The position numbers were made by a program, and so were the translations under genes. Below, piece after piece: positions 1 through 44,074 of a stretch of DNA of 44,074 nucleotides; position 1 is the stretch's first letter; the number at the start of each line of letters is the position of its first letter. The DNA lies in IMG/VR virus record IMGVR_UViG_3300009173_000025, positions 1 through 44,074 of that record; one strand, given 5' to 3'. The notes beneath the pieces are model-generated. The model saw only the letters and a program-made list of their open reading frames with translations. It ran no database searches and was not told the origin of the DNA. This DNA comes from a virus.

Positions 1-274
1 CATTCTTAAGATTCACTACAGAATCCTCTGGGTGGTCTAGCTCTCCAAGTGCTCTCTTCTCGTTAACAATCTTTGTATAATTTTTAACTTCTCGATTAAG
101 CACCTTATATGGATACACTCTTCCGTTTCCATTTAACTCGTCTGCCTTCTGCATGATACCAGTTAAATATAGTGCGCCGTTGGCGACTTCCCTTTTTTCT
201 TCTTCGGTAAGAAGATCATGGCAGACACCACCTTCACATAATTCATAATATTCTCTCAATAGAACTTTAGCCAT
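1..274 (-). CDS. 21: Prohead core protease, T4 gp21-like (N-terminal part; gene runs off the left edge)
   Basis: This is the head maturation protease, which cleaves scaffold and capsid proteins inside the prohead before DNA packaging. Only the first 91 codons lie in the window, read directly from the minus strand. Visible are TGIMQKADELNGNGRVYP (residues 38-55), the usual start of the phage prohead protease fold (peptidase S80-like), and ALGELDHPEDSVVNLK (75-90). His81 in the GELDHP motif is the expected catalytic histidine. The catalytic serine would lie beyond the window. The ATG at 274 has a GAGG ribosome-binding site at 284-287, nine bases upstream. It is the last gene of the portal-to-protease block, and T4 has the same order (20, 67, 68, 21). 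The family call is firm. Completeness cannot be judged. Confidence 0.88.
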   Translation of the reverse strand, partial: MAKVLLREYYELCEGGVCHDLLTEEEKREVANGALYLTGIMQKADELNGNGRVYPYKVLNREVKNYTKIVNEKRALGELDHPEDSVVNLKN

Positions 275-416
275 TTTTTTATTCCTCGTCAGCCCTGCAC
301 AAAAAGCAACTTATGCACAGGGCAAAGTTACCTACCCTTACAGCAGTGTCGAACAGGTTGAAGCATCCACTTCTCTAAGCTCGCATGACTTTCAATCATA
401 TTATTAGTAACCACAA
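275..416. other. Intergenic region upstream of the prohead protease
   Basis: This 142-base gap is the longest non-coding stretch of the window. It holds the protease ribosome-binding site (284-287) and a short inverted repeat (292-323). It also has a 23-codon minus-strand reading frame (328-399) with no convincing ribosome-binding site, which I do not call a gene. I see no tRNA and no clear promoter. Such a gap inside an otherwise gap-free gene train suggests a regulatory or processing site ahead of the protease and, presumably, the capsid gene. Confidence 0.6.
292..323 (-). other. Short inverted repeat (possible RNA hairpin) before the prohead protease
   Basis: GCCCTG at 292-297 is complementary to CAGGGC at 318-323, giving a 6-bp GC-rich stem. 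The pairing can be extended by CA/TG across a two-base bulge, leaving a loop of about 16 bases. On the minus-strand RNA the stem ends only a few bases before the GAGG ribosome-binding site of the protease. No run of U follows directly, so it is not a textbook intrinsic terminator. RNA processing, attenuation or translational control are all possible. Confidence 0.35.
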
Positions 417-728
417 TTATTCCTCCATTACATGAGATTGCTTAATCTTTAGTCCACCGTCATCAAACAACATATTAAGTACATAAGATGTTGCTGAGGA
501 CACACTGCCGCAAATTATAAAGTTTGCCACCGTGTACTCAAAACTAAATAGTTCCGTCCAGTGATTTATCCCACACAAAAACAAACCAACCCAAAATCCG
601 GTACACATCGGGCAATGAAAAAGCTCACCGAGTTTTCCTTTGGATGGTCGAACAGGGTCGAGGATAGAGGCATAGACTAACAGTTGTGTTAGACCGAACG
701 CAGACAAGACAAACCATAATAGCCCCAT
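417..728 (-). CDS. Small polytopic membrane protein with CPMC motif (DUF1360-like)
   Basis: A 103-residue protein with three hydrophobic stretches (about residues 1-22, 42-54 and 66-87), so probably an integral membrane protein. At the start of the second stretch it has HCPMCTGFWVG (38-48). A CPxC followed by a Trp-containing hydrophobic segment is characteristic of small DUF1360-type proteins of bacteria and phages, whose function is not established. The start ATG directly abuts the TAA stop of the upstream gene, with GGGAG as ribosome-binding site inside that gene, so translation is probably coupled. It sits between portal-linked genes and the prohead protease, an odd place for a membrane protein. 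Membrane anchoring of head assembly is only a guess. Confidence 0.7.
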   Translation of the reverse strand: MGLLWFVLSAFGLTQLLVYASILDPVRPSKGKLGELFHCPMCTGFWVGLFLCGINHWTELFSFEYTVANFIICGSVSSATSYVLNMLFDDGGLKIKQSHVMEE

Positions 729-1310
729 TTATTCACTCCCAGCTTCGGGTGTGTTTCCCCTCTGTTTGTACCACGCTCCCAGCGGGTCGGAAGGGTGAAC
801 ACCCTTCACTCGCTCTTGAGGAACCTCGCCCAACTCTGTAGAGGCTTGATCGTCTGGATTAGTTAATCTTTCTGTTTCTTGATCTTCGATTGCTTTGGTG
901 TATGCGAAATAAGGTCTTTCTTCTTCGATCCATTTGCCGACACTAAAGACAACCGTTTGTAGTGGGTCTGCTCCGCTGGCAGATTCGGTAGGGAATTTTC
1001 CCTCCAAAGAACCGTATACGTTTCCACCCCGAATTGAGTCTGGCATCACCACTCCGTTTTGGGAAAGATATTTAAAAAGCCGATCTTGTGAATCATATAC
1101 ATCATCATCAAAATTATCTTTTGCCAAGGCGAGGACTTTGCCATCTTGAGGCATTACAACAATGTCCATATCTAAGTGATCCAAAATCATAATATTGCCG
1201 TCCATAGTCTTTCTTACGACCATTTCCATCGAAGGATGACGTGGCTCTTCAGCCGCCGCTTCTTCTTGCGCCTTGACTGCCTCTTCGCCCACGGCAATAT
1301 TAATAGACAT
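729..1310 (-). CDS. Hypothetical protein between portal and protease genes
   Basis: A 193-residue soluble protein of no family I recognise. The N-terminus is Ala/Glu-rich (about residues 8-24). The centre contains a possible small beta domain, and the C-terminal 50 residues are polar and look disordered. The ATG overlaps the stop codon of the upstream gene by one base (TAATG), indicating translational coupling. Its slot, between portal and prohead protease, is where T4 carries the prohead-core genes 67 and 68. A core or head-assembly role is therefore plausible by synteny only, because I see no sequence similarity that proves it. Confidence 0.65.
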   Translation of the reverse strand: MSINIAVGEEAVKAQEEAAAEEPRHPSMEMVVRKTMDGNIMILDHLDMDIVVMPQDGKVLALAKDNFDDDVYDSQDRLFKYLSQNGVVMPDSIRGGNVYGSLEGKFPTESASGADPLQTVVFSVGKWIEEERPYFAYTKAIEDQETERLTNPDDQASTELGEVPQERVKGVHPSDPLGAWYKQRGNTPEAGSE

Positions 1311-2125
1311 TACTCTATAACCTCTCTTGCCAACTCTTGAATCTTTAAAACCTTACGAATCTGTTCTTCATTAATCTTACTGTCCTTGAATGAATTTAAT
1401 ATTTCCAAAACACGGTCGGTGTTATCCAACATGGATTTGTCGTTCTTAATTTCTCTTGTTTTCTTAGACTTGATTACGGCTTTGCGTAGCCTACCAATTT
1501 CTTCATTCAAGTATGTCTTCAATGCAATTCCATTATCGGTAGCCGAGAAGACGTATCTTTTTAAAATCTCTTTTTGTTCTTCATGTAAGCCGTCATATGC
1601 ATCGTTAAACTTTTTAGCAAATGTCCGATAAGTTAAATTGCTAATTGGTTGCAGATTATCAACACCCGCATCCGATGACATTTTATCAATAATATTAGAC
1701 TCTAACATCACCCTGCTTTTAATTGAAGCTGTCTCGTCAAACATTTGAGAAATCGTAGCCAAGTATTTATAATTTGGAACAAAGTTTCCGAAGACGCTTG
1801 GAGACAATTCTTGATTAACATCGTTGATTAATTCGGACTGGGCATCATAAAGACCTTCGCCAGAAATTACCTTCCTTTGATAGTGTGCTTCATGAAGAAT
1901 TTTTTCTGCCACCCGTTTTTCCACGGAGGTTGTTTCGCTTAAGGATTTATATAGTTGTAGATCCCTGTCGAGCGTACTCCCCTTTTTGAAATGCTTTCTA
2001 ATGATAGAAACCGCAGCAGACTTTTTCCCATTATTTTTAGAAACCACCGCCTTGGTCAATTCTTTTACAAGAACCTCATATAAGAATGCTGTATTTCGTT
2101 TTTTATTATGCTTATGTCTCATCAT
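1310..2125 (-). CDS. Hypothetical head-region protein, directly downstream of portal
   Basis: A lysine-rich, mostly helical protein with a strongly basic N-terminus (MRHKHNKKRNTAFLYEVLVK). I associate this type of N-terminus with uncharacterised proteins of marine T4-like phages, but that is from memory, not a search. The frame is open to a GTG at 2137. I prefer ATG at 2125 (or the adjacent ATG at 2122), because it gives a shorter overlap with the portal stop at 2112-2114. With the 2125 start the product is 271 residues. The gene overlaps the portal end and ends in a TAATG junction with the next gene. By position it may be a prohead-core or portal-associated factor. Confidence 0.65.
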   Translation of the reverse strand: MMRHKHNKKRNTAFLYEVLVKELTKAVVSKNNGKKSAAVSIIRKHFKKGSTLDRDLQLYKSLSETTSVEKRVAEKILHEAHYQRKVISGEGLYDAQSELINDVNQELSPSVFGNFVPNYKYLATISQMFDETASIKSRVMLESNIIDKMSSDAGVDNLQPISNLTYRTFAKKFNDAYDGLHEEQKEILKRYVFSATDNGIALKTYLNEEIGRLRKAVIKSKKTREIKNDKSMLDNTDRVLEILNSFKDSKINEEQIRKVLKIQELAREVIE

Positions 2126-4064
2126 TCTTTTTCTCACTTTCTTTCTTCTCCATGTCGGAAATAAGACGATTGACCTCTGCCGTCACATTCAATATCTCTT
2201 GTTCCTGTAATTGTTCCTGCACATCATAATTAGTTGCTTCTAAAGATTCAGACAAATTTGCTAAGCCCATTAATTCTAAAGAACCCTTGTGTGTATTTCT
2301 TGGTGTATTAGAAGCTAATTCTGCTGACCACTTAGCGTTGTTATGTCTTTTTCGTCCACCAACGTTTCGACGGTCGCCGCCCTGCTGTGGCTTGCCTTTG
2401 TGTGTCTTAGGAACGTGGCGTTTGCCCCTAGAACGTGGCGTTGTTGTGGATATAGTTCCATCATCACGCTTTGCTGGTGCCGCAAGGAGAGTTTCGTCAC
2501 CCTCTTCACCTTCATCACCACCAAGGTCATCGTCACCACCAAGGTCATCGTCACCACCAAGGTCATCTAAGCCGCCGCCGCCGTCGTCGCCTTCACCGCC
2601 TGCGCCCTCTTCGCCTGCTGCTTCAAGTGAGGCATCAAATAACTTATCAAAATATTGTTCTCTCTGGTTCTTAAGGAATTCTTCATCAGACATTCCAAGT
2701 AATTTAGTTGCAATCCATCGCCGGGAGAAGAAGCCCTCTGTTGCTGCCGAAGCTACATCAAACTTTGTGTTCCAGTGCTCCAACTCTTGAAGCTCTGCAA
2801 TTTTTGACGGGTTGTTCAACGATAATTTAAAAGTCACCAAGTCTTCGCCTCGGTATCCTAAAGTATAAAGATGGACAACTCCAATTTTTTCTAGCTCGCT
2901 GACAACCGCCCGTTGTAATCTAGTAATTGTTCTTGCAAACCTAATATCTTTCTGAGCTAAGGTTGTTTTATCGTCATCGCCGCCTTCGCCGCCGACGCCC
3001 TGTGTTAGATAAGACGGCGGAACCTTCAACGCAGAAAACAATTTATCTCTTAAATATTTTACATCATCAATGTCAGTAGCGTGTGCTCCACCGGGGAGAT
3101 TTTCAATCCTAGTTCGGGAGTCGTTGCGAATGGGAACGAAAAAATCTTCGTCAACGCTCATTGGGTTGTAGCGCAAATCAACTCGACCCGTATTGGGATC
3201 GACAACTTGATTGCGCTTCATCGTAGTTTTAATTCTCTCCATATATTGCTCAATGTCTTGTGGTGCAATATTGCCCACATCAACATAAAAAACTTTGCGC
3301 TCCGGTGAACGGACAATACGATAAGCCATCATAGCATCTTCAAGAAGTGTCAACTGTCTCCAGATGCGACGGGCTGGTTCTAGGACCGACGTGCCGTATG
3401 GAGCATATTTGTCATTTCCTAAAACTCTAAAGTGTGCAATCTGCCAATTTTCAAAAGTCACGCCACCAGAGTTCCACTGATATTGAACGTAATTTGGATT
3501 TGTTGGATCTTCTCCTTCTAACCTTTCAACCTCTTGTGGAGGCAAAGCAATAGTATTAAGGATTCCCAGCTTCTCATCAATATTTAAATAAAGAAAAAAG
3601 TCTCCAAATTTACACATCGTTCGTGCCCAACCAAACAAGTTGTGCTCGACATTAACAACATTAGAAAATAAAGATTTTAGAATATCCTTAATCTCTCGGT
3701 TTGCAGTTGTGACAGTGAGCAAATCATTAAGCACGGTGGAGGTTGTCATTTCATCGGCATAAATATCTAACGCAGATGCAATCTCTGGCATGTATTCCAT
3801 TTGTTCAAAGTCTATATAACGAGCAGCCTTATCCGCCATCCGAATTGCTTCTGAACCAAGACCGTCCAAGGGACCGGAAGCACTCTTCTTAAACTGTAAT
3901 CCCGACGTTGATTGAAATTCGTTTGCATACTTATCGAGTTGCTTTCTTCTAAATCGGCGCTGCGTCTGTGCCCGGTACTTTACAATAGGACCGGAGAACA
4001 AACGAGTCAGTTGCCTAAATAAAATAGACTCATCATTTTTTGGATTTAATCTTCTATCTGCCAT
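2112..4064 (-). CDS. 20: Portal vertex protein, T4 gp20-like, with acidic and basic C-terminal extension
   Basis: The portal is the dodecameric ring at one capsid vertex that nucleates head assembly and is the channel for DNA. The 650 residues carry classic gp20 signatures: EDAMMAYRIVRSPERKVFY (about 243-262), followed by DVGN, then the DEDFFVPIRND and IENLPGG segments (about 299-325) and DVKYLRDKLFSALKVP. After the conserved core comes an unusual tail. It has a Gly/Asp tract with three DDLGGD units (about 500-517), then a basic stretch rich in Arg, Lys, His and Gly (about 540-571), then a helical end. T4 gp20 is about 524 residues, so the extra length is in this tail. It follows the terminase by 15 bp, with AAGGA as ribosome-binding site. 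Confidence 0.93.
   Translation of the reverse strand: MADRRLNPKNDESILFRQLTRLFSGPIVKYRAQTQRRFRRKQLDKYANEFQSTSGLQFKKSASGPLDGLGSEAIRMADKAARYIDFEQMEYMPEIASALDIYADEMTTSTVLNDLLTVTTANREIKDILKSLFSNVVNVEHNLFGWARTMCKFGDFFLYLNIDEKLGILNTIALPPQEVERLEGEDPTNPNYVQYQWNSGGVTFENWQIAHFRVLGNDKYAPYGTSVLEPARRIWRQLTLLEDAMMAYRIVRSPERKVFYVDVGNIAPQDIEQYMERIKTTMKRNQVVDPNTGRVDLRYNPMSVDEDFFVPIRNDSRTRIENLPGGAHATDIDDVKYLRDKLFSALKVPPSYLTQGVGGEGGDDDKTTLAQKDIRFARTITRLQRAVVSELEKIGVVHLYTLGYRGEDLVTFKLSLNNPSKIAELQELEHWNTKFDVASAATEGFFSRRWIATKLLGMSDEEFLKNQREQYFDKLFDASLEAAGEEGAGGEGDDGGGGLDDLGGDDDLGGDDDLGGDEGEEGDETLLAAPAKRDDGTISTTTPRSRGKRHVPKTHKGKPQQGGDRRNVGGRKRHNNAKWSAELASNTPRNTHKGSLELMGLANLSESLEATNYDVQEQLQEQEILNVTAEVNRLISDMEKKESEKKNDET
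2515..2567 (-). repeat. Tandem 18-bp repeat (three units) inside the portal gene
   Basis: The plus-strand unit TCACCACCAAGGTCATCG occurs three times in a row without a mismatch (2515-2532, 2533-2550, 2551-2567; the last lacks one base). It encodes the DDLGGD repeats of the portal tail. Identity at the base level suggests recent slippage expansion, so copy number may vary between relatives. Confidence 0.92.
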
Positions 4065-4079
4065 TTCTTTTCCTTACCG

Positions 4080-5657
4080 TTATCCTTTAGTGAGCCACAA
4101 AAACGGGTCCATCTGTTCTTTTATATCTCGTCGCTTTTGGTCAGCATCATAATTATTCATACCGGGTATTGTTGAGGTAAAGGTTGTGTTGCTCCTAGAG
4201 AACCCAGCGAGAAGAGCCTTCTTATATTCTAAATCTCGTTGACCTCCGACCAATGCTGTATCTCTTACCCAACAGGCTATAGCCAGAGCCATAACCAAAT
4301 CATCATTATACCCTTTCATAGCTTCTGGCTTTCCATTGTTCCAGATAAACGTCTTAATCTCTGTAATAGTTCTACCTGAGTTAATTATAATTAGTTTGTT
4401 CCGAATGAATTCCTCTAATTTTGCTATAATCAAAGGTCTAGTTTTCATAGAAGTCGTAAACCCCGGCACTGCATTTGACCGTGACTCAGCTTGATATTGT
4501 TCAATGTATTCGTGCGTTGATTTAATTGAGTGGTATACGTTGGGATATTCTCTTTCTATCAATTTCGTTAAAACAGCATAGCCCACATTGTTGTTCTCCA
4601 CGACAATCATACAGTTCCCATACGAAGCACCAGCATCAAACAATATATTTGCAAACAAATCTAAGTCGGGCTTCCCACGATATTCTGCCACCTGTTCCAT
4701 GTTCGTCACATCAATGATGTGAAAAGTTGAAAAATCTTTTCCGTCGCCACGGGCAACATCGGCAGAAACTATATATGAATTTGCCGGATCAAAGTTTTTC
4801 CAAATATAAAGATTTCTATCAAACCCTGCTCTATGTTCTGGCTTCGCAGTTAAAGTTGACAACCTTTGAATATCTTGAGGGTGGATGACTGTCTCGCCAG
4901 ACATGTTGAAGTTGCACTCAAGCTCTTGTGCAATTTCCCTTTTCGCCATGTTGCGAGTTTCTTTTTCATACCACGCCATGTCTCGTTCTGGGTGTACATC
5001 CCACGGCAGGATCGTCGGGAAGAAGTCATTCATGCCTTCGTCGGCTTCTGAATATGCTTTATGGAACCAGTTCCCAACGCCGTTGGGCGTTGACAGTGCA
5101 ATACAGCTACCACCAGTTGATAGGGTGGGATAAAGACCCGCCCACAGTTCTTCTAGTCCCTCAATGTGTGCCGCTTCGTCCAACACCAACAAGGAAAGAG
5201 CCTCAGAACGTCCAGCATCGGCAGACGTTGATGAGGCTTTAATGAATGAACCATTTGTAAGCTCAAACGAAGTTCTATTATCTACCTCGACATGAGCAAT
5301 TTTTAACCAATCAGGAATATGCTTTAAAATGTTTTTTACTTTCTTGACAAGGTTTGTTGCCGTGCCAAACTTGGTTGCCATAACGAGAACGCTCTTGTCT
5401 CGATGGAACATCATCAGCCAAACAATATATCCAGAAACGATTGTTGAAATGCCTAGCTGTCTAGCTTTAAGAATAACTGCGAATCTATGGTCTTTGAAGT
5501 TTTGAAGGAGGTCGTCTTGAAAAGGGTACGTCTTAAATGAAATCAAACCACGTTCAGGATGGGCAATCTTCCCATAATTATTAAGAAAGTAAACAGGATC
5601 TTTTCCACACTTTACAATTTCTCTGACAATTTCTTCCTTGGTTGGCTGATAAGACAT
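4080..5657 (-). CDS. 17: Terminase large subunit (packaging ATPase and nuclease), T4 gp17-like
   Basis: The motor that cuts concatemeric DNA and pumps it through the portal. In 525 residues the ATPase shows a Walker A variant KARQLGIST (64-72), Walker B LLVLDE (156-161) and a coupling motif STPNG (189-193). The RNase H-like nuclease half shows SADVARGDGKDFS with Asp300, VVENNNVGY with Glu354, and GYNDDLVMALAIACW with Asp452/453, matching the acidic active site of the family. Length is slightly below T4 gp17 (610). The portal gene follows after 15 bp. No sheath or tube genes lie between terminase and portal, unlike T4. No small-terminase gene is obvious, although the 97-codon gene just upstream is in the position where one would be expected. 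Confidence 0.95.
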   Translation of the reverse strand: MSYQPTKEEIVREIVKCGKDPVYFLNNYGKIAHPERGLISFKTYPFQDDLLQNFKDHRFAVILKARQLGISTIVSGYIVWLMMFHRDKSVLVMATKFGTATNLVKKVKNILKHIPDWLKIAHVEVDNRTSFELTNGSFIKASSTSADAGRSEALSLLVLDEAAHIEGLEELWAGLYPTLSTGGSCIALSTPNGVGNWFHKAYSEADEGMNDFFPTILPWDVHPERDMAWYEKETRNMAKREIAQELECNFNMSGETVIHPQDIQRLSTLTAKPEHRAGFDRNLYIWKNFDPANSYIVSADVARGDGKDFSTFHIIDVTNMEQVAEYRGKPDLDLFANILFDAGASYGNCMIVVENNNVGYAVLTKLIEREYPNVYHSIKSTHEYIEQYQAESRSNAVPGFTTSMKTRPLIIAKLEEFIRNKLIIINSGRTITEIKTFIWNNGKPEAMKGYNDDLVMALAIACWVRDTALVGGQRDLEYKKALLAGFSRSNTTFTSTIPGMNNYDADQKRRDIKEQMDPFLWLTKG

Positions 5658-5678
5658 TCATTCTCTCTCTATTCTCTT

Positions 5679-5972
5679 TTAAAAATCTGACGGATTGTAC
5701 TCTTCCACTTCGTCGTTGCCGTCGAAGGGGATTTCATATTGTTGGATAATAAAGAGAAGTAGCTCCTGCACTAGCGATTTTTCCATTGCCTGCACAAGAT
5801 TTTCAAAAGCCTCTTGTGGTTCCATAGCATTGAGAATAGCATCAACCATTTCAAACGTTTTGTTATCAGAGGCTTCGTTTTTGACTACAGTTCGCCTGTT
5901 ATTAAATCGAGAAAGTTCTTCAGAGATAATCTCCTTTAACCTCGTCTTGGTAATTTTCATTTGATTAGCCAT
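5679..5972 (-). CDS. Small acidic protein upstream of large terminase, unknown function
   Basis: A 97-residue, acidic, predicted all-helical protein. It opens with MKITKTRLKEIISEEL (5-20), a charged amphipathic helix like that at the start of the 249-residue protein at 6734-7483. The C-terminus is very acidic. The start ATG overlaps the upstream stop by one base (TAATG). Its position directly before the large terminase makes a small terminase subunit conceivable, but I see no helix-turn-helix or other proof. A structural or scaffold peptide is equally possible. Confidence 0.6.
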   Translation of the reverse strand: MANQMKITKTRLKEIISEELSRFNNRRTVVKNEASDNKTFEMVDAILNAMEPQEAFENLVQAMEKSLVQELLLFIIQQYEIPFDGNDEVEEYNPSDF

Positions 5973-6529
5973 TATTCTTCATCCCCTTGTTTTCTACTAT
6001 CAGCTTGATTCTTCTTTGCACCTGAACCAACCTCGTCGCCCATCTTGAGCCAACTTTTAAAATTCTTATCAACACTGTCGTCGCTTTCGTTTTCTAAAAT
6101 GTCAACATCTTTTCCAAAGCCGCCAATTTTAAAATCTTGCCTAGCGACAACTGCGCTTCTGACTCGGCTAATGGTCTGCACCTTAACATCTACTTCACCC
6201 TCTTTAGTAAGACCAAGGTGTGAGCCAATATTTTTTCGGTATTGCTTCTTAATGTGAGAAACAACCGAATCAATATATCCGCTCATCTCGTTTTCAAAAC
6301 CATTGGAATGCACCTCTTTGAGTTTTACATCAGAGTGATAATAGACACACAGCTTCTCGTTATCAAACTTCACAGCGAAGCCGTCAACAACCCTACTGTC
6401 CGTAATTGGAATCTCTTCCTCTCTGCGTAAACCAATTTTTACTGGTTCACCCTTCTCGTCCAGAGCACCATCGTGCATTTTAGTTAAAATGTCCGAAATG
6501 CCTCTTACAATTTCTAATACATCAGCCAT
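5972..6529 (-). CDS. Hypothetical protein in packaging block
   Basis: A 185-residue protein starting MADVLEIVRGISDILTKMHD. The frame stays open to 6610, but the ATG at 6529 has a good ribosome-binding site (AGGAG, 6540-6544) and avoids a long overlap with the upstream gene, so I take it as the start. Around residues 25-75 is a segment that looks alpha/beta (KIGLRREEEIPITDSRVVDG). The C-terminal 40 residues are polar and probably disordered. I do not recognise the family. The gene lies between a histone-like peptide and the terminase pair and is coupled to the next gene by TAATG, so it is probably a late virion or packaging protein. Confidence 0.65.
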   Translation of the reverse strand: MADVLEIVRGISDILTKMHDGALDEKGEPVKIGLRREEEIPITDSRVVDGFAVKFDNEKLCVYYHSDVKLKEVHSNGFENEMSGYIDSVVSHIKKQYRKNIGSHLGLTKEGEVDVKVQTISRVRSAVVARQDFKIGGFGKDVDILENESDDSVDKNFKSWLKMGDEVGSGAKKNQADSRKQGDEE

Positions 6530-6539
6530 GTCATTAACT

Positions 6540-6544
6540 CTCCT
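6540..6544 (-). promoter_or_regulatory. Ribosome-binding site that fixes the start at 6529
   Basis: AGGAG on the minus strand, ten bases before the ATG at 6529. No similar site precedes the upstream in-frame start at 6610, so this decides the start of the 185-residue protein. Confidence 0.7.
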
Positions 6545-6737
6545 ATTCTGACTGTTCGCTTTTAAGGTCTTGAACTTTCGCCCGTAAGTCCTTAAGCAAA
6601 GCACGAACAACTTGGGCTTGCTTTCTCACACGAACACCAGCAGAGGCATTTCCTTTTTCTTCAAATTTGCCAGCATCTTTTCGTGTCTCTTCCAATTTAC
6701 TAATAGCTTCTTCTAAAATCTCGCTTACCTTCTTCAT
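6543..6737 (-). CDS. Histone H1-like (Hc1-type) DNA-binding peptide
   Basis: A 64-residue lysine/arginine-rich helical protein. KGNASAGVRVRKQAQVVRAL (28-47) strongly resembles the core of the chlamydial Hc1 histone family, in which a KGN-(A)-A-x-R-V-R motif lies between two charged helices. Hc1-like proteins bind and compact DNA. This one lacks the long Lys/Ala tail of bacterial Hc1, so it is only the globular core. It starts with an ATGA overlap on the upstream gene. Its placement among packaging genes suggests that it is packaged with, or condenses, the genome, or that it affects host chromatin. A plain coiled-coil assembly peptide is the alternative. Confidence 0.65.
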   Translation of the reverse strand: MKKVSEILEEAISKLEETRKDAGKFEEKGNASAGVRVRKQAQVVRALLKDLRAKVQDLKSEQSE

Positions 6738-7483
6738 GATCGTTTTCTCCTTTTACTTTTTATTACAGCTTCTTTCAAAACCTTCAATTGTGCTTTGGTA
6801 ATTGCACCTGACTTAATAGCTTTGGTGATTGCTTCTTTCAAGGCTTGTTCGGCAGAGCCTTTGTTGTCGGTTGCACCAACAGCATCAGAAAAGAAGTCTA
6901 AAAGAGCTTCACCAAACTCAGGCTTGCTGCTGAAAATTTTCTCAACTGCAACTTTTACAAGTTTGTGATCTCGGAATACTTCCAAGGCTCTAAGTTGAGT
7001 CTTGTCCATTTCCGCTTTCTGAACCGTGCCGCCCTGTTCGTGGGCGCTACCAACGCCCTCGCCGCTATCAATCTTGTCTTCAATCTTATCAGCCACATCG
7101 CCAATGTCTTCTAACTCGTCGCCGGATTCTTCTGCGCCATCCTGCTTTCCAGCAGCTACAGCAGCTTCATCTGCGAGGTCGCCAAGGCTACTGACCGCAT
7201 CCTTTTGCTTGTCTGGGTCCATCTTGGCAAATTCTTCCGCTTCCGGTACTTCTTCAGTTGCCGCCTCTGCCGCTTCCGGTGGGACAAAATTTTGTTTAAC
7301 CATTTGATCTAACTGGTCGGCGTAGTTTGTCAACATCGCCTGATAATAATTGGCAATACCCTTGCCAGCCGATTTCAAAGAATCCATAACTCCCTCATCA
7401 AGACCTTGTGGGTACTTCTCTTTCATATAGGAAATTAGCTCTTCATCGAAAACCTCTTTGATCTTCTCTCGTTTAATAGTCAT
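6734..7483 (-). CDS. Acidic helical protein, possible prohead core/scaffold protein
   Basis: A 249-residue protein with three visible parts. The N-terminal helix is MTIKREKIKEVFDEEL (1-16). A long low-complexity Ala/Glu/Asp-rich middle (about 70-160) follows. The C-terminal helical domain ends in a basic tail (KSKRRKRS). A flexible acidic centre with helical ends is common in phage scaffold or core proteins, but there is no diagnostic motif. The ATG at 7483 has a strong ribosome-binding site (GGGGAG). The end overlaps the Hc1-like gene by ATGA, so the two are probably translated together. The N-terminus resembles that of the 97-residue protein upstream of the terminase. Confidence 0.6.
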   Translation of the reverse strand: MTIKREKIKEVFDEELISYMKEKYPQGLDEGVMDSLKSAGKGIANYYQAMLTNYADQLDQMVKQNFVPPEAAEAATEEVPEAEEFAKMDPDKQKDAVSSLGDLADEAAVAAGKQDGAEESGDELEDIGDVADKIEDKIDSGEGVGSAHEQGGTVQKAEMDKTQLRALEVFRDHKLVKVAVEKIFSSKPEFGEALLDFFSDAVGATDNKGSAEQALKEAITKAIKSGAITKAQLKVLKEAVIKSKRRKRS

Positions 7484-7829
7484 GCTTTCTCCCCTCGATG
7501 TTTTTAATATAACATTTAAAACAACATTTGTATTTCACCATGTATAAGTCATCCTGTTTACTAAAAGAATATGTTTGGCAAGCAGGGCAAGTTCTACTAA
7601 TTCTTTCCTTATTAAATAGTTTCTTGGAAACAAAAACCCCATTTACTTCTATCTTCTCTAGTTTCTCGGAAAGCTCGTCTAGTCGTGACTCTATAATTTT
7701 TAGTTGTTCTAAATATTCCTGCTCTTTATCCTCATTCCACGATGATTTTGGATTTTCTACTGTCTTCTTACCATATTTCTTAGAAATAGCCTTTTCAAGT
7801 GCGGCAATGTTGTCAGGGTCTTTTTCCAT
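7473..7829 (-). CDS. Hypothetical protein with coiled coil and C-terminal zinc-ribbon cysteines
   Basis: The frame opens at 7916, but I place the start at the ATG at 7829 (MEKDPDNIAALEKAISKKYG), which overlaps the upstream stop codon (TAATG). The result is 118 residues. Residues about 38-60 are predicted to form a coiled coil. Near the end TCPACQTYSF (80-89) and KCCFKC (100-105) provide two CxxC pairs about 20 residues apart, typical of a zinc ribbon. A DNA-, RNA- or protein-binding adaptor is likely. The family is not recognised. It lies between the membrane-protein cluster and the scaffold-like gene. Confidence 0.65.
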   Translation of the reverse strand: MEKDPDNIAALEKAISKKYGKKTVENPKSSWNEDKEQEYLEQLKIIESRLDELSEKLEKIEVNGVFVSKKLFNKERISRTCPACQTYSFSKQDDLYMVKYKCCFKCYIKNIEGRKHDY

Positions 7830-8347
7830 TACGGATTGATCCCCGGCTTCACCGCATACATAATACCAATCGAGCCAGCGACTCCAATCCCTACGCCTAG
7901 AACCACCCACAACCAAGTCTTGTCACTGCTGTTCATTGCCAGTGGCTCAATTCTTTCAATATATTCGTTCTTGTTTTGAAGCTGAACTGTCAAGAGTTGG
8001 TTCTGAGCAGTGAACGTTTGTGCTTGAAGCGAATACCTCAAATCAAAAGACCTCTGTAGGTAATCAATTTCTAGAGTGTATTGTCGCTCTCGGAAATCCC
8101 AATCAGTATAAATCTTGGCAAACGAGGCTGGTGTTAAAAGGTACACGTCATTGGTTGGTGTAAAAGTTGTATCCGCCTTAAGAAGAGAATACTCAAACTT
8201 AAGCTCCAAACGTGGAAGTGTCGTCACCGTTGAGGCTGGCGCTGCTTCCTTGCTCTCTGTCGCTGGAGGCTCTGGTGTGTTGGCAAATACCGATGCTGGG
8301 AATACCAAGCTCGCAATAAGAACTGGTATGATAAAGCTTTTAATCAT
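7829..8347 (-). CDS. Exported membrane protein with signal peptide and C-terminal membrane segment
   Basis: A 172-residue protein starting at the ATG at 8347 (the frame is open to a TTG at 8356). AGGAG at 8357-8361, nine bases upstream, supports this. The N-terminus is a clear signal peptide, MIKSFIIPVLIASLVFPASV, followed by FA, with likely cleavage after that Ala. It has no lipobox cysteine. A periplasmic, Pro/Ala-rich linker and a charged helical region follow, then a transmembrane segment near the C-terminus (WLWVVLGVGIGVAGSIGIMY). It is the third gene of a membrane-protein trio (holin-like, spanin-like, this). A role in lysis or envelope disruption fits the context, but the missing lipobox argues against a classical outer-membrane or unimolecular spanin. 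Confidence 0.65.
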   Translation of the reverse strand: MIKSFIIPVLIASLVFPASVFANTPEPPATESKEAAPASTVTTLPRLELKFEYSLLKADTTFTPTNDVYLLTPASFAKIYTDWDFRERQYTLEIDYLQRSFDLRYSLQAQTFTAQNQLLTVQLQNKNEYIERIEPLAMNSSDKTWLWVVLGVGIGVAGSIGIMYAVKPGINP

Positions 8348-8741
8348 TGTGAACAACTCCTAGACTTTCAGGTGGAACATAATCCAATCCCCAAAGGTCA
8401 TTAATTTTTTTGGCGAATGCATCTGGATTGCCTTCTGCCTCTTTCACCGCAGCAACAATAGCTCTCTTGTGCTCTTTGGTCAGTTTTTCGCTTTTAACTT
8501 CTAGTTCCTTTTCCAGTGCCAGTGTAGCACTTTCATGCCACTGTTGGATCTTTTCTGTCTCTTCAACGTAACTTTTTAAAGCCTCTTCGTCTTTCGCCAT
8601 CATTTCTTTGCGATATTGAAAGAGCTTCTTAAGCTGCTGTGTTTGACCCAACAACAGCAAAATAATTCCTACTGCAACAAACAATAGGAGCGTTGAGTTA
8701 GCCTTGGTCCACTTCCAAGCCTTTTTCACCCAGAGCACCAT
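8340..8741 (-). CDS. Membrane-anchored coiled-coil protein, Rz/i-spanin-like candidate
   Basis: A 133-residue protein beginning MVLWVKKAWKWTKANSTLLL at the ATG at 8741, with AAGG upstream. It has one N-terminal transmembrane segment (about 18-35), then a long charged coiled coil (about 40-110) and a short globular end. This is the layout and size of inner-membrane spanins, which span the periplasm during lysis of Gram-negative hosts. Spanins are too divergent to prove by motif. The upstream gene is holin-like and the downstream gene is exported, which supports a lysis role. An envelope or structural function cannot be excluded. Confidence 0.6.
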   Translation of the reverse strand: MVLWVKKAWKWTKANSTLLLFVAVGIILLLLGQTQQLKKLFQYRKEMMAKDEEALKSYVEETEKIQQWHESATLALEKELEVKSEKLTKEHKRAIVAAVKEAEGNPDAFAKKINDLWGLDYVPPESLGVVHND

Positions 8742-8742
8742 A

Positions 8743-8985
8743 CTACTCAACCTTCTTTGTCTTAGGGCTGTAATGCTCTCTTAACTCAGGTGAAACGAAC
8801 TTGCCCTGCTTTAGTGCAACCACCAGATCCACTGCTGCCTGTGAGCCAATATAAACCATAGTTAACATGACCCAATCATGTGAAGTTAAGTGACTAAGGA
8901 AGAGCGCACAAGTGGCTGTTGCCCACGCAATAAGTTTTCTTGATGCGAATTTTTCAAGGAATTTGTCTGCTATTTGTTTCATCAT
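8743..8985 (-). CDS. Small two-helix membrane protein, holin candidate
   Basis: An 80-residue protein with a charged N-terminus, two hydrophobic segments (about residues 18-33 and 38-58) and a charged Lys-rich C-terminus. This is the usual plan of small holins, which permeabilise the inner membrane to release or activate endolysin. The segment WVMLTMVYIGSQAAVDLVVA is of the type often seen in small phage holin-like proteins. Two ATGs (8985, 8982) follow a strong ribosome-binding site. Dual starts are known in some holins to make holin and antiholin, but adjacent ATGs would not change the topology here. No endolysin gene is in the window. Confidence 0.6.
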   Translation of the reverse strand: MMKQIADKFLEKFASRKLIAWATATCALFLSHLTSHDWVMLTMVYIGSQAAVDLVVALKQGKFVSPELREHYSPKTKKVE

Positions 8986-8989
8986 ATAA

Positions 8990-8996
8990 CACCTCC
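8990..8996 (-). promoter_or_regulatory. Strong ribosome-binding site for the holin-like gene
   Basis: GGAGGTG on the minus strand, four bases before the ATG at 8985 and seven before that at 8982. It is among the best Shine-Dalgarno matches in the window and lies in the 30-base gap after the SbcDC-fusion gene. Confidence 0.7.
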
Positions 8997-9015
8997 AGTA
9001 TTAATAATTAGAGGC

Positions 9016-12000
9016 TTATTGATTAACATACGCAAAGTTTCTCTTCTTATCAATCAAAATCTGCTTGTCCACACAATCTTTCAACGAATCTAAATGAGAA
9101 ATCAACAATACCGTTTTGTAGTGTGACTTAACAAGATCCAAGATTCTAACAAAACCTTCCATATTTTCTTCATCCAGTGCCGTGCCGGGTTCGTCTAGAA
9201 TAAAAATATCTCCCTTTGGCATTGAAGAAACGTTTAACAGTGCCATCCGTATTGCCATACTAGCAATAGTCTTCTCGGCTCCCGAACCCATTTCAAGAGG
9301 ACGTGCCTCAAACTTTGGATGCTTAATAAAGATTTCAAGCCTCTTGTCTTCGTTTTCAACATACACCTGAAAGTCAACAATATTTGCTAAAACACTAGCA
9401 ATCTCCGAGTTAATAACCGGGAGCTTGTTTTTGATAATGTCAAGAGAAATACCATTAGTGTCCATGCTCTTTTGAAAAAGATCGTAAGCCGCATACTCTT
9501 CTCTTGTTTCTACCAACTCTGCCCTACTGTCTTCCAAATCTTGAAGCTGTTGGGTTAGTGAGCCATTTTCTCGATAAAGTGATGTTAAGGCTTCTTCGCA
9601 TATTGTTAGATTCAACTCTGCGTCGTCTATGTTAAAGACGTAAGTTTTTTTCTGGTCTATTAATGCTTCTAAGTTTTCAATTGCTTCTTTGTTCTCTTCG
9701 TACTCTTGCAACTTCTTCTTATGTGATTTAATATCTGACCTAAGCTTGTATGCCTGAGTCTTGTTCCTAGCGATCTTTAATTCAAGTTGTGCCAGTTCAG
9801 ATGCAGTAGAAGATTTTTTGTCAAGAAGTTTATTATAATTCTCAATATACTCTGCCACCTTTTCAGGAGCTAGGCTTTCCACCTTGGATGAAGCCACGCC
9901 TCTTTTTTGCCTTATCTCTTCTATCTTATCTCTGGTTAGTCCAATGCTTTCCAATGCTGCGAACACATCTTTAATAAAGCGACATTGTGGGAATTGCTCT
10001 CCACAGGGCACAGTTGAAAGAAGGTCAATCTTCTTTTCCTCTACCAACAAAGAAGACTCTTGTTGTTCAATCTCTCGCAACAAAGAAGTCATATCTGCTC
10101 TAGCTTCATCAATCATAACCTGCTTGTGGTTATAACCCCCAATATCAAAACTGTCAAGAAAAGAATCAATCTTTTCTAATGTCGTTCGATTCGTTTTTGT
10201 TTTTTTGCCAAAAGAACGATTCTCATGTGTGATGGTATCTACTTGTCCCTCTGCTGATTTCAAAATAGCCGTCACGTCTTTAACATTAATAATCTCTGCT
10301 GGGATTGCACTGATTGTCTCTTCTAATTGTCCCACCTTCTCAGTCCACCCTGCGATAGACTCCCTAAGCTGTGTACACCTCTCCTTTTGAGATACAATCT
10401 CGGAATTGTGTTTCTCCAACAGACCAGATATATTATCTGTGCGCTCTTCAAAGTCAATCTTCTCAAGCCTACGGAGAGAGCTTCGCAAATCAGCAGCGTC
10501 ATCTTTGGCTAATTTAAATTTCTTTTCAAAAATTTCTAAGTCCAAAAACTTCGCCAGTATCTCCTTTCTCTTTGTTGAACCCTCTGCAATAAATGCCAGC
10601 GATCCTAGCTGTGAAGCCATCGAAGTAAGAAGGAAGTCTTCTAACGTGCCGAACAACATTCTAATGTTTTTATCTGTCCCGTTTCTGTCCAACCCGTTTA
10701 AAGATTTCAATTCGCCAGTGACAGTATTTTTCGACCAAAAATTAAGGTCGGTCTTTGCCTCATAGGTATCTTCCCCCTTGACCTTTTTAATATACTTTTC
10801 AGAACGGCGCTCGACCGTGTATAGGTTGTCACCTATCTCAATTTCTACCTTTCCTTTACCCCAGCTTTTACTCTGGTTAATAGAGTTGAGATTCTTTCTG
10901 TTACCCTTGGACGTGCTGTTATACAAAGTGTACAACAAGCTGTCAATCACGCTAGACTTGCCAGAAAAATTCTTCCCAAATATACCAACGATCCCACTAA
11001 GGGCAGAAAAATCTACCTTGTTGTTTGAGCCAAAATTAAAAAGATTGTCCCAGTAGAGAGACTTCAAGCGCCAGTTGACATTTCTCTTTACTGTCTCCGA
11101 ATTTTCAACAGAGGTGTTATATGTTTTATTTAATGTACAAACACGCTTAAGCATTTCATCATTAATGCCATAGTCTTTAAGGTACTCAGAAATAAACTTT
11201 TCTTGTACGCTTATGTCTCGTAAATCTTCTTGTATATAATCCCCCGACAAGGCATCCACGCTGCCACGACTATCAGTAGCATTATTTAAAAATGTAATCT
11301 CCAACGGGTTGAATCTGGTCTTAGCAATATCAACCGCTCTTCTCAGCTTGTGCAATGGGATACTGTGATTACAAACAAGCCTTAGACGTGCGCCTGTAGG
11401 AATGTTGATGCCCTTTGGCATTCGTCCAGCCTTGGACAACTCAATTGTGATAAACGGCGAAGGATTCAACAACTGGTGATGTGAAACTTCAAAAGTATCT
11501 TTATCTTCAATGTCCCAGATCAGGAATCCCTTGTCGTTTGTTTCCCCGTGGTTTTGTTGAATTGTTGAGCCGGGGTAGCGTACACGCCCGTCTGTGTCCA
11601 CCACTTGATTAGTCTTGTGAATATCTCCCAAGAAGGCAAAATCAAAATCTTCAAATATTTCAATATCGTGATCTCCGTGCTCCATCACCCAGCCTGTATC
11701 TGTGACAACGCCACGAACTGAACCGTGATAAAGCGCAATGTTGACACGTTCCTTGTCTGTAGGCTTTATCCAACCACCTTCATCAAACACGCTCAAGACA
11801 TTGAGAGCAAAAGCATCGCCCACAATGGTTTCTCCAGAAGACTTCAACAGGTGAAGATTAGGAATATCCAGTGCGTCAACGATGGGAGTAAGGGCATCTT
11901 GTCGATTTTCATTCTTAAGATTCCCGTCGTGGTTTCCAAGAATAATATATGTCGGAGCGACCGCTGCCAAGTTCTTGAAAAACTTCGCAGTCATCTCCAC

Positions 12001-12168
12001 AAATTCTGGTGATAGCTGTGTTTTGGTGTGTGCAATATCACCGCAGTGAATTATGCAATCCACCTTTTCTTCTGCTAACGTCTTGTACATCTGATCGAAT
12101 ACATGATTGTATTCGTCATGATATTTTAAATTTCTAATATGTGTATCTGCAATGTGAGCAAACTTCAT
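9016..12168 (-). CDS. Recombination nuclease/ATPase fusion: Mre11/SbcD (gp47-like) joined to Rad50/SbcC (gp46-like)
   Basis: One 1050-residue chain carries both halves of the end-resection complex that T4 makes from separate genes 47 and 46. Residues 1-370 are a metallophosphoesterase with ADTH (7-10), HCGDIAH (41-47), GNHD (78-81), His148 and GDIH (181-184). The ATPase has Walker A GIFGKNFSGKSS (395-406), two long coiled coils around C722-x6-C729 (the hook), an ABC signature EMGSGAEKTIASMA (about 955-970), Walker B IFILDEPGTALD (about 985) and a LLISHLDS switch. It should process DNA ends for recombination-dependent replication or repair. The start has GAGGT upstream. Fusion and hook spacing are unusual relative to T4. 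Confidence 0.93.
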   Translation of the reverse strand: MKFAHIADTHIRNLKYHDEYNHVFDQMYKTLAEEKVDCIIHCGDIAHTKTQLSPEFVEMTAKFFKNLAAVAPTYIILGNHDGNLKNENRQDALTPIVDALDIPNLHLLKSSGETIVGDAFALNVLSVFDEGGWIKPTDKERVNIALYHGSVRGVVTDTGWVMEHGDHDIEIFEDFDFAFLGDIHKTNQVVDTDGRVRYPGSTIQQNHGETNDKGFLIWDIEDKDTFEVSHHQLLNPSPFITIELSKAGRMPKGINIPTGARLRLVCNHSIPLHKLRRAVDIAKTRFNPLEITFLNNATDSRGSVDALSGDYIQEDLRDISVQEKFISEYLKDYGINDEMLKRVCTLNKTYNTSVENSETVKRNVNWRLKSLYWDNLFNFGSNNKVDFSALSGIVGIFGKNFSGKSSVIDSLLYTLYNSTSKGNRKNLNSINQSKSWGKGKVEIEIGDNLYTVERRSEKYIKKVKGEDTYEAKTDLNFWSKNTVTGELKSLNGLDRNGTDKNIRMLFGTLEDFLLTSMASQLGSLAFIAEGSTKRKEILAKFLDLEIFEKKFKLAKDDAADLRSSLRRLEKIDFEERTDNISGLLEKHNSEIVSQKERCTQLRESIAGWTEKVGQLEETISAIPAEIINVKDVTAILKSAEGQVDTITHENRSFGKKTKTNRTTLEKIDSFLDSFDIGGYNHKQVMIDEARADMTSLLREIEQQESSLLVEEKKIDLLSTVPCGEQFPQCRFIKDVFAALESIGLTRDKIEEIRQKRGVASSKVESLAPEKVAEYIENYNKLLDKKSSTASELAQLELKIARNKTQAYKLRSDIKSHKKKLQEYEENKEAIENLEALIDQKKTYVFNIDDAELNLTICEEALTSLYRENGSLTQQLQDLEDSRAELVETREEYAAYDLFQKSMDTNGISLDIIKNKLPVINSEIASVLANIVDFQVYVENEDKRLEIFIKHPKFEARPLEMGSGAEKTIASMAIRMALLNVSSMPKGDIFILDEPGTALDEENMEGFVRILDLVKSHYKTVLLISHLDSLKDCVDKQILIDKKRNFAYVNQ

Positions 12169-12180
12169 AAATTACCTCTA

Positions 12181-13128
12181 TTAAATTGAGCTTATCTTGT
12201 GACTAAGATGTGTCTCATTGTTCATTCTAACAGCACTGTTCTTGCGCTTTTGAAATTCTTTCTTTGACATTTCACCAACATCTGAATACGGGTAAATGTC
12301 AACTTTATATAATTCTACATCAAACTCCAAAAGCTGCTTTATTAAAACCATCGCTTTGCGTTCTGCATCTGCGTCGAGAGCGATATAAGTTATCGCATCG
12401 TTCTGGACTATCTTCTTAAAGAGTTCCGAGTTGGCAGAAAGCGACGAACCCAAAATAGGAATAGCATTCTCTGCCACTACAGCATCAAAAACCCCTTCAA
12501 CTATGTTCAAGCCTTGGTTCCAATCAATGTACAGTTCGTTAAATGCAATATCTCTACTGACCGATGGGCTAAGATACTTTCTCCAATTGCCAGTATAGCT
12601 TCTTCCTACAAAGTAGTTAACCCTGCCGTTTAAATTAAAAGATGGTATGACAATTCTGCCGCTGTACTCGCCGGAAGAGCAATATCCAATTTTCCACTTT
12701 AATATATCAAGCTTGCTCAAGCCCCTATCACGCAAAAATTTCATTGCTGGTCTAGAACTCATTGGTAGGTCGTTGCTAGTTAAAGTTTTAAATTCAACTG
12801 GTAATGGGACCACTTGTTCATCCTTTGGCTCCTTCCGTCCGAATAACTTCTCAGACATAATAGAACTAAAGTCAGACAGATCGACGGTGCCAGAAATAAT
12901 ATCCCAATCTTGGATTTGCCCAAGAGAGCCGTGGCGTTTTATAAGACGCCTCGCAGAGACTCCCTTATAATCACAAATCCAACACTTGAATTTATCTTTC
13001 TCAATGTTTACAGAAAGCTTCTTTTTGTGGTGCTCGCACTTCGGGCAGAAAAACAAATATTCGTCGCCCGACTTATAGCCCCTACCAAGAACACCCTGTA
13101 ATATTTTCAACCTTTCGTGTTTAGACAC
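12181..13128 (-). CDS. DNA primase, CHC2-type zinc finger plus TOPRIM, no helicase domain
   Basis: Makes RNA primers for lagging-strand synthesis. The zinc-binding domain has CPKC (28-31) and CWIC (49-52). The TOPRIM catalytic core has the acidic motif IVEGVFDAVVAE, with Glu211-Gly212, and ALDADAE, with Asp252 and Asp254. At 315 residues it resembles DnaG or the primase half of T7 gp4 without a helicase, so a separate helicase is expected elsewhere in the genome. The likely start is GTG at 13128, which overlaps the end of the resolvase gene by 22 bases. I see no better ATG. It lies between resolvase and SbcDC fusion, forming a DNA-metabolism block. Confidence 0.9.
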   Translation of the reverse strand: MSKHERLKILQGVLGRGYKSGDEYLFFCPKCEHHKKKLSVNIEKDKFKCWICDYKGVSARRLIKRHGSLGQIQDWDIISGTVDLSDFSSIMSEKLFGRKEPKDEQVVPLPVEFKTLTSNDLPMSSRPAMKFLRDRGLSKLDILKWKIGYCSSGEYSGRIVIPSFNLNGRVNYFVGRSYTGNWRKYLSPSVSRDIAFNELYIDWNQGLNIVEGVFDAVVAENAIPILGSSLSANSELFKKIVQNDAITYIALDADAERKAMVLIKQLLEFDVELYKVDIYPYSDVGEMSKKEFQKRKNSAVRMNNETHLSHKISSI

Positions 13129-13640
13129 TCAGCACCCGCTCTCGCAATAATAAGACTGTCAGCCCGGTCAAAGGTGCCGGGTACAGGATTACCATGTTTC
13201 GTTAAAGTATAACAAAACTGGGGATCATTGTCAAGTAAAAACTTCAAAACAACTAATTTAATATCTTCGCCTTTTTCTTTTTTAGGTACACCGCAGGTTC
13301 TTCTAGCCTGTGTCGCACCAAGAAATTCAGGTGTCATCCCGAACACATCCCACACTAACCACCCTACTATACCATTAAATTTTGAAAGTGTTAAGAGGGT
13401 TTTTGCAGAAGATTTTCCACGCATGAAAGCAAAAAGTGACTGCTCTATAAAAACCGCTTCAATATCATACTCTTGCTTGATTGCCAGCAGAAGGTTGCGA
13501 ACTTCCTCTGCTTTTGCAAAGAGATCAGGAAAGTGCCTTTTGTTTTGAAACTTCCAAGCCTCGCAATATAATATTTTTCCTTCATCATCTATGACCGAAG
13601 CACCTGTAATGCTTGTAGAAACATCTAAACCTAATATCAT
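13107..13640 (-). CDS. RuvC-like Holliday junction resolvase
   Basis: A 177-residue RNase H-fold endonuclease that should cut four-way junctions and branched DNA. The acidic catalytic set is visible: Asp6 in ILGLDVSTSITG, Glu66 in AVFIEQSLF, and Asp158/Asp161 in TFDRADSLIIARAG. The spacing matches bacterial RuvC (Asp7, Glu66, Asp138, Asp141) except for an insertion before the last pair. T4 resolves junctions with endonuclease VII (gp49), an unrelated fold, so this phage appears to use a different enzyme for debranching before packaging. The ATG abuts the stop codon of the upstream structural gene, which means translational coupling to a virion gene. Confidence 0.9.
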   Translation of the reverse strand: MILGLDVSTSITGASVIDDEGKILYCEAWKFQNKRHFPDLFAKAEEVRNLLLAIKQEYDIEAVFIEQSLFAFMRGKSSAKTLLTLSKFNGIVGWLVWDVFGMTPEFLGATQARRTCGVPKKEKGEDIKLVVLKFLLDNDPQFCYTLTKHGNPVPGTFDRADSLIIARAGAECLNTKG

Positions 13641-15032
13641 TTAGAAATCCATTTTAATTTTAAAGGTAAATTCTCTGTCCTTGTTTTTTCTAACTGGACT
13701 GGCGAGCTTCGCAATCGCAATAAGATTTCTATTTTCGTCATAAATGCCAACCTTGGAAATCCACGTTTGCTTGTCAAAGATTCCATCTGGATCTGGATAT
13801 GGTGTTCTCACTGTATTCTTAATCTCCGCTCTTGAGCTTTCCCGATACTCTCTAGTGTTCACATAAGCGTCAAGCTTCTTTCTGAACGTACCAGTAGGAC
13901 AACCCTTTGAATCCATTATAGCACTCTTTGGTTGTCTTGTTAAGTAAGTTGGGTTATTTGAGTGATTTAATTCACCTTTCTTAGCATGAGCCAACATAGT
14001 GATGGTCGGCACATACGTCGTCGAATTAAAAGACATATAAAAGCTGGATGACACCACAGCCGTGGTTGGATCTAGCCACGTCGGGTCGGCTGACTCTCCG
14101 CAAGTGTCTGGTTCGTTATAACCTTGTGTTCCCCAATATAACCACCTTGGGCTATCAAATTGGTGAGGCTCATTAATCGGCTCTGGACAATATCTATATC
14201 TTTCTGTGTGCGTATCGTCAAGCGACCAGCTTCCGGTAAGGATTAGAAAGCCTTCGTCATATAAAACCACGCCTGCAACTTCACCGTAACCGGGGCTATT
14301 CTCTGGTGCCGTTTGAATCAATTCTCCGTTTTGATTTATGTCTTGGAGTTGTCCAACCAAACTACCAGTTAAATAGAATCTAAGGTCTACTGACCCACGC
14401 TCAACCCCCGAACCGTGGATGATAGATGGAATACTTATTAATGTTAGTTCTTGGGTTTCTTTATCCCAACCCGGCTCATATTTTATTCCACAGTCGCCAC
14501 CACACTCGTCTTGCTTGTAAGCATAATATGGACTATGCTTTTTGTGATAATTCAAAGTATTTTTTAATGCTCTAATATGTGGTCGGTCTTTCCCGCACAC
14601 ATCCCAGAAGGCATCGTCTTTGCCTACATACCGCTCAATTGAAATACTGGACGCCAGCGGGTAGCTGCCCGTCATAATATCTCCATAAGCAAAGTTGTGG
14701 AAGTCTACAGTTGAAACTGTTTTAAATGCGTTCAAGGCTCCACTCTTTGTGATGAATGGATAAATCATCGTAGCTTGATCGACCTTGCCGGGAATAACAT
14801 CATGTGCTTGCTCCATACGGTCAATGTTTAGTTCATACAAACTAACATAACCGGGGCAAACATGTTTTACAAAGTGTGTAGGAAGTCCATCATCATCGAA
14901 CTCCATTACTCCATGACGAGGTGTTCTATTATTGTAATAAACCGTCCTGTCATAAATAAAGAATTCGTTCTGAGGATGCGTCTCTACCTGATTGTAGAAT
15001 ATGTCATTTGGACCAAATTTAAATAACGGCAT
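13641..15032 (-). CDS. Virion/tail structural protein (paralogue of the next gene upstream)
   Basis: A 463-residue predicted beta-rich protein. It shares several segments with the 461-residue product of 15057-16442: a mid-protein GVVLYDEGFLIL-like strand, NHSNNPTYL, and a C-terminal module IYDENRNLIAIAKLASPVRK followed by a short basic/hydrophobic end. It is probably a minor tail or host-contact component. The C-terminal module is of a type I associate, from memory, with uncharacterised structural proteins of marine myoviruses. It also has a Cys pair in ECGGDCGIKY (about 176-185). The last structural gene before the DNA-metabolism block, it is coupled to the resolvase by an abutting TAA/ATG. 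Confidence 0.7.
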   Translation of the reverse strand: MPLFKFGPNDIFYNQVETHPQNEFFIYDRTVYYNNRTPRHGVMEFDDDGLPTHFVKHVCPGYVSLYELNIDRMEQAHDVIPGKVDQATMIYPFITKSGALNAFKTVSTVDFHNFAYGDIMTGSYPLASSISIERYVGKDDAFWDVCGKDRPHIRALKNTLNYHKKHSPYYAYKQDECGGDCGIKYEPGWDKETQELTLISIPSIIHGSGVERGSVDLRFYLTGSLVGQLQDINQNGELIQTAPENSPGYGEVAGVVLYDEGFLILTGSWSLDDTHTERYRYCPEPINEPHQFDSPRWLYWGTQGYNEPDTCGESADPTWLDPTTAVVSSSFYMSFNSTTYVPTITMLAHAKKGELNHSNNPTYLTRQPKSAIMDSKGCPTGTFRKKLDAYVNTREYRESSRAEIKNTVRTPYPDPDGIFDKQTWISKVGIYDENRNLIAIAKLASPVRKNKDREFTFKIKMDF

Positions 15033-15056
15033 TTTTGACGACCACCCTCTAGCATT

Positions 15057-16442
15057 TTAGTAATCCAACCTTACTCGCAGCACGATTTCATTTGTCGGAT
15101 CTTTACGAAGAGCTTCAGATAGTTTCGCCACTGCCAACAACTCATTGTCAGCAGAATAAAGACCAATTGTGGTGATGTACGCAACTGGTGCATCGACCGT
15201 GCTATCCTTCACCCTAATCTTGCTGGCGTCCAAATATGTTGGATTTGAGCTATAGTTGAAATCGTTATGATTTACTCGACAGAAATAAATTGTTGAATTA
15301 AGCTCAGTAGTATTATTAAAAGCCATCCTTACCATTCGTTTTCTAAAGCCTGTGCAAATGGTTGGAATGTCTAACTCACGAAAAGCATCATCAATATGAA
15401 AAGATGCGCCTGTCGAATCGTCATGAACGATGACTGGTTCAAATTCGCCATGCTCTGCCATACACCCTACCTCGGAGTTGTTCGCATTTAAAACCACAAC
15501 TGGAAGCTTACCAAAGCAACCTGCTGATTCAATAGCCGACAGCCCTGAGCCTGAATCTGAATCTGAACTTGAGCCTGAACCTGAACTCGATGAGGACTCT
15601 GCCGGATCGTAATTCAAGAACGCATGTGGCGAAAGTACAATGACTCCCGCTTGATAATAAATCAAACCAACTCGGTCATCCACGCCGCCGCAGTTGTCGT
15701 CAGAACTCGCAGCCCATCGAGCAGCATAGTCTGGGTCGTTGGGGTCGTAAGGCACCTCGCACTCCACTTCACCATTAGAATCCAGCTTCGACCATGTTCT
15801 AGCTCTAAGAATTCCATAATCTCCAGCAGGAGAGTTGACACGATAATCGTTCTCAGAACCCTCATCTGTAACCAAGAGAACATAGTTGCTCTGTAGTGGG
15901 TCCGAGTTAGCCTGCGAGACAGGAACGTTTGGTCCAACATCAAGATGCAAAAAGAAAGAGCCTTTCTTAACTTCGTCTTTATTTAAAAGCCTTGCGATGC
16001 TGATATACAAACAATTTTCATATTTGTCTCCACCAGCAAGAATATCGCCATCCTCATCAAATAATAGAATATCCCCTTCAATACCATGACCAACTAAAAC
16101 CTGAGCCATTTGATAATAAATTTTTTGTTTCTTTTTATGAGATACCTGTTGGTCGTTTGTCCACGGATGAATATAAGCTTCATCGTTATCTTTCGCCGCA
16201 GCGTAGCCAACCGTCAAATCAAAAATATGATTGGCTGACGAACTCAGATACGGATAATCGTAAACGCTTTGGAACATTTTGTGTGGATAATTCTTAATGT
16301 TGGTTTCCTCCTGCTTCCCCGGCTCGTCCGGTTCTGGATATACACCATGCACAATTCCTCCATGAACAGGAATTGCCTCATGCAACAATGTTCGTGTAGT
16401 TGCAATATCATCATTAAGAAATGTTTTAAAAACTGTCGCCAT
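15057..16442 (-). CDS. Virion/tail structural protein with Ser/Asp linker (paralogue of its downstream neighbour)
   Basis: A 461-residue protein starting MATVFKTFLNDDIATTRTLL. Two probable beta domains are separated by a low-complexity Ser/Gly/Asp linker (about residues 283-300). The C-terminus carries NYSSNPTYL and IGLYSADNELLAVAKLSEAL, paralleled in the 463-residue neighbour, so the two probably arose by duplication and divergence. Virion location is inferred from context and from these shared modules. The ATG at 16442 has AAGGGAG upstream, overlapping the end of the 306-residue gene. Confidence 0.72.
   Translation of the reverse strand: MATVFKTFLNDDIATTRTLLHEAIPVHGGIVHGVYPEPDEPGKQEETNIKNYPHKMFQSVYDYPYLSSSANHIFDLTVGYAAAKDNDEAYIHPWTNDQQVSHKKKQKIYYQMAQVLVGHGIEGDILLFDEDGDILAGGDKYENCLYISIARLLNKDEVKKGSFFLHLDVGPNVPVSQANSDPLQSNYVLLVTDEGSENDYRVNSPAGDYGILRARTWSKLDSNGEVECEVPYDPNDPDYAARWAASSDDNCGGVDDRVGLIYYQAGVIVLSPHAFLNYDPAESSSSSGSGSSSDSDSGSGLSAIESAGCFGKLPVVVLNANNSEVGCMAEHGEFEPVIVHDDSTGASFHIDDAFRELDIPTICTGFRKRMVRMAFNNTTELNSTIYFCRVNHNDFNYSSNPTYLDASKIRVKDSTVDAPVAYITTIGLYSADNELLAVAKLSEALRKDPTNEIVLRVRLDY
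15544..15585 (-). repeat. Degenerate hexamer repeat coding the Ser/Asp/Gly linker
   Basis: Seven consecutive six-base units of the type CCTGAA, TCTGAA or CTTGAG on the plus strand. They encode alternating Ser with Gly or Asp in the linker of the 461-residue protein. This looks like slippage-prone coding sequence and probably varies in length between relatives. Confidence 0.8.
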
Positions 16443-16455
16443 ATCTTTTGCTCCC

Positions 16456-17376
16456 TTATGTCACTTTAACAAATCTGACTGGCACATCTACGCCGTAGCC
16501 CGTCGTCGCCCCACTGACACGAACAATGGAGTCAATATATTGAAACGAAAAAGTTGTGCCGTCTACTTCAATGGTAGCTTCGCTTCCCAGTTTGTCAAAT
16601 AAATATCTACTTGTATTTAACTCTAGAGAAGAACGAAGTCTAAATTCAATGAGTGTTCCTCTAGGACCATCAATTACTTGAGTCCTTATATCGGCATCAC
16701 GTTCAGTGTTCTCTCTAACAAAATCTCTATCCGTTGCCAATGATAGGTAATAGCTTGCAACATTATCATCATCAATATATGAAACTGCTGCCGACTTACC
16801 TTTTAAACTCACCAACTGACCGAACCTGTTGTCAATCTCAACGATATATTGAGTCTCAACTAAATCATGATCGATTGTAAATCGTGGTGAAATTTCCGTA
16901 GTATCTAGCCCCTGATCCAATCGACAATACGAACCCGCATTAATATTCTCGCCATGCAAAATTCCTGCACGGGGTTCATTATTAACATATCCGAAAACAT
17001 CTTCGCTATCACGGTCTACCGCACACAGGAAAGCTCTATAGTCTGGACTCATCTTTGCAGAAGCGTCAATCATCTCGTTTAACTTGATGACTGGCAGATA
17101 TAAAAGATTCGTGCGAGGAATCGAAATAAGCTTTGACTTCATTGAAGAAGTGTTGTTTGTAAACGCCTCTAGAATTGGACTCATTAAAATTTCCAAATCA
17201 TAGTATGCGCTGCCGCTTGGATGTGAACTATCGTATAAAGAATAATCAATCTCGTCGTCAGCAAGAGCGTACTTAGTGATCTTAAATGACCCGTCGCCCT
17301 TTGCCAAACGCATCCGTCCTGTGTCTGTTAACACAGCGTCTAGGATAATATCTCCTGAGTTGTCCAAAAATGCCAT
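16456..17376 (-). CDS. Virion structural protein with conserved LTDTGRMRLAKG N-terminus
   Basis: A 306-residue protein. The N-terminus MAFLDNSGDIILDAVLTDTG, followed by RMRLAKGDGSFKITKYALAD and then DEIDYSLY, is a compact module. The start of the 399-residue protein at 23780-24979 has the same plan. The remainder is predicted beta-rich. I associate this N-terminal type with uncharacterised structural proteins of T4-like marine phages. A baseplate, tail or neck role is inferred from neighbours only. The start at 17376 has AAGGAGAT upstream, in a 70-base gap that is the longest within the tail block. Confidence 0.72.
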   Translation of the reverse strand: MAFLDNSGDIILDAVLTDTGRMRLAKGDGSFKITKYALADDEIDYSLYDSSHPSGSAYYDLEILMSPILEAFTNNTSSMKSKLISIPRTNLLYLPVIKLNEMIDASAKMSPDYRAFLCAVDRDSEDVFGYVNNEPRAGILHGENINAGSYCRLDQGLDTTEISPRFTIDHDLVETQYIVEIDNRFGQLVSLKGKSAAVSYIDDDNVASYYLSLATDRDFVRENTERDADIRTQVIDGPRGTLIEFRLRSSLELNTSRYLFDKLGSEATIEVDGTTFSFQYIDSIVRVSGATTGYGVDVPVRFVKVT

Positions 17377-17401
17377 TCTACTTTATCTCCTTCGCCATGT
17401 A

Positions 17402-17431
17402 TAATTAGTCCTTTTGCAGTAAATAGTTCAA
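17402..17431 (-). promoter_or_regulatory. Possible sigma70-like promoter in the 70-bp gap (weak)
   Basis: Reading the minus strand, TTGAAC (17426-17431) is followed after 18 bases by TAATTA (17402-17407). The gap 17377-17446 is unusually long for this gene train. The -10 match is poor and phage-specific sigma factors may be used, so this is only a candidate. Confidence 0.18.
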
Positions 17432-17446
17432 AATGATGATTTTAAT

Positions 17447-20104
17447 CTATTCCGGTTTTATTTTCAAATGTTTGTGGTCAAACCGAACATTTAAATCGAA
17501 CTTTCTTCCTGTTTGTTTAGAGGTTAGTCTAATCTTAAACTTTTTACCCCAGACCGCTTCATTATCTAGTCCCAAAAATAAATCATCACTATTCCATACT
17601 TCCAAAGCACTGCTTACGTCTTCAAGATCAGACTTTTCTTCGTTTAATAAACCTTGTGATGTGGTTGGAATTATTTGCATTACTCTTTTCATATTCTTGG
17701 ACGCTTGTTTCGGTGTCTCCAATGCAAAATCCACTATTTGTATTAGTGGATATACTGAACCGTTGTCATCTACTATCTCTACCTCATAAATAGGTGTCGG
17801 GTACGAAATATGCCCATGATTATCTATAGCTCTAAACGTATAGTAGTATTTTTTATTTGGTTGAAGTGTGTCAACGGTAGCACACGATGTTGCTCGCTGT
17901 GCTGTCATCCGAGAAATATCTGTTTCTATGAGCTTAATTCTATGCCCAGCGAAGTCTTTATATTTCTTCGGATGCTCTTCCACTCTATATACTTCAAACT
18001 GTGTGGCATGGTCGTCGGTTTCATAACGCAAAGGCTCCGTCTTTAATCTATCTTGTGCCGCCCTCAATAACTCGGTCTGCTTCTTTTCTATTGTTTCAAT
18101 TATTTCTGGCATCAATTTATATTGTCCAACATTGCTACTCAGATTAATTTTCATTTTATCGCTAACTCCACGATAAGGAACCAATTCAACATTGGGCGGG
18201 ACAGGTGGACTATCCATAACTCGATTAGTGTATGTGTAATATGGCACCTCAATCATCTTAACAGAAGGTTCGTGTCTTACAACGACGCCTGCACGGTCTG
18301 CTTTGACCCACCAATCTCGATACATATATCGTGAACCATACACAAGTTGGTATGCGTAAATTGTATAAGTGTATTGCTTGCCGTACTTAACCTGAGTGTC
18401 CACAAATTTTAAAATATCAATCTCGTTAGAGTTCGGCAAATAAAAATTTTGAATGACCGGACCAGTTGTAGAGCCAGCCCTCTTTTCAATCCTGTACATC
18501 ACAGTTTCAGAGTGCGCTGGTTCACCATCCATGATTTGTTCATAGGTTCGCATATTTGCTTTAATAAGTTGTCTAATTTTTCCTGTGAAAATCAAAGACA
18601 TAATACTTTTATAAAAATCATATTTTGGATGTGAACCCACTTTCATTTCATTGGCGTATGTTCCAAGAAAAACCGCATTGGGAGAATCAAGTGCATCGAA
18701 TTCACTAGCATCAAAATCTTCTGGCAGCTTGCCGCCAAGCTTTTCATAATTTTTAATCCACGCAGTTAAGTCTATTGTTCTTCTTCTCTTTGTGGTAACA
18801 TCAATAGCCGTTTTAGCCATAAGGTCAGATTTTTCAAACAGATCGCTATGAGCTTGCAAAACAACTTCCGTAGATTCAACCCACTGCTTTCTTTTATGAT
18901 TGCTTTCATGAGCCATCGTATCCTTCATAAACTTGCTGCTCATATTTGTATCATATAACAATTGTGCGAACTCAGTTGTAACGTCGGTCGAGAACTCAAT
19001 GTCAACGAACATCGGAAACAATTCCTTTCGTTCATTATAATCTTTAATCAAGCCAACGTTTGAATGAGAAACCGCTATGTTCGTAAATTTCGTTGCCAAC
19101 TCGTCAATAATTTGCTGGCGGCTGCCGCCAGTATTATATTGTCTGGACCACATATCATAAAACTCGCCCACTGGCTTCTTGCGAATATCTAATTTTTCTC
19201 GCTCGTTATATGGCAGCATCATTGCTGCGTGATCTTCCAACCTAATTGAATCATAAAGCGTTATATGATTTTTAAACAATGGGTTGATAGGCTGTTGTTG
19301 TTTGTCATTTGGATTTGGCTCGTACATCATCTCAGACAACATTACATACATATTTGGTAATACCTGTTCTGGCACTGCCGATGCCTTCATGGTTCGCATC
19401 ACTTGCTCATAGTTTGGAATATAAAAATTATATGTAGGCTTAATGCTGGCGTACAAAACAGAAGCAGAGGTATTAAATCTGTCCAATTCAACTTTCGGGT
19501 AAGGAGTTGGCATTACAAACGTGTGATCCTCAAACCACTTCGTCCCTGAGTTTCTTCTAATAATGTTAACAATATTCTCAAATGCAGCGCCCTTGTCCTT
19601 TGCCTCAAACAAGACCCTAGACTTCTTCTCGGCAACCAACACAACAACTTGCTCTGTGCAATTGCCAAGCATTCCCGGTGTGTAGCCGGGGTCAGTCGAA
19701 GTAACAGGGTGTGGAGGCTTCTTATAAGGGTCATAGTAAATCTGAAATGGTGGAGTAATTTTATCCATCAATTCGCTCTCTAAATATACCAACCTCTTTT
19801 GATCTTCACTCTTCGTCCAGAACTTTCCTATTCTTCCACGCAAGGGATCGTCCACTCTAGGTTTTCTAGATGGAGATACTTCTGCTGAGGTCGCATCAAA
19901 TTCAGCATATCCATAAGCCACATCAGAGGTTGCTGTATCGGTCAACATCCTAAATTTACCAGCGCCAAGAATTACAGGATTAACAGGGCGTTTTCTTTTT
20001 ATTCCGTTATCCCGAAAATAAATATTAGGACTGCCAGCAGATTCACGAATTGATTCAGAGATTTCGTCTGGTCTAATATATTGTTGTTCTGTTGGCGCAG
20101 CCAT
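17447..20104 (-). CDS. Large virion/tail protein with fibronectin-III-like C-terminal region
   Basis: An 885-residue protein. After a basic, Pro-rich N-terminus comes a long region of mixed structure. YGKQYTYTIYAYQLVYGSRY (about 571-590) and LQPNKKYYYTFRAIDNHGHI (about 745-764) have the pattern of the F and G strands of fibronectin type III folds (Y-x-Y-x-[FI]-x-A-x-D-x-x-G). FN3-like domains are common on exposed phage tails and baseplates and are thought to bind weakly to surface carbohydrate. It follows the 1223-residue protein by four bases, with an excellent AAGGAGAT ribosome-binding site. The enzymatic role, if any, is unknown. Confidence 0.72.
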   Translation of the reverse strand: MAAPTEQQYIRPDEISESIRESAGSPNIYFRDNGIKRKRPVNPVILGAGKFRMLTDTATSDVAYGYAEFDATSAEVSPSRKPRVDDPLRGRIGKFWTKSEDQKRLVYLESELMDKITPPFQIYYDPYKKPPHPVTSTDPGYTPGMLGNCTEQVVVLVAEKKSRVLFEAKDKGAAFENIVNIIRRNSGTKWFEDHTFVMPTPYPKVELDRFNTSASVLYASIKPTYNFYIPNYEQVMRTMKASAVPEQVLPNMYVMLSEMMYEPNPNDKQQQPINPLFKNHITLYDSIRLEDHAAMMLPYNEREKLDIRKKPVGEFYDMWSRQYNTGGSRQQIIDELATKFTNIAVSHSNVGLIKDYNERKELFPMFVDIEFSTDVTTEFAQLLYDTNMSSKFMKDTMAHESNHKRKQWVESTEVVLQAHSDLFEKSDLMAKTAIDVTTKRRRTIDLTAWIKNYEKLGGKLPEDFDASEFDALDSPNAVFLGTYANEMKVGSHPKYDFYKSIMSLIFTGKIRQLIKANMRTYEQIMDGEPAHSETVMYRIEKRAGSTTGPVIQNFYLPNSNEIDILKFVDTQVKYGKQYTYTIYAYQLVYGSRYMYRDWWVKADRAGVVVRHEPSVKMIEVPYYTYTNRVMDSPPVPPNVELVPYRGVSDKMKINLSSNVGQYKLMPEIIETIEKKQTELLRAAQDRLKTEPLRYETDDHATQFEVYRVEEHPKKYKDFAGHRIKLIETDISRMTAQRATSCATVDTLQPNKKYYYTFRAIDNHGHISYPTPIYEVEIVDDNGSVYPLIQIVDFALETPKQASKNMKRVMQIIPTTSQGLLNEEKSDLEDVSSALEVWNSDDLFLGLDNEAVWGKKFKIRLTSKQTGRKFDLNVRFDHKHLKIKPE

Positions 20105-20108
20105 TAAC

Positions 20109-23100
20109 TTATCTCCTTGTCTTCAAAATGCACGGGTCTACACACCACGGCTTCGTAAGTGTTTCGTCTTTGCCAAACGGAGGACAGTCGAACCGCAGAA
20201 CCTCGATGCCGGGGATGTTGGTCGCTGTCGCACTTGGTGGAACATCTCTTGTTGCATTGTCCAAAGCCACAGTATTATCTTCTACACTTGTTTCTGAATC
20301 AAAAATATCACCTGAGTCTAGAATTCTAGAATCTGGCGTTTTCCTTTTAGACCTTAAGGGTGGTCGCAAAAAGAAATATTCATCATAAATCGGAAGCTGC
20401 ATTCCTACGCTACCACGCACCCCAAGAAGAGGACAGGAAAATGGCTTGTGCCGACACAACAAAATCTCCCCTATAGCATCTTGCCACCTATTCATTGTAA
20501 GAGGCTCCCACTGTGGTTCCTTAATTTCGATACCATCTGCACCTTTTTTATTCATGTACCCGGTCAATACATCCGTTCTTCTAATTAGTCCAAAATTGAA
20601 CTTAAAATAAGAAGAAGTTTTAATATGTTTAACCGGGTCATATCCGAGAGAGAACCAATTTCTTGATACAGCCTCAGACTTTACACTAGCCAAGAAAAGT
20701 GACTTAAAATGATTCGGCAATGCATGAATTGCATCTTGTATCGAATAAGTGTCGCTGGCAGGGTAGCCACATGAAACCATAATGGTGTTTATGTACGATG
20801 GGTCTTGCACCAATAAATTAACAATATTAGTTTCAACATTCAAATTATAAGCCTCGATGGTGTCCAAATTCAATTCCCCATAATGAAGCTTGGCAGTGTG
20901 CCTCGGTTCCTCATATGGGCTGTTTGTTGACTTTGCTCCCGTCGCACCTGTTGAGCTAAATGGTCGCATCAATGACATAAACAAAGTATTTGGATTTATA
21001 CAAGCTTGTTCTTCATCTGGGTCGCAGTTAGTCTTTGGAACAAGAACAATCGGGTCCAGATTGGTATCATCTGGAATATCACCCAAAAGGTCACACATTT
21101 CAAAGTTGGGCGAACGGAACACTTGATTGTTTAAAAAATACCTATCTGTCAAGGGCAAGCTCTCTATTTGAGATGGGGCTTCTATAGTTAAATTTAAGTC
21201 TGCGAAAAACATTTGCATATTCTCCTTGAACTTGTGCGCCATCACTGGCATACAGCCAGCCGATCTAGCATCTACTGGGAATCGTGGCGTAGTAGTTGAC
21301 TTATACAGTAAGATGCTGCTCTCAAGCACACTAAGGTGATCATCATCATATACACTAGCCGTTAAGCTAGAGGCGTCCATCACAAGGGAGGTCGCATTGT
21401 TGTCTAGGTAAACAAAGGATGGTGCAAAAAATGTAAAGTTTGTCCTCTTCAAGCTATCTCGTTCTGTCAAAATATTAGAACCGATTCTCATATTAATGTC
21501 TACTGATGGAGATTTAAAATATCTTAGTACCTCTTCTTCTACTCGCTTCTTCCACGCTTCGCCGCTTATCTGCCGCAAACCACCTCTGGAAGCCGCAGAC
21601 TTTGTTGACAAACCAGAAGACAAATAATCAAATCCCACGTTGTTTGCAACCTCGGAGTCAAATGAGTTGTTTGAGAACCAGTGTTCAACAGTTGACGTTT
21701 TGGTTGGAGTCCTTGATCTCTTTACTAGATTTCTATCTGGACCGTGGGTGTGTGTTCTCCAATACCCTCGCTCTCTCCGGTCTGTGGTAAATGTAACGTC
21801 TGCTCCAATCAAACCAGACAACTTCATAATTAAATCGTCCATTAGCTTAACAAAAACCATGATGCCTTTCGGACTGCCAGTCGCAGGAGAAATATAAGAA
21901 TAAATTGCTTTTAAAATTTTCCAACCTGCTGCTGACTCAAAACTATTCGTGAGCATGTGAAGGTTAATCATGTAGTTGATAAGCGGAGAAACCCAAGGCG
22001 CATACCGTATTTTACTTTTTCCGTTAGCAAAAGAACCATCCCATCTTTTTGTTTGTGTATCAATGAAGTGCTGTGTGAATCTATTTGAAATGGGGTCATA
22101 GTTGCCCGGTGAATTTTTTAATATTGCAGACCTTTCCATCGTCGAATCAATATGTGGATCTTCTAGCTCAACAATATATTTTGTCATACCAAGCTTAGTA
22201 GATTCATGGTAGTAACGATTCAATCGGTTTCTGTGATGTAACAACCCGCTCAGAACCTTGTCTAAATATTCTACTGTGGCGTCTTCTACGGTTATTTCAA
22301 CTCCATATTGATAATCTCCATCGGTGATGGATTTCATTTCCCAATCTTCTCCCGTAAAGAATCTTAATCCCCGCCCTGATTGCTGTGGAGAGTCCAACAG
22401 AACGTCCACCTCTTTAATCCAGCCGCCGCCATTATATTTTCTAGACGTGCTAAATCGCCCCGAAGCAGCCTCGCCGCCAATTGATAACATGTTGGGATAT
22501 TCACCACTGTCAAAAAGGACTTCTCCCATTATTGGAGCACCTAATTTGTTTTGTGTTTTGACATTCTTGATTCTTCTTCTTTTGAATTTCAAAGATCGAA
22601 TCTTGCTCTCAGTCAGCAACTTTCTTTTAGTGTGTTTGCTCTTTGTCTCTAAGAGCTTTCCATATAAGGATTGTTCTCTCACTAGCTTTTCATAATCCAC
22701 CGCAAAACAAAGCCGTGCTGCACCAACGTCGCTTCGTGTTAAATAACAGTCAGAAAAATAAGCATTCTTTCTCCTTGGTGTCATTTTGTCATTTTTGATA
22801 CCCTTGAATTTATTCTTTGCTGCAAACAACTCCTGTTCAATAACCGCTAGGTTAATTTCCAATCGTTTAATTTCTTTAATGTTTCTAAAATCCTGTATCT
22901 TGGTATTTGGAACAGTAGAATGTCTTAGCCTCTCACCTCCTTCGCTAGCATTACTGCCCGTTCGCCATGTCTTACCACTCTTATGAATTGGACCTGTCCA
23001 GATGACACCAGCCGTTGTGTAAAAAACATTAGTGTTCCCAACAATATTATAATTATCAATGACCACTTCCGCAGAACATTTTCCGTTTTGGTTCTTTAAT

Positions 23101-23780
23101 GTGTGCTCATCAACATCAAGATTATAAGCATCAACTAACGCTGGCATATCTAAATAAGCCACCGCAAAACATGCCAAATGTTGTGGCTTCTCTGTTCGCA
23201 CTTTAAAGCTTGCTCTAAAATTAATATCATGTATTGTATTCCCGTCACTATCAGTATGTGATTTGTGTTGGGTTAAGTCTTTATTATCGCCAAGAACATC
23301 TTGGTTGATGGTTAGCACCTTTACTTGAAAATTATCCTTACTGTAAAACTCACGTTTAAGATCAGCCACGTCATTAATTTTAAAATCTTTCTTAAGAGTT
23401 TTTACAGATTTAGAATTAACATCCCAGTGCCCCCACTTATTAGCAAGAGCGATAGCTTGATTGTTTCTAGAAAACGCTTTAGTTACAAATGGATTTGTAG
23501 AAACAACCACCATCAATTTTATGTAATTAGTAAACTTGCCTGAATCACCAAACCAGCGACCGATCAAGCTAGTATCCAACTTTTCTTTTAAGCAAAGGTC
23601 GGCTGTGACAAGTAGACTGTTTGGGGTGTCTTTATCACGATTGGCTCGCTCACGTTGATGGTCGATATGAGGATCGTCGTCTTCTGGCGGCTGACCAGAA
23701 GATTCTAACGTGATCCCGTCGAAATACACAGACGGGAGCAAATCACCCAACAACTCTTCTTGACTAATTAAAGATGGCAT
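20109..23780 (-). CDS. Very large virion structural protein, unknown family
   Basis: A 1223-residue protein of no family I recognise. The first 300 residues look beta-rich. Residues about 300-410 are helical and strongly basic, with KFKRRRIKNVKTQNK near 395-410. The rest is mixed with few cysteines. The start MPSLISQEELLGDLLPSVYF may be an assembly peptide. The ATG overlaps the stop of the 399-residue gene (TAATG), and the downstream gene starts four bases after its stop. It is surrounded by tail genes and is late-type, so it is taken as a tail or baseplate component. Confidence 0.68.
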   Translation of the reverse strand: MPSLISQEELLGDLLPSVYFDGITLESSGQPPEDDDPHIDHQRERANRDKDTPNSLLVTADLCLKEKLDTSLIGRWFGDSGKFTNYIKLMVVVSTNPFVTKAFSRNNQAIALANKWGHWDVNSKSVKTLKKDFKINDVADLKREFYSKDNFQVKVLTINQDVLGDNKDLTQHKSHTDSDGNTIHDINFRASFKVRTEKPQHLACFAVAYLDMPALVDAYNLDVDEHTLKNQNGKCSAEVVIDNYNIVGNTNVFYTTAGVIWTGPIHKSGKTWRTGSNASEGGERLRHSTVPNTKIQDFRNIKEIKRLEINLAVIEQELFAAKNKFKGIKNDKMTPRRKNAYFSDCYLTRSDVGAARLCFAVDYEKLVREQSLYGKLLETKSKHTKRKLLTESKIRSLKFKRRRIKNVKTQNKLGAPIMGEVLFDSGEYPNMLSIGGEAASGRFSTSRKYNGGGWIKEVDVLLDSPQQSGRGLRFFTGEDWEMKSITDGDYQYGVEITVEDATVEYLDKVLSGLLHHRNRLNRYYHESTKLGMTKYIVELEDPHIDSTMERSAILKNSPGNYDPISNRFTQHFIDTQTKRWDGSFANGKSKIRYAPWVSPLINYMINLHMLTNSFESAAGWKILKAIYSYISPATGSPKGIMVFVKLMDDLIMKLSGLIGADVTFTTDRRERGYWRTHTHGPDRNLVKRSRTPTKTSTVEHWFSNNSFDSEVANNVGFDYLSSGLSTKSAASRGGLRQISGEAWKKRVEEEVLRYFKSPSVDINMRIGSNILTERDSLKRTNFTFFAPSFVYLDNNATSLVMDASSLTASVYDDDHLSVLESSILLYKSTTTPRFPVDARSAGCMPVMAHKFKENMQMFFADLNLTIEAPSQIESLPLTDRYFLNNQVFRSPNFEMCDLLGDIPDDTNLDPIVLVPKTNCDPDEEQACINPNTLFMSLMRPFSSTGATGAKSTNSPYEEPRHTAKLHYGELNLDTIEAYNLNVETNIVNLLVQDPSYINTIMVSCGYPASDTYSIQDAIHALPNHFKSLFLASVKSEAVSRNWFSLGYDPVKHIKTSSYFKFNFGLIRRTDVLTGYMNKKGADGIEIKEPQWEPLTMNRWQDAIGEILLCRHKPFSCPLLGVRGSVGMQLPIYDEYFFLRPPLRSKRKTPDSRILDSGDIFDSETSVEDNTVALDNATRDVPPSATATNIPGIEVLRFDCPPFGKDETLTKPWCVDPCILKTRR

Positions 23781-24979
23781 TAGCAGTCATCTCCCCCGTC
23801 ACCGTCAACTGTTGTGTCTGTTACCGACTTATCATACAAGTCGTTGCCCATACCTCCAGCCTGCGAGTTTGCGTTTGGAGAATCCGATAGTCCGGTGTTC
23901 TTGGCAAGGTCGCTGCCTCCGATTGCGTTTTCGGAAGTTGGTACATCGTCTTGATCGTTCATGGCACACTCCAATGCATCTTGTGTAAAAATTCCCCTCG
24001 GTCTGTTAACTGGTGCGTCGGCACACAGTACCATTTCGTCTATCTCAGAATCAACCCAAAGATTAAACCAATATTCAACATAACTAGGATCTATCTCTGG
24101 AAATTGTTCTGTAGTTCCTCCCTCTGGCTCGTCTAATAAAATATCATTCTCGTCAATCAGAACTGCATGTTTGACAAACGATAATTGGTGCAGCATCTCT
24201 CTTGTGTCCACCAAGCCTTTTAATTCTTTAGGAACTAAGTTGCCCTGTGCATCTACATCTTCAACCAAGAACACCTCAACATCAAAGTTTTCGTTAGTGA
24301 ATGGAACATTTAATTCCTCAGCCTCGACCAGCAGCCAATCATCTTTGATTTCAATATATGAACCATCATCATATAGCTGGACCGCTAAGCCAATAGCGCC
24401 AGCAGAGCCAGCAGAGCCTATACCACCCGCTTGCGGTCCACCGGGGGGGTCTAGCAAGTCCGTATCAGGTGGGTTGTCTAGCCAGCACTGTGTGGTGTAA
24501 AGGATTGAATTTACTGCCAACTGTGGAATGTGCATTGTTGGGTGTGCGCCCGTCAAGTGTGTTACATATTCACCTATCGTGCCACGGAGAAACGTCACAC
24601 TAAATGATGGAGCTTTATTGCCAATATAGTCAGAAGTTCCAAGCGGCGCAGAAAGTGCATAATGTTTATCTGGAGTTGATTGCACAGATGCATCTCTTAT
24701 ATTCCCACCTTCGTGAAGAACATGGTCAACCAGCTTTCGCACTTCTTTTTCTCTGCTGCTGAAAACATATTGAGTTTTTGTTCTCGGAGTTATATCTTCA
24801 ATCCTCGGCTGAGCATCATTTTGTTTTTCATTGTACCCTGCATACTCGGCATCATATAACACATCGTCATCGAAGAAAGAATAATAGGCTGGCTTAAATT
24901 TCCCCTTTGACAGTAAATGTTTGCCGTACTGCGTCAGTTGAATTTCGATCACATCTTCTTTTTTATTAAAAAACGTCAT
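23780..24979 (-). CDS. Virion structural protein with N-terminal module shared with the 306-residue protein
   Basis: A 399-residue acidic protein. The start MTFFNKKEDVIEIQLTQYGK, followed by HLLSKGKFKPAYYSFFDDDV, aligns with the start of the protein at 16456-17376. Both have M-x-F, a short acidic/hydrophobic strand, LT-x-x-G, L-x-KG, FK and a DD pair before a Tyr. The middle has a Gly/Ala/Pro-rich stretch (about 177-200). The C-terminus is Asp/Gly-rich and ends in Cys. It is coupled by TAATG to the giant gene upstream and to the 1223-residue gene downstream, so it is probably part of the same tail assembly. Confidence 0.72.
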   Translation of the reverse strand: MTFFNKKEDVIEIQLTQYGKHLLSKGKFKPAYYSFFDDDVLYDAEYAGYNEKQNDAQPRIEDITPRTKTQYVFSSREKEVRKLVDHVLHEGGNIRDASVQSTPDKHYALSAPLGTSDYIGNKAPSFSVTFLRGTIGEYVTHLTGAHPTMHIPQLAVNSILYTTQCWLDNPPDTDLLDPPGGPQAGGIGSAGSAGAIGLAVQLYDDGSYIEIKDDWLLVEAEELNVPFTNENFDVEVFLVEDVDAQGNLVPKELKGLVDTREMLHQLSFVKHAVLIDENDILLDEPEGGTTEQFPEIDPSYVEYWFNLWVDSEIDEMVLCADAPVNRPRGIFTQDALECAMNDQDDVPTSENAIGGSDLAKNTGLSDSPNANSQAGGMGNDLYDKSVTDTTVDGDGGDDC

Positions 24980-27900
24980 TAGTCTTCATCCTCTGGCACT
25001 GCTTTAAAAACATGATCCCAGTCCACCAGCGATCCAATTTTGGTTGTACCCTCTGCCTGTCCTGCTATGTGTGCGTCGGTCAATTGATCTTCGGTATCTC
25101 CCCGAATAGGCAATCTAGACTTTTTAATAATATCCTCATAGGCTGGTGTTGCAGACACTCCACCCTCTACTTGGACCAACTCAACCAAAGAGAAAAAGTC
25201 ATATGGCCAATTATAACTATACTCTGGCGCTGCTTCGCCAAATTCAAAGTCAAACTTAAATCTATCATCATCTCTTGAGTCTGCCGTGACAGAATAATAA
25301 TCTATATTAGCTTTTCTCTTAACCTTAAAAGTCAACCAACGAACGTTCGGTGGGAGCTTTTTGGCTTCATAAAATTCAACAGGATTCATCTCATGTGATA
25401 TGACTACTGAATCTTTCTCAGCGGTCACAGCGATCTTCGGCATAACCCCCTGCCAAATGTCAGCCAAATCCTGCTTGTCCAAAGTGTGATGAAATTCAAA
25501 AATGTACATAACAAACGGGAACTCACCAGACTTCAGCGGATAAGTAATGAAATCAAATTGAGGCGGCATGTTATATTTTTTTATGTTAGTAATCATTTCA
25601 GAAACAGACGTACTTGGAATATCCTTTTCTACGCTGTATTCACTAGATGCACCTTCGTGTGGAATTGCTGGCTTACCTGCTTCAATATTTTTCTTAGTGT
25701 AATTGAAGAGCTTCTTAGAAAGTTTGAAAAAGTTTCGTCCCATAACATTAACCGTTGACGCCATCGTTTTACTATTAATAGGCTCATCTACGAATGGAAT
25801 CATAACCACTGCTTCTGAAATTTCTTTTTCGTCAGCTAGCTCGCCAACTCTCTCCGTTGAGGTTTGGAACCCACACACGTCCACCAGAGAGCCAACAGTC
25901 TCGATACAGCGAACGTATTCCTCATCTGTTTCCTCTGGGTAGAAATCGTATGTTCCACCTTTTTTATTCCACACAATCTTACCATTTTCATCTACAAAAT
26001 GTATAGCTGCTGGGCTTTGTATATCATATGGAACGCCAACGCTACCCGGCTCAATAGCAATAAGCGGTTCTAAATCTGTTCCTGTTCGATCTGGATCTCT
26101 CTCCACCCACTTAATCTCTACCATCCCGGCATCGGCTTGAATTGTAACGCCTGTTGAATATTTTGCTTCTGCTTGCCAGCAAAAGTCTGATTCAAGTCTT
26201 GAGCGCCCATTAATATAGTGTGCAATCGCTTTAGCAATATTTATTGGCTGCACCATACCTTGACTCCAGCCAGCGTACTGACCCCAATTCCACTGGTGGT
26301 TGAAATTAGTATGAATTCCTTCTGCGCCCAGATATGCTTCTACATCATATTCTCCACGGTGTACGGGTCCAGTTCCAGTGGTGCTCATTGTTCCACCCGC
26401 TCCACCGCCATTGACGCTAGCAGGTGGCCAAACCATAAGAGCTTGAAAATTTTGTTGTGTATTAAATGTTACAACTTTGGGAGGACCAGCGTTAATCCCT
26501 AAAGTGCCAAACCAATTAAACGAAGTTGCAGCGGTGTTCTGATCAGTATAGGTCGGCTCAAAAACGTTTGCACCGTAATAGTCAATCTCGGTTTCGTTTC
26601 CTGAGTTGTTGCCCCAAAGATCAACAAAGCCGCCCCAGCCATTGAGATCGTAAACATTTGTTGGCTGACCGATTGTAATCTCTGTTTCGTCACCATGAGG
26701 ACTTGTCAAGGTAATCTTAGAATCGTGGAGTTTCCATGTTTGAACATCTGGAATAATAATCTTTGCTGTTGGAACTTCATGGTTCTTCGTAGAAAGCTCA
26801 CACTTAATCGGAGTCTTCATATCCCTCCGTCGTTTATAAGATTCCTCTAGGGTAATAAAAATACCCTCTTCTGCTTCGGGGATTTGACCATATCCAGACC
26901 ACATACCAATACCTCTGGCGTCGTGCGGCAAGCGTTCTGTGGTGCAGGCTTCTCCGCAAGGAGGAAGCTCTTGACTTCCCTCGAAAAACTCTTCACAATT
27001 CCAACCAACGTGAGGGGCGCAAGCTGAAACAGTACATTGATATAATGAAACAGCCAAACTTGCATTCAAAGAATACCCAAGGGCATTTAAAGCCTTTACT
27101 TGATCTGGTCTAAGGTCTGTTAAACCAGCATTCTGAACCGCAACAGAAAGCGTATCCATCGTCGCCTCAACCGGGTATTGGCGCATACGAAGATTATCCT
27201 CTGTTTTGAAGTTTAATGTAGGACACTCAAACCGTGGTGAAATAGTCCACACCGAGCTTTCGGAAGTATCACTATCTTCTGCCGTCCTAGCCAAATAAGG
27301 CTCTTTAATAGAGTCCAGAACATCAGGCAATTCATAAGGAGAGCGAACTACATCATATGTAATTTTCCTTTGTTTAGTTCGACCAAAGAAATTAATTGAA
27401 GCCTCCATAGGCATTCTTCCCTGATAGGCTGGAGTATTTCTATACTCAGTGTTCCTATAAACCAAGGAGGCAGCAGACAAGGATGGATCTGGCGGGACCA
27501 TCTTGTTTGCAAACAGTTCGTCCATCTCTTCGTTTACATATTGAATGGATGAATTCTTAAAAATATCATCGAGCGTTGGACGCCCATCTTCAGTAGGTTC
27601 AAAGATAACTCTTGCTTTAGCTCGACCATAAAAATATGGTGGAACATATGGTGCTTGGGCTGGGTCACCAATATAAAATTGATCCTCCATGTTCTCAAGA
27701 TATTTAACGGCTGGACCGAAATATCTCCCCTCTGTAGTAAACGGCTTACCAGATGCATCGAGGACTTGTGAACCAGCGCCATCAAGAACTTGACACGCCT
27801 CCCCGTCGTGGGGGCTAGAAGTCATCGCAAAATCTTCTGTAACATACAGTTGCACATCCATGTAATACATTGTTCCGCTAGTAACTGTTTTAAAATCTTT

Positions 27901-30900
27901 TTCTGGCTGCGAAGCAAATGTTGTGAACCCTTTTCTTTTCAAGAAGAAGTTTGGAACCTCTGCTAAGAAATTATGCATCGCCATTTCATAAAGAGGATTC
28001 TTTCGTCCAAGCCATTCAAAATACGGGTATCGCAAGTTTTCATCTGGTTCGCCAGCAATGCCTGAAATAGTGGAATTAGGTGGAGCATCATCCGGTAGGC
28101 TAAACATCGCCGTATCGAGTGTTGGCTCAAATCTCTCCGCATAATATGATGGAGCAAGGAGAAATATCTTAGAAAGCTCTTGACTGTTTTGTAACGGAAG
28201 AACCGAGTCGATAGAAACCAACCCCTCAAATGGAATTCTAAAGTTGGGCGCTTCTCCTAGAAACGCACCCTCACACCCAGCATCATTTACAAGTCTCAAC
28301 TCTACTTCGGGATTATCTGATCTTGAAGGAGCAACACTCATCGACGCCATTTCCCGCACTTCGTTTTTAATATCCTCCGGTGAAGCTCCATCGAATGCAC
28401 GTCCGAAGCCCTCAATAACTTGTCTTGGATCAACTTTGGCTGGGTCTAGGGCACCACTGGCAAAGCGGTCTATGAGAAGACCAGATAACTCCCTTTGTGC
28501 TTCTTCCGTTAGCTTTCCTTTATCTGCCACCTGTCCACGGGCTGCGAGAATTTTCATCATCTCGACTGTCGCTGCTGCGACTATATTGTTAACATGAGAC
28601 AGGTTAGCATCGGAGATGACACCCCTTACTGGTCCAGCAGTAGAAAGCTCGCCGCTCGCCACCTCGCTACAAGAAGGTAAGTCGTCATCGCAGTTTTCAG
28701 TGCAACACCATACAACCTCATAGTACCTGTCGAGAAAACGATCCCGCATATCATTAGAAGTGCCGTCATGCTCGCCTGCGTAACAAGCCCAATCCACCGC
28801 AATGCCAGACTTAATTGTATTATAAAGAATGCCCGGTGCGAAGAAAGGCTGCGTCATTGCTTGCAAAGTCCTAGCCCTTTCATAAGCCTGTTCGTCATTC
28901 TCTCCAACAACATATGGAGAAATAGAATCATAAAACAAGCTAGCTAGCTGGACCGTTCTCTGAGATGGATAAAATCCATTATAGGGAAGCAGCTTTTTGA
29001 TCGCATTTATTTTTAAGGTCAATCTGGGGTAAGCGTCGATTCCTAATTCTCTGTGATCTTCATACACTTTATCAATATGTTGAATAGCGTCGGTATGTCC
29101 ATAACATTTAAAGAAATCTTCTTTCCAAACAGTAGTCTCGCATAACTCCCGTTCCCAAACTGGAATGCCCATTTTCCACCAGCCACTCATCTTCGCACAA
29201 TTATCATATGGGCGATATATTTTTTTCTGGAGATAATTTGTTTTATCTATCTCGCTGATCGTCCGCAGGTTGAGGTAATGGACCCTCGCATCTGGCGGTC
29301 TGACAAAAAACTGATGGTCAAGCTCATCGTTGACGATACCATCGGGAACATCGTCGTCAACGATGGTTCTCCCAGTCGGAGTGACCATTTCAGTGGTTCC
29401 ACTTTCTGAGCAATTCATTTTTTTAGCCCATTCTGCATACACATCATTTAAGTTTTCGCACTGTTCTCCGTAATGATGTATGGCAAAGATAGACTCCACC
29501 GGAGTATCTGTTGAACCTGCTGGTAGGGCTGGGTTTATGATTGAGTTGAAAGCCGCCTTTCTTACACACTCTTCCAGTTCGGATAAGTGTGCCTCACTGT
29601 TTACATCAAAAGTTTCTTTCCCCGGAGTGTTGAAGGCGCAGCCAGTAGAGGTTGATCCCTCTTGAAGCGTCATTGAGGCGAAATTAATCATGTCCGTTAA
29701 ATTGGCTGGTTCTAGGTCTACAAAACCCCCAGTGTATAATGACACATCATTTACTTTACCTCGCAATACAGCATCAGGTTCAAAAGCACTCGTCTTCCTA
29801 ATATATACTGGTCCTGTCTGTGGATGGACAGGGTTCTGAACGTATCCTCTCAGGGTATGTCGGTCTTTCTCCATCGGATTTTCAAATTTAATACACTTGC
29901 CAAAAGTAAAGTTATTAATCAAATCAAAGGATTGAAACTCAAAATCTTCTGGCTGCTTGGTTATATCGTGTGGCACTTGATTGTGACCAGAAGAACCCTG
30001 CGCTGCCCACGACTTCACATTGTGAAACAATGCCCCGTTGTGCTTGATTGCGTTTGGAATCGACGTGCGAGCCGCTGGAAATGGGCTGTGAGTATCCTGT
30101 CCTAACATCTCATGATATGCGTGATGAGATGGAATTTGCTTTCCATTTACAAACAAGAAAGCTTTGTGGCTATTAATCCATGCGGGGTCGCCAGCATTGG
30201 TCGTGCTGACAGTTGGTCCTGATTTGCCCATTTTCTCATTTGAGCCTCCAATATAAACCATAACAATGTGCTGCCATGTCCCATGAAGAGAGCCGTCGTG
30301 TAATTCTATATCAAAGTGTAGTTTGTTCCCGCAGTCATCAACAAGCATAGGTCGCCCACTAAGTGCGTTTGGATTGCTGACAAGATCAATAAATTGATGG
30401 GAGTCGCCCTGTGCGGGGTTATCATAAAAATCTTTCAGATAAAACGACAATCTTTTATCCATACCGTATTTTGGAGTTGCTCCGTCTTGCTCGCCTTCTG
30501 GCTTATTCAAGGAGTCAGGTAGGTTGCGGTCATCGACTATATTTAACTGCCCTTGCTTGTTAGCACGGTTTTCCAGTTCCGAAAGTTCTGGTTGTTGTTC
30601 AAGGTCGGCGTCACCAATTAGACCCTCAATATCACGAATTGCTGCCATCGGCTTAAACAAATTTGTTAAGTCTTGTTCGGACGGTGGACCTTCATATGAA
30701 AAAGTAAAACCACCCATACTTTGGTTTTCTGCTTGCCTCCAGCCATCATGGTCAACGTTCACCCAAAATGAAAGCGTAAAACAAGACTCTCCTTTTGCTT
30801 CGTGATAAGCATTTCGGATTGCGCTGGTAATATCTGGTGGGGAAAGTTCGTACCCATCAAGATCAAGGCATTCGCCATAGTCCGTGTCCGTGTCTCCTGT

Positions 30901-33900
30901 GCCGTCAAAATTGCCTCGGATCTCCGCAAGGGACGGTGCCCCGCCAATAGGGATTCCCTCGCCGGGAATTTCTGGATAAGTATCAAACAACTTTACATAA
31001 CTGAAATAGCAATCTACATCGCCCTGTAAATTATTATATTGTAACCCAGTATCTCCAAGGGACACTTTCATAAACTCGCCTTCGCCACCCTGTCGTTGGT
31101 GTGGGGCGGTTGCTTCATGGTGGTCAAAGAATGAATAACTGTTCTTAAGTTCTTCTGTGTCTTCGCCATAAAACATTTTGGCGTCTTTAAGTTTTAAAAT
31201 CGTATTTAATTTTGTAATTGGCTGTGCCACTGCACATTTCCAATTAGTTGCAACTGCATCAAGGGGAACAGGCTGTTCTTGTAAACAGTTATCAAGAATA
31301 ATTGTGTTTGCCATTTCCCCATTATTGAATGACTCAAATCCTGCCGCCCAATTTATTTCATAGGTGTAGCCGGATACCAAATTTTCAAAATCATCCTGCA
31401 AGAAATTAATGCCGTCATATGAATGATAAGATTGATATTGAGTATAAGTCTCTCCACTTGTTTCGGGAGCTTCTGGCTGTTGACCGCCGATCCGTGTGAA
31501 CGTTCCAATTGTTTCAAACATTTTCTTATTTTCAGAACGAAAATCTCCACCCATCTCATTAACATAATATTTCATGTTTGAGGAAATTCTAAATTCTGGT
31601 AAGATTGAATAATTTTGTCCAATCAAACGAATGTCTTTATTATACTCTTCGTATGAATCATACCAAGGGGCTTTGCCACTTAGGGCTGCTGTGTTCCAAG
31701 CCCAGCCTTCTTCTGTCGCTTTGCAAGATTGTGGATTATGAATATACTGTGGAGTCGGTCGTGGTGCCATCCATTCTTGATATTCTTTTACAGGGCAACA
31801 GCAAGAATCTTTTGTATCGCTTTCACCTTCGACTGGCTGACCTGTTTCTGGGTCTAAGAGGGGCAAACACGGCGCAGGAATATCGTGCCACTTTCCGTTC
31901 TGTGGATCTTCAATCTGGTATTTATTACATTCTTGATCAATCAAAGATAAATCAAGACGAGTGTAAAATCCCAAACAAGTATCTGAATACCAATCTGGAG
32001 AATAGTGACCATTCCCTTCGTTAAAGTCTGGGTTTGTATTTGTGCCATCGTAAACATATCCCCTAAATTGAGCGAAGCCTGCCCAACCCAAATCTCCACG
32101 CATGACCCTAACGGACTTCGCTCGATTTAATAGAATCTTGGTTTTTACCCCTGCCATCTCCGGTGGGAGATTGGAGGGACAAAACTGAGCCAAATCTTCT
32201 CCGTTTCCGGCTGCGCCCAGACGAACACCAATATCTTCATCCCAATATTTGTGATAGTCTAACGCCCACACGCTGCTTCTTCTAACTGGATAATTAAAAC
32301 AATTAAGAGCAGTTGTGTTGTTTGTGTCAACTGCAAAGTTATAAGCCCACTCAGTTGGGTGAGTCACAGCACCACTCTTAGATTTAAGCTCTGTTCTTTT
32401 ACGGTCATTAGCATCAGTGTGCCAGAAATTTCTTATCTCTGAAACTCTTTTATCATATCCATTTACTCCATAGCCCGATACCTCTTTATAGTTAAGCCTT
32501 GAACGGATTTTAGCCAGTCCGACATTTCTATGTTTCGGGAAGATATATTCTTTGTATACCATTCCAAAGAACTTGGGAGAGGTCGAAGCCTCAGAATCCA
32601 TATATTGCTCAAGGAGGGTATCATACATTTGCTTATCACACTTTACAAGAGACAGCCTTTGTGTAAGAAACGGGTTCGCAAACATCTCAAGATTGTTGCT
32701 AAACGTATGTTTCAGCCTACCGCCAACACGACTGCCGGGGAAGCCCAGCCTGTGAGTCATTGGCATATTCCACGCCGCACACGGTTCAACATAATTTGTT
32801 ACCGAGTCTGATCTTCGTTCTCTGAAAACAAGTCTTCTTTCTTGTTCCGTTCCATCCTTCCTTGGATCAATTTTATAAACGAAATCCATTGCCCTTGTGT
32901 GGTCAAGCATAGAAATAATATTATTGTTTCTATGGAAACGAGTGATTGGATGTTCGTGTCCTCTAATTTGTTTCCATGATGGATGTTGATACGGACCATT
33001 TCTATGCAACATCAAATCATTAAAACTTAGAGATGGCACATATGCATCATTAAGTTGGTCCTCTATAAGATCGCAATTTAGAGCCGGTGAATAAACACCC
33101 CCATTTGAGTATGACACATTGTTAACACTCCCTGCTGTATATTGGCTGATCACATCAGCGTGAGGATCTGTTATATTAGGAACGATATTACCCTCATCAT
33201 CAAGAATGAAGTCTGGCAGGTTAACCAATTTATAGGTTGGTTCCCCGGCTGGGGACTCACTAACGTTTATCAACTGCTGTTTCGTGGGATGATAATATTG
33301 ATCGTACTTTTTCCAAGCGGCTGAGTTAGAGAGATTATCTCCGAGCATGTTAACCCCCGCCCAACTATATTCACAATATCCAAGTTCGGTGTTAGTTATA
33401 ACATTCTCATATGAATAGGGGTGGTGCTTTTCATCCCACCTTTTAAACACACGCATGAACGGAAAACCAGACTCAATAACCAGCTTACTGTCGTCCCACA
33501 AATTGTCGAGCAATGTGACGCCCACAGAAATAGAATACTGTGCCAGCGTATACTCTTGTACTGTGGAATCTAAAGATGAGCCACGGAGCGTAAAATGTCC
33601 GAGTGCCCAGTTGTCATGATTATTTTCAATATAGGAGCCATCAATAAGAGAAATCTTCCAATAAGGATCTTCCTTAATCGGTCCAGCCCTCTCTCCCTTT
33701 AGTGGGGGATCGGTATAGTCCGATGGAAAGGTTGTGTTATCAAATGGTTTTGCCTCTGGCATCAATCCGTATTCTGGATCATCTGGGTCCACAACAATTG
33801 TTGGATACTCCGCTCTCATGTTTGTAAACGGCTCAGCACGTCCCTGTGGACAATCCACAGGAAGAACTGAATCTTTAATCCAACTATATTGATAACCGCT

Positions 33901-36900
33901 TTGCGGGACTTGGTGCTGTTGCCACCAGTTATCAAAAGTCTCTTTGCATACATATTTGACTTTAATTGGGAACCAATATGGGAGACAACACGGATGACCG
34001 GGAGGATAAACAACATCAGGATCGCAATCATTGTCTCCACAATCACTACAGTCTTCATCATACTGTTCTGCCCAGTAGCCTTTTGCTGCCGATAGATCAA
34101 AATATTCTGTTGGTCGGAAAACGTATTTTACGTTCCTGTTCATCTTGTGATAGTTCGCCGCACAGAACACACCAGTGTCGCCGGGAGAACCGGGATTAGG
34201 ATCTAGCAACGGATTCCAATCAGCCCCCCATACGTCATCTGGATTTGTTTTAATGTCCCAACAATCCAACACTGGACGCTGGCGATACCAACTTCTATAC
34301 CCGCCCCACCTTGCATGGTGTGTCAACCACCTCTTAAGGTGTACACGAACATCAAGGTTCCTAAAGTTTAATTGATTGTGTGGAGAGAACTCTTCAGCTT
34401 CCACGTCCATCATACCTCTTGGAATTGTATGTGGTGAACCGGGTGCAGAAAATCGCTCTACAAATACATGTCTGTGTTTATATAAATGAGGATCGGCTCG
34501 CAGTGCTTTCCATTCTTCTACCCACTCTCGACCATATTGTTTATGTGTCTGTTCGCCGTCAGGGTGTAGTTGTCTAATCGGAAGCTCAAAATCATAATGT
34601 CCCTTAACCACCTTAGACTGTACAGACCACACATCGTGTGCTGGGATTCCTTCAATTTTAGTAAACCACGAATTGTTCTTTTTTCTGGAGACTGTCTGAG
34701 AGAATTCGTACAAGAACCTAAAGTTACCCAGAATCGGATTTTCCAACGTGGTCTTAACATTTCTAATGTTAACTGGTCGCTTTGCCTTTTCGTCTCTGTA
34801 ATATCTTGCCCGTGGGTTGTGTACACTAATTTGATCTGGACCGATGAAGCATCCAGTCTCCGCATCAAACAGCCACGCTTCTGGTCTGGTCGTCTGGTCG
34901 TCATCGCCATGATTAAATACAATGTGACGATACTGTAAGCCACCAACGTGGGTGTCCGTGAAGACGCCCTGCATCGGAGTTTCCATGTCGTCACCATAGG
35001 TGTCAGAGTGGACGTTGCCCCAATAGCGACCCGTGTGGGCGTCGTCATCTGCTACATCAGCATACAAGTCGAATGGAGATAACAATGTACCCTTCGCCTG
35101 ATTTTCTTCGGTGCCCTCACGATATTTTTTATTTGCCGCTGCGAAAGCAAGGCGTCGTTTCATGGTGTATTCGGATTCGTAATCATCCAAACAATCAAAC
35201 CCAGCAACTTGATTTGCGTCTTCAAGACAAACAGTGCCCTCTGAGGCAAAAGGAGTTTCGGTTCTTACATAATGAAGCTTCTTATTCTGTGGGTAATTTC
35301 TACCTCCGTGGATTGGTACATTTTCATCAACGGAAAACTTATAAGGCTTAGAAAGGTTTCTAAGAACAAAAGTAGAAGCCTGATAAGACTCCATATTATA
35401 ACTGTTTGTGCCGTGTGCAAAACGTCGATCTTCCCACGAACCAGAATCAATTGTTTGATAGGCGTGAAGAAGTTGATTTTTGTCTGCATCAATATCATCA
35501 TAACCAGTTGTGAGAAGTGGGTGGTTTCTCTCTGTGCGAAGATTCCACCATAGGCAATTCTTCTTTTCTTCTAAAGCTGCTCGCCCATGCTTCCAATTAT
35601 ACAACATTTCATTAATGCCGAGAATGGGAACCTCTGGAGGCTTGTCCTTCATTTCAAGAGTTGGGTATTTATTCCAATATTTATTTCTCTCTAATATGTG
35701 ACTCTCGATTAAAGTTCGTAGTTCGTCAGAGAAATTTGCCGAAGCGGGAATTAATTCTTGAAGCATCGCACTGATGGAAGAATCAATCCACTTATAAAAT
35801 TCCACATATCTTTCAAATCTCGGTACGTTATCAATCTTTGCAAAAAAGATGTGACGGAGTTTGCCGAGATCCTTATATTCCATTCGGTAGCGGTTGACGC
35901 CTTCGCCTACAAGATTATTAAACTCTACAATAGAGGCAAACATCTCTAACTGTTCTTCAGAGATGTTTTGATACATGCTCTTTTCAATCGCCCAGAAGTG
36001 ATTAATTGCTTTAGACTCTTTCGTGAACACGTCATCATCTTGGCGAAGAATATTAATTGTATCTGAGCTATGAATAATTTCTGGCAAGTGTTGCCTAGAG
36101 GTATAAACATAATCTCTGTCAATTACTTCTTTGTCGTTAGGGTAATAATAATCACCTCTTGCCGTGTGCTGATACTCGGTAACTTTTCCAAGCCAATCAT
36201 ATTTTCCACCGGGAAGAGTCTTGTCCAATGAGCCAGAAGAAACGTCTTCAACCCAGAACCCAGCATCAGACAAAATTGTATTAACTGTTGGGTCGCCGCC
36301 ATCGGCAACGGTCACTGTTGCAAAGTCCCAATGGAGAACTAGGGTTTCAATTTGAGGGACATGATAAGTATCAAGAACTCCTTCTGCAAAGTAAGCTGGC
36401 TTGTATGGTCGCTTGCGACCCCAATTTGTTGTGTCCCTAGCATGGTCTTGGATTGTGTCGCTGTCGAGGTAATCAGCCCAATATCTAACACTGCCGATCT
36501 TAATGTCGGTTTGCATTAGGGGTTCTGGGTTAGTATGGTCTGGACCGAAATCCCTGTAATGAGCGCCAACATAAATTCTTTTATATGCGTTGAGTGCGCT
36601 CTTTGCATCAGGGGCTGCAACAGCTTGCGTCAATAAAAACTCTTCTTGAACGTCGCCAAGAACAGTATTAACTCCATAAAACTCAAATGTATATTCTTCG
36701 TCAACTGGAGGATCACCTGCAAACTCACTACCCAAAACCAAATCTGTTAAGGGTCTTTTGTTTTGATAAATTCTAACCGCAAAATTCCATTGCTCGTTGT
36801 TATAAACTTCTGGATAGAAGCCAGTCTCTAATTCAAATCCGCCGAAGCCTTGTGCCCGTAACTTGAACTTGACGTTTTTTCGTTCCTCTCCGTCAATCTC

Positions 36901-39186
36901 TTCACGGATGGCAAAAACCTCAAAATCACAAGCCTTAGAAGGTTGCCAATTTAAAACATCTTCGTCGAGCGCATATGCCTCATGCATTCCAAAAATAGAG
37001 ATATTAGTAAAATTGTGCCTGTCATAGTTTGGATGGTCATTATCTAATACTCTTGGGAATACCGATTCTACCTCTAAGGTGAAAGGAATATAATCAAACT
37101 CGCTTGTGTCTGAACCTCTGATATAAGATGTGCTATTTGGATTATCTGGATTTCTTTTTTGGAATACAGATGAATCAAACCTGTCAACATTGTTGTAGTC
37201 TAAGTAATTCTTTCTCGCTGCGACGTGTCGATAAGTGTCATCAAACTTGAACACCACATCACTACCGTACAGGTTGATTTTAATTAATTCATCTCCAATG
37301 CCAAAACAGTGAAGTAAATTCCTAAATGATTTCTCTGTACCCTTCGCCTTATAAATGCCAGCAATGTTGTTATAAATGTTCTGGTATATCGTGTTCTTGA
37401 CATTATAAACCTTTTCTTCAAAGTTTTGTGTCTCATCACGATGTGCCATAGTCTCAAGGAGGGACGCATCAATAAAAATTTCGGGAGCCACGAAACCGAC
37501 AGATTCCAACAAGTGACTTGCGAAAGGAAGAGGCTTCTCGTCGTCTTGAACATATTTGGTATTCGTCAAACAAGGCAGTGCTTCAATTTGAAGATGTAAC
37601 GTATCAAAGTAGCTGGCGATAACCTGCGTCAGATCAAGTAAAGCTTCCCCGCCAAGCTCTTCATCTTCTGAAGTAATCCACTCAGGCATCGTATGATAGA
37701 TGGCTGCATTATTTGAAGTATCGTGTACAAACCCTTCGTCTTTTTTAGTTCTCAGCAGTTCAGCAACTTCTGGGTGTGCTGGATATAGAACAGGGTCTTT
37801 AAATTCTTTATGTTTGGTAGAAAAGCTTTCCATTGCTGATTCCAAACTACGGGTTCTTATATTATAATTTTGGATCGTGCCGTTTGAAATACGTCCAGAA
37901 TAATCCAACACATTTTTATCATACTGGCTGTCTTTGTTCTCTGCATCTACAATGCCCTCGTTGAACTTATAATAAACCCCAAGCATGACGTTTGCATCAT
38001 CAGTGTTTGTTCCACCGCCAACTTGTGTGAACCAGTGTCTTCCAACCTCTTCGGATGTACGAGCCTGTTTCCAATATCTAAACTCATCATAAGATGCCTG
38101 CACAGCAACGTTGCCCTCACCTGTTGGACCCCACTTTATTGCTAGAATTGAAGATACTGGTCTGTTTTGATATGCGCCGATAAACGCAGCCGAAGCCTTG
38201 TCGGGGTGCTGCTGAACAACATCAATTGCGGTTCCCGCAAGTCCGTCAGTTATTAATTTACCATTGAGATAAAACCTGACTCTTAGCTCACCACCCTCAT
38301 TGACACATGTATAGGCATAGTGATTCCACGCCCACGGATTGTAATCGTTCGGTACGTCGTTTAGGTTGCCAACTGGTTGCCGCTCAACGCCGTTTGTTCC
38401 GTGTGCGTATGTAACATGAAAATAATCACCCGTTGCAGCAAGCACTTGTTCGTCATGCTCAATTAAGATTCTTCCATATTCCGTGGAGCCGTGCGGTTCC
38501 TGATTCCACATATCGAAAAGACAAACAGTTCCCAACCTCTTGGGCTGATCCTTCCTCCACCAGAACTCGACCGTATTTCCAAGCTCTCCGCTCATATACA
38601 GGTTGGAATCACGCATTTCTTTTGGATTCCAAATATTTGCTTTTCCAAGCTTAAATGGAAATTCTTTGTTTACGTCGGCACCAGAGATGCCATGATCTAT
38701 TTGTTCTCTATTGCCAGTATCATTAATTAATGTACGGTGCGGTCCACCTTTTAGAGCAATATATTGAGGGTCGGTTAACGTCATATAGTTCCGACCATCG
38801 CCAAGAACATTAGCACTAGCGAAAGGGTGCAGCTTTATGTCATTTAATTTAACATGACCAACGAACCGTGGATACTGGTTTTCAAAAAACCAGTTGTCAA
38901 TGTAGGTGGCTCGACTATGCCAATCTTTTTTCTCAGCATAAGAGCCATCGTAGGGGTACGATTGATAGATTGTTTGAATTGCATCAGAATAATATTTAGA
39001 CGCAGAGCCGTATCTGGCTAAGCTCTTCGGGTCAGAAAAATCCACCCTTGGAATAAACCTGCGCTTTTCTACTACATGCTGTTCTGCGTAATCAACCGAC
39101 TCAATGTTTCTATCGACAGTCTCTTTAAGACTCTCACTGGAAACAATTTGATTAGATTTTTTACCAAATAAATCTTTTATGCTCAT
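24979..39186 (-). CDS. Giant tail/host-contact protein (4735 residues) with LamG-like regions
   Basis: A single open frame covers nearly a third of the window. The N-terminus (VDFSDPKSLARYGSASKYYS, 48-67) precedes a LamG/ConA-like region (about 200-385, NTVEFWWRKDQP ... LRVRFYLNGKLI). Next is a segment IYKAKGTEKSFRNLLHCFGI (about 608-630) resembling a recurring motif of phage tail proteins. Beyond it are cysteine clusters near 1709-1750, 2460, 3490-3508 and 4047-4083, a second LamG-like region (about 2795-3155, FTLSFWVNVDHDGW ... AFLFVNGKQIPSH) and a helical insertion (about 3522-3615). LamG folds bind glycans or proteins, so adsorption at the baseplate or tail tip is likely. No protease, intein or frameshift was seen. 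It sits between baseplate genes and other tail genes. Confidence 0.88.
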   Translation of the reverse strand: MSIKDLFGKKSNQIVSSESLKETVDRNIESVDYAEQHVVEKRRFIPRVDFSDPKSLARYGSASKYYSDAIQTIYQSYPYDGSYAEKKDWHSRATYIDNWFFENQYPRFVGHVKLNDIKLHPFASANVLGDGRNYMTLTDPQYIALKGGPHRTLINDTGNREQIDHGISGADVNKEFPFKLGKANIWNPKEMRDSNLYMSGELGNTVEFWWRKDQPKRLGTVCLFDMWNQEPHGSTEYGRILIEHDEQVLAATGDYFHVTYAHGTNGVERQPVGNLNDVPNDYNPWAWNHYAYTCVNEGGELRVRFYLNGKLITDGLAGTAIDVVQQHPDKASAAFIGAYQNRPVSSILAIKWGPTGEGNVAVQASYDEFRYWKQARTSEEVGRHWFTQVGGGTNTDDANVMLGVYYKFNEGIVDAENKDSQYDKNVLDYSGRISNGTIQNYNIRTRSLESAMESFSTKHKEFKDPVLYPAHPEVAELLRTKKDEGFVHDTSNNAAIYHTMPEWITSEDEELGGEALLDLTQVIASYFDTLHLQIEALPCLTNTKYVQDDEKPLPFASHLLESVGFVAPEIFIDASLLETMAHRDETQNFEEKVYNVKNTIYQNIYNNIAGIYKAKGTEKSFRNLLHCFGIGDELIKINLYGSDVVFKFDDTYRHVAARKNYLDYNNVDRFDSSVFQKRNPDNPNSTSYIRGSDTSEFDYIPFTLEVESVFPRVLDNDHPNYDRHNFTNISIFGMHEAYALDEDVLNWQPSKACDFEVFAIREEIDGEERKNVKFKLRAQGFGGFELETGFYPEVYNNEQWNFAVRIYQNKRPLTDLVLGSEFAGDPPVDEEYTFEFYGVNTVLGDVQEEFLLTQAVAAPDAKSALNAYKRIYVGAHYRDFGPDHTNPEPLMQTDIKIGSVRYWADYLDSDTIQDHARDTTNWGRKRPYKPAYFAEGVLDTYHVPQIETLVLHWDFATVTVADGGDPTVNTILSDAGFWVEDVSSGSLDKTLPGGKYDWLGKVTEYQHTARGDYYYPNDKEVIDRDYVYTSRQHLPEIIHSSDTINILRQDDDVFTKESKAINHFWAIEKSMYQNISEEQLEMFASIVEFNNLVGEGVNRYRMEYKDLGKLRHIFFAKIDNVPRFERYVEFYKWIDSSISAMLQELIPASANFSDELRTLIESHILERNKYWNKYPTLEMKDKPPEVPILGINEMLYNWKHGRAALEEKKNCLWWNLRTERNHPLLTTGYDDIDADKNQLLHAYQTIDSGSWEDRRFAHGTNSYNMESYQASTFVLRNLSKPYKFSVDENVPIHGGRNYPQNKKLHYVRTETPFASEGTVCLEDANQVAGFDCLDDYESEYTMKRRLAFAAANKKYREGTEENQAKGTLLSPFDLYADVADDDAHTGRYWGNVHSDTYGDDMETPMQGVFTDTHVGGLQYRHIVFNHGDDDQTTRPEAWLFDAETGCFIGPDQISVHNPRARYYRDEKAKRPVNIRNVKTTLENPILGNFRFLYEFSQTVSRKKNNSWFTKIEGIPAHDVWSVQSKVVKGHYDFELPIRQLHPDGEQTHKQYGREWVEEWKALRADPHLYKHRHVFVERFSAPGSPHTIPRGMMDVEAEEFSPHNQLNFRNLDVRVHLKRWLTHHARWGGYRSWYRQRPVLDCWDIKTNPDDVWGADWNPLLDPNPGSPGDTGVFCAANYHKMNRNVKYVFRPTEYFDLSAAKGYWAEQYDEDCSDCGDNDCDPDVVYPPGHPCCLPYWFPIKVKYVCKETFDNWWQQHQVPQSGYQYSWIKDSVLPVDCPQGRAEPFTNMRAEYPTIVVDPDDPEYGLMPEAKPFDNTTFPSDYTDPPLKGERAGPIKEDPYWKISLIDGSYIENNHDNWALGHFTLRGSSLDSTVQEYTLAQYSISVGVTLLDNLWDDSKLVIESGFPFMRVFKRWDEKHHPYSYENVITNTELGYCEYSWAGVNMLGDNLSNSAAWKKYDQYYHPTKQQLINVSESPAGEPTYKLVNLPDFILDDEGNIVPNITDPHADVISQYTAGSVNNVSYSNGGVYSPALNCDLIEDQLNDAYVPSLSFNDLMLHRNGPYQHPSWKQIRGHEHPITRFHRNNNIISMLDHTRAMDFVYKIDPRKDGTEQERRLVFRERRSDSVTNYVEPCAAWNMPMTHRLGFPGSRVGGRLKHTFSNNLEMFANPFLTQRLSLVKCDKQMYDTLLEQYMDSEASTSPKFFGMVYKEYIFPKHRNVGLAKIRSRLNYKEVSGYGVNGYDKRVSEIRNFWHTDANDRKRTELKSKSGAVTHPTEWAYNFAVDTNNTTALNCFNYPVRRSSVWALDYHKYWDEDIGVRLGAAGNGEDLAQFCPSNLPPEMAGVKTKILLNRAKSVRVMRGDLGWAGFAQFRGYVYDGTNTNPDFNEGNGHYSPDWYSDTCLGFYTRLDLSLIDQECNKYQIEDPQNGKWHDIPAPCLPLLDPETGQPVEGESDTKDSCCCPVKEYQEWMAPRPTPQYIHNPQSCKATEEGWAWNTAALSGKAPWYDSYEEYNKDIRLIGQNYSILPEFRISSNMKYYVNEMGGDFRSENKKMFETIGTFTRIGGQQPEAPETSGETYTQYQSYHSYDGINFLQDDFENLVSGYTYEINWAAGFESFNNGEMANTIILDNCLQEQPVPLDAVATNWKCAVAQPITKLNTILKLKDAKMFYGEDTEELKNSYSFFDHHEATAPHQRQGGEGEFMKVSLGDTGLQYNNLQGDVDCYFSYVKLFDTYPEIPGEGIPIGGAPSLAEIRGNFDGTGDTDTDYGECLDLDGYELSPPDITSAIRNAYHEAKGESCFTLSFWVNVDHDGWRQAENQSMGGFTFSYEGPPSEQDLTNLFKPMAAIRDIEGLIGDADLEQQPELSELENRANKQGQLNIVDDRNLPDSLNKPEGEQDGATPKYGMDKRLSFYLKDFYDNPAQGDSHQFIDLVSNPNALSGRPMLVDDCGNKLHFDIELHDGSLHGTWQHIVMVYIGGSNEKMGKSGPTVSTTNAGDPAWINSHKAFLFVNGKQIPSHHAYHEMLGQDTHSPFPAARTSIPNAIKHNGALFHNVKSWAAQGSSGHNQVPHDITKQPEDFEFQSFDLINNFTFGKCIKFENPMEKDRHTLRGYVQNPVHPQTGPVYIRKTSAFEPDAVLRGKVNDVSLYTGGFVDLEPANLTDMINFASMTLQEGSTSTGCAFNTPGKETFDVNSEAHLSELEECVRKAAFNSIINPALPAGSTDTPVESIFAIHHYGEQCENLNDVYAEWAKKMNCSESGTTEMVTPTGRTIVDDDVPDGIVNDELDHQFFVRPPDARVHYLNLRTISEIDKTNYLQKKIYRPYDNCAKMSGWWKMGIPVWERELCETTVWKEDFFKCYGHTDAIQHIDKVYEDHRELGIDAYPRLTLKINAIKKLLPYNGFYPSQRTVQLASLFYDSISPYVVGENDEQAYERARTLQAMTQPFFAPGILYNTIKSGIAVDWACYAGEHDGTSNDMRDRFLDRYYEVVWCCTENCDDDLPSCSEVASGELSTAGPVRGVISDANLSHVNNIVAAATVEMMKILAARGQVADKGKLTEEAQRELSGLLIDRFASGALDPAKVDPRQVIEGFGRAFDGASPEDIKNEVREMASMSVAPSRSDNPEVELRLVNDAGCEGAFLGEAPNFRIPFEGLVSIDSVLPLQNSQELSKIFLLAPSYYAERFEPTLDTAMFSLPDDAPPNSTISGIAGEPDENLRYPYFEWLGRKNPLYEMAMHNFLAEVPNFFLKRKGFTTFASQPEKDFKTVTSGTMYYMDVQLYVTEDFAMTSSPHDGEACQVLDGAGSQVLDASGKPFTTEGRYFGPAVKYLENMEDQFYIGDPAQAPYVPPYFYGRAKARVIFEPTEDGRPTLDDIFKNSSIQYVNEEMDELFANKMVPPDPSLSAASLVYRNTEYRNTPAYQGRMPMEASINFFGRTKQRKITYDVVRSPYELPDVLDSIKEPYLARTAEDSDTSESSVWTISPRFECPTLNFKTEDNLRMRQYPVEATMDTLSVAVQNAGLTDLRPDQVKALNALGYSLNASLAVSLYQCTVSACAPHVGWNCEEFFEGSQELPPCGEACTTERLPHDARGIGMWSGYGQIPEAEEGIFITLEESYKRRRDMKTPIKCELSTKNHEVPTAKIIIPDVQTWKLHDSKITLTSPHGDETEITIGQPTNVYDLNGWGGFVDLWGNNSGNETEIDYYGANVFEPTYTDQNTAATSFNWFGTLGINAGPPKVVTFNTQQNFQALMVWPPASVNGGGAGGTMSTTGTGPVHRGEYDVEAYLGAEGIHTNFNHQWNWGQYAGWSQGMVQPINIAKAIAHYINGRSRLESDFCWQAEAKYSTGVTIQADAGMVEIKWVERDPDRTGTDLEPLIAIEPGSVGVPYDIQSPAAIHFVDENGKIVWNKKGGTYDFYPEETDEEYVRCIETVGSLVDVCGFQTSTERVGELADEKEISEAVVMIPFVDEPINSKTMASTVNVMGRNFFKLSKKLFNYTKKNIEAGKPAIPHEGASSEYSVEKDIPSTSVSEMITNIKKYNMPPQFDFITYPLKSGEFPFVMYIFEFHHTLDKQDLADIWQGVMPKIAVTAEKDSVVISHEMNPVEFYEAKKLPPNVRWLTFKVKRKANIDYYSVTADSRDDDRFKFDFEFGEAAPEYSYNWPYDFFSLVELVQVEGGVSATPAYEDIIKKSRLPIRGDTEDQLTDAHIAGQAEGTTKIGSLVDWDHVFKAVPEDED

Positions 39187-39189
39187 GTG

Positions 39190-40656
39190 TTATTCTACCC
39201 TAAACTTAAAAGCTTCGGGCTGATAACGGATTTCACCATTGACATTATATGCCAAATTGATTCGATACATATAGCCGGGTTCACACAATTCCATATCAAA
39301 GTCAAAATAATTTCCTTGAGAATCGTATGAAATCTTGGTATGTTCTGTACCACCAATTCCATATTCTACAACGGGAAGCCCATCAGTCACCCTAATCACC
39401 TCATAGTAAGCCGCTTCAACCACTTCTGATTCAATCTCCTTACTCGCTACTGTATAAATAGTTGGACTCCAATCTTTTAAACGGGTGTAAATCCGCAATC
39501 TTGGAACTTCTTCCGTAGAATACTTTTGTTTTAAGTTTATAATCGTAGTAACGTAAACCGGGTTTGCTTCGGAAGTCAAATCAGCCGTGCGATGTTTAAT
39601 ATTTAACGACTCTGAAAGATAAACCGTTGGAGTTTGATCTTGCCACACAGCTTGAACATTGTCGAGGTCTGTATCTAAAACTACAGTAGCCGCATAGACT
39701 CCCGCTACTGCATTGTCCATTGCAAGGCTCGTTACAACAATTTCATTTGTTAGAGCCACAGCGTCTTCTTCTGTGGGATAAAACTTTATATCCATCGGGG
39801 CAGCCAATGCTGGTATGTTTGTTAACACCCCATTAACATGATTTCTAATTGAAATAAGGTTCTCGTTATCAACAGCGGCACGAAGATTACTCTCTGCATA
39901 AAAATTATTACGGTCGTCGCCAGCATCAGTTGAATCCCACCTAGCCTCTATCATAGGTCGTCGGTAGAAATATTCGCTTCCTCTCGCAAAAAACTTTTTC
40001 GTATAGTATGAGCGACCATCAGTCCCGTCTTCATGGTCGTTTAATAACTTCAATACTATGCCAAAATTATTTACACTACCGTCCAGCCAATCGTCAACCA
40101 AGCTTGTAATATCTAGCTCAACATCTTCTGTGCCATCTTCATCAAACGTAGCCGTGAAAGCTGTGCCAGCATCAAAGTCGCCACCGGGAGTTGTCCAGTC
40201 CACAGCATTGGCTGCAACATTCCAGCTTGCGCCGCTGCCGCCGAACTGATTGCTTGGGGCAACACCACTAGCTCCATCGTCTTTATATTCTTCCATATCT
40301 AGTCCATGACCCTCATCCCACGCTGTCGTCACTGGATGTACCACCATGCTATAATTTGTAGGCAATGTCCACGGATGTGGAGAGTTAAAAATTCTTAAAA
40401 TATAAGAAACGTTTCCTCCCGCTGTGTTATCAGGCACTTCGCCTGCGGCGATTGCAGCAGCAATGTCTGCAACTGGGAAATTAACTAAAGTGCGACACAT
40501 CTCTACTGAGGTTGCATCCACCTGTGCATAAATAGAAAACACTTCTATGGAATCTGCCAAGCCCATATTAGAACCCGTAGCCGGGGTTCTCAAATTTTCA
40601 AGATAGGCGTTCGTAATTGTAGTATCAGCATCGGCTGTAAATCTTTTAATTGACAT
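39190..40656 (-). CDS. Baseplate-linked protein with DNRLRE-like beta domain
   Basis: A 488-residue protein. Residues about 1-240 match the pattern of DNRLRE domains: TTITNAY near the start, VTTAWDEGHG (110-118), a WTTPGGDFD turn (154-162) and the hallmark LDITSLVDDWLDGSVNNFGI (181-200). In bacteria this fold occurs on secreted, surface-attached proteins. The second half looks like stacked beta or Ig-like strands with YSTEEVPRLRIYTRLKDWSP. It is coupled by TAATG to the gp6-like wedge gene and precedes the giant gene by three bases. A baseplate spike, fibre attachment or host-surface protein is the likely role. No catalytic motif is seen. Confidence 0.72.
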   Translation of the reverse strand: MSIKRFTADADTTITNAYLENLRTPATGSNMGLADSIEVFSIYAQVDATSVEMCRTLVNFPVADIAAAIAAGEVPDNTAGGNVSYILRIFNSPHPWTLPTNYSMVVHPVTTAWDEGHGLDMEEYKDDGASGVAPSNQFGGSGASWNVAANAVDWTTPGGDFDAGTAFTATFDEDGTEDVELDITSLVDDWLDGSVNNFGIVLKLLNDHEDGTDGRSYYTKKFFARGSEYFYRRPMIEARWDSTDAGDDRNNFYAESNLRAAVDNENLISIRNHVNGVLTNIPALAAPMDIKFYPTEEDAVALTNEIVVTSLAMDNAVAGVYAATVVLDTDLDNVQAVWQDQTPTVYLSESLNIKHRTADLTSEANPVYVTTIINLKQKYSTEEVPRLRIYTRLKDWSPTIYTVASKEIESEVVEAAYYEVIRVTDGLPVVEYGIGGTEHTKISYDSQGNYFDFDMELCEPGYMYRINLAYNVNGEIRYQPEAFKFRVE

Positions 40657-42464
40657 TAGGTTATAACCCCCTTAATATCCTCGGTTGGGTACTTCACTTC
40701 AAAAATACAATTTTTGGGAGTATTAATATACCTTCCATCTGCCGACATTCTATCATTCAAATCTATTCTTATGTCCGAGTATCTGCCGCCGTTCTTTTGG
40801 TTAATATCAACTCTCGTTACATCAACAATGCCCGTGACACTCTTGAGAACTTTATATACATCTGTGATCCAAAACGGCTCGCCAATATCCAACTTTCTAG
40901 AAAAATGCAAGCTCAAAGCCTTGTTTGCTTCTACCAGAACATCATATTTGTTCATATCTAGGCGACCAACTCCAGCCCATTCAATTCCAACATTAATAAT
41001 CTTTGCAGGTAAAATGTCAATGGTGTCGTTAACCATTTTATTTTTAAGAAGCCACGTCTTTAGATTTTTCTTAATTGTGTCGTTTGTTTCAGTAAGCTTC
41101 GTGGCTCCGTCCTCAGAAATAACATACATGTTCAAATTTCTTTTTAATGAATCGTGGTCCCGCATCACAGCAACACGCTTAAGTGCGCCGAATCTGGGTG
41201 GCATAGAGTATGCCATTGCTGCATAATCTTTAGCTGTCACTGCCCTATTTTGGGTTGCAAAAGTATCAAGAATTCGTCTTTTCAGTTCAACGCCAGAGGG
41301 TAGAGTAACGTCACCAACGATAGGTTCTTCGTTTATAACTTCCAAAGAAGCCCTCACACTTTTAACATCTTTTGTGCTTAAGTCCTGTCTGTCTTTGAAC
41401 TCAAACAGAGGTTCAACTACCTCGGTTAATGTACCCGTCTGAGCATTAACATTTGATACAGAGTTTAGCCGATAAACAATGCTCAATGTTGTTTGCGATG
41501 GGGCGATGCCAAATTTATCAGATTCAATTAGCCTATAAGGATCGAAAGAGGCATCTGAAATATAAGGTGCTCCGTGTCTTTGTAAGACTACATTAGCCGG
41601 GTCTACTACCGATGGGTTAACTACATTGTTAATGTCTACCTCTATATCAGAACTCGCACCAAACTGAAGTATTGTATTACGAGCAGACCGCTCTGTGACA
41701 AACCTTCTTGGTGCCATAAATGGTTTTAAAATTTCAGGAGCATCATATTTGTCGCTGTTTCTATTTGTCAAAGCTCGATAGACCACATCTTGAGATAAAT
41801 ATTCAACCTCAATGTACTCATGCCCCTCGTCATCTATCACTTCAATAATCTCTGCCACATTTTCCTGATTTATTTCCACAGTTCTGAACTTTTTAAAATC
41901 ACCCACTTGGATATAGTCTTGCACTAGCTGACCTGAAATAACCCTTCCGAATGCCTTAACTGCATACGCTGTCGGGATTCCCGTAGCGGTATCTGCCCTA
42001 GCGACACGAATTTCGCAATGTGGGTGATCAAAGTGAACATCTTCATCAAGCATATAGACTGCGCCTGACGTAGCCGAGAACTGACTCTTCTTTTTTAAAA
42101 TTGGTAAATATCTCATATCGGGTGCCATTCCAGTAGAGTCGGTCGGGCACAGAATATAAAATGTAGCAATTCCATAAGAAGACGGGTTGCCTTTAAAGTG
42201 ATAACCCAACTGCCTTCCAAGCTTAAGAATATTATCATATTCTACAGCAGTATCTAAGAAGCTCTCATTGGCTTGATAGTCTAAATAAAAAGAAAGAATG
42301 TCACCGACATAAGCCACCGTATCAAGCATCAACGCTCCGAAACTGGCTTCGTTAAAATCACGAAAAATCTCAGGATAATATCTTTTTACATATTCAATCA
42401 AGTCCTGTCTAATAGTTTCGTATTCACGACTGGTATATTTAATTGGAACTATCTTTTTCGGCAT
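40656..42464 (-). CDS. 6: Baseplate wedge protein, T4 gp6/BaseplateJ-like
   Basis: This protein forms the backbone ring of the myovirus baseplate. It has 602 residues. The N-terminus has the strongly conserved gp6 block: IKYTSREYETIRQDL (8-22), FNEASFGALMLDTVAYVGDI (37-56) and SFYLDYQANESFLDTAVEYD (58-77). The C-terminal half contains LKRRILDTFATQNRAVTAKD followed by MPPRFGALKRV, typical of BaseplateJ-type proteins. T4 gp6 is 660 residues, so length is normal. GGAGA precedes the ATG. The gp25-like gene is immediately upstream, the same pairing found in many contractile systems. Confidence 0.94.
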   Translation of the reverse strand: MPKKIVPIKYTSREYETIRQDLIEYVKRYYPEIFRDFNEASFGALMLDTVAYVGDILSFYLDYQANESFLDTAVEYDNILKLGRQLGYHFKGNPSSYGIATFYILCPTDSTGMAPDMRYLPILKKKSQFSATSGAVYMLDEDVHFDHPHCEIRVARADTATGIPTAYAVKAFGRVISGQLVQDYIQVGDFKKFRTVEINQENVAEIIEVIDDEGHEYIEVEYLSQDVVYRALTNRNSDKYDAPEILKPFMAPRRFVTERSARNTILQFGASSDIEVDINNVVNPSVVDPANVVLQRHGAPYISDASFDPYRLIESDKFGIAPSQTTLSIVYRLNSVSNVNAQTGTLTEVVEPLFEFKDRQDLSTKDVKSVRASLEVINEEPIVGDVTLPSGVELKRRILDTFATQNRAVTAKDYAAMAYSMPPRFGALKRVAVMRDHDSLKRNLNMYVISEDGATKLTETNDTIKKNLKTWLLKNKMVNDTIDILPAKIINVGIEWAGVGRLDMNKYDVLVEANKALSLHFSRKLDIGEPFWITDVYKVLKSVTGIVDVTRVDINQKNGGRYSDIRIDLNDRMSADGRYINTPKNCIFEVKYPTEDIKGVIT

Positions 42465-42479
42465 ACCACGTTCTCCAAA

Positions 42480-42911
42480 TTATGCACAATCTACATCTCT
42501 AATTAGTGCTGACGAGTTTAAATCTACATCCAGAATGCCCGTTTGATCGAGCGGGATAATACGATAGCTTATTACCATGTGTAAATAATTGTCTCCAAGT
42601 TCAGGGTTTGTTTCCGATGTATAAAAATCAACCCCCTCTAAATCAAGAAAGGGCAAGTACCGCTTAACCTGTTCATATATTTTGGCTGACAACGCTCCAT
42701 GCACGGATGCAATATTCATTTCAAATAAGTACCGCTTTAGACCTACGCCAAATAAGGGGTCCATCATTCTCTCGCCGGGAACAGTTAAAATTAACATTTT
42801 AAGGTTCTGGCTTACCATTTCCTTATATGTCTTGTTTAATGCATAGCCATCTTGTTCATCTAAAGCTAACGGTAGCTTCGGTGATAAGCCTCTTATTCTT
42901 GATCTCGCCAT
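42480..42911 (-). CDS. 25: Baseplate wedge protein, T4 gp25-like
   Basis: A 143-residue protein of the gp25/GpW family, which clamps the sheath-initiating end of the baseplate wedge. The family signature LILTVPGERMMDPLFGVGL lies at residues 40-58 and is followed by helices and a strand region ending DQTGILDVDLN. Despite the family's historic 'lysozyme' label, gp25 is structural. It is followed after 15 bp by the gp6-like wedge gene, and the two should be co-translated. GGGAG lies about 11 bases before the ATG. Confidence 0.93.
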   Translation of the reverse strand: MARSRIRGLSPKLPLALDEQDGYALNKTYKEMVSQNLKMLILTVPGERMMDPLFGVGLKRYLFEMNIASVHGALSAKIYEQVKRYLPFLDLEGVDFYTSETNPELGDNYLHMVISYRIIPLDQTGILDVDLNSSALIRDVDCA

Positions 42912-42932
42912 CTATTTGTATTCTCCCACTCA

Positions 42933-44066
42933 CTAAGTATCTTGTTTGTTGCCTTTTTCCCGGTCTATCTTGTCCTTTAGAGCTTGGACTTCTTCTCGAT
43001 CCGTTTCCTTCACATCCTCACACGCTTGCAACCCTGTGGCTCCCACAGACCCAAGGAAATCTTGGTCATCATCTTCCTCGGCAAATAGTGATTCAGAATT
43101 GAACTCAAAGGAGCCAAAGCCCATCGCAAGATAAATCATTCCCAGTGGAGTCAAAGGTGGACCCCAGCCGATGCCAAGTGGAGCCATACCAAAAATATTA
43201 ATTGGTAATAACCCAAACGAAACCATAGGCATTGGTAAACACATTCCTAATAGTTTTGCCAAGTCAACAATCCACTTAGCAAGTTTAATGTTTGGATCAA
43301 TAAATTCTATAATACCTTTGAAAATCAACGGTGGCGTCTTAATCGAGAATTTGACAATAATATCAATTCCCGGCAGTGAGAAGTCTGGTAGTCCAAAAGA
43401 GAATCCCAAACACTTTTCTAATGTGCCGCCAACGTTGTCTAGCATTTGTGCCACGCCAGAGTTTTGACCGACCATTTTCATAACAGGATCTTCGTACTTA
43501 TAATCGCCGCCTGACATAAGAACCCACCACAACCTATGAAGCTCTGATTTTGTATTAACAAAAACCAGAGGAACATTTGCCATCGCAGACACAGACATAA
43601 TACTATAAACCGTGATCAGCCCCAAATATCTTTCCAGCGGGAAGCAGAAATAAAACAAAGTCTGATATTCTTTGCTTTCTCTAAGTTTCGTTCTAAGCTC
43701 AGGCAAGGCATCGTCATATAGGCTTACAAAACTAGAAGCCATCATTTCTTGCTGTGCCTCTTCATTCAGCGACATGTTCCCCCAGCCGCTCCAAAACAAG
43801 TTGTCACTTCCAATAGCTCTTCCCATTGAAGTATCAACGAGCGGAGTTATGTGAAGTTCTCGCACTAAATTATGATTACTGATTCGGCTTTGTTGATTGC
43901 TGACTTCACTGAACGCATTAACCTCTTCAATATCTGGAAGCTGTTCTGGTACTGAAAAAGCTTTCTTCTTCTCTCTTAGTTTAACCCTAGAAGGGTTAAA
44001 TTTACCAAGATCAGACCAATCCCAGATGGCATTCTGGTCTACTTTCTTTTCTCCGAACTGATCTAC
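42933..44066 (-). CDS. Hydrophobic virion protein (5' end unresolved at the window edge)
   Basis: The frame is open from 44066 to the stop at 42933-42935. The first standard start in it is a GTG at 43865 (310 residues), but the codons upstream also read like protein (AIWDWSDLGKFNPSRVKL), so the gene probably begins further right. A TGA at 44067-44069 blocks the frame five bases from the window end, overlapping an ATG in another frame (ATGA). Either a frameshift or a terminal assembly error is likely. The C-terminal half is hydrophobic and Gly/Pro-rich (for example GWGPPLTPLGMIYLAMGFG), then acidic. It lies just before gp25, so it is probably a baseplate or tail component. The family is unknown. 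Confidence 0.65.
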   Translation of the reverse strand, partial: VDQFGEKKVDQNAIWDWSDLGKFNPSRVKLREKKKAFSVPEQLPDIEEVNAFSEVSNQQSRISNHNLVRELHITPLVDTSMGRAIGSDNLFWSGWGNMSLNEEAQQEMMASSFVSLYDDALPELRTKLRESKEYQTLFYFCFPLERYLGLITVYSIMSVSAMANVPLVFVNTKSELHRLWWVLMSGGDYKYEDPVMKMVGQNSGVAQMLDNVGGTLEKCLGFSFGLPDFSLPGIDIIVKFSIKTPPLIFKGIIEFIDPNIKLAKWIVDLAKLLGMCLPMPMVSFGLLPINIFGMAPLGIGWGPPLTPLGMIYLAMGFGSFEFNSESLFAEEDDDQDFLGSVGATGLQACEDVKETDREEVQALKDKIDREKGNKQDT

Positions 44067-44074
44067 TCATGCAA

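Follow-up and report, generated by a model that had tools for sequence, protein, structure and literature searches.

TssF and TssG resemble gp6 and gp7 of phage T4 and gpJ and gpI of phage P2, and the receptor-binding-protein-like TssK is recruited by loops of TssG (PMC6300606). The T4 gp7 ortholog in XM1, gp17, has just 242 aa (PMC10457771). P2 gpI (PF09684) has 176 aa, T4 gp7 has 1032 aa, and a far larger protein, Syn1_094, is encoded directly after gp6 in the T4-like Prochlorococcus phage Syn1 (Kyanoviridae), where the 3274-aa product is a virion structural protein recorded as T4-LIKE GC 826. Here, we describe a gene for 4735 aa in a 44-kb virus fragment from IMG/VR (44,074 nucleotides, hereafter the window). 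Its product shares with the gpI/gp7/TssG class the position after gp6/gpJ, and it has a K-G-T motif with flanking helices that resembles that of P2 gpI. On balance, we favour the reading that it is a baseplate protein of a T4-like contractile-tail phage, placed at the gp7/gpI position and carrying built-in host-binding domains. We found no description of its family in the literature.

Results

The giant gene lies in a gp25-gp6 cluster, downstream of the gp6/gpJ homologue and separated from it by a single gene, as follows.

42480..42911, minus strand: gp25-like baseplate wedge protein (PHROG E 2e-13)
40656..42464, minus strand: gp6-like baseplate wedge protein, 602 aa (PHROG baseplate wedge E 1.3e-19)
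39190..40656, minus strand: 488-aa protein between gp6 and the giant gene (gene order; weak Pfam match)
24979..39186, minus strand: giant ORF, 4735 aa, one coding frame (ORF list and translation)
23780..24979, minus strand: next gene, 399 aa, its start overlapping the stop of the giant gene (ORF list)

The gp6-like protein matches proteins annotated as baseplate wedge at 29%, and the order gp25-gp6-X-giant is common to the window and other contigs, with an ORF of 311-385 aa in the relatives at the position of the 399-aa gene. The window also encodes a T4-type portal and terminase, a fused SbcD-SbcC, a primase and RuvC-like genes. In the 1050-aa ORF at 9016-12168 (minus strand), residues 1-337 match SbcD and residues 340-1049 match SbcC, and the functions of T4 gp47 and gp46 thus appear to be fused in a single gene. 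The neighbouring ORFs at 13641-15032 and 15057-16442 (minus strand; 463 and 461 aa) appear to be paralogues, with C-terminal ends that resemble each other. Upstream of gp25, a 310-aa ORF (42933-44074, minus strand) may continue as a longer frame beyond the contig end; it is open in L001, and relatives have an ORF of about 2150-2360 aa at this place, so that the window probably contains just the C-terminal part of another giant gene.

The earlier note had described one uninterrupted frame of about 4700 residues, and the 14.2-kb frame of 4735 codons at 24979..39186 on the minus strand matches this exactly. From base composition, the log10 probability that such a frame is free of stops by chance is about -132, and the alternative frames contain 174 and 487 stops. 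The gene starts 3 bases past the stop of its 488-aa neighbour, and at its other end the stop overlaps the start of the following gene in a TAATG. Since homologues of 2747-4147 aa with identical gene order occur on independent contigs, mis-assembly is unlikely. That several genes were fused by an assembly or frame artefact could be argued from the 23 relatives in which the chain is two ORFs, but the one-ORF state occurs in 104 contigs, the codon-position GC is uniform over the entire giant frame, and the split chains have their own start signals, so that both states look genuine; we regard such an artefact as extremely improbable. The giant ORF is a genuine phage gene.

Profile comparison with the relatives divided the protein into a scaffold (residues 1-1245) and an extension (residues 1390-4700) with five further conserved blocks. 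The map, all on the minus strand, is as follows.

38857..39186, minus strand: N-terminal conserved block, residues 1-110 (MSIKDLFGKK...), a profile block in every relative with an intact N terminus
37987..38619, minus strand: LamG/pentraxin-like domain 1 (LamG1), residues 190-400 (profile and model matches)
37027..37749, minus strand: wedge-like block with the KGT motif, residues 480-720 (homologous in immuto, Mel-JY01 and the 484-kb phage)
37318..37350, minus strand: K-A-K-G-T-E-K-S-F-R-N motif, residues 613-623 (conservation; in register with P2 gpI)
36397..37119, minus strand: second beta-sandwich, LamG-like in the model, residues 690-930 (AlphaFold model; weak profile evidence)
35452..36189, minus strand: conserved block at the end of the scaffold core, residues 1000-1245 (present in immuto, Mel-JY01 and huge-phage proteins)
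34297..35019, minus strand: extension block, residues 1390-1630 (profile block)
33946..34050, minus strand: cysteine cluster 1, residues 1713-1747, inside an expanded linker (Cys count)
32257..33045, minus strand: extension block, residues 2048-2310 (profile block)
29200..32256, minus strand: expanded linker, residues 2311-3329, with cysteine cluster 2 and a weak LamG candidate (linker comparison)
31723..31869, minus strand: cysteine cluster 2, residues 2440-2488 (Cys count)
29647..30849, minus strand: weak third LamG candidate, residues 2780-3180 (partial Pfam match)
28756..29199, minus strand: extension block, residues 3330-3477 (profile block)
28669..28707, minus strand: cysteine cluster 3, residues 3494-3506 (Cys count)
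27187..28014, minus strand: extension block, residues 3725-4000 (profile block)
26944..27036, minus strand: cysteine cluster 4, residues 4051-4081 (Cys count)
25087..25989, minus strand: C-terminal conserved block, residues 4400-4700 (profile block)

The order of the eight conserved blocks does not vary among the relatives examined, some of which are cut by contig ends, while 3 of 80 are without detectable later blocks. The suggestion of a single modular chain is supported, as a tail or baseplate protein. With the core profile (the first 1245 residues), at least 528 relatives were found in IMG/VR, plus two MAG contigs, and the extension profile detected at least 590 IMG/VR contigs. The extension had no match in 50,697 GenBank phage records, and tblastn searches of GenBank phages (E 0.001-0.01) with the N-terminal 1402 aa, the C-terminal 1406 aa and the extension of a relative returned nothing. 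The family is widespread in uncultivated aquatic viruses, largely undescribed and unnamed in protein family databases. Separately, a record of a candidate division WOR-3 chromosome (CP070664.1, 578492-602142; L109) encodes a 1562-aa core relative without the later extension blocks; it is close to the viral contig L055 and is either a prophage remnant or mis-binned sequence.

Both ends of the chain are visible in 127 contigs. The chain is one ORF in 104 of these, with 83 distinct lengths between 2747 and 4147 aa (median 3175), all exceeded by the 4735 aa of the window protein, which is the longest complete family member measured; two more relatives, cut by locus ends, have more than 4500 aa. 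Compared with the 104 relatives, the scaffold spacings of the window protein are ordinary, and its great length arises because four inter-block linkers are expanded: 1630-2048 (418 aa against a median of 199), 2310-3330 (1020 against 156), 3477-3725 (248 against 77) and 4000-4400 (400 against 36). The corresponding linkers of relatives contain seven FG-GAP repeats (E 2.7e-40), two LamG domains (3.6e-29) and reelin subrepeats (1.6e-10). Counting four or more Cys in 40 aa as a cluster, we found exactly the four clusters that had been claimed, all of them inside the four expanded, non-conserved linkers. Cysteine makes up 1.31% of the window protein, above every measured relative (median 0.35%, maximum 0.84%), and several neighbouring window proteins are as rich in it. 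The location in non-conserved linkers and the low median of the relatives rule out the clusters as a hallmark of the family.

In the other 23 of the 127 contigs, the chain is two ORFs, cut after block 1245, 1630 or 2310, and at the split junctions examined a stop ends the first ORF and a new start comes after it, in many cases together with a ribosome-binding sequence. Placing the one-ORF and two-ORF states on a maximum-likelihood tree takes 7 changes, of which supported branches force at least 5; shuffling gave a mean of 17. Rooting on the immuto, Mel-JY01 and huge-phage proteins gave long branches and did not fix the root, so that fusion and fission could not be distinguished. The proposal that the gene replaces several separate tail genes holds insofar as one chain corresponds to two genes in these 23 contigs, but nothing shows that T4 gp8-gp12 are replaced. 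In five contigs (L079, L089, L102, L100 and L094), the gap between the split genes contains a TATAATCTAATTATA-like sequence, which is possibly a late promoter.

As for the predicted folds, residues 190-400 are well supported as a LamG domain (Laminin_G_3/pentraxin fold, PF13385). Of 8 relatives, 6 gave a Laminin_G_3 match at this region, the strongest at E 1.3e-9, and the region gave a profile match to Pfam-verified LamG at E 1.2e-9, while the Pfam score of the window protein itself is under the cut-off (E 0.0032). In the window protein this fold forms a single domain within a chain that is otherwise wedge-like. We modelled residues 1-1195 with AlphaFold from 65 sequences (mean pLDDT 80). The model contains the LamG-like folds that the earlier note had expected of structure prediction, and its Foldseek matches in the PDB, dominated by the LamG domains, are pentraxins and other ConA-like proteins (E 2e-6). 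The same model had whole-core matches in BFVD, among proteins of uncultured marine viruses, seven of them at TM 0.59-0.86; A0A516MAV8, A0A1B1IUQ9, A0A0F7L9Z0 and others, all uncharacterised or unnamed, match the fold of the whole core. The earlier note had proposed two LamG/ConA-like regions. Besides residues 190-400, residues 690-930 are a beta-sandwich in the model with a weak profile match to LamG (hhalign 0.024 against 0.17-0.55 for shuffles) and no Pfam match. A third region, 2780-3180, is a weak candidate from sequence only, with a partial Pfam Laminin_G_3 match (E 0.0043), an hhalign value of 0.015 and no match in a PDB sequence search. A GH16-type glucanase was rejected, as the only match resembling the catalytic E-x-D-x-E motif is at residue 763, in a charged stretch outside LamG1.

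For the extension, we modelled the compact relative L047 over its last 1200 residues (pLDDT 74, pTM 0.80). This confident model, which represents the conserved blocks and not the linkers of the window protein, had no PDB match below E 0.3. PDB sequence searches with the whole protein, the core profile and the sub-blocks gave nothing credible, and a match to IcmE/DotG proved to be a repeat artefact. Pfam and PHROGs, run on the whole window protein and its C-terminal pieces, gave no match above curated cut-offs.

The evidence for wedge identity centres on the K-G-T segment. The GTEK-type motif pointed out earlier is present at residues 613-619, and among 65 relatives K615 and G616 are invariant and T617 is conserved in at least 90%. 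In an hhalign comparison of the core with P2 gpI, the K-G-T segments fell in register; the value was 0.0034, whereas shuffles gave 0.19-0.62 and the reverse gave 0.33, and the probability value was low (9.6%). P2 gpI also matches the proteins in the same slot of Syn1 (0.0014) and Pelagibacter phage HTVC008M (0.0009). With these two proteins, too, the window segment aligns in register, and better than shuffled or reversed controls do. In the 484-kb genome LR756508 the sole match of PF09684 is the homologue of the giant, at the same motif (E 0.024). As a separate observation, the HTVC008M protein I899_gp055 (L111, 33435-36485), encoded after gp6, matches Baseplate_wedge at E 8e-13 and is labelled 'head closure Hc2', an annotation that is probably wrong.

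Comparison with other phages placed the core in the same slot. Three proteins encoded after gp6, immuto35A_161 of Flavobacterium phage immuto (1265 aa), WWT39511 of Microcystis phage Mel-JY01 (1336 aa) and an ORF of LR756508.1 (1404 aa), are homologous to the giant core (E 1e-5 to 1e-19). Blocks 480-720 and 1000-1245 occur in them in the window order, spaced by about 70 aa in immuto and about 350-410 aa in Mel-JY01 and LR756508, and unlike the window protein they are without the extension. Syn1_094 likewise has a K-G-T segment matching gpI, but only this short segment aligns in register with the window protein; there is no detectable homology along the chain, and its domains are different (YHYH and a partial Baseplate_wedge). 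The earlier remark that nothing of such size exists in T4 is correct for T4 itself, but the T4-like cyanophage Syn1 has its 3274-aa protein in the same slot, and giant proteins after gp6 are thus known as such in cyanophages.

We infer from the motif and the gene position both the equivalence to gp7/gpI and the location of the giant protein in the virion, and, judging from sequence, it likely functions like a gp7-class wedge protein. Alternatively, it may be a peripheral tail-fibre or skirt protein on the baseplate, the gp7/gpI role belonging to the 488-aa neighbour or to an unseen gene. Indeed, neither PF09684 nor PF23786 (Pfam Baseplate_wedge) matches the window or its close kin, the latter matching the HTVC008M and Syn1 proteins and not the window family; the core profile had no significant match to T4 gp7 or to PDB chains, and neither curated models nor profile comparison supported gp7 family membership or direct homology to T4 gp7. 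The non-wedge extension also makes up most of the length, and fibres typically carry lectin and adhesion domains. However, the in-register K-G-T segment, the position after gp6 and the extension-free core that fills this slot in three further phages argue for a wedge protein, and the 488-aa protein, which keeps its place between gp6 and the giant gene in relatives, matches only a disaggregatase-related repeat family, weakly and under the cut-off (Pfam E 0.0036). A fibre or skirt protein thus seems rather unlikely, though it retains some weight.

Discussion

In the wedge reading that we prefer, residues 1 to about 1245 would form a wedge scaffold at the place of T4 gp7, P2 gpI or TssG, its gpI-like K-G-T segment packing with a gp6-like dimer and a LamG/pentraxin lectin domain interrupting it. 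Position and motif suggest that the core joins the wedge beside gp6. The inter-block linkers may serve as tolerant insertion sites for adhesion-type domains and cysteine-rich loops, and LamG1 and the linker domains, by their type and variability, would project outward from the rim and contact host surface glycans. By analogy with other contractile tails, host contact would then move the wedge and trigger contraction.

LamG folds may be purely structural. LamG1 and the linker domains might accordingly pack at the rim or be braced by disulfides and not bind receptors, as the kept position of LamG1 across the close family and the cysteine-rich linkers of the window protein would allow. Phage Milano, for example, has an extensive disulfide network throughout its baseplate (PMC10811340). 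The cysteine clusters, however, are non-conserved, and the linker inserts of relatives differ in length and in the kind of domain, which would be expected of parts that face the host; we consider a purely structural role unlikely. LamG1 and the linkers are conserved at 30-42%, compared with 50-65% for the scaffold. As for the proposed glycan-binding device, surface binding is plausible in view of the LamG, FG-GAP and reelin-like inserts in relatives, and binding of host-surface glycans by LamG1 and the linker domains is probable as a prediction from domain type.

More tentatively, the extension (about 1600-3500 aa) could represent a structurally new class among baseplate proteins, widespread in T4-like viruses of aquatic, uncultivated origin, in which wedge scaffold and receptor-binding apparatus are united in one chain that is repeatedly cut or joined at three fixed joints and swaps adhesion domains in its linkers, a proposal that we hold at less than even confidence. 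The extension occurs in hundreds of IMG/VR contigs, yet in none of the GenBank phages, its blocks have no Pfam or PHROG match in the window protein, and it matched no solved fold. Repeatedly split and joined, this chain offers a natural test of which joints of a baseplate protein must be covalent. Furthermore, the fixed order of eight blocks with exchangeable linkers could allow host-range determinants to be predicted from sequence in unculturable viruses.
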